From contig CACLRF010000001.1 in the NCBI GenBank assembly GCA_902609235.1, forward strand, positions 26,800 through 90,799: a stretch of DNA of 64,000 nucleotides. Direction: 5' to 3'. A program made the translations under genes and the position numbers. Shown one piece after another: positions 1 to 64,000 of this stretch (the first letter of the stretch is position 1; each line of letters begins with the position of its first letter). This stretch comes from an uncultured Pelagibacteraceae bacterium (lineage in GTDB: Bacteria > Pseudomonadota > Alphaproteobacteria > Pelagibacterales > Pelagibacteraceae). The notes under the pieces were generated by a model. The model ran no database searches and was not told where the DNA came from. It saw only the letters and a list, made by a program, of their open reading frames with translations.

Positions 1-1323
1 AAACTTCTGACCAAATACAGCGCCTAAATTTTTCATTCTTTCATAACAAGGGGCTGTTCTTAGTGGTCTTGCTGCTGGTCTTTCTTCATCTGGATAATGA
101 ACTATGAAAACATGACTATATGCTTCTTCATTTTTTGCTTTTAAATAAGATTTAGTTGCATAATTTCCGTAACGTCTTGGTTCAACTCCTAACATATCAA
201 TTGTAGGTTCACCATCAACTATCCATTCTGCTAATTGCCAACCTGCACCTCCTGCTGCTGTTATTCCAAAACTATGTCCTTCATTAATCCAAAAATTTTT
301 AAGACCCCAAGCAGGTCCAACAATTGGATTTCCGTCAGGTGTATAACAGATTGCTCCGTTATAAACTTTTTTTACCCCAACCTCCCCAAACGCAGGAACT
401 CTATGAATTGCTCCTTCAATATGTGGAGCTAATCTGTCTAAGTCTTCTTGAAATAATTCATATTCAGAATTTTTTGATGGCCCTTCTACATAACAAGCTG
501 GTGCACCATCCTCATAAGGACCTAAAATTAATCCTCCAGCTTCTTCCCTCATATACCATCTGCTATCACTATCTCTTAAGACGCCCATTTCTGGTAATCC
601 ATCTTTTTTTCTTTTTTGAATTGCAGGATGTGGCTCTGTAACAATGTATTGATGTTCAACAGGTATTACCGGAATGTCTAATCCTACCATTTCACCTGTT
701 TGACGTGCAAAATTTCCTGAACATGAAATAACATGTTCGCACTCTATTGATCCTTTATCTGTTTCTACAACCCATCCTTTTTTAGTTTGCCTCATAGATA
801 GAACTGTTGTGTTTCTATAAATTTCAGCTCCTCTGTTCCTTGCACCTGTTGCTAATGCTTGTGTTAAATCAGCTGGTTGAATATATCCATCTTCTGGATG
901 TTGTATTGCTCCAACTAAATCATCCGTATGACATAATGGCCAAATTTCTTTTACTTGTTCTGGTTTCAAAAATTTAACATCTACTCCAATAGTTCGAGCG
1001 ACACCTGCGTATTGATGGTATTCATCCATTCTATCTTTTGTGCTTGCTAGACGAATATTTGAAACAACACTAAAGCCAACATTTTTCCCTGTTTCTTCTT
1101 CCAATGTTTTATAAAGATTAACTGCATACTTGTGAAGTTGTCCAACTGAATAACTCATATTAAATAAAGGTAATAAACCTGCTGCGTGCCAAGTAGATCC
1201 TGAAGTTAACTCTTTTCTTTCAACTAGAACAACATCAGACCAGCCTTTTTTTGCTAAATGATAAAGGGCACTTACCCCTACAACTCCTCCACCAACTACT
1301 ACAACTTTAGTTTTTGTTTTCAT
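1..1323 (-). CDS. FAD-dependent oxidoreductase, dimethylglycine/sarcosine dehydrogenase-like (truncated by window edge)
   Basis: Open minus-strand frame from ATG at 1323 to window edge, absent from ORF track; translation starts MKTKTKVVVVGGGVVGVSALYHLAKKGWSDVVLVERKELTSGSTWHAAGLLPLFN (FAD-binding GxGxxG, DMGDH-like). Confidence 0.85.
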   Translation of the reverse strand, partial: MKTKTKVVVVGGGVVGVSALYHLAKKGWSDVVLVERKELTSGSTWHAAGLLPLFNMSYSVGQLHKYAVNLYKTLEEETGKNVGFSVVSNIRLASTKDRMDEYHQYAGVARTIGVDVKFLKPEQVKEIWPLCHTDDLVGAIQHPEDGYIQPADLTQALATGARNRGAEIYRNTTVLSMRQTKKGWVVETDKGSIECEHVISCSGNFARQTGEMVGLDIPVIPVEHQYIVTEPHPAIQKRKKDGLPEMGVLRDSDSRWYMREEAGGLILGPYEDGAPACYVEGPSKNSEYELFQEDLDRLAPHIEGAIHRVPAFGEVGVKKVYNGAICYTPDGNPIVGPAWGLKNFWINEGHSFGITAAGGAGWQLAEWIVDGEPTIDMLGVEPRRYGNYATKSYLKAKNEEAYSHVFIVHYPDEERPAARPLRTAPCYERMKNLGAVFGQKF

Positions 1324-1380
1324 TCAGGGATTCCTACTAAATTTTTAATTATTACGAAACAAAAATGTATATATGGACAA

Positions 1381-1857
1381 TTAAATTGAGCTCCCAAGAG
1401 GGATTGGGCTGGATACCATTGTAGTTAACCAGCAGTCCTTTAAAATTCCCTCTGAGGTGAACTTTTCAACTTGCCAATTGAATTTGTGATAAATTTTGTC
1501 TTTATCAAGAATAATAACTTCAAATTGTGCCCATTTGTCACTACTTCCAAGCTCTGTTATTGTGTGACTAAGGTGGTTGATCATCATCACATAAGAGTCG
1601 CTTTTTATCATCATCTTAAAGTTGCTTAATGGTCCTGTTACTCTCTTATTATTTGGGTGAGCAAATTTCCAAGTTTGTTCTATACCACTATCTTTATATT
1701 CAAGATCATTTTTTTGAAGCCCACTCAATTGAATTTTAACAACTTCTTTGGGGCTTATAGTGCTATTGGGGTCTAATAATTCAGCGTAAGAAAATGAGAT
1801 AAAGAAAAAAAATAAAATTACAGCTTTAAAGATTATTAGCAGTTTTTCTAACATCAT
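1381..1857 (-). CDS. Exported small protein, DUF4864-like
   Basis: ORF with N-terminal hydrophobic segment; pattern resembles DUF4864 proteins. Confidence 0.5.
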   Translation of the reverse strand: MMLEKLLIIFKAVILFFFFISFSYAELLDPNSTISPKEVVKIQLSGLQKNDLEYKDSGIEQTWKFAHPNNKRVTGPLSNFKMMIKSDSYVMMINHLSHTITELGSSDKWAQFEVIILDKDKIYHKFNWQVEKFTSEGILKDCWLTTMVSSPIPLGSSI

Positions 1858-2395
1858 TTAAAAATTCTTGTCTCTTTGCATCACTAACAAATGGTACTGC
1901 AAAATATCTTCTATAGACAATGTTATATATGCCACACATATGAAATACTCCTCTTTTTAATCTTCTTATTGGTAAGTTTAAAAAAAAAGTTGTAATTGCT
2001 AATCTTGGTGAACCATATGTACAGAATATTATAGCTTTTTTATCTCTTAAGTTTCCAATTGGATAACCGTAATTTCCAACCAACTGTTTAAATCTAAACG
2101 CCCAAGGTGGGGCTAAAACTTTATCTATCCAACCTTCAACTATCGCTGGCATTCTAAAATTCCAAATTGGAGCAATTAATACAATTGTATCACTTTCCTC
2201 GATTCTTTTTCTATGATCTAAGACTTCTTGATCAGGTTCTTCACCAGCGAAAACAGGATTAAATTTCTCTTTATATAGATCAACAACATCAACTTGATTT
2301 CCATTTATTTTTGATTGTTTAATAAATTCATCACGAATTGCTGAATTAAATGAATTATCATTGTAATGTCCATAGACTAAGAAAATTTTTTTCAT
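1826..2395 (-). CDS. Flavodoxin-fold NAD(P)H dehydrogenase (quinone)-like
   Basis: MKKIFLVYGHYNDNSFNSAIRDEF...LIAPIWNFRMPAIVEGWIDKVL...; typical NQO/KefF-like fold motifs. Confidence 0.75.
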   Translation of the reverse strand: MKKIFLVYGHYNDNSFNSAIRDEFIKQSKINGNQVDVVDLYKEKFNPVFAGEEPDQEVLDHRKRIEESDTIVLIAPIWNFRMPAIVEGWIDKVLAPPWAFRFKQLVGNYGYPIGNLRDKKAIIFCTYGSPRLAITTFFLNLPIRRLKRGVFHMCGIYNIVYRRYFAVPFVSDAKRQEFLNDVRKTANNL

Positions 2396-2407
2396 TTTAT
2401 TAAATTT

Positions 2408-4018
2408 TTATTCAGTAGTTTTGTATTTACTATTATTAATTATAAATACAAATACAATTGGAAGAATTAAAGTTAAAAGTGTTACAACAATCAATAAAAT
2501 TCCAAGTTCAGAATAATCTGCTGTAGTTTGTATTTCACCAGAAACCTTATCTTTAACTTCCCTTGTTACAGTAAATATTTCATTCAAATATTTTGTTCCT
2601 AATGCACTTGCTGATAAAGCAAGATTTGTAAAAGATGCAAAAACTGCAAAAAAAGTAGCCTTTAAATGTGCTGGAGCATTTTTTGCTATCCAAGCAAGTA
2701 AAGGTATCATTGATACCTGTCCAAGAGGAGACTCTAGCGCGGTATTAATTAATGCAATAAACTTAGCATCAACCACTCCACCAGTTAATGAAGCTGTCCA
2801 ATTATGAAAACCATAATACATTCCAACACTTGGTAAAAACAAAACTGCACCAGCAATACTTAGGACAACAATAATTTTAGCAATTGAATTATTTGCCATA
2901 AATGGTCTTAACAAAACAATGCCAGCTAATGTTAAAATTGATGCAAGCAATGATAAAATTGAGAAAAACTGCTCATTAAATTCAAGCACATCAATCTCAA
3001 ACCACGTGAGACCTGGCCCTGGTCCTGGCATAGCTCGAAATATAAAAATAATTACAGCTGTGCCAACAATTGTTAGTCTTAATTCTTCGGGCAGCTCTTT
3101 GATAAGTTTAAACATTAAAAACAAAATAATTATAACTGAACCTAAAAAAACAATTTCTTGAGCAAATGGCACATTAAAAGAGCCAACAGATAAAGTAAAA
3201 ATAACAAAAATTAAACTACCACCTAAAATCCACCAATTTACTTTTGTTTTTTCATTTCCTCTTTCATCTTTAAATTCTAAACCTTGGGATTTTAAACTTT
3301 GTATTTTTTTATGTCTTAAATAATTAGCAAAAATTACACCCAAAATAGAAACCAAAGGGATTACAAGAGCGTAAAGGTAAATAGTTCCGTATAAATTAAT
3401 CTTATCAGCCTGGTCTAAACTTTCTACATCTCTAAATAAAATTACATTAACTAATGCAACAAGAACTGTTCCACCAATAATTGCGAACCGACCAAGTGTT
3501 TGCATTGTTGTGTGCATTATTTTAATTTGATCTCTGGAGTAATCGTTTCCTGACTCATCGATTAAAGGTACTGCCTCTACAGTCATAGCATCTGCTACAA
3601 CATCTTGAACAACATAACCAACAGGAGCTAAAATCACACTAATTACAAACCATGTTTCTACTGAAAATATTTGAGCCATATCTTCTGTATGAATAATGAG
3701 TCCATACATAATTAATAAACTTAGAGCTATTAATGATGCTCCAAAATAAACCATGTAGTTTTTTCTTTCCCAAATAAGATCAACAAGATGTCCTAATGGC
3801 ATTTTTAATGCCCACGGTATACCTGCCCAAAAACCTAAACCCGCAAGAAATGCTGCAGATAAATTTAAATAATCTTTGACAAAGAATGTTCCAACAATTC
3901 CAGTCAATCCAGAAATACCTGCGGCCATATAAACCATTAATGGTGGTAAGTAGGTCCATTTAAACTGACGACCTAAATCTAAAAAAGTATTATCCAAAAA
4001 TTTAAATACTTTATTCAT
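2408..4018 (-). CDS. Multi-TM transporter, possibly folate-biopterin (BT1)-like MFS family
   Basis: 536 aa, many TM segments; QDVVADAMTVE segment reminiscent of BT1 family. Confidence 0.5.
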   Translation of the reverse strand: MNKVFKFLDNTFLDLGRQFKWTYLPPLMVYMAAGISGLTGIVGTFFVKDYLNLSAAFLAGLGFWAGIPWALKMPLGHLVDLIWERKNYMVYFGASLIALSLLIMYGLIIHTEDMAQIFSVETWFVISVILAPVGYVVQDVVADAMTVEAVPLIDESGNDYSRDQIKIMHTTMQTLGRFAIIGGTVLVALVNVILFRDVESLDQADKINLYGTIYLYALVIPLVSILGVIFANYLRHKKIQSLKSQGLEFKDERGNEKTKVNWWILGGSLIFVIFTLSVGSFNVPFAQEIVFLGSVIIILFLMFKLIKELPEELRLTIVGTAVIIFIFRAMPGPGPGLTWFEIDVLEFNEQFFSILSLLASILTLAGIVLLRPFMANNSIAKIIVVLSIAGAVLFLPSVGMYYGFHNWTASLTGGVVDAKFIALINTALESPLGQVSMIPLLAWIAKNAPAHLKATFFAVFASFTNLALSASALGTKYLNEIFTVTREVKDKVSGEIQTTADYSELGILLIVVTLLTLILPIVFVFIINNSKYKTTE

Positions 4019-4047
4019 AAAAATATTTAACTCTAAATTTAAAAGTT

Positions 4048-4497
4048 TTAAATTTTAAGATCAAGTCGAGGTTTCCAGAATGGTCTAAATAGCTCAATTT
4101 TTGGACATCTGTTCATAACTACCTTAAGACCTGCATCTTCAGCTAACTTAGCAGCATCATGATTTATAACTCCAATTTGTCCCCATAAAACTTTTGCATT
4201 TATAGCAATTGCTTCTTCGGCAATTGAGTATAAATCTTCTGGCTTTCTAAACACCTCTACCATATCAACAGGTTTATCAATTGCTTTTAAATCAGGATAA
4301 ACTTTTAATCCTCTGATTTCTTTTATACCTGGACGTGGATTGACAGGAATCATATTATAACCAGTTTCGTGTAACACTCTTAATACTCCATAGCTAAACT
4401 TTGTTTTATCAGGACTTGCTCCTACCATTGCAATAGTTTTAACTGAGCTAAGAATATCTTTTAAATACTCATCGCTATAAGGTTCGTTATGATTCAT
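4048..4497 (-). CDS. CoA-binding domain protein (YccU-like)
   Basis: IAMVGASPDKTKFSYGVLRVLHETGYNMIPVNP, CoA-binding domain pattern. Confidence 0.85.
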   Translation of the reverse strand: MNHNEPYSDEYLKDILSSVKTIAMVGASPDKTKFSYGVLRVLHETGYNMIPVNPRPGIKEIRGLKVYPDLKAIDKPVDMVEVFRKPEDLYSIAEEAIAINAKVLWGQIGVINHDAAKLAEDAGLKVVMNRCPKIELFRPFWKPRLDLKI

Positions 4498-4888
4498 TTC
4501 TGTTATTTTTTTTTATTTTTTTGCTAGCAATATCAGATTTTAACTCATGAGGTGCAAGTGGGTCAAGAAAAGGATTACGATAAAGTTTATCATGACTCTC
4601 AACACCAATTTCAATTGTGCAATCTGTTTTGGGTTTGGCAACACATAAAATTATATAGCCGTTATTTATTTGTCTATTGTTAAGCGCAACTTGTGAACGT
4701 TGATCTACTTCACCTTTAATTAATTTTGCTGCACATGTGATACATCCTCCATACTCACATCCATATGGTAAATCAACTCCTTGGTCTCTTAATTCTTTAA
4801 GTAAAGGCATTCGTCCTGAAACTTTATAAACACTATTATTGCGATTTGAGATTGTAATCTGTATTAAAGCCATATGTCGCTTGTACAA
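4487..4888 (-). CDS. 2Fe-2S ferredoxin
   Basis: CEYGGCITCAAKLIKG...ILCVAKP plant-type 2Fe-2S cysteine pattern. Confidence 0.85.
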   Translation of the reverse strand: MYKRHMALIQITISNRNNSVYKVSGRMPLLKELRDQGVDLPYGCEYGGCITCAAKLIKGEVDQRSQVALNNRQINNGYIILCVAKPKTDCTIEIGVESHDKLYRNPFLDPLAPHELKSDIASKKIKKNNRNES

Positions 4889-6237
4889 TCTCCACCTGGG
4901 TATCTACTTTCATGACACCTACTTGGCCCATTTGGTTCTTTGCCGAAATCAACTATAAAATCCTTATTTATTTTCATCCCACCATTTTCTACATCACAAT
5001 CAATCATTATCATTGCACCTCCTTGTTTGCGTATTTCAGGATAAAACTGATTGTCCCAAGTTGAAAATAATGAAGTCGTGACATACATGCGCTTTCCATC
5101 TAATGACAATTGATACATTTGTGGACCACCTGCAATTTTTACACCATTTATAACAGGTGCTTTGCCTAAAAGACCTCCCATCCATACCTGGCCTGTTAGT
5201 TTTGGATTATGAGGATCTGAAATATCATACTGTCTCATATCTCCATGAAGCCAATTATTCAGATAAAGATATTTATCATCCATTGATACAAGTATAGCTG
5301 ACATCACTCCAGGTACAGGAATTGGCCATTCAGGATGTGGTTCGTTTGCAACATCTATAATTTTTTCCCATTCCCATTTTCCTTCTTTAGATTTCCAAAA
5401 ATGGATAACATTTGCGCTTAAAGCTGCTCCACAAAATCCATGACTGCTATCAGGGTTATGCATAAATTTTACTTCTAATGGAATCAGACCATCTTCTCCA
5501 AGGTACATGGTTTCAATTGGTTCTTTTTTTTTGAAATCCCAGACGTGCAATCTTCGACCATACTTTAAATGTCCTACCTCTTCTAAATCAAAACCTGGCA
5601 TGAAAGTATTTGGTGCTGCCCACTCTGAGCTTATCATCACGTTATGTCTTGGTTGATACCAAAAATCATAGCTAAAAGGAATATCGCCCATAGAGTTTTC
5701 CCATCTTCCAACAATTTCAAAATCTTTATTTAAATGTAAATATCCCCCTGGTGCCTCACCTCTAGCGTTACCTAAAAAAGAAATAATAATCTCTGAACCT
5801 AAGCAATGAACAGTATGTGGCCCTGACAAATTAGTTTTTGATTTAATTTCTGAACCTTTAATTATTTTGTGAATTTTAGGAGCACGTGGTTCACTTGCCG
5901 TATCTATTATATGGATATTATTTGATCTTACACCGGGTACTAATAGGTATTTTCTACTCATACCAGAGTCTCCATGACACGACGAACAAGCATTCCACCC
6001 CATATGATGAAGCTCATCTCCTATTCCTGGCATTTCAAGACGGTGAATAACTTTTGAATAATTTGGACTATCTGGATCAACATCAATAGTAGCAAGATAA
6101 TCAGGTTTTTGAATTCCTGTACCAGTATAAATAGCTATTGTATATAAAAGTTTTTCATTTGGTGCCTTTATTGCCTCTGTAGGACTGGCATAACCAGGAC
6201 CGCAACATGATTTATCCATACTTTTAATATTACTCAT
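4864..6237 (-). CDS. Selenium-binding protein 56 / methanethiol oxidase family (SELENBP1/MtoX-like)
   Basis: CCGPGYASPTEAIKAP...ELHHMGWNACSSCHGD...YDFWYQPRHNVMISSEWAAPN...RYPGGDCTSDIW family signatures. Confidence 0.9.
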   Translation of the reverse strand: MSNIKSMDKSCCGPGYASPTEAIKAPNEKLLYTIAIYTGTGIQKPDYLATIDVDPDSPNYSKVIHRLEMPGIGDELHHMGWNACSSCHGDSGMSRKYLLVPGVRSNNIHIIDTASEPRAPKIHKIIKGSEIKSKTNLSGPHTVHCLGSEIIISFLGNARGEAPGGYLHLNKDFEIVGRWENSMGDIPFSYDFWYQPRHNVMISSEWAAPNTFMPGFDLEEVGHLKYGRRLHVWDFKKKEPIETMYLGEDGLIPLEVKFMHNPDSSHGFCGAALSANVIHFWKSKEGKWEWEKIIDVANEPHPEWPIPVPGVMSAILVSMDDKYLYLNNWLHGDMRQYDISDPHNPKLTGQVWMGGLLGKAPVINGVKIAGGPQMYQLSLDGKRMYVTTSLFSTWDNQFYPEIRKQGGAMIMIDCDVENGGMKINKDFIVDFGKEPNGPSRCHESRYPGGDCTSDIWL

Positions 6238-6434
6238 TACTTATTTTTTTTAATCTGTTCCTCACAAAATTTTTTTGCTTCTTGTAAATCTGTAATTTTT
6301 GATTCAGATAACTTTTGACTACCAGCAAGACATGCATCAACAGCCCTTTTAAAATTATGATCGTTAAAACTCATAATAAAATACATTCCTGATATAACAA
6401 AAATTAAAATTAAAATATTTTTTTTATTCAACAT
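6237..6434 (-). CDS. Small single-TM/secreted hypothetical protein
   Basis: 65 aa ORF in tight same-strand cluster, N-terminal hydrophobic helix. Confidence 0.55.
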   Translation of the reverse strand: MLNKKNILILIFVISGMYFIMSFNDHNFKRAVDACLAGSQKLSESKITDLQEAKKFCEEQIKKNK

Positions 6435-7213
6435 TATTTATTTTTCCAATTAGGTTTTCTTTTTTCTAGAAAAGCTGAAATACCTTCTTTTGCATCCATT
6501 GCCATCATGTTAAGGGTCATCATTTTACTTGTGTAAACATAAGCTTTGTTTAATGGCATCTCTAATTGTTTATAAAAAGCTCGTTTTCCGATTTTTATTG
6601 TTAAATTCGATTTCGAGGCAATTTTTTTTGCTACTTTTAATACTTCACTGTTAAGTTTAGATTTTGAAAAATAGTCATTAATTAAACCTATTTCTTTTGC
6701 ATAATTTGCTTTGATAGGTTCTCCAGTTAAAAGCATTTTCATCATTGGCTTTCTGTTAATCTTTCTACTAACAGCAACCATAGGTGTGCTGCAAAATAAA
6801 CCAATATTTACACCGGGAGTAGCAAATAACGAGTTCTTAGTACTGTAAGCTAAATCACAACTTGCAACCAATTGACAGCCAGCTGCAAATGCTGCACCAT
6901 GAACTTTAGCTATTACTGGCTTTCTGCCCTCAACAATTTGTATCATTACTTTTGAACATAAATTAAATAATTTTAAATATTTATTTTTTTTTTTTAAACC
7001 TCTTACTTCTTTCAAATTATGCCCTGCGCTAAATCCTTTTCCAGCACCCTCTAATATTATTACTTTAACTTTTTTATCAGAATCTAATTTCTTAAAAGCC
7101 TTCAATAAATCAGTAAGGTTTTTGAATGATAAAGAATTATATGTTTTTGGTTCATCAATAATAACTGATGAAATTTCTTTATTAATTTTTCTAATTTTTA
7201 TATTACTTATCAT
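6434..7213 (-). CDS. Crotonase-fold protein, ECHDC3-like
   Basis: AAFAAGCQLVASCDLAYSTKNSLFATPGVNIGLFCSTPMVAVSR...GITAFLEKRKPNW matches the ECHDC3-type crotonase pattern. Confidence 0.8.
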   Translation of the reverse strand: MISNIKIRKINKEISSVIIDEPKTYNSLSFKNLTDLLKAFKKLDSDKKVKVIILEGAGKGFSAGHNLKEVRGLKKKNKYLKLFNLCSKVMIQIVEGRKPVIAKVHGAAFAAGCQLVASCDLAYSTKNSLFATPGVNIGLFCSTPMVAVSRKINRKPMMKMLLTGEPIKANYAKEIGLINDYFSKSKLNSEVLKVAKKIASKSNLTIKIGKRAFYKQLEMPLNKAYVYTSKMMTLNMMAMDAKEGISAFLEKRKPNWKNK

Positions 7214-8065
7214 TTAATCAGTTAATCCGTCGGATCTGGCCTGATTTCTTTCTATATGAATTGGTAAAACTTTTCCATAAATAGCTTTGGAGTGTTCTGG
7301 GGTGTTTACTCTCCATGGGTCTAAAACATAAGCAGGAATACACATATATCTAGACTTTTGGCCTTCCACCTTTGTTACTCTATGTAAAGTAAATCTTCCT
7401 TTAAATATTTGTAAGTCCCCTGGCTCTAACTTTAATTGTCTAACTCTAGTTCTGTCACCTGCTATAACCTTTTGAACTTCTTCAAAATTTTCATTTCCTG
7501 GTTTTCTTATGTTTGGGCAGTATTCAAATACACCACCCTTCTCAGGTTTTTGTATCATTAAACTAAGTGTAAATTCGCAACTATCAAAATGCCATGGAAG
7601 TACTCCATCAGGTTTCATCACATTATATGCGTGACATGCTAAAGGATCTGCCCATCTATAAATAGGAGAAACACCTAAACAAGCAGAAACAAATTTTAAA
7701 AGTTCTTCAGTTTCGTATAAATATTTCATTTCAGAGTCTTTTGGGAAACAATCTGAATTTAAATATCCATTATATCTATTCATAAAAGTTCTTTTAGGAT
7801 GATTTTTTGGTAATGAGGAATCATCTTTTGCATATAAGTAAGCATTAATACTTTCTTTAGACATATAAACTTCATCTATTTGTTTTTCTAACTCTGAATT
7901 CATTACCTTTAGTGATTTAGGTAAAATAAAATTTTTAATTGTTGAACAACTATATTTATCAAGTTCTTTTTTACAATTTATAATTAAATTTTTAATTACA
8001 GCTGAGTTTAAATCGTGTATTGGATATTTTTCTAAATCTACAATAGTTTTGAGTCTATCGTCCAT
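7214..8065 (-). CDS. Fe(II)/2-oxoglutarate-dependent oxygenase-like (HalD/BesD-like hydroxylase fold)
   Basis: LPWHFDSCEFTLSLMIQ (HxD) ... LQIFKGRFTLHRVTKV distal His, R-containing C-terminal strand. Confidence 0.65.
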   Translation of the reverse strand: MDDRLKTIVDLEKYPIHDLNSAVIKNLIINCKKELDKYSCSTIKNFILPKSLKVMNSELEKQIDEVYMSKESINAYLYAKDDSSLPKNHPKRTFMNRYNGYLNSDCFPKDSEMKYLYETEELLKFVSACLGVSPIYRWADPLACHAYNVMKPDGVLPWHFDSCEFTLSLMIQKPEKGGVFEYCPNIRKPGNENFEEVQKVIAGDRTRVRQLKLEPGDLQIFKGRFTLHRVTKVEGQKSRYMCIPAYVLDPWRVNTPEHSKAIYGKVLPIHIERNQARSDGLTD

Positions 8066-8071
8066 TGAAAT

Positions 8072-8446
8072 TTATTTTAATTTACCTTCTTCTCTCATTT
8101 TTGCTCTTATTTTAGTAGCTGATATTTTTTGAGTTTCTTCATCTAAAACTACTTCTTCAATTTTATATCCAACTCCCCTACCATAACAAATATTTGTAAT
8201 ATTAGGTACTAGCATTATTTTAAATTGTCCTTCAAATTCAGGATTTAACCTATCTTCAATATTTTTTTTTACTGTATCAAAATCAAAAGGATTATCGTCT
8301 ACACCTTGTACATCTCTAATTTGAATACAGACTTGCCCAGTTTTTTTAATAATCTCTTTAAACAAAGTATAATGTCCATCGTGGAAAGGTTGCCACCTTC
8401 CAAGCATTTGTGCTGTTGGTTTTTTGTTATCCCATTGGTATGTCAT
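8072..8446 (-). CDS. Small nucleotidyltransferase (HxGH-type adenylyl/cytidylyltransferase)
   Basis: GRWQPFHDGHYTLF and ISATKIR motifs; ATG at 8446 overlaps the upstream TGA (ATGA), so the shorter start is preferred over the ORF-track start at 8479. Confidence 0.75.
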   Translation of the reverse strand: MTYQWDNKKPTAQMLGRWQPFHDGHYTLFKEIIKKTGQVCIQIRDVQGVDDNPFDFDTVKKNIEDRLNPEFEGQFKIMLVPNITNICYGRGVGYKIEEVVLDEETQKISATKIRAKMREEGKLK

Positions 8447-8853
8447 TTTTTTATCTCCTCTATTATTTTTGGTGCCCAATTTTTTGCATCCTGAGTTGTT
8501 ACATGAAAATCAAAATTCTTAGGATTAACAAACATTTGATTTGTGTCTTCAAATCTTCCTTTTTTAATTGTATCAACCCACACTATAAAATCTGCTGGAA
8601 ATAAGCCTCTTGCTTCAGGAGTTGGTGCAATAAAATCAGCAATTACATAATGACCTTCTGCTTTTATTTTTAAAGCTGCTTCAGCCATTCTTTTTGCCTG
8701 TCTCACTCTTCCTTCTTGTGAAAAATCCCAATCATTTGCAGCTTTTCTTACTTCGTCTGCATTTAGTCTTTTTGCATTTAAGAATGGTGCCATTTCATTT
8801 GCTAGAGTTGTTTTACCAGCTCCAGGCAAACCCATTACTAAAATAATTTTCAT
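8443..8853 (-). CDS. P-loop kinase, adenylylsulfate-kinase-like
   Basis: GLPGAGKTTLA Walker A, LNADEVR, VWVDT motifs. Confidence 0.75.
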   Translation of the reverse strand: MKIILVMGLPGAGKTTLANEMAPFLNAKRLNADEVRKAANDWDFSQEGRVRQAKRMAEAALKIKAEGHYVIADFIAPTPEARGLFPADFIVWVDTIKKGRFEDTNQMFVNPKNFDFHVTTQDAKNWAPKIIEEIKK

Positions 8854-10088
8854 TAAATATCTTCTAACGGATGATGGGACATTAATTCAAGTCCATTTTC
8901 ACCAACAAGGTACTGTTGCTCAAGTTTTACACCTTCTTTACCATCAACTTTACCAATATAACTCTCAAGTGTGATTGTCATGTTCTTCTCAAAAGTTCCA
9001 CCTTCTTCTCCACCATCGGTTGGATATCTTATTTGAGGCCACTCATCACACAAACCAATTCCGTGAACCATACAAGAGTACCTATTTCCATAATATTCAT
9101 CAGGCAAAACCCAAGATTTTTTAACAAATTCTTTAAAACTCATTCCTGGTTTTATTAATCTAAAATTATGATCTATTTGATTTCTAGCCATCGAATAAAG
9201 TTTTTTTTGCTCATCATTAAATTTGTGTCCAACTACAAAGGCTCTTGATATATCTGCACAGTATCCATAAGGACCAACCATGTCTGTATCAAAAGCAACA
9301 ATTTCTCCCTGTTGCATAACTTTATTACTACTCTCTTGCATCCATGGATTTGTTCTTTCACCAGAAGATAAAATTCTACACTCAATCCACTCACCTCCAT
9401 TTTCAATATTTGTTTTGTGTAAAATTGACCATAATTCATCTTCGGTCATTCCTGGTTTAAGATCTGATCTCATCTTTGAAACGCCTTTTTCTGCAACTTC
9501 TATTGCTGCTTTCATACAAATTAATTCATCATGTGACTTTATTACTCGTGCTTGTTCTAAAATTAATTTTGCATCTACAACTTCAATACCTTCTCTATTT
9601 AAAGCTGTAACAGCAGGACCATTAAGAACATCAATTGCTATTTTTTTAGATTTAAAATAATTATTTGATAAATCTTTAACTTCATTTATCCATTTTGATA
9701 ATTGTAAATTTGCTTGATCTCCATTGCTAAAATAATCCCATGTGATTGCGGGTCTTATTTCGTCAATTAGATTTAAATGCTTTGATAATATTTCACAATT
9801 AAAATACTCATAAAGAATAATTGGTCCATTAACTGGAACAAAACAATATCTTGTTAAATTATGCATATTATAGACACTCATGTTGACTGTATCTAAAGCA
9901 TAACGAACATTCACCGGATCAAATAGAATACAAGCCTCTAAATTGTTTTTTACTAATTCTTTTCTAACCCTATCTAAACGATATGATCTTAACTTATCAA
10001 AATCAATCTCGTCTTCTCTTAATCTTTTTTTTGTAATAAAATTTTGCCTTGGTTTAATTTCTGGAGCTATTTTTCTTTTAAATTTCAT
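8853..10088 (-). CDS. dddP: M24 metallopeptidase-fold protein, DddP-like (putative DMSP lyase)
   Basis: FDPVNVRYALDTVNM, GGEWIECRILSSGERTNPW, FDTDMVGPYGYCADISR, VHGIGLCDEWP, LES..., KLEQQ: metal-ligand and catalytic Asp context of DddP retained. Confidence 0.75.
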   Translation of the reverse strand: MKFKRKIAPEIKPRQNFITKKRLREDEIDFDKLRSYRLDRVRKELVKNNLEACILFDPVNVRYALDTVNMSVYNMHNLTRYCFVPVNGPIILYEYFNCEILSKHLNLIDEIRPAITWDYFSNGDQANLQLSKWINEVKDLSNNYFKSKKIAIDVLNGPAVTALNREGIEVVDAKLILEQARVIKSHDELICMKAAIEVAEKGVSKMRSDLKPGMTEDELWSILHKTNIENGGEWIECRILSSGERTNPWMQESSNKVMQQGEIVAFDTDMVGPYGYCADISRAFVVGHKFNDEQKKLYSMARNQIDHNFRLIKPGMSFKEFVKKSWVLPDEYYGNRYSCMVHGIGLCDEWPQIRYPTDGGEEGGTFEKNMTITLESYIGKVDGKEGVKLEQQYLVGENGLELMSHHPLEDI

Positions 10089-10105
10089 GATTTATAAATA
10101 ATATA

Positions 10106-10477
10106 TTAAGGTTCATAAAATTTATATTTCGCTAAAATTTCTTCACCTGGTTCAATATCTCTTAATGAAACTAAATAAAAATACTTTAAATTATTATCGT
10201 TTTTATCTTCCAATGTCTCTTTGATTTTCTCTTCAATATTCTGACCAAAGTCATATTTAGGGAATGTGTTGGATGATAATTTAATTACATTTGGATTTTT
10301 TGAGTGATTATAGAAACCACCAAGAGGAGTTCTAATATACATGTCTTCAAAATCATCGTCTTTCACATGTGATATCCCTATAAAAGAATTTTTCTTAATT
10401 TTGGTTTTAGAAAATAAGCCCAAACCTTCAATTTTTGAGTCTTTTACTGTAAGATTTTTTGGCAACGGTCTATACAT
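10106..10477 (-). CDS. SET domain protein
   Basis: IEGLGLFSKTKIKKNSFIGI ... GGFYNHSKNPNV ... DIEPGEEILAKY SET motifs. Confidence 0.75.
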   Translation of the reverse strand: MYRPLPKNLTVKDSKIEGLGLFSKTKIKKNSFIGISHVKDDDFEDMYIRTPLGGFYNHSKNPNVIKLSSNTFPKYDFGQNIEEKIKETLEDKNDNNLKYFYLVSLRDIEPGEEILAKYKFYEP

Positions 10478-11111
10478 CTTTCGTAACCCTGTACAAACCT
10501 AACCAAGCATTTACATCTTTGCTAGCAATATAGTCTGATTTAAAAAACTCTATTTCTTTCCATTTATTATTTTGGTTTAAACTTATGATTTTTTTATCAA
10601 ATCCATATTCTTCATGAATACCTTCGTTAATAGTAAAACAAATTAACCCACCTGGTTTTGTTATTCTTATAAACTCATCTAATGCATTTGGTTTTACATG
10701 CCCAAAAGTAAATGTTCCAACACACATAACTCCACCATAAAAGTTATTCTCAATTTCTATTGGTTTATTTAAATCAACCTTTACTAATTTTTGATAAAGA
10801 TCTTTTGGAACAGTATCTAATAAAGTTTGAGATAAATCGGCTCCATGAAAATTTTTAAAACTATATTTTTTAAGCTCCATTCCAACTAAACCTGTTCCAC
10901 ATCCAGCATCAAAAATTAAAGTATCTTTATTTTTCTCGTATTTGTTAAATGTTTCTGCAGTTTCTCTAGGTCCTGTATAGTTCCAATCAACCATGTCTTT
11001 ATTGTATTTATCTTTGTCTCCCCACTCATCGTAGTACTTCATAACTTCATCAGTAGTTTTAAGTTTATAAATTGGAATTTTGTTTCCTACGTCTTTTTGA
11101 GCCATTAGCAT
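10470..11111 (-). CDS. Class I SAM-dependent methyltransferase
   Basis: LIFDAGCGTGLVGMEL motif I. Confidence 0.85.
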   Translation of the reverse strand: MLMAQKDVGNKIPIYKLKTTDEVMKYYDEWGDKDKYNKDMVDWNYTGPRETAETFNKYEKNKDTLIFDAGCGTGLVGMELKKYSFKNFHGADLSQTLLDTVPKDLYQKLVKVDLNKPIEIENNFYGGVMCVGTFTFGHVKPNALDEFIRITKPGGLICFTINEGIHEEYGFDKKIISLNQNNKWKEIEFFKSDYIASKDVNAWLGLYRVTKDV

Positions 11112-13510
11112 CTCATTTTTTGACCACTTGGATCATAAAGTGGTTCTTTAATTATTGAACAATTAAATAAATCTCCATTTATCTCTACTTGAATTTTATT
11201 TTCAGAATTAATGGATTTTTTATCAACAAAACTAAACGCTACACTTTTATTTACAAAATGAGCAAAACCACCTGAAGTTACATAACCAATACTTTGATCT
11301 CCATTCATAACAGCTTCATTATTTGTTACATCAATTTCATTTGTTTCAACAATTAATGGTATGAGTTTATTTGAAGAATTTTCCTTTTGTGCACTTTCTT
11401 TACCAATAAACTCTTTATCCCAATTAATAAAAACATCTAAGCCTGTCTCTTTTGCAGTAAAATCTGGTCTATAATCTAAAGTCCAAGCTCCCCAATTTTT
11501 CTCTAACCTCATTGACATTAATGCTCTTCCACCAAATGGTTTAATATTAAATTCTTTTCCTGCTTCCATTAATTCTTCATAAAGTTTTAATTGATAGTGA
11601 GGTGCTACATAAATTTCATAACCAAGTTCACCTGTAAATGAAATTCTATTTATTATTGCTGGAACACCCCCAACAAACATTCTTCTAGAATCTCTAAATT
11701 TAAATTTTTCATTTGAAACATCGTCTCTTACAATTTTTTCTAAAACCTTCCTTGAGTTAGGTCCTGCAATAGACAATCCATGATACTCATCAGATCTATT
11801 GGAGTAACTTAAATTAAACTTTTCTAAATGACTTTCAAACCAACGTCTGTGCATTTCTTGAGCAGCTCCAGATCCAAATACCATGAACTCATTTTCATCT
11901 AAGCAAGCTACAGTTAAATCACCACATAATTTTCCTCTATATGACAACATTGGGGATAAAGATATTCTTCCTGGTTTAGGAATCTTTCCAGCCATAATAT
12001 GATCTAAAAATTTTCTAGCATCAGGACCTTTGAATTCATGTTTTGAAAAGTTAGCAACTTCTATTAAACCAACATTTTCTCTTACATTAATAACTTCTTT
12101 TGAAACATAGTCATGTGATCTCGATCTTTTAATAGTAGGCTCTTCGTGAGCATCTTCTTTATTGTTCGCAAACCACAAAACGTTTTCCAAACCAAAACTA
12201 TCTCCCATAACAGCACCTTGATTTACAAAACGATCATATAGTACAGTAGTTTTTTGTTTTCTTCCCTTTGGTAAAGTTTCATTTGGAAATGTCATAATAA
12301 ATCTTCGCTCATAATTTTCTGAAGATTTAATCGTTCCATACTGAGGTGAAGCATAATCTCCAAAACGAGCAACATCCATTGCCCAAACATCAATGGAAGG
12401 CTCTCCATCAATAATCCATTCAGCAATACATTTCCCAACACCACCCCCTTGGCAAAATCCAGCCATAACACCAACTGCAACCCAATAATTCCTCATTCCT
12501 GGCACTGGACCAATCAGAGGACTTCCATCTGGACCAAAAGTAAAAGGTCCATTAACTATATTCTTAATACCTGCACGTTCTAGCGCTGGCATTCTTTCAA
12601 AACCAATTGCAAGTCTATCTTCAATATTATCTAACTTTGGCTCAAGTAACTCATGGCCAAAATTCATTGGTGTACCTTCTACTTTCCAAGGAGTTGATTT
12701 TGGCTCATAAGTTCCAAGCAACATTCCTTTACCTTCTTGTCTAAAATAAATATTTCCCTCAAAATCTGTTCCTATAGGCAATCTTTGGTCACCCATTGCT
12801 TCTATTTCAGGAATAGGTTCTGTAATCAAATAATGATGCTCCATTGGTTGAACTGGAAGATTTAATCCAGCTAATTGCCCAACTTCTCTTGCCCAAAGTC
12901 CTCCTGCATTAATAACAATTTCCGCATTAATGTTTCCTTTTTCAGTAAAGACATCCCAAGTTCCATCCTCTTTTTGTTTCGTGTCTTTTACTACAGTGTG
13001 AGTGTAGTATTTTCCACCATGAACTTTTGCAGCTTTTGCAAAAGCATAAGTAACTCCCGATGGATCAACCTCACCATCTATAGGATCCCATAAAGCTAAC
13101 AAATATCTAGAAGGGTCAATTAATGGATTTTTCTTTTTTACTTCTTCCAAAGAAATAAATTCTTGGTCAAGTCCCATGTATCTTGCTTTTGATCTTTCTC
13201 TCTTTAAATAATCTGCCCACACCTCATTTGAAGCTAAATAAAAACCTCCACTGGGTTTAAAGCCTAGAGAATGCCCTGACTCTTTTTCTATTTCTTTATA
13301 TAAGCCTATTGTATAAGCCATCATCCTAGAGATATTAGGGTCAGATGAAATCACGTGAACATTTCCCGCTGCGTGCCAAGACGAGCCTGAAGTAAGTTCG
13401 TTTCTCTCAAGTAAAATACAATCCTTTAATCCAAATTTAGATAAGTGATAAAGGATAGAACAACCAACTACACCGCCTCCTATGATTACTACTTTGGCAT
13501 GTTTTTCCAT
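11105..13510 (-). CDS. Dimethylglycine dehydrogenase-type FAD + GcvT fusion
   Basis: N-terminal FAD domain (VVIIGGGVVGCSILYHLSKFG) plus C-terminal aminomethyltransferase domain (FTGELGYEIYV). Confidence 0.9.
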   Translation of the reverse strand: MEKHAKVVIIGGGVVGCSILYHLSKFGLKDCILLERNELTSGSSWHAAGNVHVISSDPNISRMMAYTIGLYKEIEKESGHSLGFKPSGGFYLASNEVWADYLKRERSKARYMGLDQEFISLEEVKKKNPLIDPSRYLLALWDPIDGEVDPSGVTYAFAKAAKVHGGKYYTHTVVKDTKQKEDGTWDVFTEKGNINAEIVINAGGLWAREVGQLAGLNLPVQPMEHHYLITEPIPEIEAMGDQRLPIGTDFEGNIYFRQEGKGMLLGTYEPKSTPWKVEGTPMNFGHELLEPKLDNIEDRLAIGFERMPALERAGIKNIVNGPFTFGPDGSPLIGPVPGMRNYWVAVGVMAGFCQGGGVGKCIAEWIIDGEPSIDVWAMDVARFGDYASPQYGTIKSSENYERRFIMTFPNETLPKGRKQKTTVLYDRFVNQGAVMGDSFGLENVLWFANNKEDAHEEPTIKRSRSHDYVSKEVINVRENVGLIEVANFSKHEFKGPDARKFLDHIMAGKIPKPGRISLSPMLSYRGKLCGDLTVACLDENEFMVFGSGAAQEMHRRWFESHLEKFNLSYSNRSDEYHGLSIAGPNSRKVLEKIVRDDVSNEKFKFRDSRRMFVGGVPAIINRISFTGELGYEIYVAPHYQLKLYEELMEAGKEFNIKPFGGRALMSMRLEKNWGAWTLDYRPDFTAKETGLDVFINWDKEFIGKESAQKENSSNKLIPLIVETNEIDVTNNEAVMNGDQSIGYVTSGGFAHFVNKSVAFSFVDKKSINSENKIQVEINGDLFNCSIIKEPLYDPSGQKMRC

Positions 13511-14550
13511 TAGTATTTAATTTCCTTATTTATTTTTTTCAAAGACTTATCAGTGCCATGATGAAAATGTTTGCTCATATCAGGCATATATTTCATTGAA
13601 ATTGGTTTTTTACCAATTGCAACTGACATTTCTCTTACGTGGTGGGCTTCTGCTCCACAACAAATTCCAATAAAATTTATTTCATTTTGAACACACTCTT
13701 TTGCAAACTCTGCCATTTCAAATCTGTTACAGAACAAATTGTCTAAAGCTACTGGGAATGCATTCCCTCCAGGAATACAACTACAACAATGATCAGTTAT
13801 ATTTAAAAAACCAGGTTCTTTCTCTGTTGTTCTATAAGGTACTGGAAGTCCTGCAACATGACATGAAACTTTTTCTCTAATCTTTTTTAATAATTTCATT
13901 GTCATTTCAGGTCCTCGATAACAATTTAAACCAACTACATCTGCACCTAAATCTTCCATCATTTTGCACGCATCTGCAGCAGTATGACCTTCTCTAGTTT
14001 TATCTCCTCTTGGAATAGCAAAATTACAAACTGCAATAAGACCTGCATCTTTAATAGCTTTTAGAGCTATCTTCATTTCTTCTGTCCAATTTATTGTTTC
14101 TGCTATTACAAAATCAACTCCTGCTTCTTTCGCCCAACCAAGTTGTTCCTCATACATTTTTTGACATTCTTTGTGAGTGCTAGCATCGCCTGGATCAAAA
14201 ATATTTGTATTGGCTACATCTCCACAAACCATTAAATCTAAATCTTTAAATTCAGCTGCTGCATCTTTTGCAATTTTAAGTGCATTTTTTTGGAGTGGCT
14301 CTAACATATCCTCTTTGCCAATAATTCTCAGTTTTTCTCTATGCCCATAATAAGTAAATGCTTGAACAACATCAGAACCCGCACGGATAAACTCTCTATG
14401 TAATTGCGTTACTACCTCCGGATGCTCTAATACAACTTCAGGCACGAATGGTCCTGCTGATAGATATCCTCTTCTTTCCATTGCAAAAAGATATCCCTCT
14501 GCGCACATTATTGGACCTTCATTTAATCTAGAAATAAGATTTTTTTTCAT
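13510..14550 (-). CDS. bhmT: Betaine-homocysteine S-methyltransferase
   Basis: VVGLNCYRGP and IGICCGAEAHHVREM zinc-Cys motifs, BHMT-like throughout. Confidence 0.88.
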   Translation of the reverse strand: MKKNLISRLNEGPIMCAEGYLFAMERRGYLSAGPFVPEVVLEHPEVVTQLHREFIRAGSDVVQAFTYYGHREKLRIIGKEDMLEPLQKNALKIAKDAAAEFKDLDLMVCGDVANTNIFDPGDASTHKECQKMYEEQLGWAKEAGVDFVIAETINWTEEMKIALKAIKDAGLIAVCNFAIPRGDKTREGHTAADACKMMEDLGADVVGLNCYRGPEMTMKLLKKIREKVSCHVAGLPVPYRTTEKEPGFLNITDHCCSCIPGGNAFPVALDNLFCNRFEMAEFAKECVQNEINFIGICCGAEAHHVREMSVAIGKKPISMKYMPDMSKHFHHGTDKSLKKINKEIKY

Positions 14551-14561
14551 ATTTTATCCTT

Positions 14562-15740
14562 TCATTTCATTATGTTGTTTGCAACCCATTTGTGGAAATG
14601 ATGAGTGGGATTATCCATCGCAGGTGAAAAATTTCCCCCATTATAAGATGGAGATTTTCTACCGTCCTGCATTCCCTCAATTATATTTAAATCTTCACTT
14701 TGAACTCCTTTCCAAAGTTCAAAGTTTTGTTTTCTAAGTGATTTGAATTTCTTTGCATTTGCTGCTTCATTACCAACATAATAAATTTCCATATGTTCTT
14801 TTGTATATTCATTATTTACTGGTTCTAACCAGTAGGCATAAAAATGGTCTTTATGAATTCCAAGCATCACATTTGGAAATAAAGCAACGTATTCAGCAAT
14901 GTGCTCTTGATCTTTTGGCCAATTTGGAAAAGTTGGAAATTTTAAGCTACTTTTAAATCTTGGATTATAAACCACAGTACCTTGACCAGCAAATCGATTT
15001 GGCAATCCTTGAATATGATAATGATCATCAATTTTTGAGTAAGAGTTTAATCCAGGATGAACCCAGGGTAGATGATAGCTTTCACAATAATTTTCTATTG
15101 CAAATTTCCAATTACATTTAGCATTTAAATTAAAATAACCATAATCTTTAGAGTAAACCATTAAATTTCTATCTTTAAGAGACCAAAATTTTCTCCACCT
15201 ATCATTCAGAGGTTTAATATATTTTTCAAAATTGATTTCATTTTTGTTTAAATTTACAAAAATTAAATCTAACCAAACATGAGATCTAACTTCTTTAAGG
15301 CCGCTTTGTAATTTGCTAAATTTATTACAATTATGTTTGTTCATTCCACCAATATGTGGTGTAGCTATTAACTTACCACTCATATCATAAGACCAAGAAT
15401 GATAAGGACATCTTATTACATTCTTAATTTTACATTTTTCTTGGAGAATCTTAAAACCACGATGGCTACAAACATTATGAAAAACTTTTATTTTATTATT
15501 TTTATCTCTTAAAATAATTAATGGAATTCCTAGCAAATCAAATGGTTTCGCATCTCCAATATCTGGTACTGAACTACCAACACCAATTACAACCCATTTA
15601 TTTTCAAAAATTTTTTTTCTCTCAATAGATAAATAATCTAGATCGGTGTAACACTCATTTGGTAGGCCATGAGCTTGATGAATATTTTTATTTACTACTT
15701 TTAATTTTTTTAAATCGAGTATTTGAGATAACTTTTTCAT
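14562..15740 (-). CDS. Rieske non-heme iron oxygenase alpha subunit (choline/glycine-betaine monooxygenase-like)
   Basis: VCSHRG...CPYHSWSYD Rieske motif, NWKFAIENYCESYHLPWVHPG mononuclear iron site. Confidence 0.85.
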   Translation of the reverse strand: MKKLSQILDLKKLKVVNKNIHQAHGLPNECYTDLDYLSIERKKIFENKWVVIGVGSSVPDIGDAKPFDLLGIPLIILRDKNNKIKVFHNVCSHRGFKILQEKCKIKNVIRCPYHSWSYDMSGKLIATPHIGGMNKHNCNKFSKLQSGLKEVRSHVWLDLIFVNLNKNEINFEKYIKPLNDRWRKFWSLKDRNLMVYSKDYGYFNLNAKCNWKFAIENYCESYHLPWVHPGLNSYSKIDDHYHIQGLPNRFAGQGTVVYNPRFKSSLKFPTFPNWPKDQEHIAEYVALFPNVMLGIHKDHFYAYWLEPVNNEYTKEHMEIYYVGNEAANAKKFKSLRKQNFELWKGVQSEDLNIIEGMQDGRKSPSYNGGNFSPAMDNPTHHFHKWVANNIMK

Positions 15741-15934
15741 TTCAACTTTTATTAAACCTCCTTGTTTTAGTTAGAATTAATTAAAGCTAAATTTTTACGA
15801 TTCTCTTATAATGATTTGTTGAAATACAGTTTTGCAGTTTAAAATATAAACAAACTCTTTGAAAAAAAAATTTGCTGAAAATTTCATAAAAAAAACTCTA
15901 TAACTAAATAAATCGCATTTAAAGACAATTTGAC

Positions 15935-15951
15935 TTCAACTGAAGGTTGAA
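15935..15951 (+). other. Hairpin TTCAAC-TGAAG-GTTGAA in the leader of the SBP gene
   Basis: Perfect 6-bp inverted repeat read from sequence. Confidence 0.4.
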
Positions 15952-16017
15952 AGATATTTGCAATATTTTCGTCGATATGTTGTAGTGTTTAATCAAAAAT
16001 TAACTAACGGAGATATA

Positions 16018-17028
16018 ATGAAAAAATTAAAAACAATTCTATTTTCCGCGCTTTTAGCATTTGGTATGACTTCTTTTGCAAATGCTTGTGGAAAATTAGT
16101 TATAGCCGAACAAAACTGGGCATCTGCCGAGTTAATGGCAAACGTTGATAAAATCATTCTCGAAGAAGGATATGGGTGTGACGTAGAATTAGTACCTGGT
16201 GCTACTATGCCTACATTTACTTCAATGAATGATAAAGGAACACCTGACATGAACCCTGAACAATGGGCAAATGCAGTTTACACTCCTTTAAAAAAAGCGG
16301 TAAGTGAAAAAAGATTAATTATTGCAAATAAAGCTCCAATTACAGGTCTTGGAGAAGGTTGGTGGTTAAATCCAGCAGCTTTAGAAAAACACCCAGAGCT
16401 TAAAGGAATGACAGCAGTTCAAATTTTAGAACGTCCAGATTTGTTTCCTGATAAAGAGGACCCATCAAAAGGTGCTTTTATGGGATGTCCAGCAGGTTGG
16501 GGATGTCAGTTAGCTAATGCAAATTTGTACAGAGCATTTGAAATGGAAAAAAAGGGTTGGAAACTTATTGATCCAGGTTCAGCTGCAGGTTTAGATGGTT
16601 CAATTGCTAAAGCTTCAGATTCTGGTGAGCCATGGTTTGGATATTACTGGAATCCTACATCAATGGTTGGAAAATATAATTTACAACCAGTTGATTTTGG
16701 TGTTCCTTTTGCAGGTAGAGATAATTGGGACAATTGCATCACTCTTGCAGAACAAGATTGTGCAAATCCAAAACCAACAGCTTGGACAAAATCTGAAGTT
16801 AACTCAATTGTAAGTGCTAACTTTGCTAAAACTGGAGGAAAAGATGTTCTTAAATATGTTGAAAGTAGAACTTTTCCAGGCACAGTAATGAATGGTATGT
16901 TAGTTTATATGGCCGACAACCAAGCAAAAGGTTCTGATGCTGCAGTTGAGTTTTTAATTAAGCATGAAGATATTTGGACTAAGTGGGTATCTTCTGGTGC
17001 TGCAAAAAAAATCAAAAAAAGTTTATAA
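16018..17028 (+). CDS. Glycine betaine/quaternary-amine type ABC transporter substrate-binding protein
   Basis: Signal peptide MKKLKTILFSALLAFGMTSFANA then CGKLVIAEQNWASAELMANVDKIIL; ATG at 16018 preferred over 15958 because the signal peptide starts there. Confidence 0.88.
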   Translation: MKKLKTILFSALLAFGMTSFANACGKLVIAEQNWASAELMANVDKIILEEGYGCDVELVPGATMPTFTSMNDKGTPDMNPEQWANAVYTPLKKAVSEKRLIIANKAPITGLGEGWWLNPAALEKHPELKGMTAVQILERPDLFPDKEDPSKGAFMGCPAGWGCQLANANLYRAFEMEKKGWKLIDPGSAAGLDGSIAKASDSGEPWFGYYWNPTSMVGKYNLQPVDFGVPFAGRDNWDNCITLAEQDCANPKPTAWTKSEVNSIVSANFAKTGGKDVLKYVESRTFPGTVMNGMLVYMADNQAKGSDAAVEFLIKHEDIWTKWVSSGAAKKIKKSL

Positions 17029-17039
17029 TTAACTTTCAA

Positions 17040-17068
17040 TTACGAGCCTATTTAATATAGGCTCGTAA
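17040..17068 (+). other. Intercistronic hairpin, 12-bp stem
   Basis: TTACGAGCCTAT-TTAAT-ATAGGCTCGTAA perfect inverted repeat between SBP and permease genes; no strong T-run follows. Confidence 0.75.
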
Positions 17069-17080
17069 AGTTTACTATTT

Positions 17081-17965
17081 ATGGAATTTTTTACTGAATT
17101 TCCAGAACTGGGAAGAAGATCCCAAATGGAGCTAAGAAAAGGTATAGACTTAGCTTTTAGAAATTTTTCAAAGGAATATGGGGATAGTATAGAGGCATTC
17201 TTTGATCCATTGTTATTTTTTTTAGTATCATTAGAAAAATTATTATTATCTACACCATGGATAATAATCATTGCAGTTATTTGTGGATTAGCATGGCTGG
17301 GTTCAAAAAGTTGGAAATTAGTTACAGGAAGTGCAATTGCTTTTTTATTAATTGGTTATTTTGGAATGTGGGAAGATTGTATGGCAACAGTTGCAATTAT
17401 TACTGTATGTACAATCATTTGTATTGTTGTTGGTATTCCAATAGGAATTGTAATGGCTAGATCCTCTAGAGCAGAAAAAACAATACTTCCTGTATTGGAT
17501 ATGATGCAAACAATTCCTAGTTTTGTTTATTTGATACCAATTTTGATGTTATTAGGAATTGGAAAAGTTCCAGGATTAATTGCTGTTTGTGTCTATGCAG
17601 TTCCTCCAATAATTAGATTAACTAATCTAGGTATTAGAGAAGTGGACAAAGAGACTTTGGAAGCTAGTGAAGCCTTTGGAGCAACCACAGCGCAAAAATT
17701 AAAATCTGTTCAGATTCCACTTGCTTTGCCAACTGTTTTTGCAGGTGTAAACCAAACCATAATGATGGCTTTAGCTATGGTAGTTATTGCTTCTATGATA
17801 GGCGTAAAAGGCCTTGGTGTACCAATATTAAGAGCTGTTTCTAACCAATATTTAGCTCTTGGAATGATGAATGGATTGGCAATAGTTGCTCTCGCAATTG
17901 TCTTTGATAGAGTCACGCAAGAATATGGTAGAAGGATCCAAAAGCATAGAGGTCAGATAAAATAG
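17081..17965 (+). CDS. ProW-type ABC transporter permease
   Basis: MMQTIPSFVYLIPILMLLGIGKVPG...LASEAFGAT-type permease motif; multi-TM. Confidence 0.88.
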   Translation: MEFFTEFPELGRRSQMELRKGIDLAFRNFSKEYGDSIEAFFDPLLFFLVSLEKLLLSTPWIIIIAVICGLAWLGSKSWKLVTGSAIAFLLIGYFGMWEDCMATVAIITVCTIICIVVGIPIGIVMARSSRAEKTILPVLDMMQTIPSFVYLIPILMLLGIGKVPGLIAVCVYAVPPIIRLTNLGIREVDKETLEASEAFGATTAQKLKSVQIPLALPTVFAGVNQTIMMALAMVVIASMIGVKGLGVPILRAVSNQYLALGMMNGLAIVALAIVFDRVTQEYGRRIQKHRGQIK

Positions 17966-18015
17966 TTGATACTTTGATGCATCGAATTTACTAGACTCAT
18001 ATTTCAAAATAAATA

Positions 18016-18756
18016 ATGATCTCCCCTATGAATTTTTCATTGGAAATAGGACCTAAAACAGAGGTTGATACAGTTCCAGCATTGTCTGATGTTTACATCA
18101 CAATGCTACCTGGAGGTGATTACAGAGAAACTGCTGATAAAGCAGTAGAGCTTGTAAAAAAAGGATTTAACCCTGTACCTCATTTTCCTGCTAGATCAAT
18201 GCATGATGAAAAAGAACTTAAAGATTATGTTTCTAGATGCAAAGATGGAGGGGTGAAGCAAGCCTTAATTATTGGAGGCGGAAGAGAACCAGCAGGTAAA
18301 TTTGATAGTTCATTTCAACTTTTAGAGACAGGTTATTTTGAAAAAATGAAAATAGGAATTGCTGGACATCCCGAGGGGAGTCCTGATATATCCGATTCAG
18401 AATTAGAAAAAGCCATGATAGATAAAAAGCCTTATGCTGATTATATTGTAACTCAGTGGTTACTTGATCCTCAGCCTATTATAGATTTTATTTCTAAGCA
18501 AAGCGTACCAGTGCATGTGGGAATTACTGGGCCATTAAAAATATCTAGCTTAATTAAGTTTGCTAATATTGTAGGGGCAAAAAATTCCTTAAACTTTCTA
18601 AAATCTAATTTTACTAAGGCATTAGATTTATTGAAACCTAAAGACCCTAATGATTTAATTGGGAAAGTTAAATCGCATACTGATAACTTCCACATTTATA
18701 CATTCGGCGGCTTGAAGGAAACTAACAAGTGGTTGAAGGAGAATAGTTATGTCTAA
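18016..18756 (+). CDS. Methylenetetrahydrofolate reductase-like (MetF family, short form)
   Basis: FNPVPHFPARSMHDEKEL, KQALIIGGGREPAG, KIGIAGHPEGSP MTHFR-like pattern. Confidence 0.8.
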   Translation: MISPMNFSLEIGPKTEVDTVPALSDVYITMLPGGDYRETADKAVELVKKGFNPVPHFPARSMHDEKELKDYVSRCKDGGVKQALIIGGGREPAGKFDSSFQLLETGYFEKMKIGIAGHPEGSPDISDSELEKAMIDKKPYADYIVTQWLLDPQPIIDFISKQSVPVHVGITGPLKISSLIKFANIVGAKNSLNFLKSNFTKALDLLKPKDPNDLIGKVKSHTDNFHIYTFGGLKETNKWLKENSYV

Positions 18757-20107
18757 TGAATTTGACTATACTAAACTAAAACATGTTGCTTCTGTTGATC
18801 AATCTGACAGAGAAGTACCATATAACTTAAGACAAAGTGGGCCAACAAAAGTTGAAATGTTAATTTCAACAAGGGTAAGAAAATCACCTTATTGGCATTT
18901 ATCAATGCAGGCAGGTTGTTGGAGAGCAACTGTATACAATCGTATTTATCATCCAAGAGGTTATGTAAAACCTGAAGATGGTGGAGCTATGGTTGAATAC
19001 GATGCGATCGTAAACCACGTAACAATGTGGAACGTTGCTGTTGAAAGACAAATAAGAGTAAAAGGTCCAGATGCAGAAAAATTTACGGACTATGTGATCA
19101 CTAGAGATGCAACAAAAATTTCGTCGATGAGAGCAAGATACGTCATTTTATGTAACGCTTATGGTGGAGTTTTAAATGACCCAATACTTTTAAGAATTTC
19201 AGAAGATGAGTTTTGGTTTTCATTATCGGATTCTGATATTGGAATGTATTTACAAGGTGTTAATGCTGATGGAAGATTCAATTGTACTATTGAAGAAATT
19301 GATGTCAGTCCAGTTCAAATACAAGGACCTAAATCAAAAGCATTAATGAAAGATCTATGTGGCGATCAAGTTGATTTTGATAACATGCCTTTCTACGGAT
19401 TAGCAGAAGCTAAGGTTGGTGGAAGAGATGTTGTGATTTCTCAGTCTGGTTTCTCTGGTGAAGCTGGTTATGAAATTTATCTAAGAAACTCTACTTTATA
19501 CGCTGAAGACATGTGGAATGCTGTGCTTGAGGCTGGGAAAAAACACAGCTTAATGGTTATTGCTCCTGCTCACCATAGAAGAATTCAAGCGGGTATTCTT
19601 TCATGGGGACAAGACATGGATCAACAACACAATCCGTTCCAATGTAATTTAGGTTATCAAGTTTCTTTATCTGGTAAAGGAGAATGGAACAAAACTGCTG
19701 ATTATGTTGGTAAGGCTGCACTGGAAAAAATGAAAGAGGAATTAAAAGCAGGAAAAAAACCTTACAAACTTCAATTAGTTGGTATGGAATTGGGTGGTAA
19801 ACCTATTGATAATTATGCTCCTGACTTTTGGTTAGTTTCCCCAGAAAGTGGTGGAGATCCAGTAGGATTTTTAACTTCACCATGGTGGCACCCTGAAAAG
19901 AAAACAAACATTGCTATGGGATATGTTCCTTTCGATGGAACGTTAAATACAAATGGTTTTCCAAAAGGAAAAGTGGGAACAAAATATAAAGTTCATCTAC
20001 CCGAACAATATTCAGAAACTCCAGGAACACCAGTAGATGCTGTAGTTGTTGATATTCCATTTAAAGAGTCTTTCAACGCAAATACAAGAGAAGTTGTAAA
20101 AGGCTAA
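18749..20107 (+). CDS. GcvT-fold, THF-dependent demethylase-like protein (DmdA/LigM-like)
   Basis: VERQIRVKGPDAEKFTDYVITRD, VQIQGPKSKALM, SQSGFSGEAGYEIYL; 452 aa; overlaps the metF-like gene by 8 nt. Confidence 0.85.
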   Translation: MSNEFDYTKLKHVASVDQSDREVPYNLRQSGPTKVEMLISTRVRKSPYWHLSMQAGCWRATVYNRIYHPRGYVKPEDGGAMVEYDAIVNHVTMWNVAVERQIRVKGPDAEKFTDYVITRDATKISSMRARYVILCNAYGGVLNDPILLRISEDEFWFSLSDSDIGMYLQGVNADGRFNCTIEEIDVSPVQIQGPKSKALMKDLCGDQVDFDNMPFYGLAEAKVGGRDVVISQSGFSGEAGYEIYLRNSTLYAEDMWNAVLEAGKKHSLMVIAPAHHRRIQAGILSWGQDMDQQHNPFQCNLGYQVSLSGKGEWNKTADYVGKAALEKMKEELKAGKKPYKLQLVGMELGGKPIDNYAPDFWLVSPESGGDPVGFLTSPWWHPEKKTNIAMGYVPFDGTLNTNGFPKGKVGTKYKVHLPEQYSETPGTPVDAVVVDIPFKESFNANTREVVKG

Positions 20108-20118
20108 AATTTGCTGAG

Positions 20119-20145
20119 GGGGGATCTAATTTCAGCTCCCCTTTT
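20119..20145 (+). terminator. Possible Rho-independent terminator
   Basis: GGGGA...TCCCC followed by TTTT; short stem. Confidence 0.4.
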
Positions 20146-20153
20146 CAATTCTA

Positions 20154-20264
20154 ATGACCAAAAGTTTTCTAATAGCAGTTTGCATTATCATTGCTATTGC
20201 TTTAATAATATTTCCATTAATTGTTTCTTATAAGGCTCAAAAAAATAAAAATAAAAAAAATTAA
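20154..20264 (+). CDS. 36-aa single-TM microprotein
   Basis: ATG 20154 to TAA 20264: MTKSFLIAVCIIIAIALIIFPLIVSYKAQKNKNKKN; TAATG overlap with next gene; below ORF-track size cutoff. Confidence 0.5.
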   Translation: MTKSFLIAVCIIIAIALIIFPLIVSYKAQKNKNKKN

Positions 20265-20809
20265 TGTTCGCAGAATTTTTAAATATAATTTTTAAGTCAA
20301 TAAAATTAGACAAAACTCTTTATTCGGATAATAAAAATTTTGGAGAAGCTTCAATATACTTTGCAGGGATTATAATGATACTAGATGGTATCGCTGGGGC
20401 AGTAGCGGCGAATACCATTATTAAAACAGCAATTGCAATGTCTGGTCTAACTGCAATAGTTACTTGGCTAATATGGGCAATTTTTATTTTTGTAATTGGA
20501 GTTAAATTATTTCCTGATAAGCAAACCAAAGTTTCATTTAAAAAAGTTTTAACAGCTGTTGGATTTGCACATGCCCCTGGTTTATTAAGATTTTTTGCGG
20601 TCACACCAGATTTAATGATACCAATAATTTTTCTTACTCAGTTCTGGATTTTTGCAAGTTTAATAATATCAACTAAACAAATATTGAGTTTAAAATCTAA
20701 TTTTAAATCTTTTGGGATTGTGCTTTTATCCTTTTTAATTATTGCATTTTTATCTATCTCATTTGTAATGAGTAGAATGAATATGCTTCCAGTAAGTCAA
20801 ATCAATTAA
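20264..20809 (+). CDS. Multi-TM membrane protein, Yip1-like
   Basis: 181 aa with about five hydrophobic segments; Yip1-like organisation. Confidence 0.5.
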   Translation: MFAEFLNIIFKSIKLDKTLYSDNKNFGEASIYFAGIIMILDGIAGAVAANTIIKTAIAMSGLTAIVTWLIWAIFIFVIGVKLFPDKQTKVSFKKVLTAVGFAHAPGLLRFFAVTPDLMIPIIFLTQFWIFASLIISTKQILSLKSNFKSFGIVLLSFLIIAFLSISFVMSRMNMLPVSQIN

Positions 20810-20973
20810 AGTGGAAATATAGTCTTAGATACTCTACAAGATTTACATAATTTAAACCCAGTAAGAATTAAATTTTGAGTAACACTCTCGTCTTCCTCTT
20901 TGCATTCATCGCAAATATTGTTTAATTCTTCAGTATCTACCTTTAGATTTTTTTCATCAATTTTATCAATCAT
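20806..20973 (-). CDS. 55-aa putative zinc-ribbon microprotein
   Basis: MIDKIDEKNLKVDTEELNNICDECKEEDESVTQNLILTGFKLCKSCRVSKTIFPL; CxxC...CxxC; overlaps stop of upstream DUF3726 gene; below ORF-track cutoff. Confidence 0.55.
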   Translation of the reverse strand: MIDKIDEKNLKVDTEELNNICDECKEEDESVTQNLILTGFKLCKSCRVSKTIFPL

Positions 20974-21577
20974 TATCTGTCAAACCAGCACCTGCCGCAC
21001 CCTCTTTTAAACTGTCACTCTCTTCAACAAAAGTTTCTTCGGATAACTTGTATAAATTATTCCATTCATCGTCTGTAAAGTTATCTTCATTTTCAATTAG
21101 ATTGACCTCAATTGTATTCGCTATCTTTGGAAATTCTTGATCAACAAAATTTGAAAAAATATTTACATTTAGATTTAATAACATTTTTTTTTCATCTATT
21201 TTTACATTAATTTTTTTTCCAATAATTTCTGATGAACGACTTATGAAGGAAATAAAAATTATTGGATAAGCGATATTTTTAAACTCAATTTTTTTTAAAT
21301 TTCCTAAAACATTTATTTGATCTAAAAAACTAACACCTAAAGTAATTGGACAGTAAGGATAATTCGATGAAGAGTTATTTTCACTAATTAAATTTAAATT
21401 TTCAAATTTACTTTTATTTTTTTGATTAAAATATTCATTAAGGTGCTTAATACCTGGTAAACTAAATAGCTCTAACAATCTTATGCTTTTTCCTGTTTCC
21501 TCAGAAACTCCCCAAGAATATCCTGCTGCCTTTGAAGCTCTTTTAACAGTAGTTTCAATTTCACTCAGTGATTTCAT
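20966..21577 (-). CDS. DUF3726-like protein
   Basis: MKSLSEIETTVKRASKAAGYSWGVSEETGKSIRLLE N-terminus typical of DUF3726. Confidence 0.6.
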   Translation of the reverse strand: MKSLSEIETTVKRASKAAGYSWGVSEETGKSIRLLELFSLPGIKHLNEYFNQKNKSKFENLNLISENNSSSNYPYCPITLGVSFLDQINVLGNLKKIEFKNIAYPIIFISFISRSSEIIGKKINVKIDEKKMLLNLNVNIFSNFVDQEFPKIANTIEVNLIENEDNFTDDEWNNLYKLSEETFVEESDSLKEGAAGAGLTDND

Positions 21578-21579
21578 TA

Positions 21580-23241
21580 TTAAATATTAGTTTTATATAC
21601 CCACTGCTCGTCATAACTTTTTAACTCATTTGGAAGTGGAGCTCCTTGGAACATACAAATTCTTAACCATTTGTCAGATCGTGGATCAAATTTTAATGCC
21701 CCAAAAAAAGATAATTTTAGTCTTAGCATGTCAATTGGCATCAAATCTTTACCAATTATATTATCTTGTATTTCTGAATAAGGAAATTTTTCTACAATAA
21801 AAGCTCTCCTTACAACATGTCTTAAGTCAGAATTTGAAGTTAAAAACTCAGCAATAGTTAAACTATTTTTTGAGACTAATAATTTGTCATAAAGTTTTTT
21901 TATATCTTTTGCTATTGCTAACGGTTGTTCTAATTCTGATCCATGCTCTTCAAAACGATCAGCCAATCTGGGTTCTTCTTTATTTTTTGAAATAAACCAA
22001 AAGTTTTTATTATTTTCTTTTTCTTCAAAATTAATATCTAGAATATTAGAATACTTTGCTTCTATTATATTCCGTAATTCTTCAACTTTTCTATGAGCTG
22101 GGATATTAAAATATTTATCTTCATCTGAGCTCATTTCTTTTACCAAAGGATTTACAATATTGTTATAGGGTTCCATCATTATTGAAACAATGTATTCAAT
22201 ACATTCCTCACAAGTATTATCCTCCAACCATTGATATATTTCATTAAAGGGATATTCGCTCTTAAAATTAAAATTTTTATCTATAAAATCTAAAAATTTT
22301 TCAACATCATTTAATAATGAAGAAATTTTTTTTTGTTGATATTCGCTATCAGTATTCCAGCTTGTAATGTTTCTTAATGATTTTTTTACACAATCTATAA
22401 ATAAATCACTATCTTGACTTTTTACATCCTTGATTTCCCTAATTTCTTTAAGCGCCCTTTCTCTACTTAAAATCCAATTATTTAATAGAGTTGGATGATT
22501 AACTATAAAAGGAGCCATACCTAAGCCTGTAGAATTACCAATTCCCAAGTTTTTACAAATATTATCATCTAACATAACAGCTGTTTTTGGATTTTTATGA
22601 TAAGCAACATGATTAACTTGATCAAAAGTAAATTGTCTTACCAGATAAACCAACATCATTTCTAATCTGAATGGACCATTAATTTCTTCACGATTTTTAA
22701 TTCTAAATCGGTCTGCAAGACCAAATTTACCCGATCCATATACTGCTGTAGTCCTATATAAATAGCCTACTTTTGATAATAAGTTTAAATTTGGCTGCTG
22801 ACCTTTGCTCAAACTTTCAACTACATGATTATAAATTCTTACTGATTTGTTTGCTCTTGATAAAGTTAATTCTTTATAAGAAAGTCTACCAACTTCTTGT
22901 TTTGGAACTTCATTTTTTAATCTTTCAATGTCTTTTTTTGTAGGAACTCCATCATGTAATGTAAAAGCTGCATCCCATTTTGTTGCAATAACTCTGTCTG
23001 ATCTTTCCTCATCTTTGATTTCATTTGCAAAACAAACTAAAGAATAAACTCTTTTATTTTTTTTAAATGAATAAACAGCTTCTCCGAAACCATTTTCATT
23101 TAAATTAAATAAATCTCTTTTATACTCCCACTCTTTAAATTCATTAAGAAAACTTCTTAAAAAAGATAATTTTGATTGATGAAAAGATCCTAGCCTTGAT
23201 AATTTCATTATCTTATTCGGGTCTCTCAAATCAACTTTCAT
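21580..23241 (-). CDS. Uncharacterised 553-aa protein
   Basis: Long ORF in tight operon; no family recognised. Confidence 0.75.
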   Translation of the reverse strand: MKVDLRDPNKIMKLSRLGSFHQSKLSFLRSFLNEFKEWEYKRDLFNLNENGFGEAVYSFKKNKRVYSLVCFANEIKDEERSDRVIATKWDAAFTLHDGVPTKKDIERLKNEVPKQEVGRLSYKELTLSRANKSVRIYNHVVESLSKGQQPNLNLLSKVGYLYRTTAVYGSGKFGLADRFRIKNREEINGPFRLEMMLVYLVRQFTFDQVNHVAYHKNPKTAVMLDDNICKNLGIGNSTGLGMAPFIVNHPTLLNNWILSRERALKEIREIKDVKSQDSDLFIDCVKKSLRNITSWNTDSEYQQKKISSLLNDVEKFLDFIDKNFNFKSEYPFNEIYQWLEDNTCEECIEYIVSIMMEPYNNIVNPLVKEMSSDEDKYFNIPAHRKVEELRNIIEAKYSNILDINFEEKENNKNFWFISKNKEEPRLADRFEEHGSELEQPLAIAKDIKKLYDKLLVSKNSLTIAEFLTSNSDLRHVVRRAFIVEKFPYSEIQDNIIGKDLMPIDMLRLKLSFFGALKFDPRSDKWLRICMFQGAPLPNELKSYDEQWVYKTNI

Positions 23242-23243
23242 AA

Positions 23244-24230
23244 TTAAATAGTTTTATAAAAATTGTACCAGTTATTTCCAAGTATTCCATGTGTCTCGGT
23301 ATCTGAAAAACCTGTTTTTTTTAGACCTTTTTCAATATTTGAGAACCCTCTTGCATCAATAAACCAATCAGGTTGTTTCGGAAAACCTGGTTTATTTTTT
23401 GAACCTTCACCAAAATTTTTACTTTTAGACCAAGAACCATTTCTCATCCATTCGACAACAGTATCTGGATGATCTAAACAAAGATCTGATCCTATTCCTA
23501 TTTTTTTTACATCCATTATTTCAGCTGTTTTTGCCACCATTTCACAAAAACTATCTAGAGTACAATTTGTATTTTCTTTTAAGTGATGAGGGTATAATGA
23601 TAAACCCAACATACCACCACTATCACTCAAAATTTTTAATAAATCTGAGGATTTGTTTCTTTTCGCTGGATGCCAAAAAGATGGATTTGCATGTGTGATT
23701 GCTATTGGTTTTTCACTTAACTCAATTGCATCTAGAGTGCTTTTTTCTGCAGAATGTGACATATCAATCACGAGACCAACTCTATTCATTTCTCTTATAA
23801 CCTCACGTCCAAAATTTGTAACACCGCTATCTACTTTTTCATAACAACCTGTTGCTAGCAAAGATTGGTTATTATAAGTAAGTTGCATAAATCTACATCC
23901 TAATTGATGAACCTTTTCAACTAACATTATATCATCTTCTATTGGCGAACAATTTTGAAAACCAAAGAATATTGCAGTTTTGTTTTCTTCATTAGCTTTA
24001 TCAATATCGTGAAAATTCTTACCAGGAAAAATTAAATCAGAGTTCTCATGAAATAATTTTTCCCATTTTTTTATTTCAAGTTGTAATTCATCAAAATCTT
24101 CATGATAGACAATGGTAACATGGACGGCATCTAATCCAGCAGATCTGTTGACCTCAAAGATTTTCCTAGACCAATTACAATATTGAAGATTATCGATTTT
24201 ATAATTCATAGTATGCTTAACTCTAATCAA
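23244..24230 (-). CDS. Membrane (renal) dipeptidase, peptidase family M19
   Basis: DAVHVTIVYHED, GFQNCSPIEDD, QLTYNNQSLLATGCYE, VIDMSHSAEKSTLDAIELS, ITHANP, IGSDLCLD. Confidence 0.88.
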   Translation of the reverse strand: MIRVKHTMNYKIDNLQYCNWSRKIFEVNRSAGLDAVHVTIVYHEDFDELQLEIKKWEKLFHENSDLIFPGKNFHDIDKANEENKTAIFFGFQNCSPIEDDIMLVEKVHQLGCRFMQLTYNNQSLLATGCYEKVDSGVTNFGREVIREMNRVGLVIDMSHSAEKSTLDAIELSEKPIAITHANPSFWHPAKRNKSSDLLKILSDSGGMLGLSLYPHHLKENTNCTLDSFCEMVAKTAEIMDVKKIGIGSDLCLDHPDTVVEWMRNGSWSKSKNFGEGSKNKPGFPKQPDWFIDARGFSNIEKGLKKTGFSDTETHGILGNNWYNFYKTI

Positions 24231-24303
24231 TATGTATTTTAAATACTATTAATTTTATTGAAATTTTAAGTTAATTTTGAAATAAACAGATTGATCAATT
24301 TTC

Positions 24304-24795
24304 ATGAAAAAAAATAGTAAATTAAAAGTTTCAATCATAATGGGAAGTCAATCTGACTATGAAGTAATGAAACTAGCCGAAAAAACCCTAAAAAAAATTG
24401 GAGTTTCATTTGAAACAAAAATTATATCTGCTCACAGAACACCACAAAGAATGTATGAATATGCTGCAAAAGTTGAGCAAAATAATATAGGAGTAATAAT
24501 TGCAGGTGCTGGAGGATCTGCTCATCTTCCAGGTATGATATCAGCACTTACACATTTGCCAGTACTTGGTGTTCCTGTTGAAAGTAAAAAACTTAAAGGT
24601 TTAGATAGTTTGTTATCAATTGCACAAATGCCTAAAGGAATACCTGTGGGAACACTTGCTATAGGAGAGGATGGCGCCATTAATGCTGCTTTATTGGCTG
24701 CAGCAATAATTGCTAATACTAATTCAGATGTTAATAAAAAACTTAAAAATTTTAGAACGTTACAAACTAAATCTGTAAAGAAATCTCCAAAATAA
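24304..24795 (+). CDS. purE: N5-carboxyaminoimidazole ribonucleotide mutase
   Basis: IIMGSQSDYEVMK, SAHRTPQRMYEYA, IAGAGGSAHLPGM. Confidence 0.95.
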   Translation: MKKNSKLKVSIIMGSQSDYEVMKLAEKTLKKIGVSFETKIISAHRTPQRMYEYAAKVEQNNIGVIIAGAGGSAHLPGMISALTHLPVLGVPVESKKLKGLDSLLSIAQMPKGIPVGTLAIGEDGAINAALLAAAIIANTNSDVNKKLKNFRTLQTKSVKKSPK

Positions 24796-24796
24796 A

Positions 24797-25843
24797 ATGT
24801 CAGAAATTACTCTTGGTATCATCGGAGGTGGACAACTTGGAAGTATGCTTGCAATAGCAGCTAAAAAATTAAATATTAACACTGTTGTTTTTTGTGATGA
24901 CATAGATGCACCAGTACAAAATTTTTGCAATCAATTTGTTACAGGTAGTTATGATAATAAAGAAAAAATATCAGAATTTATAAATCAGGTTGATTTAGTA
25001 ACTTATGAATTTGAAAATATTCCATTTGAAACACTAAATGAAATAAACAAATTGAAACCTGTTTTGCCAAAGCCTTCAGTTAACAGATTAATTCAACATC
25101 GATTAGCTGAAAAAGATTTTGTTAATAAATTAAATATTAGAACAACAAGATATGTTTCGATTGAAAAAAAATCTGACATGGATGCTTTAGAAGATTTTTT
25201 ACCAGGAATATTAAAAACAACAACACTTGGTTATGATGGAAAGGGTCAATATCCAATTAAATCAGGCGATGAACTTAATTCATTGAATATTGATTTTACA
25301 AAAGGATATATTCTTGAAAAACTTGTGAAATTAAAAAAAGAGATTTCAATTATCATTACAAGATTTGGTAACAATAAATATGAAATTTATGAACCAATAG
25401 AAAACACTCACGAAGATCAAATTTTAAAATATTCAAAAATACCTGCTGAAATTAATGAAAAGATTTTTAATCAATCTAAAGATTGGGCAATACTGATAGC
25501 TGAAGAACTTAAATATGTAGGAACTTTATGTGTAGAATTTTTTATTGATAGAAATAATAATCTTTATGTTAATGAGATTGCACCAAGAGTACATAATTCA
25601 GGACATCTAACAATAAATGCTTTTAATGTGAGTCAATTTGAAAATCATATTAGAGCTGTGTGTGGTTTAGAACAAATTCCCTTAAAAAAAATATCTAATG
25701 CTAAAATGATGAATTTGCTTGGTGATCAAATTACTCATTATAGAAACATGCAAAAGTTTAAAGATAATGAATTTTTCTTTGATTATTTAAAAAAAGATGT
25801 AAAAGAAAAAAGAAAAATGGGCCATATCACAACATTAATATAA
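24797..25843 (+). CDS. purK: N5-carboxyaminoimidazole ribonucleotide synthase
   Basis: LGIIGGGQLGSMLAIAAKKL, ATP-grasp, follows purE. Confidence 0.95.
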   Translation: MSEITLGIIGGGQLGSMLAIAAKKLNINTVVFCDDIDAPVQNFCNQFVTGSYDNKEKISEFINQVDLVTYEFENIPFETLNEINKLKPVLPKPSVNRLIQHRLAEKDFVNKLNIRTTRYVSIEKKSDMDALEDFLPGILKTTTLGYDGKGQYPIKSGDELNSLNIDFTKGYILEKLVKLKKEISIIITRFGNNKYEIYEPIENTHEDQILKYSKIPAEINEKIFNQSKDWAILIAEELKYVGTLCVEFFIDRNNNLYVNEIAPRVHNSGHLTINAFNVSQFENHIRAVCGLEQIPLKKISNAKMMNLLGDQITHYRNMQKFKDNEFFFDYLKKDVKEKRKMGHITTLI

Positions 25844-26311
25844 ATGTTAAAATCAATAGAAGGCAATTTTGATAATCCAGAAGTTAATGAGCTTCTAACC
25901 AAACATTTTGTTGAACTTAGAGCTGCCTCTCCGGAGGGAAGTGCTCATGTCCTTGATATTCCTGGTTTAAAAGTAACATCAATTAAATTTTGGAGTTTAT
26001 GGAATAATGAAAAACTGATCGGTTGTGGTGCTTTAAAGTTTTTAGATAAAGAACATGGGGAATTTAAATCTATAAGAATTCATGATAATTTTAGAAAGCA
26101 AGGCCAAGGGATAATTGTAATCAATCATTTAATTGATGAAGCTAAAAAGCTTAAAATAAAAAGATTAAGTATTGAAACAGGAGCAGGTGATTTTTTTATA
26201 CCAGCAAGAAAACTTTTCAAAAAAACTGGTTTCACCGTGTGCGAACCTTTCGCACATTATAAAGAAGACATTAATTCTGTCTATTTAACTAAGTTTATTG
26301 ACGATATTTAA
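25844..26311 (+). CDS. GNAT family N-acetyltransferase
   Basis: FRKQGQGIIVINHLIDEAKKL acetyl-CoA binding motif. Confidence 0.85.
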   Translation: MLKSIEGNFDNPEVNELLTKHFVELRAASPEGSAHVLDIPGLKVTSIKFWSLWNNEKLIGCGALKFLDKEHGEFKSIRIHDNFRKQGQGIIVINHLIDEAKKLKIKRLSIETGAGDFFIPARKLFKKTGFTVCEPFAHYKEDINSVYLTKFIDDI

Positions 26312-26427
26312 AAAAATATTTTAATTGTTAATCTATTTTGTTGACAAAACCCAATAAAAACTAAAGAAAGCCAATATTACTTAATTATAAGTAATTATTA
26401 AACATAACAATAAGTAAGAAGATAAAT

Positions 26428-26634
26428 ATGAGTCTACAAGGTAAAGTAAAATGGTTCAATCCAACCAAAGGTTTTGGTTTTATTGAAAGAGAAGATAAAG
26501 AAAAAGATGTGTTTGTACATGTTTCAGCAGTAAGAGACGCTGGTATGAACGGTTTAGATGAGGGTCAAACTTTGACTTTCGATGTTGAAGATGGTCCCAA
26601 AGGTCCTTCAGCAGTTAACTTAAAAACTGCATAA
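26428..26634 (+). CDS. cspA: Cold shock protein
   Basis: [31 protein letters not shown]. Confidence 0.95.
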
Positions 26635-26646
26635 TTTCACACTTCC

Positions 26647-26697
26647 TATTGGCTGAAAAATTTCATTTGTAATTACAAATTTAGTATTCAGCCAATA
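26647..26697 (+). other. Long stem-loop downstream of cspA
   Basis: TATTGGCTGAA...TTCAGCCAATA 11-bp perfect outer stem with inner 16-nt palindrome ATTTGTAATTACAAAT (26665-26680). Confidence 0.7.
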
Positions 26698-26774
26698 CCT
26701 TAATTAATAACAATCTTTAAACACAATTATTAATTATAGATTGAAATTAATAAATTAATAAATTAATCAAAATT

Positions 26775-27521
26775 ATGATTGGAATTTTAGGTGGAATGGG
26801 AACTCAAGCTGGTCTTGATTTTTGTAACAAGCTTGCTGTTCTGAATAGAGGAAAAATTGATCAAGAGTATCCATTATTTTTACTTTATAACAAATCAAAT
26901 ATTCCAGGTAGACCTGAATCTATTGGTTCTCAAACTAAAAATCTTTCTAACAAATCTACAAATAAAACAAGTAGAGCAAAATATAACAAAGTATTAAATA
27001 GCTTATTGAAGGGTTGTAAGCTTCTAGAAAAGAATAAATGTAAATTTATAGTTATACCTTGTAACACGGCTCATTACTGGTTTGAGGATTTACAAAATAA
27101 AATCAATATTCCAATAATCAATATGCCAAAGGAAGTTTTTAAATTTACAAAAAAAAAATGTAAGAAAAACTCTAAAGTTGGCCTATTAGCAACTGAGGGT
27201 ACTCTTAAAACTGGTGTTTATAAAAAATTTTTTGAAAAGCATTATCAATTGATAGAACCATCTCAAAAAATGCAAAAATTTTCAGTCAATAAAGCTATTA
27301 GATTGGTTAAAATGGGTAATGTTAAAGCAGCAGCAAAAGCTATTAAACCCGCAATTGACTCCTTAATTAAGATGAAGTGCAAAAAAATTATTTTAGGTTG
27401 TACAGAGCTACCTATTGCAATTTTTGCATTTAAATCATTTAAAAATGTTAAATCTTCAAAAGTTTTCTTAGATCCAAATTTAATTTTGGCTCATTCAGCT
27501 ATGGTTAAGCATAAAAATTAG
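26775..27521 (+). CDS. Aspartate/glutamate racemase family protein
   Basis: MIGILGGMGTQAGLDFCNKL, VIPCNTAHYWFEDLQ, IILGCTELP. Confidence 0.88.
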   Translation: MIGILGGMGTQAGLDFCNKLAVLNRGKIDQEYPLFLLYNKSNIPGRPESIGSQTKNLSNKSTNKTSRAKYNKVLNSLLKGCKLLEKNKCKFIVIPCNTAHYWFEDLQNKINIPIINMPKEVFKFTKKKCKKNSKVGLLATEGTLKTGVYKKFFEKHYQLIEPSQKMQKFSVNKAIRLVKMGNVKAAAKAIKPAIDSLIKMKCKKIILGCTELPIAIFAFKSFKNVKSSKVFLDPNLILAHSAMVKHKN

Positions 27522-27524
27522 CTT

Positions 27525-27965
27525 ATGAATACCAAGAATGAAAAGCCATATGTGTTGAGAGCTGCTGAATTTGTTTATTCAAATATAATTGAAATTAAAA
27601 AACAAAATCCTGAAATAAATAACATACAAGCATTTGAAATTTTTATGACTACTAAAGAATATGAAATCTTAAGTTCTGGAGAATTTCATGAAAAATGGTT
27701 TTTAGAACTTAAGAATAATAAATTTATTGACTCAATTACCAAAAAAAAAATCAATGGAGAAACTTTAAGACTTTTGGAACTTCAAAAAGATTCAATGGTT
27801 AAATTTCTAATGAAAATACCAAAGCTTTATTATACTAAAAGTCATTTTCCACTAGAGATTTCACAAAGAGCTTTTGATCATTTATGGAGAGTTTGTGAAA
27901 GCTATGAAATGTGGTGTAAAGAAACTAATCAAGAAAATTTGATATATCTAAATATTATTGAGTAG
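27525..27965 (+). CDS. Hypothetical protein
   Basis: 146 aa ORF directly after racemase, start 4 nt downstream. Confidence 0.6.
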   Translation: MNTKNEKPYVLRAAEFVYSNIIEIKKQNPEINNIQAFEIFMTTKEYEILSSGEFHEKWFLELKNNKFIDSITKKKINGETLRLLELQKDSMVKFLMKIPKLYYTKSHFPLEISQRAFDHLWRVCESYEMWCKETNQENLIYLNIIE

Positions 27966-28329
27966 TATTATTTAAATTTATTATTGATCTAGTAATATTA
28001 ATTCGTTTTTTAACTAATTTTTGAAAATTTTGATTATCGATTTTTTTTCTTGTTGTCTTAATTCTATTTTCAACTAATTGTCTTAATTCATCATTAAATT
28101 TATTTTTTTGATTTTTTTTGTCTATTCCCTCTTTAACTAATGTTAAAGAATTTTTTCCAGTTTTTTTCTTTATAGTTCGATCTATCATAAATTGAGCTGT
28201 TGCTTTGTAAACACTCCCTGAAGTAATAACTGTAACACCTGGCCCAATAATTGATGCGAAAGGCACAAAACCAGTTAAAAAGAGGAATGAGAATATAAAA
28301 GTTAAAATTTTAAGCAATCTAAAATTCAT
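27955..28329 (-). CDS. Secreted/membrane-anchored hypothetical protein
   Basis: N-terminal signal-like segment MNFRLLKILTFIFSFLFLTGFVPFA; basic C-terminus. Confidence 0.6.
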   Translation of the reverse strand: MNFRLLKILTFIFSFLFLTGFVPFASIIGPGVTVITSGSVYKATAQFMIDRTIKKKTGKNSLTLVKEGIDKKNQKNKFNDELRQLVENRIKTTRKKIDNQNFQKLVKKRINITRSIINLNNTTQ

Positions 28330-28428
28330 ATTTAAAAACCTACGTGATTTGACAATCTATTTCTATAAATAATTAGTTCATTTTAGGTGTGATTTGTTTA
28401 TTTTATTAATTTTATTTGTTTATTAAAT

Positions 28429-29280
28429 ATGATGATTAGAATATTTCCTTTTATATTTGTACTTCTATGGTCTTCAGCTTTCATAACAACCAAGCCTATT
28501 ATAGATAACAGTGATCCATTTGCGGCTCTAGCTTTTAGATTTGCTTTAGTTGCTTTAGGTTTTTTTATATTTTCAATTTATTCAAAACAAAAAATTCTGG
28601 TAAGTAAAAAAAACTTTTTTGAATCTTTTTTTAGTGGTGTCTTATTCCATGGTTTTTATCTTGGTGGTGTCTTTTACTCAATTTCAATAGGCATGCCTAC
28701 AGCAATAGCAGCATTAATTGTCACTCTTCAACCAATTCTAACAAATGCATTAAGCGGCCCCATATTAAATGAAAAAGTATCTACAAAACAATGGATTGGT
28801 GTTTTATTAGGATTTGCTGGCGCAGGAATTGTATTAGGTTTTGATATTGGTTCAAAAATACCAGCAGCAGGATTGATTGCAACAATAATAGCTTTATTAG
28901 CAATTACTTTTTCAACTTTATGGCAAAAAAAATTGAGTAACAATTTACCTTTGTCTACGAGTAATATGAATCAAGCTCTTGGTGGTTGTTTATTTCATTT
29001 GTTAATAATAATTTTATTTATTGATCCATATATTGATTTCTCACAAACTTTTATTATTGCAATGAGCCATCAAATATTTTTGGTGTCATTTGGTGCATTT
29101 ACAATATTAATGTTTTTAATAAAACATAACTCAGCAAGCAAAACCGTTTCTATTTTTTTTTTAATTCCAGCGACGTCTGCTTTTATGGCATGGCTTTTCC
29201 TAAATGAAAGTTTAACTAGATTGGATCTAATTGGATTTCTAATTACTTCTATAGGTGTTTATATTGCTACAAGAGATTGA
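28429..29280 (+). CDS. EamA/DMT superfamily transporter
   Basis: FVLLWSSAFITTKPIIDNSDPFAALAFRF; 10-TM pattern. Confidence 0.88.
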   Translation: MMIRIFPFIFVLLWSSAFITTKPIIDNSDPFAALAFRFALVALGFFIFSIYSKQKILVSKKNFFESFFSGVLFHGFYLGGVFYSISIGMPTAIAALIVTLQPILTNALSGPILNEKVSTKQWIGVLLGFAGAGIVLGFDIGSKIPAAGLIATIIALLAITFSTLWQKKLSNNLPLSTSNMNQALGGCLFHLLIIILFIDPYIDFSQTFIIAMSHQIFLVSFGAFTILMFLIKHNSASKTVSIFFLIPATSAFMAWLFLNESLTRLDLIGFLITSIGVYIATRD

Positions 29281-29290
29281 AAATATAAAA

Positions 29291-29878
29291 TTATTTAAAT
29301 TCGAAGCCAAACTCTAGAGATGCATCTGTGATAGAATGATATAAAGATTCTCCAAAACTTCTTAGCGTAAATAACCTTACTTTATTTGGATTTTGACCTA
29401 ATATGTCTACAGTGAAAGCTATTCCATTATAAGTTGAGTTAATTGAATTATTTTTATCTAGTGTATTAAAATTAAAAGGACATCCTTTTTTCAAAACTTC
29501 TATCGTATCATTTCCTTCGATTTCAATAATAGCTCTTGAATGAGATAAATCTGTTACAGCAAAGTTTGTATCTTTAAATTTATCTACTATATTTTTTATT
29601 AAATCTTTTTTTGTTGAAACTAAAAGCCAGTTTTTTGGTCCATTCCACATAATCCTTGTAGTTTCATTAAACACTACAGTTAGAGGTTCATTTTTAAATT
29701 TTAAACCATCAATATCAATACTCTCAAATGAAACTGAAGAATTTTTATACTGTACTATTTGAACAATTAATAAATTTTGGATTTCAGATATTTTAAGTAA
29801 ATCATTTTCATTTTTACCTTCATAATCTCCAAAGTGTCCTTTTGCATGAACATTTGATAAAGCTGAAATCAATGTCAT
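29291..29878 (-). CDS. soxG: Sarcosine oxidase gamma subunit-like (or N-methylglutamate dehydrogenase small subunit)
   Basis: Position after soxA-like gene, GcvT-like short domain. Confidence 0.8.
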
Positions 29879-32871
29879 GATCTAACTCTTTCACCTTTTG
29901 GATCTACGTAATGTGATGAAACTATCTCAACTGGTATTACTTTATTTTTAAGTGGCGACATCGCAAAAAGCTTTTGACCAATCATATTTTTTCCATCTTT
30001 CAAAATTGCTAGAGAAAAAGGATTGTCATATTCAACACTCCAACAAGATGCTGAGATATGACCTAATTTTGGATTTGGTAGTGCCGCTTTATCATCTTTA
30101 ACTAAGTGAGAGCCTTCTGGGATACTTGTTTGTTTATCTAACGGAACTACCCCTACTATTCTTTGTCTATTTTGAGCGGTAAAAGCAGATCGTTTCAATG
30201 ATCTTTTTCCAATAAAATCTTTCTTTTTACTAACAAGACCTTCTAAAGCGTTATCATATGGAATTGTTCTGCCATCGAGTTCCGATCCAGCAACATGTCC
30301 CATTTCAATTCTAAGTGTTGACAATGCTTCAGTTCCATATGGTTGAATTTTAAATTCCTCACCAACTTCCATGATTTTTTTCCACATAAAGTTTCCATAA
30401 TCAGATTCAACATTCACTTCATAAGCAAGCTCTCCTGAAAATGAAATTCTAAATATTCTTGCTTTAACACCAAATAAATCTCCCTCCATATATCCCATGA
30501 AAGGTAAGCCTTCATTAGATACGTCAGAATTTGGAAATAGTTTTTGTAATAAATCTCTGGATTTAGGTCCAGCGATAGCTGCTCCAGCCCACTGTTCTGT
30601 AGTTGAAACTACGTTTACATTTAATTCAGGCCAAACTAATTGCAAATAATATTCTAAATGCGAAAGGACATTTGCTGCTTGAGCTGTTGTCGTCGTCATA
30701 TGATAATGATTTTCAGAAATTCTTGTAGTTGTTCCATCATCCATGACAATTCCATCCTCTCTTAGCATAACTCCATATCTGGCTTTTCCAACTGGTAACT
30801 TCAACCATGCATTTGTATAAACTCTATTTAATAACTCTGCTGCATCAGGACCTTTAATATCAATTTTTCCTAAAGTTGTTACGTCACAAACTCCAACATT
30901 CGTTCTTACATTTTTAGCCTCTCTTTTAGATGCTTCAAATAAGTTTTCATTACCTCTTTTATAATACCTCGGTCTTAGCCAAACACCCGCATCAACAAAA
31001 ATCGCATTATTTTTTTCATGCCATTCATGCATTGGTGATTTTCTTGTTGGTTTTGAGTGTTTTCCAACTTCCCTCCCAACAATTGCTCCAATCGAAACAG
31101 GTGTATATGGTGGTCTAAAAGTTGTATGACCAACAGCAGGAACTACTTTGTTTTCAATTTCAGATACTAGCTGAAGACCATTTAAATTACTTGTTTTACC
31201 TTGGTCTGTTGCCATACCAAGAGTTGTATATCTTTTAACATGTTCAATTGACCGATAACCTTCTCTTAAAGCAATTTCTACATCAGATACAGCTACATCG
31301 TTTTGAAAATCTAAAAATCTTTTATAATTTTTACCTTTTGGTAATGGAACACACCAAAACTTATCGTGTTGAGAAGATTTCTTTTCAACAACGTTTGGAA
31401 TAGCTATCTTATTATCATTTTCAGTAATTTTTTTTGATAATTCACTTCCTGCTTTAAATGAAGTTTTTAATGTTTCATCAAGCGAAAATACTCCATTGGC
31501 TGCACCTAAAGTAATTTCATTTTGTTTTGATTGCCCTGGCACAAATGCATCAATTTCTTCTTTAAACTTAGTTTTATTTCCTGATTGAGACGCTAAATGA
31601 ATGGTTGGCGTCCAAAAACCAGAAACACAAATACAATCACATTGTATATTTTCTATTTCACCGAGCTGTTTTTTGTCCTCTGAAATCTTTGCAATATCTG
31701 CAGATTTTACTTTTTTATACCCTTGTGCTGCGACCACAACATAAGAATTTTTAATGTTAATTCCTAAATTTTTTGCTTCATCAATTATTTCTGACTCAGG
31801 ATTTTTTCTTGAATCTAAAACTATAGAATCAACTCCATTTTTTTTAAATTCAATTGCTGTTTCGTATCCACTATCGTTATTTGTGAATACCAATGGTTTT
31901 CTTCCAACTAAAACACCATATACTTTTAAATATTCTTTAGCAGCTGAAGAAAGCATCACACCTGGTGTATCATTATTTCCAAAAACTATTGGTCTTTCAA
32001 TTGATCCAGAAGAAATCAAAACTTCCTTAGCACGAATGTACCACAGCCTCTTATTTGGGTGATACTTTTTTGTTGCTGGTAAATGATCACTTACTTTTTC
32101 AGACATCACAAGCATGTTGTGATCATAGTATCCAAAAATTTGAGATCTATTTTTTACAACTACATTTGGCATTGTTTTTAGCTCAGTGATTATCCCCTCA
32201 GCCCAATCTTTTCCTGATTGATTACCAATATTGACATCACTAGTTAGTAAAGATCCACCAAATCTTGGTTTGTCTTCAGCTAAAATTACTTTAGCTCCAT
32301 TTTTTGCTGCAGCATATGCGCTAGCTAATCCTGAAGGTCCTGAACCTGCAATTAATAAATCACAATACTCGTATTTATGTTCATACCTTTCATTATCATG
32401 TTTGGTTGATGCCACACCTAAACCAGCTGCTTTTCTAATAAATGGCTCATAAATTCGATACCAAAAACTTTTTGGCCACATAAAAGTTTTGTAATAAAAA
32501 CCTGCTGGTAAAAAAATTTTTAAAAAATTATTAATTGCACCTATGTCAAAATTAACACTTGGCCAACAATTAACACTTTTTGCTTCTAAACCTTCAAAAA
32601 GCTCCTGCTCTGTAGCTTTAACATTAGGCTCTGTTTCACCATTTCTATATAGTTGAACTATTGCATATGGTTCATCAACTCCAGCACCAAAGAAGCCTCT
32701 TGGTCTATGGTACTTAAAGCTTCTTCCAACTAAATGAACTCCATTTGCCAATAAAGCTGATGCCAATGTATCCCCTTCATAACCAAAATAGGATTTACCA
32801 TTAAATTTAAATGATAATTCTTTTTCCCTATTTACTAATCCTCCGATATTAATTCTAAAAGCTTGAGACAT
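29875..32871 (-). CDS. soxA: Sarcosine oxidase alpha subunit-like (or MgdC-type)
   Basis: 998 aa; [27 protein letters not shown] ferredoxin-like domain, FAD/NAD domain, C-terminal GcvT domain. Confidence 0.9.
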
Positions 32872-33140
32872 TAAGCAACTTCCTCATCAGCTTTAAAAGT
32901 TCTGAAAATTTCATGGGTTGCGGTGTCTCTCTCAACTTTTATCCATTGTCTACATCCAGAAATATGTTGCCACAGCTCTAAATGCTTTCCCCTTAAACTT
33001 TTTCTATTATATACGAAATCATCCCATTCTTGATCAGAAACTTCTTTATTAAGCTTAGGTCTTTTAACACTTGCGTCTCCACCGTATGAAAATTCATTTT
33101 GAGATCTCATTCCACAATGTGGGCAATTAATATAAAGCAT
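32871..33140 (-). CDS. soxD: Sarcosine oxidase delta subunit-like
   Basis: INCPHCGMR...LWQHISGCRQWIKVERDTATHEI zinc-binding delta subunit. Confidence 0.92.
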   Translation of the reverse strand: MLYINCPHCGMRSQNEFSYGGDASVKRPKLNKEVSDQEWDDFVYNRKSLRGKHLELWQHISGCRQWIKVERDTATHEIFRTFKADEEVA

Positions 33141-34397
33141 TTATGATATCCAAGTTTTAGTACCAAGTCCTTTTTCATCAATAAGATGACCTGTACTAAA
33201 TCTATTTAAACTATAACCAGCGTTTAATTCATGAACTCTGTCTTGTGCAATCGTATGAGCAAATGTCCAACCCGAAGCAGGTGTAGCTTTAAAACCACCA
33301 TAACACCATCCACAATTTAAATATAAACCTTCAATGTGTGTTTTATCAATTATAGGCGATCCATCCATTGACATGTCCATTATACCACCCCATGTTCTAA
33401 GCATTTTTAATTTACTTAAAAATGGCATCATTGCTATTCCTTCAGTTAATACATGTTGCAATGTTGGTAGATTTCCTCTTTGAGCATAACTGTTATAACC
33501 ATCAAGATCACCACCCATTACCATCTCGCCTTTGTCTGATTGGCTTACATAAAAATGTCCTGCACCAAACGTAACTACATTATCTAAAACTGGTTTTACT
33601 GGTTCAGAAACACACGCTTGAAGTAAATGAGTTTCGATTGGTAAAGTCATGTTTAATTTTTCTGCTAAAATATTTGTGCTTCCAGCAACACATATACCAA
33701 CTTTTTTAGCTTTAATATTTCCTCTTGAAGTTCTTATTCCTTTTATTTTACCGGCTACAACATCAAAACCTGTTACCTCGCAGTTTTGAATTATGTCTAC
33801 ACCCATAGAGTCTGCTTGACGCGCATACCCCCAAGCAACTGCGTCATGTCTTGCAGTTCCTGCACTTGGCTGCATTAATCCTCCAAAAATAGGAAACCTT
33901 ACATTTTCAGAAAAATCAGCCATTGGAATTATTTCTTTAACTTGTTCTCTGTTAAGTAAAACTGCATCAATTCCATTTAATCTCATTGAATTTCCTCTTC
34001 TCGCGTATGCATTCATTTGAGCATCTGAGTGCGCAAGGTTAATAATTCCTCTTGGAGAAAACATTACGTTGTAGTTTAAATCTTGACTCATATTTCTCCA
34101 TAAATCCATTCCGAACTCGCTGAAAAGACCATTTTCATCATGCATATAATTTGATCTAATTATCGTAGTGTTACGTCCAACGTTTCCTCCACCTATCCAA
34201 CCTTTTTCTATAATTGCTACATTGGTAATATTATGTTCTTTGGCTAGATAATAGGCTGTAGCTAGTCCATGGCCTCCGCCACCTATAATTACAACATCAT
34301 ATTCCTCTTTAGGTGTTGGATCTTTCCAAGCCAGATCCCAATTTTCATGGTTAGAAAAAGCGTTTTTAACTAAGTTAAATATAGAATATTTTTGCAT
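33141..34397 (-). CDS. soxB: Sarcosine oxidase beta subunit-like
   Basis: YDVVIIGGGGHGLATAYYLAKEHNITNVAIIEKGWIGGGNVGRNTTIIRSNY. Confidence 0.92.
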   Translation of the reverse strand: MQKYSIFNLVKNAFSNHENWDLAWKDPTPKEEYDVVIIGGGGHGLATAYYLAKEHNITNVAIIEKGWIGGGNVGRNTTIIRSNYMHDENGLFSEFGMDLWRNMSQDLNYNVMFSPRGIINLAHSDAQMNAYARRGNSMRLNGIDAVLLNREQVKEIIPMADFSENVRFPIFGGLMQPSAGTARHDAVAWGYARQADSMGVDIIQNCEVTGFDVVAGKIKGIRTSRGNIKAKKVGICVAGSTNILAEKLNMTLPIETHLLQACVSEPVKPVLDNVVTFGAGHFYVSQSDKGEMVMGGDLDGYNSYAQRGNLPTLQHVLTEGIAMMPFLSKLKMLRTWGGIMDMSMDGSPIIDKTHIEGLYLNCGWCYGGFKATPASGWTFAHTIAQDRVHELNAGYSLNRFSTGHLIDEKGLGTKTWIS

Positions 34398-34525
34398 TAT
34401 ATAATTTTATAACAAACAATTTAAATAGTGCTTATTTTTTTTATATATATTTTTTAGAAGTTTCCAAAAATACCAAAAAAGGATAAGAAGTCACAGGTAA
34501 ATGTTTTTAATTTAAAGGATTATTC

Positions 34526-36208
34526 ATGAGCGATGTAAAGTCAGATATTCAGATAGCTAGAGAAGCTAAAATGCAACCAATAAAAGATATTCTTTCAAAA
34601 GTTGGTGTTCCAGATGAAAATTTTGCTTTTAGTCCAATGGGTAGACATATAGCTAAAATAAATCTTGAATATTTAAGTGCTCTTAAAAAAGAAAATGGCA
34701 AACTAATTTTAGTTACTGCAATTACCCCTACTCCAGCAGGTGAGGGTAAAACTACAACATCAGTTGGTTTAAATGACGGTTTAAATAAAATTGGAAAAAA
34801 ATCAATTGTCTGTTTAAGAGAGCCAAGCCTTGGACCTTCTTTTGGAATGAAGGGTGGAGCTGCTGGCGGTGGTTATGCACAAGTAGTACCGATGGAACAA
34901 ATCAATCTTCATTTTACTGGTGACTTTCATGCTATTACATCTGCGCATAACTTACTATCTGCATTAATTGATAATCATATCTATTGGGGTAACAAACTTA
35001 ACATTGACGTTAGAAGGGTTGTTTGGAGAAGAGTAATGGATATGAACGATAGATCCTTAAGATCAATCATTGTAGATCTAGGCGGAGTGGCTAATGGATA
35101 TCCGAGACAAGATAGTTTTGATATCACTGTTGCATCTGAATTGATGGCTATTTTTTGTTTAGCTACAGACTTAAAAGATTTAGAAGATAGAATTAGTAAT
35201 ATTACAATTGGATATACAAGAAATAAACAATCGATTTATGCAAAAGATTTAAATGCACAAGGTCCAATGACTGTTTTGCTTAAAGAAGCAATAAGACCAA
35301 ATGTAACTCAAACTTTAGAAAATAATCCAGCAATAATCCACGGCGGCCCTTTTGCAAATATAGCTCATGGATGTAATTCTGTGATTGCAACTAAAGCAGG
35401 ACTAAAATTAGCTGACTATGTTGTAACAGAGGCAGGATTTGGGGCTGATTTAGGAGCAGAAAAATTTTTAGATATTAAGTGCAGAAAATCTAATTTAAAA
35501 CCAGATTGCGTTGTTATTGTAGCAACTATAAGAGCACTGAAAATGCATGGAGGTGTTGCTAAAGAAGATTTAAAAAAAGAAAATGTATCCGCACTAAAAG
35601 AGGGAATGGTAAATTTACGTAGACATATAAATAATATTAGAAAATTTGGATTACCTGTTACAGTTGCAATTAATCATTTTATTACTGATACAGAAGATGA
35701 AATGAAAACTCTGTTAGATTTTTGTGAAACACAAGGAGTAAAAGCTTCTAAGTGCACTCATTGGTCTAATGGAAGTGAAGGAACTATTGAACTGGCTAAA
35801 AATGTTGTAGAAATTTGTGAAGATAAAAAAGATACATTTAAATTTTTATATGAGGATGATCTTCCACTATTTAAAAAAATAGAAAAAATTGCACAAGAAA
35901 TTTATAGCGCCTCAGAGGTGGTAGCAGACACAAAAGTGAGACAACAATTAAAAGATTTTGAGGAAAAAGGTTATGGTAAGCTGCCCGTTTGCATTGCAAA
36001 AACTCAATATAGTTTTTCAACAGATCCGAATTTAAAAGGTGCACCCACAGGACATGTTTTACCTGTGAGAGAAGTAAGACTTTCTTCCGGTGCTGAGTTT
36101 ATCGTTGTTGTGTGCGGTGAAATCATGACTATGCCAGGACTTCCAAGAGTCCCTGCAGCTGACTCTATAAAATTAAATGATAAAGGTGAAATAGAAGGTT
36201 TATTCTAA
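34526..36208 (+). CDS. fhs: Formate-tetrahydrofolate ligase
   Basis: [51 protein letters not shown]. Confidence 0.97.
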
Positions 36209-36363
36209 ATTTAAATAGTATAAATAGTTCCCTGATTCTATTTTCTCCTATCCACATATTATTAGGATAACTACATGTAGTAGCAATAACAAAATATAAT
36301 TTTATTTTTAAAAAATAATTAGTAAAATATATTTATAAATTTATTAATGTTAGGAAAAATTCT

Positions 36364-37695
36364 ATGTCAAAAGTAGCAATCATTGGTGCTGGCCCGTGTG
36401 GACTTTCAATTTTAAGAGCATTTGAGCATTTAGAAAATAAAGGAGAAAAGATTCCTGAAATAGTTTGCTTTGAAAAACAAGAAAGTTGGGGTGGTTTATG
36501 GAATTACAACTGGAGAACTGGTTCAGATCAATATGGAGATCCTGTACCTAACAGTATGTACAGATACTTATGGTCTAATGGACCTAAAGAGTGTTTAGAA
36601 TTTGCTGATTATTCTTTTGATGAACATTTTGAAAAACCCATTCCCTCTTTTCCTCCAAGAGAAGTTTTGCAAAATTATATTTTAGGAAGGGTGAGCAAAG
36701 GAAATATAAAAAGTAAGATTAAATTTAATACTAGAGTCACAAATACTGTTTATAAAAATGATAAGTTTGAAATTAGATACCAGGACAAAGTAAATAATAA
36801 AGTTTTAAATGATACGTTTGATTATTTGGTAATCTCCACAGGTCATTTTTCTGTACCCTTTATCCCTGAATACAAAGGAATGAATTCTTTCCCAGGAAGA
36901 ATAATGCATTCACATGATTTTAGAGATGCGGAAGAGTTCAGAGGAAAAGATGTGATTGTTTTGGGAAGTAGTTATTCGGCTGAAGATGTGGCCCTGCAAT
37001 GTAATAAGTATGGCGCTAAAAGTGTAACAATTGGTTACAGGCATAACCCAATGGGCTTCAAATGGCCAAAAGGTATGAAAGAAGTTCATTACTTAGATAG
37101 GTTAGAAGGAAAAAAAGCTATATTTAAAGACGGAACAGAACAAGATGCTGATGTAGTAATCTTGTGTACTGGATATCTGCATCATTTCCCGTTTTTAGAT
37201 GAAAGTTTAAAATTAAAAACTCATAACAGATTGTATCCACCAAAGCTTTATAAAGGGGTTGTATGGCAAGATAATCATAAACTTTTATACTTAGGAATGC
37301 AGGATCAATTTCACACTTTTAATATGTTTGATTGTCAAGCTTGGTATGCAAGAGATGTGATAATGGGCAAAATAAAAATGCCTAGTAATGACGAAATAGA
37401 TAAAGACATTAATAAATGGGTTTCAATGGAGGAAAAATTAGAAAATCCTGATCAAATGATTGATTTTCAAACAGAATATACAAAAGAACTTCATGATATG
37501 TCTGATTATCCTAAAATTGATTTTGAATTAATTAGAAAACATTTCAAAGAATGGGAACATCATAAAGTAGAAGATATTCTAACTTATAGAAATAAATCGT
37601 TTTCATCTCCTGTGACTGGATCGGTTGCACCAATTCATCATACAACTTGGGAAAAAGCGATGGATGACTCTATGGAAACTTTTTTAAATAAATAA
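36364..37695 (+). CDS. tmm: Trimethylamine monooxygenase (FMO family)
   Basis: GAGPCGLSILRAF, FGGLWNYNWRTG-like region, SMYRYLWSNGPKE, GSSYSAEDVALQCNKYGAKSV, YKGVVWQDNHKLLYLGMQDQFHTFNMFDCQAWYARD. Confidence 0.92.
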   Translation: MSKVAIIGAGPCGLSILRAFEHLENKGEKIPEIVCFEKQESWGGLWNYNWRTGSDQYGDPVPNSMYRYLWSNGPKECLEFADYSFDEHFEKPIPSFPPREVLQNYILGRVSKGNIKSKIKFNTRVTNTVYKNDKFEIRYQDKVNNKVLNDTFDYLVISTGHFSVPFIPEYKGMNSFPGRIMHSHDFRDAEEFRGKDVIVLGSSYSAEDVALQCNKYGAKSVTIGYRHNPMGFKWPKGMKEVHYLDRLEGKKAIFKDGTEQDADVVILCTGYLHHFPFLDESLKLKTHNRLYPPKLYKGVVWQDNHKLLYLGMQDQFHTFNMFDCQAWYARDVIMGKIKMPSNDEIDKDINKWVSMEEKLENPDQMIDFQTEYTKELHDMSDYPKIDFELIRKHFKEWEHHKVEDILTYRNKSFSSPVTGSVAPIHHTTWEKAMDDSMETFLNK

Positions 37696-37698
37696 AAA

Positions 37699-38655
37699 TT
37701 AATATTTAATTTTTAATTTTTTATTTTTAACAATGGCCTCTAATAAAGAGATCATTAAAGGAACTTTTCTCTTATTAATTTTTTTAAATACAAAAGGAGC
37801 AATTTCTATCGATAAATCAGCACCTTCTACTGTATCATTTTTCATAAACTTTTTCTTTGCTTGGGTAAAGGTATATCCTTTTCCAAGATATTCTCCCATT
37901 TTACTATTTCTTCCTCCCATTGCACTTACGTATAAATCTCCTAAACCTGCCAAACCATAAACAGTTTCCTTTTTTCCTTTAAAATAATTTGCAAGGTATT
38001 TCATTTCATCAATTGATTTTCTGAATAAAGCTGATGATGTATTATGCCATTGTCCAGACCCAATTATCATTGAATAAATATTTTTTATAGCAGATAAAAA
38101 TTCAACTCCATTAACATCTCTGCTAAATTCAGTTTGATAATAATTTGTAGAAATTAATTTTCCAATTTTTTTTGCAGTATTAATATTTTTATTTGCAACA
38201 ACAGTGAAGCTTTTAACTTTTTTAGCTAATTCTTTTGCTAAACATGGGCCTTTCAAAACTGAAATATTTAAATTTTTATTATACTTTTTTAATAAGCTAG
38301 ACATTGAAATTAAATTTCTACCATCTAATTTAAGACCTTTTGTTAATACCAAAATGGGTGATTTATTTTTAATTTTTGATAGATTTTTTCCAATCAAGTC
38401 TATTCCTATAGAGCTCACAGCAATTACAATTAAGTCCCATTGTCGATTTAGAATGTCACTTGAAAATTTATTTATTTTTAATTTTTTTGGTAAATTTATA
38501 TTTAATGATGGGTGATTTTTTTTTTTTGAGTTTAATTTTTGTAATAATTTAAAGTTATATGGCTCTGTTAATGTAACCGAGTGACCATTATCTAATAATG
38601 GTATTGAGAAAGCAGCTCCCATAGCTCCTGCGCCAATAATTAATATTTTTTTCAT
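37699..38655 (-). CDS. gpsA: Glycerol-3-phosphate dehydrogenase (NAD(P)+)
   Basis: IIGAGAMGAAFSIPLLDNGHSVTL; NPS-type motif, GLAGLGDLYVSAMGGRN. Confidence 0.85.
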   Translation of the reverse strand: MKKILIIGAGAMGAAFSIPLLDNGHSVTLTEPYNFKLLQKLNSKKKNHPSLNINLPKKLKINKFSSDILNRQWDLIVIAVSSIGIDLIGKNLSKIKNKSPILVLTKGLKLDGRNLISMSSLLKKYNKNLNISVLKGPCLAKELAKKVKSFTVVANKNINTAKKIGKLISTNYYQTEFSRDVNGVEFLSAIKNIYSMIIGSGQWHNTSSALFRKSIDEMKYLANYFKGKKETVYGLAGLGDLYVSAMGGRNSKMGEYLGKGYTFTQAKKKFMKNDTVEGADLSIEIAPFVFKKINKRKVPLMISLLEAIVKNKKLKIKY

Positions 38656-38663
38656 TTTTATCT

Positions 38664-40142
38664 TTATGCTAAGGTTTTTTTAATTGCTTGCTTCCAACCT
38701 TGCAATATATGATTTCTAAGTTTTTTATTAATTTTTGGCTTAAAAACTTTATCTTTTTTCCATGTATTTTTAATTTGATTTAATGATTTGAACTCTCCTA
38801 CTTGATAACCTGCAAACAGGGCTGCTCCGAGAGCTGTGGTTTCTAAGACTTTGGGTCGAATTACTTTTAAATTAATTACATCTGCCAAAAATTGTGAAAA
38901 CCAATTATTAGCTACCATACCCCCATCAATCTTTACTATCCTGGGCTTTAAACCATCTTTGTTCATTGAATAAAATAAATCATAACTTTGATATGCAACT
39001 GACTCCACAGTTGCTCGCACTAAATTTTTCCAATCACTATCTCTTGTAAGTCCAGTTATTAACCCTCTAGCATCAGGTCTCCAATAAGGTGCACCTATTC
39101 CACTAAAAGCTGGGACAACATAAACTTCATTATTGCTTTTTGTTGATTTAGCTATTTTTTCAGTTTCATATGCATTGTTAATTAATTTAATTTTATCCCT
39201 TAACCATTGTACGCCTGCTCCTGCTATGAAAATAGATCCTTCAAGAGCATAGGTATTCTTATTATTCAATCGATAACAAATTGTAGTTAATAACTTATTT
39301 TTTGAATTTATTTTTTTTGATCCAGTATTCATTATTACAAAAGCACCAGTACCATAAGTACTTTTTATAGATCCTTTTTCAAAACAAGCTTGTCCTACAG
39401 CAGCTGCTTGTTGATCTCCTAAAACAGCTGAAATGGGTATTTCTTTTCCTGTAACTCTTTTGTCTGTTTTTCCAAAATTATCTGCAGAATTTTTTACCTC
39501 TGGCAAGATACTCCTTGGAATTTTTAATTTCTGTAAAATTTCATTATCCCATTTATTGTTATTGATATTAAACAACATGGTTCTACTTGCGTTGGTAGCT
39601 TCGGTTAAATGCTGTTTACGTTTAGTTAATTTCCAGATTAAGAAGGTATCTACTGTACCAAATAATAAATTATTAGTTTTAAGTAACTTTTTTGAAACTT
39701 TTACATTATCTAAAATCCATTTTATTTTAGTAGCAGAAAAATAAGGATCTATAAATAACCCTGTTTTTTTTCTAAAAGTATTTTCATAATTTTTATTCTT
39801 TAGAGATTTACAATATTCCTGAGTTCTTCTATCTTGCCAAACGATCGCATTATAAATAGGTTTTCCAGTTTTTTTATTCCACAAAATTGTAGTTTCTCTT
39901 TGATTTGTAATTCCAATAGTAAGTATATGACCTTTTAAACTTTTAGCTTTTTTAATTACTTGTTTTAGTGCTTTAATTGTTGTCGACCAAATTTCATTTG
40001 GATTATGCTCTACCCAGCCATTTCTAGGAAAGTATTGTTTAAATTCATATTGTGAAATAAATTTAATGTTCCCTTTAGTGTCAAACAAAACAACTCTTGA
40101 TGAGGTCGTTCCTTGATCAATAGAGACAATAAATTTTTTCAA
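38664..40142 (-). CDS. glpK: Glycerol kinase
   Basis: SIDQGTTSSRVVLFDTKGNI; VDTFLIWKLT; DGGMVANNWFSQFLAD. Confidence 0.95.
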   Translation of the reverse strand: MKKFIVSIDQGTTSSRVVLFDTKGNIKFISQYEFKQYFPRNGWVEHNPNEIWSTTIKALKQVIKKAKSLKGHILTIGITNQRETTILWNKKTGKPIYNAIVWQDRRTQEYCKSLKNKNYENTFRKKTGLFIDPYFSATKIKWILDNVKVSKKLLKTNNLLFGTVDTFLIWKLTKRKQHLTEATNASRTMLFNINNNKWDNEILQKLKIPRSILPEVKNSADNFGKTDKRVTGKEIPISAVLGDQQAAAVGQACFEKGSIKSTYGTGAFVIMNTGSKKINSKNKLLTTICYRLNNKNTYALEGSIFIAGAGVQWLRDKIKLINNAYETEKIAKSTKSNNEVYVVPAFSGIGAPYWRPDARGLITGLTRDSDWKNLVRATVESVAYQSYDLFYSMNKDGLKPRIVKIDGGMVANNWFSQFLADVINLKVIRPKVLETTALGAALFAGYQVGEFKSLNQIKNTWKKDKVFKPKINKKLRNHILQGWKQAIKKTLA

Positions 40143-40146
40143 AATA

Positions 40147-42300
40147 CTAAGCTATGCCAAGATGTTTTTTTCTTTTTTCAACCCAAGTTCTAATCAAATT
40201 ATCAAAAATCAATCCAATAAACGCAACACAGATACCAAGAGTTAAACCAATTCCTGCTCCATTTTTATCTGAAAGTGCTTTTAAAATATATTGACCAAGA
40301 TCTTCTGTTCCAATGAAGGCTCCAATTATAACCATAAATAAAGCAAAAACTATGGTTTGATTTAAACCAAGCATCATGTGTGGAAATGCTAATGGAAACT
40401 CAATTTTTGTTAATCTTTGAAATTTATTTACACCAGACATTGTTGCAGCTTCATGTAAGCCGACAGGGACACTTCTTAAACCCTCAATGGTGTATCTTGT
40501 TGCAGGAATTGTGGCATAAACAATTACTGCAATTAATACAGAAGTATCTGTAATTCCAAAAAGCATCATTACAGGAATTAGATATACAAATGATGGGAAT
40601 GTTTGAAATATATCACAAACACCGAGCATAAACGCTGCAGATTTTTTATTTTGAAAACATAATGTTCCAACTGTAAATCCTATTAAACAAGAAATAACTA
40701 CTCCAAAAGTTGCCATATATAATGTAACTAACGCTCTATCCCACCATGGGCTTAATGCAATAAATAAAGTCAAAGCAGCAACTACCAATGCTGATCGAAT
40801 TCCTCCAATTAAATATCCTGCACCAACCGCAAGTACTAATGTAGCAACTGCAGGCATTCTTAAATATAAAGCCCTCATTGGCTGAAGCACATCTTGAATT
40901 AACCATGTATTGAATGCTTTGATATACACGAAGAAAGTATCAAAAATCCAATCAACTCCTTTATTCCAAAAATCTGCTGTTGATATTCCCTTATTATGGG
41001 GAATTTCAAACAAGTAATTAAAACTACCTTTGAAAATAAAAGTCCCAACATATGCAAGAATTATTCCAATTACGAATGAAATTGCAAAAAATATTACGTT
41101 TTTATTTCTTTGGAAAAATGTCAGATTACCAAAATAATCTGTTTGTTTATTTGCCCAAGCTAAAGACATTTTATCAAGAAGAATTGCAATTAAACTAATA
41201 CACAATCCTGCTTCCAAAGCTAATCCGATATTAAGTTGGTTCAAAGCTAATAATAAATTAAATCCCAAACCCTTGGCACCAATAAACGCAGATATAACTG
41301 CCATTGAAAAACAAACCATTATTACTTGGTTAACTCCAATTAAAATATCTCGTCTTGCTGTTGGAATTAGTACCTTTAACATTAACTGCCAATTAGTACA
41401 GCCACTCATTCTTCCAGCTTCAATAACTTCTGGTGGTATAGCTCTTAAACCCAATATTGTTAATAATATCATTGGTGGGACTGCAACAACCATCGTAATG
41501 ATTACAGCAGCATGATCACCAACTCCAAATAGAACAAGTGCGGGAACTAATACAGCGTATTGTGGCATAGTCTGCATCACTAGAAGAATTGGGTACAATG
41601 CTTTTTCAACACGTTTACTTTTGTAAGCTGCAATACCCAGGCCTAAACCAAAAATAAATGAAAGTGGAGCTGCAACAAGTATAAAAGAAAGTGTTTGCAT
41701 TGAAGGTTTCCATTGACCAAATATAGAAATATAGATCATTGTTAAACCTGCAAACAAAGCCAACCCTTTTCCACTTAATTTATAAGATAATATTGCTGCT
41801 CCAGCAGCAACAATAGTCCAAGGCAAACCCGGTAACTCTAACCAAGGATAAGCATCAATAAAATCCCAGCTAGTAAATGCAACAATAGTTTCTAAACCTC
41901 CAAGCAAAATCTCTCTAATTAATTCAATTAAAAAGGTCATAAATGCAGTTAAATTTCTACTTATCTGCAAAAGTAGTGGTCGAGTTTTAAACTCTTGAGT
42001 ATCTTCATTCCAAAATTCCATTGGCATCCACTCATTCATTAAGAAAAATAAAGAGTCGTTAATCCAAATAGGCAGCCATCCTAGAAGTGGAGGCAACCTC
42101 CAAAATACATCAAAGGCATAATACCTAACCTCTTTACCTAGAAAAAAGTAAACACTTTGGTTTGGATCTTTAACAAATTCAGCCTGACCTCTTATAAATT
42201 TGTAGGTTTCAGGAACATCGATAGCAAAACATAAACCAAAAAATACAATTAACAAAAATAGCCATTGAAATAATTTTGGATATTTTTTTAAATACTCCAT
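40147..42300 (-). CDS. tmoW: TMAO/betaine-type ABC transporter permease with two fused permease domains (TmoW-like)
   Basis: 717 aa; two ProW-type modules (LVMQTMPQYAVLVPALVLFGVGD and CDIFQTFPSFVYLIPVMMLFGITD). Confidence 0.85.
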   Translation of the reverse strand: MEYLKKYPKLFQWLFLLIVFFGLCFAIDVPETYKFIRGQAEFVKDPNQSVYFFLGKEVRYYAFDVFWRLPPLLGWLPIWINDSLFFLMNEWMPMEFWNEDTQEFKTRPLLLQISRNLTAFMTFLIELIREILLGGLETIVAFTSWDFIDAYPWLELPGLPWTIVAAGAAILSYKLSGKGLALFAGLTMIYISIFGQWKPSMQTLSFILVAAPLSFIFGLGLGIAAYKSKRVEKALYPILLVMQTMPQYAVLVPALVLFGVGDHAAVIITMVVAVPPMILLTILGLRAIPPEVIEAGRMSGCTNWQLMLKVLIPTARRDILIGVNQVIMVCFSMAVISAFIGAKGLGFNLLLALNQLNIGLALEAGLCISLIAILLDKMSLAWANKQTDYFGNLTFFQRNKNVIFFAISFVIGIILAYVGTFIFKGSFNYLFEIPHNKGISTADFWNKGVDWIFDTFFVYIKAFNTWLIQDVLQPMRALYLRMPAVATLVLAVGAGYLIGGIRSALVVAALTLFIALSPWWDRALVTLYMATFGVVISCLIGFTVGTLCFQNKKSAAFMLGVCDIFQTFPSFVYLIPVMMLFGITDTSVLIAVIVYATIPATRYTIEGLRSVPVGLHEAATMSGVNKFQRLTKIEFPLAFPHMMLGLNQTIVFALFMVIIGAFIGTEDLGQYILKALSDKNGAGIGLTLGICVAFIGLIFDNLIRTWVEKRKKHLGIA

Positions 42301-42303
42301 AGT

Positions 42304-43335
42304 TTAACTACCGTTTTTTCTTCCTCCAAAAACTGTATCTATTATTTTTGAAGGTTTAATTGATCCTACAATATTATTATTTGAGTCAACTACTCCTACT
42401 AATTTTTCTTGAGTAAGTATTTTTTCCGCAACATTTTCTATAATTTCATCTTTTGATACTTTTAAATCTCCTAAATTATCTTTACTTGAAGCATCCATTA
42501 CATCCTCAATAATCAAAACTTTCTCTCTCGGTACTTCTTCAGTAAACTTTCTTACATATTCAGTTGCTGGATTTAGTACGATATTGGCGGGTGTATCTAA
42601 TTGTTCAATTATACCATCTTTCATGATTGCTATTCGATCAGCTAACTTTAATGCCTCATCAAAATCATGAGTAATGAACATGATAGTTTTCTGTAATTTT
42701 TCCTGAAGTCTTAAAAACTCATCTTGCATTTCTTTTCTAATCAATGGATCTAATGCAGAAAAAGGTTCATCTAAAAACCATATATCAGGCTCTACTGCTA
42801 ATGACCTTGCGATTCCTACCCTTTGTTGTTGTCCACCTGAAAGTTCTCTTGGGAAATAATTCTCTCTTCCATCTAGTCCAACTAGTTTTACCATTTCCAT
42901 TGCTCTACTAATACTCTTTTCTGTATTAGTGCCTTTTATCTGAAGTGGAAAAGCAATATTTTCAACAACTGTTTTATGAGGTAACAAAGCAAAGCTTTGA
43001 AACACCATTCCCATTTTATTTCGTCTAAGCTCAATAAGCTCTTTATTATTTAATTCTAATAAATCTTGACCTTCAATAAAAATTTTTCCACCAGTAGCAT
43101 CCGTTAATCTTGAAATGCATCTAAGAAGTGTTGATTTACCTGAACCAGATAAACCCATTACTACTAACATTTCTCCTTTTGCAACTTCAAAAGAAGCATT
43201 GTTAACTCCAACTATACATCCTTTTTCTTGAAAAGTTTTTGCATCTACATTGCCGTTAGATTCTTCAAGCATTTTTTTGGCATTTTCTCCAAAAATTTTA
43301 TAAACCGATTCACATTTGATTACAGTTTCAGACAT
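42304..43335 (-). CDS. tmoV: ABC transporter ATP-binding protein, ProV/TmoV-like
   Basis: VMGLSGSGKSTLLRCISRL Walker A; LSGGQQQRVGIARSLAVEPDIWFLDEPFSALDP; only ABC ATPase seen in window. Confidence 0.9.
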   Translation of the reverse strand: MSETVIKCESVYKIFGENAKKMLEESNGNVDAKTFQEKGCIVGVNNASFEVAKGEMLVVMGLSGSGKSTLLRCISRLTDATGGKIFIEGQDLLELNNKELIELRRNKMGMVFQSFALLPHKTVVENIAFPLQIKGTNTEKSISRAMEMVKLVGLDGRENYFPRELSGGQQQRVGIARSLAVEPDIWFLDEPFSALDPLIRKEMQDEFLRLQEKLQKTIMFITHDFDEALKLADRIAIMKDGIIEQLDTPANIVLNPATEYVRKFTEEVPREKVLIIEDVMDASSKDNLGDLKVSKDEIIENVAEKILTQEKLVGVVDSNNNIVGSIKPSKIIDTVFGGRKNGS

Positions 43336-43398
43336 AGATTTTTAAAGTTATCTTAAAATCAATAAAATTAAAATGTTAATAATTGTTACCTTCCTTCA

Positions 43399-43950
43399 TT
43401 AAAAATTTTTAATAAAATAAACTCTAGTATCAATCCCAGTACTTAAAAAACTTAAAGCTTCTCCACTTATAGTAATACTTTCATCAACTCCTACGTTATT
43501 TCCACTAACGGTAAAACCAGCAAAACATTTGCCTTTTTCTTTGTCCCATTTTACGAAAGTTTCATCAATTTTATTTCCATTAATAGTATAAAGCTCATGT
43601 GCTCTAAAATTTAAAAAATTTGCACCCATTATTGCTCTTTGTGGAATTAGTTTTGTAGACTTACATACCTGTTCATATACCTCATCCGTCAATTTATAGT
43701 GATCTGTACCATCAAATGAGACTAATATTCCCGAAGGTAATTGGGAAATTAATTCGCTAAGTTTTTTTTCCTCAGCAATTCTTTCCTCTTCTAACTTCAT
43801 TCTTTTTACCAAATCATCACCCTGACCAAAAATTCCATTTAAAATGCTAAAAGACATAATTACTAAAAGGGTAATAATTATGAGGCCAATAAATTGCCTT
43901 AGAGACTCGGGTAAATCTTTTATTTTATTAATGTAATTTTCTTTTGACAT
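43399..43950 (-). CDS. Membrane-anchored hypothetical protein
   Basis: 183 aa, one TM near N-terminus. Confidence 0.6.
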   Translation of the reverse strand: MSKENYINKIKDLPESLRQFIGLIIITLLVIMSFSILNGIFGQGDDLVKRMKLEEERIAEEKKLSELISQLPSGILVSFDGTDHYKLTDEVYEQVCKSTKLIPQRAIMGANFLNFRAHELYTINGNKIDETFVKWDKEKGKCFAGFTVSGNNVGVDESITISGEALSFLSTGIDTRVYFIKNF

Positions 43951-44327
43951 TATTCTTGTAACTTACCGTTCTTCCAAATACCTGATTTTTTTTTTCCATC
44001 TGCCCATGTAAATGTTCCTTGGCCATTCATAAAACCTTTAGACCACTCTCCTTCATAAGTAGAACCGTCTGGAAAAATTAAAGTTCCTTGTCCACTCCAT
44101 TCACTATTTTTAAATTCCCCTTTGTAAATATAGCCATTAGGCCATGTTTCGACACCTTGACCTTGTTTTTTTGTACTAACCCATTGTCCTTCATAAGTAG
44201 TTTTATCTGTATAAACCCATTTACCATAACCGTTTTCACAATTGCCTTCTTTACAACCAGTGCTTCTTGCTAAAACAGAGGATGAGATTAATAGCCCTAA
44301 AAGAATACTAATGATAAATTTTTTCAT
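43950..44327 (-). CDS. Secreted MORN-repeat protein
   Basis: Signal-like N-terminus; repeated YEGQW/YKGEF/YEGEW..GxGxxxxxxG MORN units. Confidence 0.85.
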   Translation of the reverse strand: MKKFIISILLGLLISSSVLARSTGCKEGNCENGYGKWVYTDKTTYEGQWVSTKKQGQGVETWPNGYIYKGEFKNSEWSGQGTLIFPDGSTYEGEWSKGFMNGQGTFTWADGKKKSGIWKNGKLQE

Positions 44328-44362
44328 ATTTATATTTTACATAAAATCATTTAAAAAAAAAA

Positions 44363-44827
44363 TTAGACTTTTTTTTCACTTTTTTTACATGAATAGAAAA
44401 ATATATATTTTTCCGAGTTTTCTCTTTTAACATTTTTAGTAATTTCGTGGATCAATTCACCTGATTTTCTTGTTACTATTGCGGATTCTGAATAATTTTT
44501 TTCTTCATCAAAAGCTTTAAATAAAATAACATCTTTATTAACAATCTTAACAGTTAATTTTTCAGATTTTGAAAGAAATAAAGACAACCCATCTATAAAA
44601 AGTTTTTTGGGTTTTATTGCCTCTATTTTAAATTGATCTAAATTCTTATCATCTAAATCTTTTGCTAAAAAAGTTTGATAATTATATTCTGAATTTTTTA
44701 TTATTTTTTTATCTAAATCACATACAAATGAAAGTTTAATATTTTCTTGAATGTTAACGTCTTTTGCGAATGATAAATTAATAAATAATAGATTTAATAT
44801 TATAACTAGTGAAATTTGTTTAATCAT
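44363..44827 (-). CDS. Exported hypothetical protein
   Basis: Signal-peptide-like MIKQISLVIILNLLFINLSFA. Confidence 0.6.
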   Translation of the reverse strand: MIKQISLVIILNLLFINLSFAKDVNIQENIKLSFVCDLDKKIIKNSEYNYQTFLAKDLDDKNLDQFKIEAIKPKKLFIDGLSLFLSKSEKLTVKIVNKDVILFKAFDEEKNYSESAIVTRKSGELIHEITKNVKRENSEKYIFFYSCKKSEKKV

Positions 44828-44842
44828 AAATAATTATAATTT

Positions 44843-44876
44843 AAAAAAAAATCCCCCCCAACATAGTTGGGGGAGA
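44843..44876 (-). terminator. Rho-independent terminator after TmoX-like SBP gene
   Basis: Minus-strand read: CTCCCCCAAC-TATG-TTGGGGGGGA followed by T8. Confidence 0.9.
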
Positions 44877-44901
44877 TTTTAAATTTATATTATGTTTAAC
44901 C

Positions 44902-45852
44902 TTAATGATCGTGTGTAAATTCTTCCCACACTTTCTTATTATCAGCCAACCATTTTTTTGCAGCATCCTCGTGAGTCATTTTGTCAACATCAACTAAAGC
45001 CGCCATTGCACCAATTTGACTTGTAGAGAACGACATTTTTTTAAAGGTTTTTGCTGCATCAGGATGAGTTTTTGGGAAGTCCTCATGAACTGCTTTTTTC
45101 AAGTATCCATCGGGAGAACCACATTTACCATCTCCACCATCTTCTGGTCTGCAACCAGCTGTGTATGGAGGGAAGTCAATAAATGTAAAACCAGCACCAT
45201 CTGTAAAGTTTGGTGTCCAGTTGAATATAATTGTTCCTCTTCCTTCTTTTTCAGCTGCAGATAACTCTGCCCAAAGTGCATCTGCACTTCCAGCAAATTT
45301 AACCCACCAAAGATCACCTAAACCTAAAGCGTCAACTCTTTGAGGAATTAAGTCACCATGCCAAGTTTGTGGACCTTCCAACATTCTTCCTTTTCCATCT
45401 GGAGAGTCAGGTGTTGTAAAGTTTTTAGCACAATCTGGATTTTTTAAAGCTGTCCAGTCTGGTAAACCTGGGCATAATCCTTTTTCAGCAACCCAGTTTG
45501 GATATCCCATATCCTCAAGAGTTCTTGCTTCATGATCACCCCAATCTAACAAACCACCTTTATCTAAAGCAGTAGTAAACGATTTTCCGAATGCAGATTC
45601 CCATACCTCGTGAGATATAGTTACGTCCCCAATTCTAATTGACTCATAAACTGCTTGCGAATCAGCGTTTACGTATTTTACGTTATTACCCATACTTTCG
45701 AAAATTCCACCAATAACATAAGCCATTACAATTTGACTTGACCAGTTATGAGTTGGGATAACGATAGGCTTCTTGCTATCAGCGTTAGAAACTCCTGCAA
45801 AACTTACTACAGAAATAACTAGAGCAGATAGTAATGATATTATTTTTTTCAT
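44902..45852 (-). CDS. tmoX: TMAO-type ABC transporter substrate-binding protein (TmoX-like)
   Basis: Signal peptide then KPIVIPTHNWSSQIVMAYVIGGIFESMGNNVKYVNADSQAVYESI; adjacent to tdm and in the tmoVW neighbourhood. Confidence 0.85.
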   Translation of the reverse strand: MKKIISLLSALVISVVSFAGVSNADSKKPIVIPTHNWSSQIVMAYVIGGIFESMGNNVKYVNADSQAVYESIRIGDVTISHEVWESAFGKSFTTALDKGGLLDWGDHEARTLEDMGYPNWVAEKGLCPGLPDWTALKNPDCAKNFTTPDSPDGKGRMLEGPQTWHGDLIPQRVDALGLGDLWWVKFAGSADALWAELSAAEKEGRGTIIFNWTPNFTDGAGFTFIDFPPYTAGCRPEDGGDGKCGSPDGYLKKAVHEDFPKTHPDAAKTFKKMSFSTSQIGAMAALVDVDKMTHEDAAKKWLADNKKVWEEFTHDH

Positions 45853-45993
45853 GTATACCCCTCTATTTAAATTAAAATCAACAGTCTATGACAAAAAGAA
45901 TAGGTAGGTAAAGAGTTATTAGTTCTAAAAAATATATATATATTTAAACAATAAAAATGATGATAAAAAATATAACAATATTTAAAAATTAAA

Positions 45994-48333
45994 ATGTTAG
46001 GAACAAGCAAAGATATCAAATATCCTGGTTTAAATATTTTACCACCTGGAGTTGAAAGACATGTTGTTAATGGTGGTGGTCTAACTGGTTTTCAAATTTT
46101 TCCTGATGATGAAATAGAAATAATCAATAATGAGGGTAATCAAATATGTGAGATAATTTGTTTTGATAAAGATGGAAATTCAGATGCTGGAATATTAAAT
46201 CTAAAATCAAATAATGAAAAAAACTTCATTAGAAATATTCTTAGTGGCAATGATGAAACAATTTTAGCTACCAACTATCAATTAAACAAAAGAAATTTAA
46301 AAATTTCTAATTCAAAATCATCAATTATATTTGATCTAGACACAGAGCCTGGTGAAAAAATTAAATTAAAATCAAAAGATAAATGTTACGCAATTTTTTC
46401 AGCACCTGGCGAAGATATGGATGTTACAAAACAAATCCCACCAACTGATTTAACTATATTTGTTAAAAGAGCTAAAATTGTTAATGATAAGGAATTAAAT
46501 GTAATTCCTGATCCTGTTTTCGAACCTGTTTATGAAAAAAATATAAATAAAGAAAGTTGTATATCTTATGAGGTTAAAGAAGGAGATTATATTCAAGTGA
46601 TAAGTCCAACTGGCAGACAATGTTCTGACTTTGTGGCATTTGATACAAGAAAATTAGAAAAAGGAATTGAAAAAGGATTAGACTGGCAAACCACGAGAAC
46701 ATTCATGGGTAATACTTTCCCAGGACCAGGTTTGTTTTCTAAATTTTATGACACAGATCATGAGCCACTTGTTGAAGTAATAAGAGATACTGTAGGTAAA
46801 CACGATACTTTTAATCTTGCTTGTACTTCAAAATATTATGAAGACGCGGGATATTTTGGTCATCCAAATTGTTCGGATAATTTAACTGAAAGTATGTTGA
46901 AATACGGTGTTCAAAAACAAAAAGGTTGGCATGCAATTAATTTATTTTTTAACACCTCTGCTGGAGGATTAAATTCTGTTATTTCTGATGAATCGTATTC
47001 AAGACCTGGTGATTATGTAATGTTTAAAGCTTTAAAAGATTTAACAATAGGAACTACCGCATGCCCAAGTGATATAGATCCTTGTAATTCATGGAATCCT
47101 ACTAATATATTTGTTAGAACATACGACAAAAACAAAGAATTTAGAAAGTCATTTGGTTTTAGAATGAAAACAGACTCTGAAAATAAACTTACTAGAAATT
47201 CTGGCTTTTATGAAAAAACTTCGAAATTAACTAGAAATTTTGTAGATGCTAGAGGGTTTTGGCTTCCAAACGATTACACCAAACATGGTTTAGTTAATGA
47301 GTACAATGCTTGCAGAAATGATGCTGTATTAATTGATCTATCATCTCTAAGAAAATTTGAAATAATTGGTCCAGATGCTGAAGAGTTAATGAACTACACT
47401 CTTACAAGAAATATAAAAAAACTTTCTGTAGGACAGATTGTATATTCTGCAATGTGTTACGAAAATGGAATGATGTTCGATGACGGAACTCTTTTAAGAT
47501 TAAGCGAAACAGGTTTTAGATGGATATGTGGAGATGAGTATGGTGGAGAATGGCTAAAAGAAATTGCAAAGAAAAAGAATTTTAATGCTATAGTTAAAAA
47601 CTCTACTGATCAAATTAGCAATGTATCTTTGCAAGGTCCTAAAAGCAGAGAAATTTTAAAAAAAATTATCTTTACACCACCAACACAGCCTTCGATAGAT
47701 GAGTTGGGCTGGTTCAGATTTACAATTTGTAGGATAGAAGAACTTCAAGGTATTCCTTTAATTGTTTCTAGAACAGGTTACACTGGTGAATTGGGTTATG
47801 AAGTTTGGTGTCATCCAAAACATGCTCCCGAAGTTTGGGATAAATTAATGGAAGCAGGTAAAGATGATGGATTAATACCAGCTGGATTTGCTGCATTAGA
47901 CAAACTAAGAATTGAAGCAGGTTTAATTTTATTTGGTGCTGAGTTTGATGGAGAGCAAGATCCTTTTGAAGCTGGGATTGGTTTTGCCGTTCCATTGAAA
48001 ACAAAAGAAGAGGATTTTATTGGTAAAGAGGAATTGATAAAAAGAAAAACTAACCCTCAAAAGAAATTGGTGGGACTAGAACTTAATGGAAAAGAAATAG
48101 CAGGCCACGGAGACTGTGTTCATATTGGAAGATCACAGGTTGGTATAGTTACCAGCGGATGCCTATCCTCTACTTTGAATAAAAATGTTGCTCTTAGCAG
48201 AATAGATGTCCAATACTCTAAAATTGGTACTGAAGTTGAAATAGGTAAGATCGATGGTCATCAAAAAAGAATTAGTGCTAAAGTTGTTGGTTTTCCATTC
48301 TACGATCCAACCAAATCAAGAGTCAGAGCTTAA
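45994..48333 (+). CDS. tdm: TMAO demethylase/aldolase (DUF1989 + GcvT fusion)
   Basis: 779 aa; TFMGNTFPGPGLFSKFYD, YFGHPNCSDNLTESM, TTACPSDIDPCNSWNPTN (zinc domain), C-terminal GcvT domain SRTGYTGELGYEVWCHP. Confidence 0.9.
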   Translation: MLGTSKDIKYPGLNILPPGVERHVVNGGGLTGFQIFPDDEIEIINNEGNQICEIICFDKDGNSDAGILNLKSNNEKNFIRNILSGNDETILATNYQLNKRNLKISNSKSSIIFDLDTEPGEKIKLKSKDKCYAIFSAPGEDMDVTKQIPPTDLTIFVKRAKIVNDKELNVIPDPVFEPVYEKNINKESCISYEVKEGDYIQVISPTGRQCSDFVAFDTRKLEKGIEKGLDWQTTRTFMGNTFPGPGLFSKFYDTDHEPLVEVIRDTVGKHDTFNLACTSKYYEDAGYFGHPNCSDNLTESMLKYGVQKQKGWHAINLFFNTSAGGLNSVISDESYSRPGDYVMFKALKDLTIGTTACPSDIDPCNSWNPTNIFVRTYDKNKEFRKSFGFRMKTDSENKLTRNSGFYEKTSKLTRNFVDARGFWLPNDYTKHGLVNEYNACRNDAVLIDLSSLRKFEIIGPDAEELMNYTLTRNIKKLSVGQIVYSAMCYENGMMFDDGTLLRLSETGFRWICGDEYGGEWLKEIAKKKNFNAIVKNSTDQISNVSLQGPKSREILKKIIFTPPTQPSIDELGWFRFTICRIEELQGIPLIVSRTGYTGELGYEVWCHPKHAPEVWDKLMEAGKDDGLIPAGFAALDKLRIEAGLILFGAEFDGEQDPFEAGIGFAVPLKTKEEDFIGKEELIKRKTNPQKKLVGLELNGKEIAGHGDCVHIGRSQVGIVTSGCLSSTLNKNVALSRIDVQYSKIGTEVEIGKIDGHQKRISAKVVGFPFYDPTKSRVRA

Positions 48334-48338
48334 GAATA

Positions 48339-48689
48339 ATGCAAAAAGAAAAAAAGACGTTATTAGATTTTTGGGAAGATCAAATGAGACAATCTCATAC
48401 AGCTAGTAACTATTTTTTTAGAAAATCCCCTTCTCACTATCATATGATGTTATTAGTAATGTCTGCTTATAAAGAAGGTAAAAAATTATCAGTAGAAGAA
48501 TTGAAAACAAAACTTTTTAAAACTTCTCGTCCTAAATCAGCTTTAATAATAACCGAGGCTTGTGAAAAAGGATTCTTTCGTCTTGAAAAAACATCAACAG
48601 ACCAAAGGATAAAAAATATAATACCTAGTGATTCATTTATTAAAGAATTTAATGAATACCTGGATACCTTAAAAAATATAAGTTATTAG
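48339..48689 (+). CDS. Small winged-helix (MarR-like) regulator
   Basis: LSVEELKTKLFKTSRPKSALIITEACEKGFFRLEKTSTDQRIKNI HTH-wing pattern. Confidence 0.6.
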   Translation: MQKEKKTLLDFWEDQMRQSHTASNYFFRKSPSHYHMMLLVMSAYKEGKKLSVEELKTKLFKTSRPKSALIITEACEKGFFRLEKTSTDQRIKNIIPSDSFIKEFNEYLDTLKNISY

Positions 48690-48791
48690 CGATAAATTTC
48701 ACAAAAATCGAAATATCTAAATTATATATATAATTTTTAGTTCTATAAAAAATTATATTAATTAGTATTTGCAAAAAATAATGTTTTTTAT

Positions 48792-50120
48792 ATGACGACA
48801 TTACCTTCAAAAGCTAAAGTAGTTATAATCGGTGGTGGAATTCACGGTCTAAGTACTGCTTGGAAACTTTCTGAAACTTACAAAAATCCTGGTGACATCG
48901 TTGTCTTAGAAAAAAAAGATACTGCTGCTGGCGCAAGTGGAATTGCTTGTGGAGTTGTAAGAAATAATTATTTCCAACCAGCAATGAGAGAATTAATGGC
49001 TCACTCAGTTTCTGTGTGGGAGAGTGATCCTAAAGCATTTAAATATAACCCAGTTGGTTATTTACAAATATCACCTGAAGTAATGCACGAAGATGTTGCA
49101 ACTATTTACGAACAACAAAAAGCTATTGGATACGAGTCAGTATTTATAGAAGGTGAAAAAGATTGTTCAAATTATATGAAGGGTATTTTTGATGATTGGC
49201 AAGCACAGGGTATTACTTCTGTACTTCATGAAAAAAAAGGTGGATACGCATTTAATAAAGATTCAATTAAAGCACTAGAGAGTAAATCTACATCAAATGG
49301 TGTGCAAGTGATGAAAGGTGTAAAAGTTACAGGATTTAAAAAAGGAAGTAACAGTCAAGCTGTTACAGGAGTAGAAACAGATAAAGGTATAATAGAATGT
49401 GAACAAGTTGTAATTGGGGCAGGTCCTTGGGCAAGAGATTTTTGGAACATGTTAGAACTACCTAAGACAGCAAACATCAAAGGTAAAGATGGTAAAATGC
49501 ACGAAACTGATATGTGGACATACTGGATGTTACAAGAAGGTGTTATTGGTGTTGAAACAGATTTTTTGAAAACAAATGATGGAAAACAACCACCTGTAGT
49601 TCATGTAGATTCGACTGCTCCGTTATATTCAGACAAAACTAAAAAATTATTAACAGATAAAATTTGGGGAATTTATTATAAACCTGATATCGAAGGATTG
49701 GGTGTTCAAGGTGGTACTTCACCTTACATAGTCAAAAAACATTTTGATCAAGTGAATGTTGATCCTTATGGCATTGAGTCTCCTGAGTATCAAACAACTG
49801 ATGCATTTAGTGAAATGTGGTGCTCAGCTTTAGCTCATTGTCAAAAAAGATTTGAAGGTAAATCAGATTTATATAGAAAAGGACCATCAGGTGGACTTGG
49901 ATGTATGACGCCAGACTCGTTTCCAATCTTTGATAGATTTTTTGAAAATGTTTACATGATTGCAGATGCCAATCATGGTTACAAAATGATTGGTGTTGGT
50001 GAGCTTGTTGCAAAAGAAATTCTTGGTACTGAAAGTGATTTGTTAAAACCATTTAGATTCAACCGTTACGAGAAGGGAGAACTTCACCCTACTTCGAACA
50101 GTCCGTTTCCTTGGAGCTAG
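48792..50120 (+). CDS. FAD-dependent oxidoreductase (DAO family), amine/methylamine-related
   Basis: KVVIIGGGIHGLSTAWKLSETYKNPGDIVVLEKKDTAAGASGIACGVVRNNY. Confidence 0.85.
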   Translation: MTTLPSKAKVVIIGGGIHGLSTAWKLSETYKNPGDIVVLEKKDTAAGASGIACGVVRNNYFQPAMRELMAHSVSVWESDPKAFKYNPVGYLQISPEVMHEDVATIYEQQKAIGYESVFIEGEKDCSNYMKGIFDDWQAQGITSVLHEKKGGYAFNKDSIKALESKSTSNGVQVMKGVKVTGFKKGSNSQAVTGVETDKGIIECEQVVIGAGPWARDFWNMLELPKTANIKGKDGKMHETDMWTYWMLQEGVIGVETDFLKTNDGKQPPVVHVDSTAPLYSDKTKKLLTDKIWGIYYKPDIEGLGVQGGTSPYIVKKHFDQVNVDPYGIESPEYQTTDAFSEMWCSALAHCQKRFEGKSDLYRKGPSGGLGCMTPDSFPIFDRFFENVYMIADANHGYKMIGVGELVAKEILGTESDLLKPFRFNRYEKGELHPTSNSPFPWS

Positions 50121-50183
50121 ACTCTAAGCCTAGACACAAATAAATTTTTCAGCTACGTTTGAATAAATTAAATTCATTGAGGG

Positions 50184-51659
50184 GTGAAAATGACAGATTT
50201 AGAAAAACACGTTAACCAACCAGGACGTGCGAAATTAGTAAAAGACGTTAGAGCTAAAATTAAAGAGTTAGGAATAACTTATATTTATTTTCAATTTATA
50301 TCAGTTACAGGAAGAGTTGTGGGAAAAGGTATTCCTGCTGACCATTGGGAAAGAACTGCAGAAAAAGGTTTTCAATTAGTTTATGGTTCTACTGCAAATT
50401 TATTCTTAGATCGTCATAATAATTACATCGGTTACGGACCAGAGGCTATGGAACTTGTGGGAATTCCTGATCCAGAAACTTTCGTTCAATTACCTTGGGA
50501 TAAAAGAGTTGCAAGAGTATTTTGTACTTGTTTTAGAAATAGAGAAGAAAGAGAAAATCCAGGCGGTCATTTAACTTCAGACTGTAGAGGAAATTTAAGA
50601 ATTTTCATGGATGAATTTAAAAAGAAACATGGATTAGAATTAAGAGTGGGTACAGAGCCTGAAATGATGTGGTTAACTAAAAACGAAGATGGAACACCGT
50701 CAGGTAAAGGTTTTTCAAAACCTTTTTGTTACCACATTGACCAATTTGAGTCATTAAGACCAGTATTTATGCAAGTAATAGAATATGCAAATGCTATGGG
50801 TCTTGATATGATCCAAGGAGACCATGAGGATGCACCAGGTCAATTAGAATTAAACTGGACTTACGATAACGTTTTAAGAAATGCAGATAGATTATCTACT
50901 TACAGACAAATTTGTGCACAAGTAGCTAGAGAACATAATTTAATTGCTTGCTTTATGACAAAACCTTTTATGGGTGTTTCTGCAAGTGGTTGCCATACAA
51001 ACATGTCTTTATGGAAAGGTGGAAAGGTTAAAGTCAATAGACTTGGTCATAAATCTTTACCAGGAGTTGATGGGGTATTTAGTTATGTTGAGGGTGGAAC
51101 AAATACTTTCATGCCTGATACAAAAGATATGCAAATGCCAGGTAAAATTGGTTTGCAATCAATTGCAGGTATCATGAAACACTTGCCAGCATTAACAGCT
51201 CTAGGATCTTCAACTGTAAATTCTTACAGAAGATTGTGGGATCAAGGATTTTGGGCCCCCGTTTATGCTGATTGGGGATATCAAAACAGAACTTGTGGTT
51301 TAAGAGTTTCTGCTCCAGGAAGATTTGAATATAGATCGGTTGACTCTATGCATAATCCTTATCTATTGGGTGCTGCTTTATTAAAAGCTTGCGATGAAGG
51401 TATAAGCAAGAAAATGAAACCAGCTGCACCAGAATCTAGAAATATTTACGAAGCGCAAAAAGCTGGTAAAGATGTTAAAAAACTTCCATTAAGTTTAGGT
51501 GAAGCTTTGGATAGACTGGCAGAGGATGAAGTAATCAAATCTGCAATGCCTGATGAAATGTATAAAGTTTTCCATTGGTACAAAAACGATGAGTGGGAAA
51601 GATTTCTTGGCGCAACAACTCAATGGGATCTGGATACTTATCTTGATTGTCTACCGTAG
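50184..51659 (+). CDS. Glutamine synthetase-family ligase (paralog 1, upstream of mgs genes)
   Basis: GHEDAPGQLELN, GCHTNMSLWKGG GS catalytic motifs. Confidence 0.85.
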   Translation: MKMTDLEKHVNQPGRAKLVKDVRAKIKELGITYIYFQFISVTGRVVGKGIPADHWERTAEKGFQLVYGSTANLFLDRHNNYIGYGPEAMELVGIPDPETFVQLPWDKRVARVFCTCFRNREERENPGGHLTSDCRGNLRIFMDEFKKKHGLELRVGTEPEMMWLTKNEDGTPSGKGFSKPFCYHIDQFESLRPVFMQVIEYANAMGLDMIQGDHEDAPGQLELNWTYDNVLRNADRLSTYRQICAQVAREHNLIACFMTKPFMGVSASGCHTNMSLWKGGKVKVNRLGHKSLPGVDGVFSYVEGGTNTFMPDTKDMQMPGKIGLQSIAGIMKHLPALTALGSSTVNSYRRLWDQGFWAPVYADWGYQNRTCGLRVSAPGRFEYRSVDSMHNPYLLGAALLKACDEGISKKMKPAAPESRNIYEAQKAGKDVKKLPLSLGEALDRLAEDEVIKSAMPDEMYKVFHWYKNDEWERFLGATTQWDLDTYLDCLP

Positions 51660-51692
51660 GTCACAGAAATAGATAGAAAGGGTATAAATATT

Positions 51693-52637
51693 ATGTGTGG
51701 AATAGCAGGTTTAATTCATAGAGGTAAATCTTCAAATGTTGGAAGTGAACTACAAGGTATGCTCCAAGCATTAAAACATAGAGGAGAAGACTCAACAGGT
51801 TACGCTTTATATGGAGATACTGATGGTAAAAATTTCATTATGCGTTTTAAAGTTGGAGAAAACGTAGGTGAAGGAAGTTCTTCAGTAATGGAAGATGTGT
51901 CTGTTTATGATGAAAGAAAAAAAATTGTAGATCAAACATTAGATGAAATGGGCGCGAAAGTTGTTAAAGAAGAAAGAACTCTTCCCTATTCTTTAAGATA
52001 TGAACTTGATTACAATGTTAAAGACCTTTTGGAATTTTCACAACGTATAGAAAGTATTCCTGGTGTAGAAATTCTTTCAATGGGTAAATCGTTAGAAGTA
52101 ATTAAAGATCTTGGAAACGCTAAAATGGTTTGTGATAGATATAGCTTAGATAAAGTTGTTGGAACACACGCTATAGGTCATGCTAGGATGGCTACAGAGT
52201 CTGGTGTAGATATCAAATCTGCCCATCCTTTCTGGGGATATCCATTTAGTGATGTATCTGTAGTTCATAATGGACAATTAACAAACTATTGGAATAATAG
52301 AAGAGTTTTGGAAAATAAAGGTATGAGATTTATGTCTGAGTGTGACTCGGAATTAATTGCTGTTTATATTGCTGAAAAAATGAGAGATGGAGCAACTTTA
52401 GAAGAAGGAATGAAAGCATCTTTAACAGGTTTAGATGGTGTTTTTACGTACTTTGTTGCAACAAAAGACTCTTTAGGAATGGCAAAAGATACAATGGCTG
52501 CAAAACCATTGGTGTTATATGAGTCTGATGATTTGGTTGCTATGGGTTCTGAAGAAATTGCAATTAGATCTGTATTACCACAAGAAATTGATACATATGA
52601 TCCATTTGATGGGGAGGTGAAAGTATGGCAAATCTAA
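51693..52637 (+). CDS. mgsA: Class II glutamine amidotransferase-like, N-methylglutamate synthase subunit A / GlxB-like
   Basis: MCGIAGLIHRGKSSN with catalytic Cys2; gene order. Confidence 0.82.
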   Translation: MCGIAGLIHRGKSSNVGSELQGMLQALKHRGEDSTGYALYGDTDGKNFIMRFKVGENVGEGSSSVMEDVSVYDERKKIVDQTLDEMGAKVVKEERTLPYSLRYELDYNVKDLLEFSQRIESIPGVEILSMGKSLEVIKDLGNAKMVCDRYSLDKVVGTHAIGHARMATESGVDIKSAHPFWGYPFSDVSVVHNGQLTNYWNNRRVLENKGMRFMSECDSELIAVYIAEKMRDGATLEEGMKASLTGLDGVFTYFVATKDSLGMAKDTMAAKPLVLYESDDLVAMGSEEIAIRSVLPQEIDTYDPFDGEVKVWQI

Positions 52638-53479
52638 AAACAGTTTCGAAAAAATCAAAAGCCCAATCAATGGGTATGCACACAGAAGTATTAACAGGAA
52701 GAACTCAACAAAAATTCTTTAATCCTGATGAAGCAGAAAACTTTTACTACTTTGGTACATACGATGTAGATTTTAATAAAAGAACTGATCTTGATGTTAA
52801 AGACATGACAGCACCTGAGGCTAATAAAGAGATCGATAACTTAATGAGCCAAGGATATGGAACAATAGTAATAAAAAACCCACAAGGTAAACACAGTCTT
52901 GGAGTTGGTATTTTAAATAAACTGAATTTAATTTTTGAAGGAAGTTTAGGATACTTTGGAATGGGTTCTTGTGATGGTCCAATAGTCAGAATTAACGGAA
53001 GAGTTGGATGGTCATGTGCAGAAAACTTAATGGCTGGTAAAGTGGTAATTGAAAAAAATGCTGGATCGTGTTTTGGCGCGGCAATTAGAGGTGGAGATTT
53101 AATTTGTAAAGGTAGTGTTGGTGCCAGAACCGGAATTGACATGAAAGGTGGGACTATCATTATTGGTGGGGATGCAGGTGCATTCACAGGTTTTATGATG
53201 CAAAGAGGAAGAATAATTATCCTGGGAGATGTTGGTATAAACCTAGGTGACTCTATGTATGATGGGACAATTTTCGTAGGTGGAGAAATTGGCTCGTATG
53301 GTAGTGATGCTGTAGATTCGGAATTAACATCAAATGACCAAGATTGGCTGAAAAGAAAATTAAAGGTTGCTGAAATAGGTGAAAATTTTGATGTAAGTAA
53401 AATGAAAAAAATTGTAGCAGGTAAAAAACTTTGGAATTACGATAATTTGGAACCTACAGAGAAGAAGGGAGCAATTTAA
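52625..53479 (+). CDS. mgsB: Glutamate synthase alpha C-terminal-like (GXGXG), MgsB/GlxC-like
   Basis: GGxxxGxxG beta-helix repeats (VVIEKNAGSCFGAAIRGGDLICKGSVGARTGIDMKGGTIIIGGDAGAFTGFMMQRG). Confidence 0.85.
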   Translation: MANLKTVSKKSKAQSMGMHTEVLTGRTQQKFFNPDEAENFYYFGTYDVDFNKRTDLDVKDMTAPEANKEIDNLMSQGYGTIVIKNPQGKHSLGVGILNKLNLIFEGSLGYFGMGSCDGPIVRINGRVGWSCAENLMAGKVVIEKNAGSCFGAAIRGGDLICKGSVGARTGIDMKGGTIIIGGDAGAFTGFMMQRGRIIILGDVGINLGDSMYDGTIFVGGEIGSYGSDAVDSELTSNDQDWLKRKLKVAEIGENFDVSKMKKIVAGKKLWNYDNLEPTEKKGAI

Positions 53480-54891
53480 TGCCTAAGAAAAAAAGTAAAA
53501 AAATAAAAAAAAATGGAAAAGGTGTTGGGGGGAAAGCAGACGTCCACGCGCACGAGGAAGGTAAAAGAAATAAAAGTTTATTAGGACATAATGCTATCTT
53601 CACACCTGAAGTAATAGACGACATTCATATAAAAGCTCAATTAGGAAGATACAGAATGCGTGGAATGGCATTAATGAAAAAAATTCCTACTTTTGATGAT
53701 CTAGTTTTCTTACCTGGAACCCTAACTAGATTTGTAATCGAAGGTTACAGAGAAAAATGTGAAACAAAAACTGTAATAGGTCCAAGATGTGAAAATCCAA
53801 TTGAGTTAGATATTCCAGTTTATATTACGGGAATGAGTTTTGGTGCTCTATCTTACGAAGCAAAAACTGCTTTAGCAAGAGGAGCAACTATGGCAGGTAG
53901 TGCTACATGTTCAGGTGAAGGTGGAATGATACCTGATGAAAGAAGATATTCTGAAAAATGGTATTACCAATGTATTCAATCAAGATATGGTTTTAACCCA
54001 CATCACGCACAATTGGCAGATGGTATTGAGGTATTTATTGGACAAGGTCAAAAAGTTGGAATGGGTGGACATTTAATGGGTCAAAAAGTTACTGACCAAG
54101 TTGCTGAGATGAGATCATTACCATCTGGTATTGACCAAAGATCTCCAGCGAGACACCCAGACTGGTTAGGTCCAGATGATTTAGCTTTAAAAGTAGAAGA
54201 GTTAAGACAATTAACAAAAAATAAAGTGCCAATACAATTAAAATTAGGCGCATCTAAAGTTTATGATGATGTACGTATGGCTGCAAAATGTGACCCAGAT
54301 TCAATTTACTTAGATGGAATGGAAGGTTCTACTGGAGCTGGCCCACATATCGCTGCTGCAAATACTGGTATTCCAGGTATAGCTGCAATTCGAGAAGCTA
54401 GGAGAGCGATCGATGATGTTGGTAAAACTGGAAAAGTAACATTAATTTATGCTGGTGGAGTAAGAGACGGTGCAGATATGGCTAAAGCTTTAGCTCTTGG
54501 AGCTGATGCAATCGCTATTGGTACTGGTTCAATGATTGCATTAAACTGTAACAAAGATATCCCAGAAGCTGACTTCGAAAAAGAGATGGGAGTAAAAGCA
54601 GGTGAATGTTATCACTGCCATACAGGACGTTGCCCAGTTGGTGTTGCAACTCAAGATCCTAAATTAAGAGCAAGATTGAACCCTGATGATGCAGCATTAA
54701 GAGTTTACAATTATCTTCACTCAATGACTTTAGAGGCTCAGCTATTAGCGAGAGCTTGTGGTAAAACTAATATCCACTCTTTAGAGCCAGAAGATTTGGC
54801 TGCTTTAACGTCAGAAGCATCGGCATTAGCTAAAGTTCCATTAGCTGGAACTAACTACACAGTTGGTGTTGATAACTACCACAAAATATAG
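53479..54891 (+). CDS. mgsC: Glutamate synthase FMN-domain protein, MgsC/GlxD-like
   Basis: YITGMSFGALSYEAKTALARGATMAGSATCSGEGGM; CYHCHTGRCPVGVATQDP. Confidence 0.88.
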   Translation: MPKKKSKKIKKNGKGVGGKADVHAHEEGKRNKSLLGHNAIFTPEVIDDIHIKAQLGRYRMRGMALMKKIPTFDDLVFLPGTLTRFVIEGYREKCETKTVIGPRCENPIELDIPVYITGMSFGALSYEAKTALARGATMAGSATCSGEGGMIPDERRYSEKWYYQCIQSRYGFNPHHAQLADGIEVFIGQGQKVGMGGHLMGQKVTDQVAEMRSLPSGIDQRSPARHPDWLGPDDLALKVEELRQLTKNKVPIQLKLGASKVYDDVRMAAKCDPDSIYLDGMEGSTGAGPHIAAANTGIPGIAAIREARRAIDDVGKTGKVTLIYAGGVRDGADMAKALALGADAIAIGTGSMIALNCNKDIPEADFEKEMGVKAGECYHCHTGRCPVGVATQDPKLRARLNPDDAALRVYNYLHSMTLEAQLLARACGKTNIHSLEPEDLAALTSEASALAKVPLAGTNYTVGVDNYHKI

Positions 54892-54899
54892 GGATAACT

Positions 54900-55310
54900 A
54901 TGCCAAAGAAAAAAAATAAAAAGGTATCAAAAGCAAAAAAGGTCAAGGGTCAATTAGGTAAAAAAAAAGAGACGGCTAGAGAAAAAATGATTGGTCAGTC
55001 TATTGGTTACAGATATGATGTTAATCTTTTACCTGATTATAGCAAAATCACTCCTTTTCTAAAAAAATACATTGAGGCAATGGGATGGGATGATCTTAAT
55101 TGGCTGGAAGATGTGCATATGGGTTATGAAGAGGATAGACCTGCAGTTTTCTGTAGAAATGCAAATGGTTGGGTTACTATTCCAAGTTCAATAAAGTTAC
55201 CTAACAACCAACAAGATAGAGATATGATTGCAAGAGAGCTTTTAGTTAAGTTTCAAATGTCTCCAAAACATCCCCTTGTTGATTTGAAAAAAGCTTACTT
55301 AAAGTTTTAA
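54900..55310 (+). CDS. Conserved hypothetical protein of the mgs/glx operon
   Basis: 136 aa, lysine-rich start similar to that of upstream MgsC-like ORF; tight spacing. Confidence 0.6.
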   Translation: MPKKKNKKVSKAKKVKGQLGKKKETAREKMIGQSIGYRYDVNLLPDYSKITPFLKKYIEAMGWDDLNWLEDVHMGYEEDRPAVFCRNANGWVTIPSSIKLPNNQQDRDMIARELLVKFQMSPKHPLVDLKKAYLKF

Positions 55311-55339
55311 TATTACAATCAATAGTTGATTATTTTTGT

Positions 55340-55368
55340 AAATCTAGTGTTCATAACTAGATTTTTTT
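55340..55368 (+). terminator. Rho-independent terminator at end of mgs operon
   Basis: AAATCTAG-tgttcataa-CTAGATTT then TTTT. Confidence 0.7.
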
Positions 55369-55437
55369 ACTCTCTTTATATTTGTAACGACTCATAAAAT
55401 TTAATAGGCTTTAAATAAACAAATATGGAGAGAGAAT

Positions 55438-56838
55438 ATGACTGATCAGTTAGGTGCTCTTACCACTATATTTACAGAATTTTACTACTGGACAACAGTA
55501 GTGCTAATGTTTTTAATTCACGTTGGTTTCTGTATGTATGAGGTTGGAGCTTCAAGATACAAACACCATCAACATACTCTAATGAAAAATACAATGCTGA
55601 TACCATTGGTGACAGTAACTTGGTTTTTGTTTGGTTGGTGGATTTATTGGGCTTTTCCAACTGGACCTGGATTAGCTCCGTCAATAATGACAGAAAGCAC
55701 AGGGCTTGTCCTTGGTGGAGGATTTGGAGGAAATGATCTTGCTAATCCAACAAATGCTCTTATGGCAATCAATCTTAACGACCATATAATGGGTGTGTTC
55801 TGGGCAGCATTCCTTTTATTTTCATGGACCGCAGCATCTATAGTTTCGGGTGCAGTTATTGAAAGAATAACAACTTTTGCATTTGGAGTTTTAGCAATTG
55901 CGATAGGATCTGTTTTCTGGTCAATAGATGCGTCATGGGGATGGCACTTTGATGGTTGGATGCTTAAAATCTTAGGTTATCATGATGCATATGCATCAGG
56001 TGTAATTCACGCTATTGCTGGTGGGTTTGCTTTAGGTGTGCTTATGGTTTTAGGTCCAAGAATTGGAAAATTTTCATCAAGTGGTGAACCAAGAAACATT
56101 GGTCCAAGAAATCCTTGGTTAGTAACAATTGGATTGTTCTTAATTTATACTGGATTTTGGGGATTTTATGCTGCTTGTAACGTCCCAATATACGATCTTG
56201 GCCCAGAGTATGGCATGGAAGGTATATCATTCTGGACAGCAACTAACATCTATTTAACACCAACTACTTTAAGTGGAATTACAATGAACTTTTTGATGTC
56301 ATTGTCAGGAGGTTTATTGGCTGGATATGTTATTGCTAAAGGTGATCCTTTCTGGACTTACTCAAGTGGACTAGCTGGCATTATATGTGCATCTGCAGGA
56401 AACGACTTGTATCATCCAATTCAAGCTTTGATTATTGGTATGATTGGAGTTGTTATTGCATACAAACTTCATTATTGGGTTGAACGAAAGTTCAAAATTG
56501 ATGATGCTGTTGGAGCAGTAGCTGTACATGGTTATGCTGGTTTTGTAGGTCTTGTAATTTGCGGTTTCGTCTTAAATGGTTACCCTTCATCTGGTTATAG
56601 TGTTGGGGCTATGTTTGATGGAACAACTTATGCAACAATTAATCCACTAGGACAATTTATTGGTGCAATAATAATGTTCTTTGTTTTAGGATTAATACCT
56701 GGCTATATCATCGCCAAAGTTCTTAATGGTATGGGTAAATTAAGAATCCCGCGTGAAGTTGAAATAGCTGGACTAGACTATGAAATGATGGAAAGTGCTA
56801 AAGAAGACGAAAAAGCAGTTTCATCAGCAACCAGGTAA
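55438..56838 (+). CDS. amt: Amt-family ammonium/methylammonium transporter, divergent
   Basis: DAYASGVIHAIAG and DDAVGAVAVHGYAG (twin His), LRIPREVEIAGLD C-terminus. Confidence 0.88.
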   Translation: MTDQLGALTTIFTEFYYWTTVVLMFLIHVGFCMYEVGASRYKHHQHTLMKNTMLIPLVTVTWFLFGWWIYWAFPTGPGLAPSIMTESTGLVLGGGFGGNDLANPTNALMAINLNDHIMGVFWAAFLLFSWTAASIVSGAVIERITTFAFGVLAIAIGSVFWSIDASWGWHFDGWMLKILGYHDAYASGVIHAIAGGFALGVLMVLGPRIGKFSSSGEPRNIGPRNPWLVTIGLFLIYTGFWGFYAACNVPIYDLGPEYGMEGISFWTATNIYLTPTTLSGITMNFLMSLSGGLLAGYVIAKGDPFWTYSSGLAGIICASAGNDLYHPIQALIIGMIGVVIAYKLHYWVERKFKIDDAVGAVAVHGYAGFVGLVICGFVLNGYPSSGYSVGAMFDGTTYATINPLGQFIGAIIMFFVLGLIPGYIIAKVLNGMGKLRIPREVEIAGLDYEMMESAKEDEKAVSSATR

Positions 56839-56849
56839 AGGAGAAAAAT

Positions 56850-57080
56850 ATGGCAACAGTATCAAACTGGATAGATCATCTTAATAAACCAGCCGAAGAA
56901 GTTGGTGGATCGGTTTATCCTGGAGCTGGATCTAGTGAATTTATACTAGTTCTTTTGTTAATTGCTGTGTGGATAGGATGGACTGTGATTACAAGCAAAT
57001 CTGAAAGTGATGAGCTGAACGCATTATCCAGAAAAAGACACAGTGCTAACGACCATAAAAGTAATATTACTGAATGGTAA
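56850..57080 (+). CDS. 76-aa single-TM protein downstream of amt
   Basis: ORF with TM helix EFILVLLLIAVWIGWTVI between amt and terminator. Confidence 0.7.
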   Translation: MATVSNWIDHLNKPAEEVGGSVYPGAGSSEFILVLLLIAVWIGWTVITSKSESDELNALSRKRHSANDHKSNITEW

Positions 57081-57090
57081 AATAAAATTT

Positions 57091-57120
57091 GGGCGCTACA
57101 CAATTGTAGCGCCCTTTTTT
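57091..57120 (+). terminator. Rho-independent terminator
   Basis: GGGCGCTACA-CAAT-TGTAGCGCCC followed by T6. Confidence 0.95.
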
Positions 57121-57130
57121 AATGATTTAA

Positions 57131-57283
57131 ATGAGTGAAAACAAAAAAGAACATCTAAGACCGAGTAAAATGAGAGGTGTAGCTTTTCCAAAAGCAAAGT
57201 ATGGAGTAATTCTTGCAATTATCCTTATAATTTTAGTTAATTTTATTTATTATAAAGAAACTATCTTTTCATTTTTCAAATAA
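57131..57283 (+). CDS. 50-aa single-TM microprotein
   Basis: MSENKKEHLRPSKMRGVAFPKAKYGVILAIILIILVNFIYYKETIFSFFK; ORF read from sequence, below ORF-track cutoff. Confidence 0.5.
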   Translation: MSENKKEHLRPSKMRGVAFPKAKYGVILAIILIILVNFIYYKETIFSFFK

Positions 57284-57285
57284 TT

Positions 57286-58626
57286 GTGGTAGCCTTAACA
57301 ATGGCTAAAAACTTATTTAAAATAGCAAAACAAAAAAAAATAAAATACTTCTTAATAAGTTTTGTAGATCTTTTTGGTGTACTAAGATCAAAACTTGTTC
57401 CTGTTCATGCTATTAAAGAAATGCAAACTGCTGGAGCAGGATTTGCTGGTTTTGCAGCATGGCTAGATATGTCTCCTGCAGATAGTGATATGTTTGGTAT
57501 TCCAGACCAAGATAGCTTAATTCAATTACCTTGGAATAAAGAAGTAGGATGGCTCGCATCTGATTTGTGGATGGACGGTAAACCTGTGGAAGCTTCCCCA
57601 AGAGTAATGTTAAAAAATCAAATAAAGAAATTAAAAAAACAAAATTTAACGATGAAATCAGGTGTAGAGTGTGAATACTTTCTAATCTCACCAGATGGAA
57701 ACTCAATTGCAGATCCGAGAGACACTCAATCTAAACCTTGTTACGACCAATCTTCGCTAATGAGGAGATATGATTTAATCAAAGAGATTTGTGACTGCAT
57801 GATTGAGATGGAATGGGGTCCTTACCAAAATGATCATGAGGATGCTAATGGTCAATTTGAAATGAATTGGGACTATGATGATTGTCTAAAAACGGCAGAC
57901 AGACATACTTTTTTTAAATATATGGTAAAAACTATAGCTGAAAAACATGGTTTAAGAGCAACATTCATGCCTAAACCATTCGAAAACCTCACTGGTAATG
58001 GCTGTCATGCCCACATATCGGTTTGGGATGGAAAAAAAAATAAATTTTTAGACAGATCAGACAAACTTGGATTAAGTAAAATGGCTTACAATTTTTTAGG
58101 TGGAGTAATTAAAAATGCTTCTTCATTATCTGCTTTTTTTAATCCAACAATTAATAGCTATCGGAGGATTAACGCACCCCCAACTAAGTCTGGAGCATCT
58201 TGGTCGCCAAGTAGTATATCTTATACAGGAAATAACAGAACTCATATGATAAGAATTCCAGACCCTGGAAGGTTTGAATTGAGGTTGATGGATGGATCTG
58301 CAAATCCATATTTATTACAAGCAAGTGTGTTAGCAGCAGGGTTGAATGGATTAAAACATAAAATCAATCCAGGTGAACCTTTAAATTGTAACATGTACGC
58401 AGATTACAAGAAGTACCCTGACCTGCCAAAACTACCAAATGAACTTAAAGAATCACTTGAACTATTAAGAAATAATAAGGAAATGAATGACGCTTTTGGA
58501 AAAGAAACAATCAATAGTTATATAAAACTTAGAAAATCTGAAATAAATGAATTTGATAATATAGAAAACTTCGATAAGTCAAAACCTGTAACTCAATGGG
58601 AAAGACAAAATACTTTAGACTGTTAA
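57286..58626 (+). CDS. gmaS: Glutamine synthetase type III / gamma-glutamylmethylamide synthetase-like (paralog 2)
   Basis: KYFLISFVDLFGVLRSKLVPVHAIKEMQTAGAGFAGFAAWLDM, NDHEDANGQFEMNW, GNGCHAHISVWDG; GTG 57286 or ATG 57301 start. Confidence 0.8.
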   Translation: MVALTMAKNLFKIAKQKKIKYFLISFVDLFGVLRSKLVPVHAIKEMQTAGAGFAGFAAWLDMSPADSDMFGIPDQDSLIQLPWNKEVGWLASDLWMDGKPVEASPRVMLKNQIKKLKKQNLTMKSGVECEYFLISPDGNSIADPRDTQSKPCYDQSSLMRRYDLIKEICDCMIEMEWGPYQNDHEDANGQFEMNWDYDDCLKTADRHTFFKYMVKTIAEKHGLRATFMPKPFENLTGNGCHAHISVWDGKKNKFLDRSDKLGLSKMAYNFLGGVIKNASSLSAFFNPTINSYRRINAPPTKSGASWSPSSISYTGNNRTHMIRIPDPGRFELRLMDGSANPYLLQASVLAAGLNGLKHKINPGEPLNCNMYADYKKYPDLPKLPNELKESLELLRNNKEMNDAFGKETINSYIKLRKSEINEFDNIENFDKSKPVTQWERQNTLDC

Positions 58627-58627
58627 A

Positions 58628-59761
58628 GTGAAGAGTTTAAAAAGTATTAAAAACTGGACACTTACAAAATCTTTAAAAAATAATAATTTTAGTTTTAAAA
58701 GAAATTATGTTTTAAGATTTGTTCCTTCATTACTATTAACAAACGCTTTTAAATCAATTTCCAGTTGGAAAAATTATAAACCAACCCCATTATTAAAACT
58801 TGATAAATTACAAAAAAATTTAAAAATAAATAATGTTTTTTATAAGGATGAATCTAAAAGATTTCATTTAAAATCATTTAAAGCTTTGGGTGGTGCTTAT
58901 GCTGTTGAAAAAATATCTAAAGGGAAAAAAAACATAATCATTTCCTCGGCAACCGCTGGGAACCACGGAAGATCTGTAGCATGGGGTGCGAAAAGGCTGG
59001 GGTTAAAATGTAAAATCTTTGTTAGTCAATACGTTAGCGATGCAAGGGTTAAAGAAATTAAAAAATTCGGTGCTAAAGTAATAAGAGTTAAAGGAGATTA
59101 TGAAAATTCACTCAACGAATGTAAGAAATTGTCAAAAAAAAATAATTGGAAAATTGTACAAGATGTTTCAACAAAAGATTACAAATTAGTCCCTCAACTT
59201 ACTATGGCAGGGTATTCCATAATGATCAAAGAAATTTCTAAACAAACAAATCAATATATAACCCATATTTTTTTACAAGCTGGTGTTGGTGGTATGGCTG
59301 CTGGTGTAGTTACTGGTGTAGCAAAATATTTTAAAAGAATTCCAAAGATAATAATTGTTGAGCCTGATAGAGCTGATTGTGTGCTCCAAAGCATAAAACA
59401 CAATAAATTAAAAAAAATTAAAATTAAAAAGGAGAGCATCATGGGTGGTATGTCATGTAATGAAATGTCGTATATTCCTTGGAAAATATTGAAAAAAACG
59501 AGCAATTGTTGTGTGTCAGTAAGTGATCGAAATATTGCTAAAACTGTAGCGATGTTGAAAGACAAAAAGCTTAGTAAAAATTCAATAATTGGTGGAGAGT
59601 GCTCTGCACCTGGTATTATAAGCCTGGTAGGCGTTTGTAATAATACTAAAATTAAGAAAATTATAGAACTTAACGAAAATTCTAATGTTTTGGTAATAGG
59701 ATGCGAAGGTAATGCAGATGTAAAACTTTACAAACAACTGCTATCTAAGGGCAGAAAATAA
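58628..59761 (+). CDS. PLP-dependent lyase, diaminopropionate ammonia-lyase-like
   Basis: FYKDESKRFHLKSFKALGGAYAVEKI, SATAGNHGRSVAWGAKRLG. Confidence 0.8.
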   Translation: MKSLKSIKNWTLTKSLKNNNFSFKRNYVLRFVPSLLLTNAFKSISSWKNYKPTPLLKLDKLQKNLKINNVFYKDESKRFHLKSFKALGGAYAVEKISKGKKNIIISSATAGNHGRSVAWGAKRLGLKCKIFVSQYVSDARVKEIKKFGAKVIRVKGDYENSLNECKKLSKKNNWKIVQDVSTKDYKLVPQLTMAGYSIMIKEISKQTNQYITHIFLQAGVGGMAAGVVTGVAKYFKRIPKIIIVEPDRADCVLQSIKHNKLKKIKIKKESIMGGMSCNEMSYIPWKILKKTSNCCVSVSDRNIAKTVAMLKDKKLSKNSIIGGECSAPGIISLVGVCNNTKIKKIIELNENSNVLVIGCEGNADVKLYKQLLSKGRK

Positions 59762-59767
59762 ACTCAC

Positions 59768-61189
59768 ATGAAAAAAAATGCGATATTTTGGATCAGAGAA
59801 GATTTTAGAATTGAACATAATCCTGCACTATCTTTTGCAAGTCAAAATCATGATAACGTTATTGCATTGTTTATTTATAATAAAACTGATTTTGATAAAA
59901 AACGAGAAGCACAAAAATGGTGGCTATATAAGTCTTTAGTTGAATTTAAATCAGAATTATTTAAATACAAAATCAATCTTCAAATATTGGAGGGAGAAGA
60001 GCTAGATATATTATCAAAAATTAAAAAAAAAGATAATATTTCTGTCTATTGGAATAAGATATATGAACCAGATGTAATTGCTAAAGGAAAAAAAATAAGA
60101 GATGCTTTTCTAAAAAACGAAGTTGAGTTCAAATATTTTAAAGGAAATATTCTAAATGAGTTTCAAGAAGTAACTAAAAATGATGGTACACCTTTTAAAG
60201 TATTTAGTCCATTCTGGAGAAATGCTGAAGAGAAATATCTTAGTTTGCCCCCAAGCAAAAATTATGTTTTAAAAAAAAAAATTAAATTAATTTCTTTTTT
60301 TAAAAACAGTATTGAGCCTGAAAACATTTTACCAAAAAAAAATTGGTATAAAAAATTTGAGAAATACTGGAAAGTTTCTGAAAATGATTCGAAAAAAGTT
60401 CTTAACAATTTAATTGAAAAAAAAATTAAAGATTATGGAACAGCTAGAGATTATCCATCAATCGAAGGTACATCAAAATTATCTCCATACATTAAACATG
60501 GTCAAATTCACGTAAGTACTATTTGGCAAAAATGTAATGAAATAAAATCTAAAGGAATCGGCTATAGGAAATATATCAATGAATTAGGGTGGCGTGAATT
60601 TTCACATAGTTTAATTAATTATTTTCCCGAATTTTTAAAAGGTAATTATAGAAAAGAATTTGATAAATTTCCGTGGGTAAAAAATGAGAAATTTTTAAAG
60701 GCATGGAAAAAAGGGATGACCGGTTATCCTATTGTCGATGCAGGTATGAGAGAATTATATGAGACTGGATGGATGCATAATAGAATAAGAATGGTTGTTG
60801 GTTCATTTTTAGTCAAACATTTAAGAATTAATTGGACTGAAGGTGAGAAGCATTTTAGAAACTGTCTACTAGACTTTAACAAAGCAAATAATGTTGCTCA
60901 ATGGCAATGGGTTGCTGGCTGTGGTGCAGATGCAGCACCTTATTTTAGAATATTCAATCCAATACTTCAGGGTGAAAAATTTGATAAAGAAGGCAATTAT
61001 GTAAAAAAATGGGTTCCTGAACTTAAAAATGTTCCAAATAAATTTATTCATAAACCATGGGAAATGGAATTAAAGTATCAAGAAGCTATAAAAACAATTA
61101 TTGGCAAAGATTACCCGTGCCCTATTGTTGTTCATGAGAAAGCTAGAGCTGCAGCTCTTGAAGCGTTTCAATCTTTGAAGAAAAAATAA
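59768..61189 (+). CDS. phrB: Deoxyribodipyrimidine photolyase
   Basis: FWIREDFRIEHNPALSFA, WREFSHSLINYFPEF, GYPIVDAGMRELYETGWMHNRIRMVVGSFLVKHL. Confidence 0.95.
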   Translation: MKKNAIFWIREDFRIEHNPALSFASQNHDNVIALFIYNKTDFDKKREAQKWWLYKSLVEFKSELFKYKINLQILEGEELDILSKIKKKDNISVYWNKIYEPDVIAKGKKIRDAFLKNEVEFKYFKGNILNEFQEVTKNDGTPFKVFSPFWRNAEEKYLSLPPSKNYVLKKKIKLISFFKNSIEPENILPKKNWYKKFEKYWKVSENDSKKVLNNLIEKKIKDYGTARDYPSIEGTSKLSPYIKHGQIHVSTIWQKCNEIKSKGIGYRKYINELGWREFSHSLINYFPEFLKGNYRKEFDKFPWVKNEKFLKAWKKGMTGYPIVDAGMRELYETGWMHNRIRMVVGSFLVKHLRINWTEGEKHFRNCLLDFNKANNVAQWQWVAGCGADAAPYFRIFNPILQGEKFDKEGNYVKKWVPELKNVPNKFIHKPWEMELKYQEAIKTIIGKDYPCPIVVHEKARAAALEAFQSLKKK

Positions 61190-61197
61190 ATTTAATT

Positions 61198-61617
61198 TTA
61201 TTCTCCAATAAAATGATGAATTATAGTTCTTTTTTGAGCCTCTAATCTGTGTTCAAATAAATATATGCCCTGCCAATTTCCAAGCATCAATTCACTATCT
61301 TTCACACTTAGAGAAATTTGATTATTTGTTAATGCAGATTTAATATGTGCGGGCATATCATCTTTTCCCTCCGTAGTATGAAAGTATAGTTTGTTATCCA
61401 TAGGAGCTAATTTATCAAAATAATTTATTAAATCTGTTTGTACATCTGGATCTGCATTTTCTTGAACAATTAATGAGGCGCTTGTGTGCTGAATACTTAA
61501 ATTAAGAATACCATTTTTTAAATTATTTTGACCAATCCAATCAATTGTATCATTAGTAAATTCATATAACTTTTGACCATTAGTCTTAATTTGAAGATCG
61601 TAAAATTCTTGTTTCAT
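61198..61617 (-). CDS. YjbQ/UPF0047 family protein
   Basis: GILNLSIQHTSASLIVQENADPDVQTDL; LMLGNWQGIYLFEHR. Confidence 0.92.
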   Translation of the reverse strand: MKQEFYDLQIKTNGQKLYEFTNDTIDWIGQNNLKNGILNLSIQHTSASLIVQENADPDVQTDLINYFDKLAPMDNKLYFHTTEGKDDMPAHIKSALTNNQISLSVKDSELMLGNWQGIYLFEHRLEAQKRTIIHHFIGE

Positions 61618-62675
61618 TAATTATACTCCTTCGATGTAAGCTCATACAAACGACTAATGGTTCGTTTAAATGGTTTTTCTAATAATCTTGAAGAGGTAAA
61701 TTGATCTAAATTTATATCAGCTGTAACTGCTAATGAAATATTTTTATCATAAATTACATCTAACAAAGTGATAAAACGTTGTTGTTGATTTGAATTCACA
61801 TCATTAAATTGGGGTATCTGATCTATTACCATAAATTTACAGTTTTTAACAATTTCTAAATAATCTTCCGCTCCTAAATTTTGATCACAAAGTTGATTAA
61901 AGTCACATCTAATAATTCCTTCATAAAAGTTTTCTATTTTAAACTCTCTTCCCTTCACATTAATTTTTATTGAAGATTGTTTTTTATCCTTTGTTATGGT
62001 TCTAAAAAATTTGTTAATCTTAAAATTGGTTTTTTGATTAAGTGGAAAAAAATACCTTTGTTTTTGATTGTCATTAGATTTTCTATAGTCATCCCCGATT
62101 TTTAATTCATACTCGATTGATTGATTTTCCATTATTTTTACAAAAGGTATGAATTGTTCACGTTGAAGACCCTCTTTATAAAGTTCTGAAATTTTAGTAT
62201 TTGAAGTGAGAATAATTTTAATATCTTCTTTAAATATTTTTTCAAATAGTTTTCCTAAAATCATTGCATCAACAATGTTTGTTACTTGGAACTCATCGAA
62301 ATAAACTAATGAAGCTTTTGATTTTAAATTTTTAACAAATTGATTGATTACATTTTCTTCATTTTTTTCTTTTTGCTCATGGACAAAATCATGAAAACTT
62401 AACATAAATTCATTAAAATGCTTTTTTAATTTTTTTTTTTCAAGATGATCATAAAATAAGTTTAAAATCATTGTTTTACCAACACCTACACCGCCATATA
62501 AATAAAATCCTTTTTTAGTTTTTTGTTTGGAAAATAATTTTGAAAAAAATGATTTATAATTACTATTATAGTAATCTTCTAATTTTTTAATAACTTTGAT
62601 TTGATTAGGATTAACTTCTAAATTTTGATTTTCACAATAAGATATGAATTCTTTTTCAAATTTTTTTGGCATCAA
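61617..62675 (-). CDS. zapE: AFG1/ZapE-type ATPase
   Basis: GFYLYGGVGVGKTMILNLFYD Walker A; LVYFDEFQVTNIVDAMIL; LTSNTKISELYKEGLQREQFIPF. Confidence 0.92.
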   Translation of the reverse strand: MMPKKFEKEFISYCENQNLEVNPNQIKVIKKLEDYYNSNYKSFFSKLFSKQKTKKGFYLYGGVGVGKTMILNLFYDHLEKKKLKKHFNEFMLSFHDFVHEQKEKNEENVINQFVKNLKSKASLVYFDEFQVTNIVDAMILGKLFEKIFKEDIKIILTSNTKISELYKEGLQREQFIPFVKIMENQSIEYELKIGDDYRKSNDNQKQRYFFPLNQKTNFKINKFFRTITKDKKQSSIKINVKGREFKIENFYEGIIRCDFNQLCDQNLGAEDYLEIVKNCKFMVIDQIPQFNDVNSNQQQRFITLLDVIYDKNISLAVTADINLDQFTSSRLLEKPFKRTISRLYELTSKEYN

Positions 62676-63103
62676 TTTTTTTTAGTTTTAAAGTCAATAC
62701 CATATTCTGATCTTGGTCCTTTCCTTAGCCCAAATGGACCTGAGATAAATAAAGTTAATGGTTTGGTTCCTGGTTCTAAATCTACTCGATGCAAATTATT
62801 TGCTGATCTAAAGCCAATATACCCTGGTGGACGCCAAAACTTACCAGTACTTAATGTTTCCCAATAACCACCTCTTAAAATTATAGTGATATAAGGAAAT
62901 GTGTGATTATGAACTCCTTCTCCATGGTCATCTGCTAGGATCTCATGAATCAATATATTGAATGGAAACCATTTAGGTCTATACCTCATCAAAACATAGT
63001 ACCTATTCATCCATGGTTTTGCTTCTTCAAATTTAGGATGTGAAGGGCCTCTATCTAAAACAACTTTTTTTCTTCCAATAAAACTAAGGAATTTAAGAAA
63101 CAT
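62672..63103 (-). CDS. Cupin-fold protein
   Basis: HGEGVHNHTFPYITIILRGGYWE cupin motif. Confidence 0.7.
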   Translation of the reverse strand: MFLKFLSFIGRKKVVLDRGPSHPKFEEAKPWMNRYYVLMRYRPKWFPFNILIHEILADDHGEGVHNHTFPYITIILRGGYWETLSTGKFWRPPGYIGFRSANNLHRVDLEPGTKPLTLFISGPFGLRKGPRSEYGIDFKTKKN

Positions 63104-63105
63104 TT

Positions 63106-64000
63106 TTACTTATATTCTATTATCGAGTTATCCTTAATTATATATAGTTTATTATCGAAGATAAATGGTTTTGAAATTTGATTGCCATCTAATTTAAAAG
63201 TATTAATGATTTCTCCAGTCTGAATACTTGCAACGATTAGCACACCATTATTAAATGATAAAAAAATATTATCTGAACCTAAAGCTATGCCAATAGGTTT
63301 AATAAATTGACGCTGTTTAGCTTTAAAATTAATTAATAAATTATTTGATTTAATTATATTTCCTCGAAGACTATCGATAAAATATAGAAAACCTTCATTA
63401 GAGACAGTAAAAATTATATTATCAGTAATGACAGGTCTAATATTTGAATTGATTTTTTGTTTCCAATTTAAAAAACCATTATTTTTATTAACTGAATAGA
63501 ACTCATTTCTATTATTTGAAAAAAAAATAGAGTCTTTTTCCAACACTATATCAGAGGTTATCAATGATGCTGACTCAGCATAAATTAAGTTATTTTGTGT
63601 TGGAGTTTGCCATATTAAAATTCCCTTATTAACATCTAAAGCTGTAATATCACCAATTGAATTGGTGAAAATAACTTTTTCATTATCAATTACAATTGAT
63701 AATGTTTTTTTCGACTTAACAAAAAAATTTTCTGTTTGATAGCTCCAAATTCTGTTTCCATTTTTTATTGAAAAACAATGAATTATATTCTCATAATCAA
63801 CAATATAAAGTTTATCTTTATAAATTTTAATTTGAGAATTAAATGGAGTTAAGTTTGTTTTGCTCCATAATAGTTCTCCATTTTTTAAATCGACAGCATA
63901 ATATTTTGATAAATTGTCTGTAATTATTAAGATATCGTTTTCGTGAGTTATATTAAGTAAAATATTTAATTTTTTCTCTTGTTTAGAATAAAAATTTTTT
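63106..64000 (-). CDS. PQQ-like beta-propeller protein, BamB-like (truncated by window edge)
   Basis: ORF-track start at 63564 is an in-frame TTG; frame stays open upstream (DITALDVNKGILIWQTPTQNNLIYAESAS-LITSD); repeats of x-D-x-x-x-G-x-x-x-W. Confidence 0.75.
   Translation of the reverse strand, partial: KNFYSKQEKKLNILLNITHENDILIITDNLSKYYAVDLKNGELLWSKTNLTPFNSQIKIYKDKLYIVDYENIIHCFSIKNGNRIWSYQTENFFVKSKKTLSIVIDNEKVIFTNSIGDITALDVNKGILIWQTPTQNNLIYAESASLITSDIVLEKDSIFFSNNRNEFYSVNKNNGFLNWKQKINSNIRPVITDNIIFTVSNEGFLYFIDSLRGNIIKSNNLLINFKAKQRQFIKPIGIALGSDNIFLSFNNGVLIVASIQTGEIINTFKLDGNQISKPFIFDNKLYIIKDNSIIEYK

Follow-up and report, generated by a model that had tools for sequence, protein, structure and literature searches.

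Introduction

The closest described counterpart of the locus analysed here is SAR11_1264/SAR11_1265, a MetF and an aminomethyltransferase left without an assigned function by Sun et al. 2011, who proposed DmdA-like affinity together with methyl-THF oxidation and guessed at a second DMSP demethylation (PMC3160333). Since the MetF/AMT pair already appears in that study, and ours is the same pair from the same genus-level group, the pair itself is not novel. What is new is a proposed substrate, a wider AMT family, its haloarchaeal islands and its linkage to dimethylglycine dehydrogenase (DMGDH).

LigM and DesA are likewise GcvT-fold demethylases that depend on tetrahydrofolate (THF) and are paired with MetF, but they use aromatic methoxy substrates. 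In R. pomeroyi, the proteins induced on glycine betaine include MetF2, those of THF oxidation and serine ammonia-lyase, and the demethylase is MtgBCD (PMC12478193). SAR11 is without MtgC, MetH and MetE (PMC12478193), and in HTCC1062 the methyl groups of glycine betaine are oxidized to CO2 (PMC3160333).

Results

The window, by which we mean the whole 64,000-nucleotide stretch that was analysed, comes from a SAR11 (Pelagibacteraceae) genome. An earlier note on this DNA had described four consecutive plus-strand genes at 16018-20107, the last two overlapping by 8 nt, and both the four ORFs and the overlap were confirmed. The first gene (16018-17028; 336 aa) encodes an OpuAC-type, DmpX-like substrate-binding protein (SBP; OpuAC PF04069, 149 bits; DmpX structure 7yle, E = 1.8e-49), and the second (17081-17965; 294 aa) an ABC permease of the ChoW/ProW type with a BPD_transp_1 domain, which scored 267 bits against TIGR03416, below the cut-off of 363. 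They are followed by a short, divergent MetF-like gene (18016-18756; 246 aa), orthologous to SAR11_1264, and by the gene for the GcvT/DmdA-like methyltransferase AMT (18749-20107; 452 aa; GCV_T, 136 bits), orthologous to SAR11_1265. Gaps of 52 and 50 nt separate the SBP gene from the permease gene and the latter from the MetF-like gene, and no ATPase gene for the importer was found at the SBP/permease locus. MetF adjoined AMT in 80/80 SAR11 loci examined, a few of them cut by a contig end, which is far above chance.

Several further genes lie on the minus strand. A Rieske oxygenase alpha subunit is encoded at 14562-15740 (Ring_hydroxyl_A, 144 bits; GbcA model, 123 bits, cut-off 670). The DMGDH-type FAD/GcvT protein at 1-1323, which extends beyond the window, matched mammalian dimethylglycine dehydrogenase over its full length (E = 3e-194), and a second DMGDH-like FAD/GcvT protein of 801 aa (11105-13510) matched mammalian DMGDH with E = 1e-172. 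A protein of 998 aa (29875-32871), assigned to the SoxA type by inference and from its length, carries a GCV_T domain (231 bits) at C1:57043-57831, corresponding to window positions 30244-31032; it is possibly the sarcosine oxidase/dehydrogenase alpha subunit responsible for the last demethylation.

The best solved relative of AMT was the DmdA structure 3tfh (E = 6e-43), with which AMT shares the fold, the residues of the folate-binding domain (aligned with GcvT as well) and Y244, equivalent to DmdA Y206; 5-methyl-THF would be the expected product of AMT, as it is of DmdA. AMT nonetheless scored below the cut-offs of the DmdA model NF009133 (234 bits, cut-off 410), of the GcvT models (146 bits, cut-off 300, and 129 bits, cut-off 236) and of the LigM/DesA models (39.5 bits, cut-off 580, and 43.6 bits, cut-off 800). 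Its domains are GCV_T and GCV_T_C only, the N-terminal FAD (DAO) and FAO_M domains of DMGDH/SARDH being missing. In the phylogeny, AMT grouped with haloarchaeal relatives (support 100/100) in a clade that covers Alphaproteobacteria and haloarchaeal megaplasmids, with DmdA placed elsewhere (split 100/92). Relative to DmdA the N-terminus of AMT is longer, and F235, found in 27/27 AMT sequences, aligns with the DMSP-specific W197. Thus, by score, tree or key residue, AMT is distinct from DmdA, GcvT, LigM and DMGDH and is the founder of its own clade, which bears out the earlier view that it was probably not canonical DmdA. A previous study placed certain non-DmdA proteins in a 'DmgdH' subclade that has Phe instead of the DMSP-specific Trp, and read it as DMGDH-like without assigning a function (PMC7487153). 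AMT differs from that description in having no FAD domain. The accessions of this subclade probably include haloarchaeal AMT relatives.

Y131, D144, E242 and Y244 are kept in the AMT alignment. The idea that AMT is without the catalytic Asp of GcvT was rejected, since D144 aligns with GcvT D96. The GCV_T fold and the catalytic-type Asp/Glu pair (D144 and E242) common to AMT and GcvT would suit a folate-binding protein of aminomethyl or regulatory (GcvT/YgfZ-like) function that transfers no methyl group. We regard this reading as very unlikely: besides the sub-threshold GcvT scores, a canonical gcvT-gcvH-gcvP set is present on another contig of the genome, and the linkage of AMT to MetF implies 5-methyl-THF as the product. 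An AlphaFold model of AMT built from 18 near-identical SAR11 sequences had a mean pLDDT of 41.

The MetF-like partner is very divergent in sequence. It scored 23.5 bits against Pfam MTHFR, just below the 24-bit cut-off, and far below the cut-offs of TIGR00676/00677, and its sole solved relative at E<=0.001 was the MTHFR 7xg9 (E = 3.6e-32), which we take to be linked to LigM. The MetF-like gene also lies next to AMT in the alphaproteobacterial family f31, and MetF is found near AMT in haloarchaea. The earlier interpretation of the two proteins as a THF-linked demethylation pair is supported.

The adjacent SBP looks like the DMSP-binding protein DmpX by sequence: it keeps 7/8 of the DmpX DMSP-pocket residues, including Tyr200, at 34% identity (7yle; PMC10030565). 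It differs from DmpX in having Gly for Ala153 (type A SBPs have G at this position, type B SBPs mostly N), in its want of an adjacent ATPase gene and in having no tie to the demethylase. The earlier note had proposed that AMT demethylates whatever this SBP binds, a claim that did not survive comparison between strains. In 8 SAR11 loci with a retained Rieske gene, no SBP or permease gene lies upstream of MetF-AMT, and the same holds for G207 and G297, both complete genomes, whereas MetF-AMT is unchanged across SAR11. Where present, SBP and permease occur in two alleles whose variation follows the Rieske oxygenase rather than AMT (distance correlation with the SBP: permease 0.87, Rieske oxygenase 0.64). 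The SBP/permease pair is therefore a separate, exchangeable cassette that swaps jointly with the Rieske oxygenase, and because the SBP does not track AMT between strains, we rejected it as a guide to the AMT substrate.

These observations bear on whether AMT is a second DMSP/sulfonium demethylase, acting either on DMSP imported via the DmpX-like SBP or, in the version proposed by Sun et al. 2011 (PMC3160333), on MMPA, from which it would take the second methyl group of that pathway for DMSP. Such a role would fit DmdA as the nearest solved relative, the SBP pocket and the need of DmdA-derived methyl-THF for MetF. We consider it quite improbable, given that the SBP does not follow AMT, that F235 stands in place of W197, that the genome's true DmdA lies elsewhere beside acyl-CoA synthetase and dehydrogenase genes, and that MMPA has no onium methyl to donate. 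Moreover, dmdBCD was not found beside AMT orthologs, whose neighbours are dimethylglycine/sarcosine genes.

AMT relatives adjoin genes for dimethylglycine dehydrogenase, dimethylglycine-oxidase-like enzymes, soxBDAG and MetF, in the order soxBDAG - FAD/GcvT - MetF - AMT in family f31. The SAR11 protein at window 1-1323 is orthologous (56-78% identity) to FAD proteins encoded near AMT at four loci (L154, L162, L164 and L166) of several alphaproteobacterial families. Likewise, one haloarchaeal FAD partner of AMT matched Arthrobacter dimethylglycine oxidase over its full length (E = 3e-178). MetF was near AMT on 9/11 haloarchaeal plasmids inspected, and the same 9 carried combinations of genes for two FAD/GcvT enzymes, for IlvA, SHMT, FolD and formate-THF ligase, for folate synthesis and for a BCCT carrier. 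As judged from gene content, these islands can supply most of the steps that lead from glycine betaine to pyruvate; two divergent haloarchaeal AMT copies occur without an island. A Rieske oxygenase gene lies near AMT in Haloarcula marismortui as well as in SAR11.

The BCCT/OpuAC carriers and FAD/GcvT partners are compatible with several betaines and, together with the nearby Rieske oxygenases, would allow AMT to act on another quaternary amine, such as proline betaine, carnitine, choline or homarine, that feeds the dimethylglycine/sarcosine network. We view this as rather unlikely. The recurrent partners match dimethylglycine dehydrogenase/oxidase over their full length, which makes glycine betaine the simplest upstream substrate, and no dedicated genes for other betaines recurred with AMT.

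We also compared gene content across 385 alphaproteobacterial genomes, 18 of them AMT-positive. DMGDH-family genes were present in 18/18 AMT-positive genomes compared to 138/385 overall (Fisher 4.5e-9), and AMT, MetF and DMGDH were jointly missing from the complete relatives G098 and G375. Among carriers of the DMGDH family, MTTB, the family of the B12-dependent glycine betaine methyltransferase MtgB, was found in 2/18 AMT-positive versus 78/120 AMT-negative genomes (Fisher 1.7e-5). This exclusion was weak when tested at the family level (p = 0.06), and gave no signal over the whole sample when not conditioned on the DMGDH family (p = 0.39). In family f29 every genome had AMT, MTTB or both: AMT was present in 3/3 genomes lacking MTTB, while 3/6 AMT-positive genomes also retained MTTB.

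Discussion

Taken together, the gene context suggests that AMT is probably a cobalamin-independent glycine betaine:tetrahydrofolate methyltransferase with a MetF partner. AMT would take one methyl group from glycine betaine's quaternary nitrogen and pass it directly to N5 of THF, yielding dimethylglycine and 5-methyl-THF. The MetF-like partner would oxidize 5-methyl-THF to 5,10-methylene-THF, which would be used for serine synthesis or enter the THF C1-oxidation route. Conversion of dimethylglycine to sarcosine and then glycine would fall to DMGDH-type and Sox enzymes, with the DMGDH-type protein at 1-1323 as the proposed step after AMT.

We know of no precedent for a quaternary ammonium compound passing a methyl group directly to N5 of THF without cobalamin, although LigM transfers methyl groups from poor leaving groups. 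No report of a THF-dependent betaine demethylase was found in the open-access literature, subscription papers and preprints lying outside the search. By analogy, the proposal is favoured by the nearest characterized relative, DmdA, an enzyme that forms 5-methyl-THF with an onium compound as the methyl donor (PMC5395565). The AMT-associated gene set likewise appears to mirror the R. pomeroyi proteins induced on glycine betaine. The proposed overall reaction would be that of MtgBCD with MetF2, via methyl-THF, MetF, dimethylglycine, sarcosine and glycine (PMC12478193), although MtgBCD is unrelated, multi-protein and B12-requiring, and its MTTB family is mostly missing where AMT occurs. Against the proposal stand, besides the missing precedent, the weak family-level exclusion of MTTB, the f29 genomes that keep both AMT and MTTB, the two haloarchaeal copies without an island, and the SAR11 Bhmt homologue, which others credit with glycine betaine demethylation (PMC12478193). 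This homologue is unvalidated, and would route the methyl group to methionine rather than CO2.

On balance, we lean towards the broader view that AMT founds an unrecognized family of cobalamin-free glycine betaine:THF methyltransferases common to SAR11, other Alphaproteobacteria and haloarchaea, the last by transfer of megaplasmid islands, and that it may be SAR11's catabolic route for burning betaine methyls. If so, AMT would be a fourth biochemical route of aerobic glycine betaine demethylation, beside Bhmt, GbcAB and MtgBCD, and would supply the missing first step of glycine betaine use in haloarchaea. Glycine betaine is a common osmolyte and a major marine nitrogen osmolyte, and no bacteria are more abundant in the ocean than SAR11. 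A direct THF route would account for methyl oxidation that needs no vitamin B12, a cofactor of which the known SAR11 enzymes make no use, and would give a substrate to a core gene pair whose reported abundance is close to one copy per SAR11 genome.

Relationship of AMT to known GcvT-fold families

An OpuAC-type substrate-binding protein (SBP, 16018-17028), a permease (17081-17965), a MetF-like protein (18016-18756) and AMT, a GcvT-like protein (18749-20107), are encoded in a plus-strand row in which the last two genes overlap by 8 nt, as an earlier note had described; no ATPase gene is present at the locus. Since AMT occurs at 93-99% identity in 80 named Pelagibacteraceae loci, the window is assigned to SAR11. 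Located 3' of AMT is a gene for an unannotated 181-aa membrane-like protein (20264-20809), swapped in some strains for a 29-43%-identical homologue.

AMT falls outside the canonical families: its scores are 234 bits for DmdA (model cut-off 410), 146 and 129 bits for GcvT (300 and 236) and 39.5 bits for LigM (580), and a domain search found no FAD domain in it. The genome carries its own DmdA on another contig, where acyl-CoA ligase and dehydrogenase genes adjoin it, while gcvT, gcvH and gcvP form a set on a third; these gene names were assigned from sequence similarity. Maximum-likelihood phylogeny grouped AMT with its relatives in one clade (support 100/100, or 99/95 once the distant L168 sequence was included), apart from that of DmdA and a DmdA-like group (100/92). 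An alignment of 27 AMT sequences placed F235 at the position of DmdA W197 and GcvT Y188, and Y131, D144, E242 and Y244, which align with conserved GcvT or DmdA positions, were kept in these sequences. The DmdA score, the phylogeny and F235 bear out the earlier view that AMT is probably not canonical DmdA. A 2020 study described a clade outside DmdA that carries Phe in place of the DMSP-specific Trp and interpreted it as DMGDH-like (PMC7487153); the AMT family probably belongs to this clade. A 406-aa relative at L112 and L168 (genome G016; ~50% identity to AMT), which branches just outside the AMT clade and has Trp at the F235 position, may act on another substrate.

The importer is a module separate from MetF-AMT

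The earlier note grouped all four genes into one demethylation module acting on the SBP ligand. That grouping held for MetF and AMT, which adjoin in every SAR11 locus seen, but not for the SBP and permease, which are both missing in 8 SAR11 loci that keep the Rieske oxygenase gene and in complete genomes G207 and G297. Where present, they occur as two alleles (30 window-like loci and 36 at ~62% identity), and AMT identity is 93-99% regardless of SBP allele. Pairwise SBP distances correlated with those of the permease (0.87), the Rieske oxygenase (0.64) and BHMT (0.41), and did not track those of MetF (0.08) or AMT (0.04). Although physical linkage means that the SBP-Rieske correlation partly reflects recombination blocks, this shows that AMT function is independent of the neighbouring SBP. 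Across the window (14562-17965) and L009-L088, the Rieske-SBP-permease cassette swaps between two divergent forms or drops the SBP and permease, with near-constant flanks.

Because the SBP keeps 7 of the 8 DMSP-pocket residues of DmpX (PMC10030565), its predicted ligand is most likely DMSP. Elsewhere in the window, 40147-48333 is a probable TMAO import and demethylase set, comprising a second SBP (44902-45852; top match TmoX-type 4xz6), ATPase and permease genes, and a 779-aa GcvT-domain protein (45994-48333).

AMT neighbourhoods in Alphaproteobacteria and haloarchaea

At a threshold of at least 63% identity, AMT was present in 18 of 385 alphaproteobacterial genomes, representing 12 families. 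Gene order in the three genomes of f31 is soxBDAG, an 824-aa FAD/GcvT protein, MetF and AMT. A DMGDH ortholog lies within ~7 kb of AMT in families f76, f30, f16 and f141, with soxA also nearby in f76 and f16; in a single genome, a DMGDH-family gene would fall within 11 kb by chance with a probability of ~1-4%. These orthologs share 56-78% identity with the SAR11 protein at window 1-1323, itself a full-length match to mammalian DMGDH (E 3e-194).

The DMGDH/SARDH domain FAO_M was found in all 18 AMT-positive genomes, compared to 138 of 385 overall (Fisher 4.5e-9). MTTB is the family containing MtgB, the B12-dependent glycine betaine (GBT) methyltransferase. Among the 138 FAO_M genomes, MTTB occurred in 2/18 with AMT and 78/120 lacking it (Fisher 1.7e-5), a trend that was weaker by family count (4/12 vs 36/56, p = 0.06) and absent across the 385 genomes without conditioning on FAO_M (p = 0.39). 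All 12 genomes of f29 carry AMT (3), MTTB (6) or both (3). Given this distribution and the weaker family-level trend, AMT and MTTB complement each other with partial overlap and are not strictly exclusive. AMT, MetF and FAO_M are jointly missing in complete SAR11-family genomes G098 and G375.

Haloarchaeal megaplasmids carry AMT relatives (51-57% identity) whose nesting within alphaproteobacterial sequences in the tree suggests transfer between domains. MetF lies near AMT on 9 of 11 plasmids inspected; the other two hold divergent copies (L183 and L193; 51% identity) that lack MetF and FAD partners and have a regulator and an MFS transporter as neighbours. On the nine, AMT is surrounded by varying mixes of threonine/serine ammonia-lyase, SHMT, FolD, formate-THF ligase, formate dehydrogenase, a BCCT carrier, folate synthesis genes and two 850-aa FAD/GcvT enzymes, one of which matches Arthrobacter dimethylglycine oxidase (E 3e-178). 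Together these genes can encode a route from GBT through dimethylglycine, sarcosine, glycine and serine to pyruvate, with AMT as the proposed first step. Comparing ten haloarchaeal genomes, a 2011 study noted the oxidase and BCCT genes and raised betaine use as possible, naming no demethylase (PMC3102087). The islands joining folate synthesis, C1 oxidation and dimethylglycine-oxidase-like genes (L179-L182, L184, L185, L190-L192) are apparently bacterial in origin, at least partly. That of Haloarcula marismortui has a Rieske oxygenase (L181:20028-21164; 22% identity to the SAR11 Rieske) between two FAD/GcvT genes.

Proposed function of AMT

The gene pair itself is already on record: SAR11_1264 as MetF and SAR11_1265 as a DmdA-related aminomethyltransferase of unknown substrate, at a frequency close to one per SAR11 genome (Sun et al. 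2011, PMC3160333); a 2016 study lists both as dropping jointly ~five- to tenfold in some conditions (PMC5069961). What is new is the proposed substrate and a family that spans bacteria and archaea. On GBT, R. pomeroyi induces MtgBCD, MetF2, THF-linked C1 oxidation and serine ammonia-lyase; MtgC was not found in Pelagibacteraceae, and SAR11 GBT demethylation has been attributed to an unvalidated Bhmt (Mausz et al. 2025, PMC12478193). The R. pomeroyi gene set recurs around AMT, which there takes the place of MtgBCD. Since MetH and MetE are missing in SAR11 (PMC5069961), methyl-THF would be unneeded for methionine synthesis, and an oxidatively running MetF makes sense. AMT is best explained as a GBT-to-THF methyltransferase, which would transfer the methyl group directly and without B12, MetF then oxidising the resulting methyl-THF; both substrate and chemistry are what we infer. 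Such a direct step, with a quaternary amine as methyl donor and THF as acceptor, would to our knowledge be chemically unprecedented.
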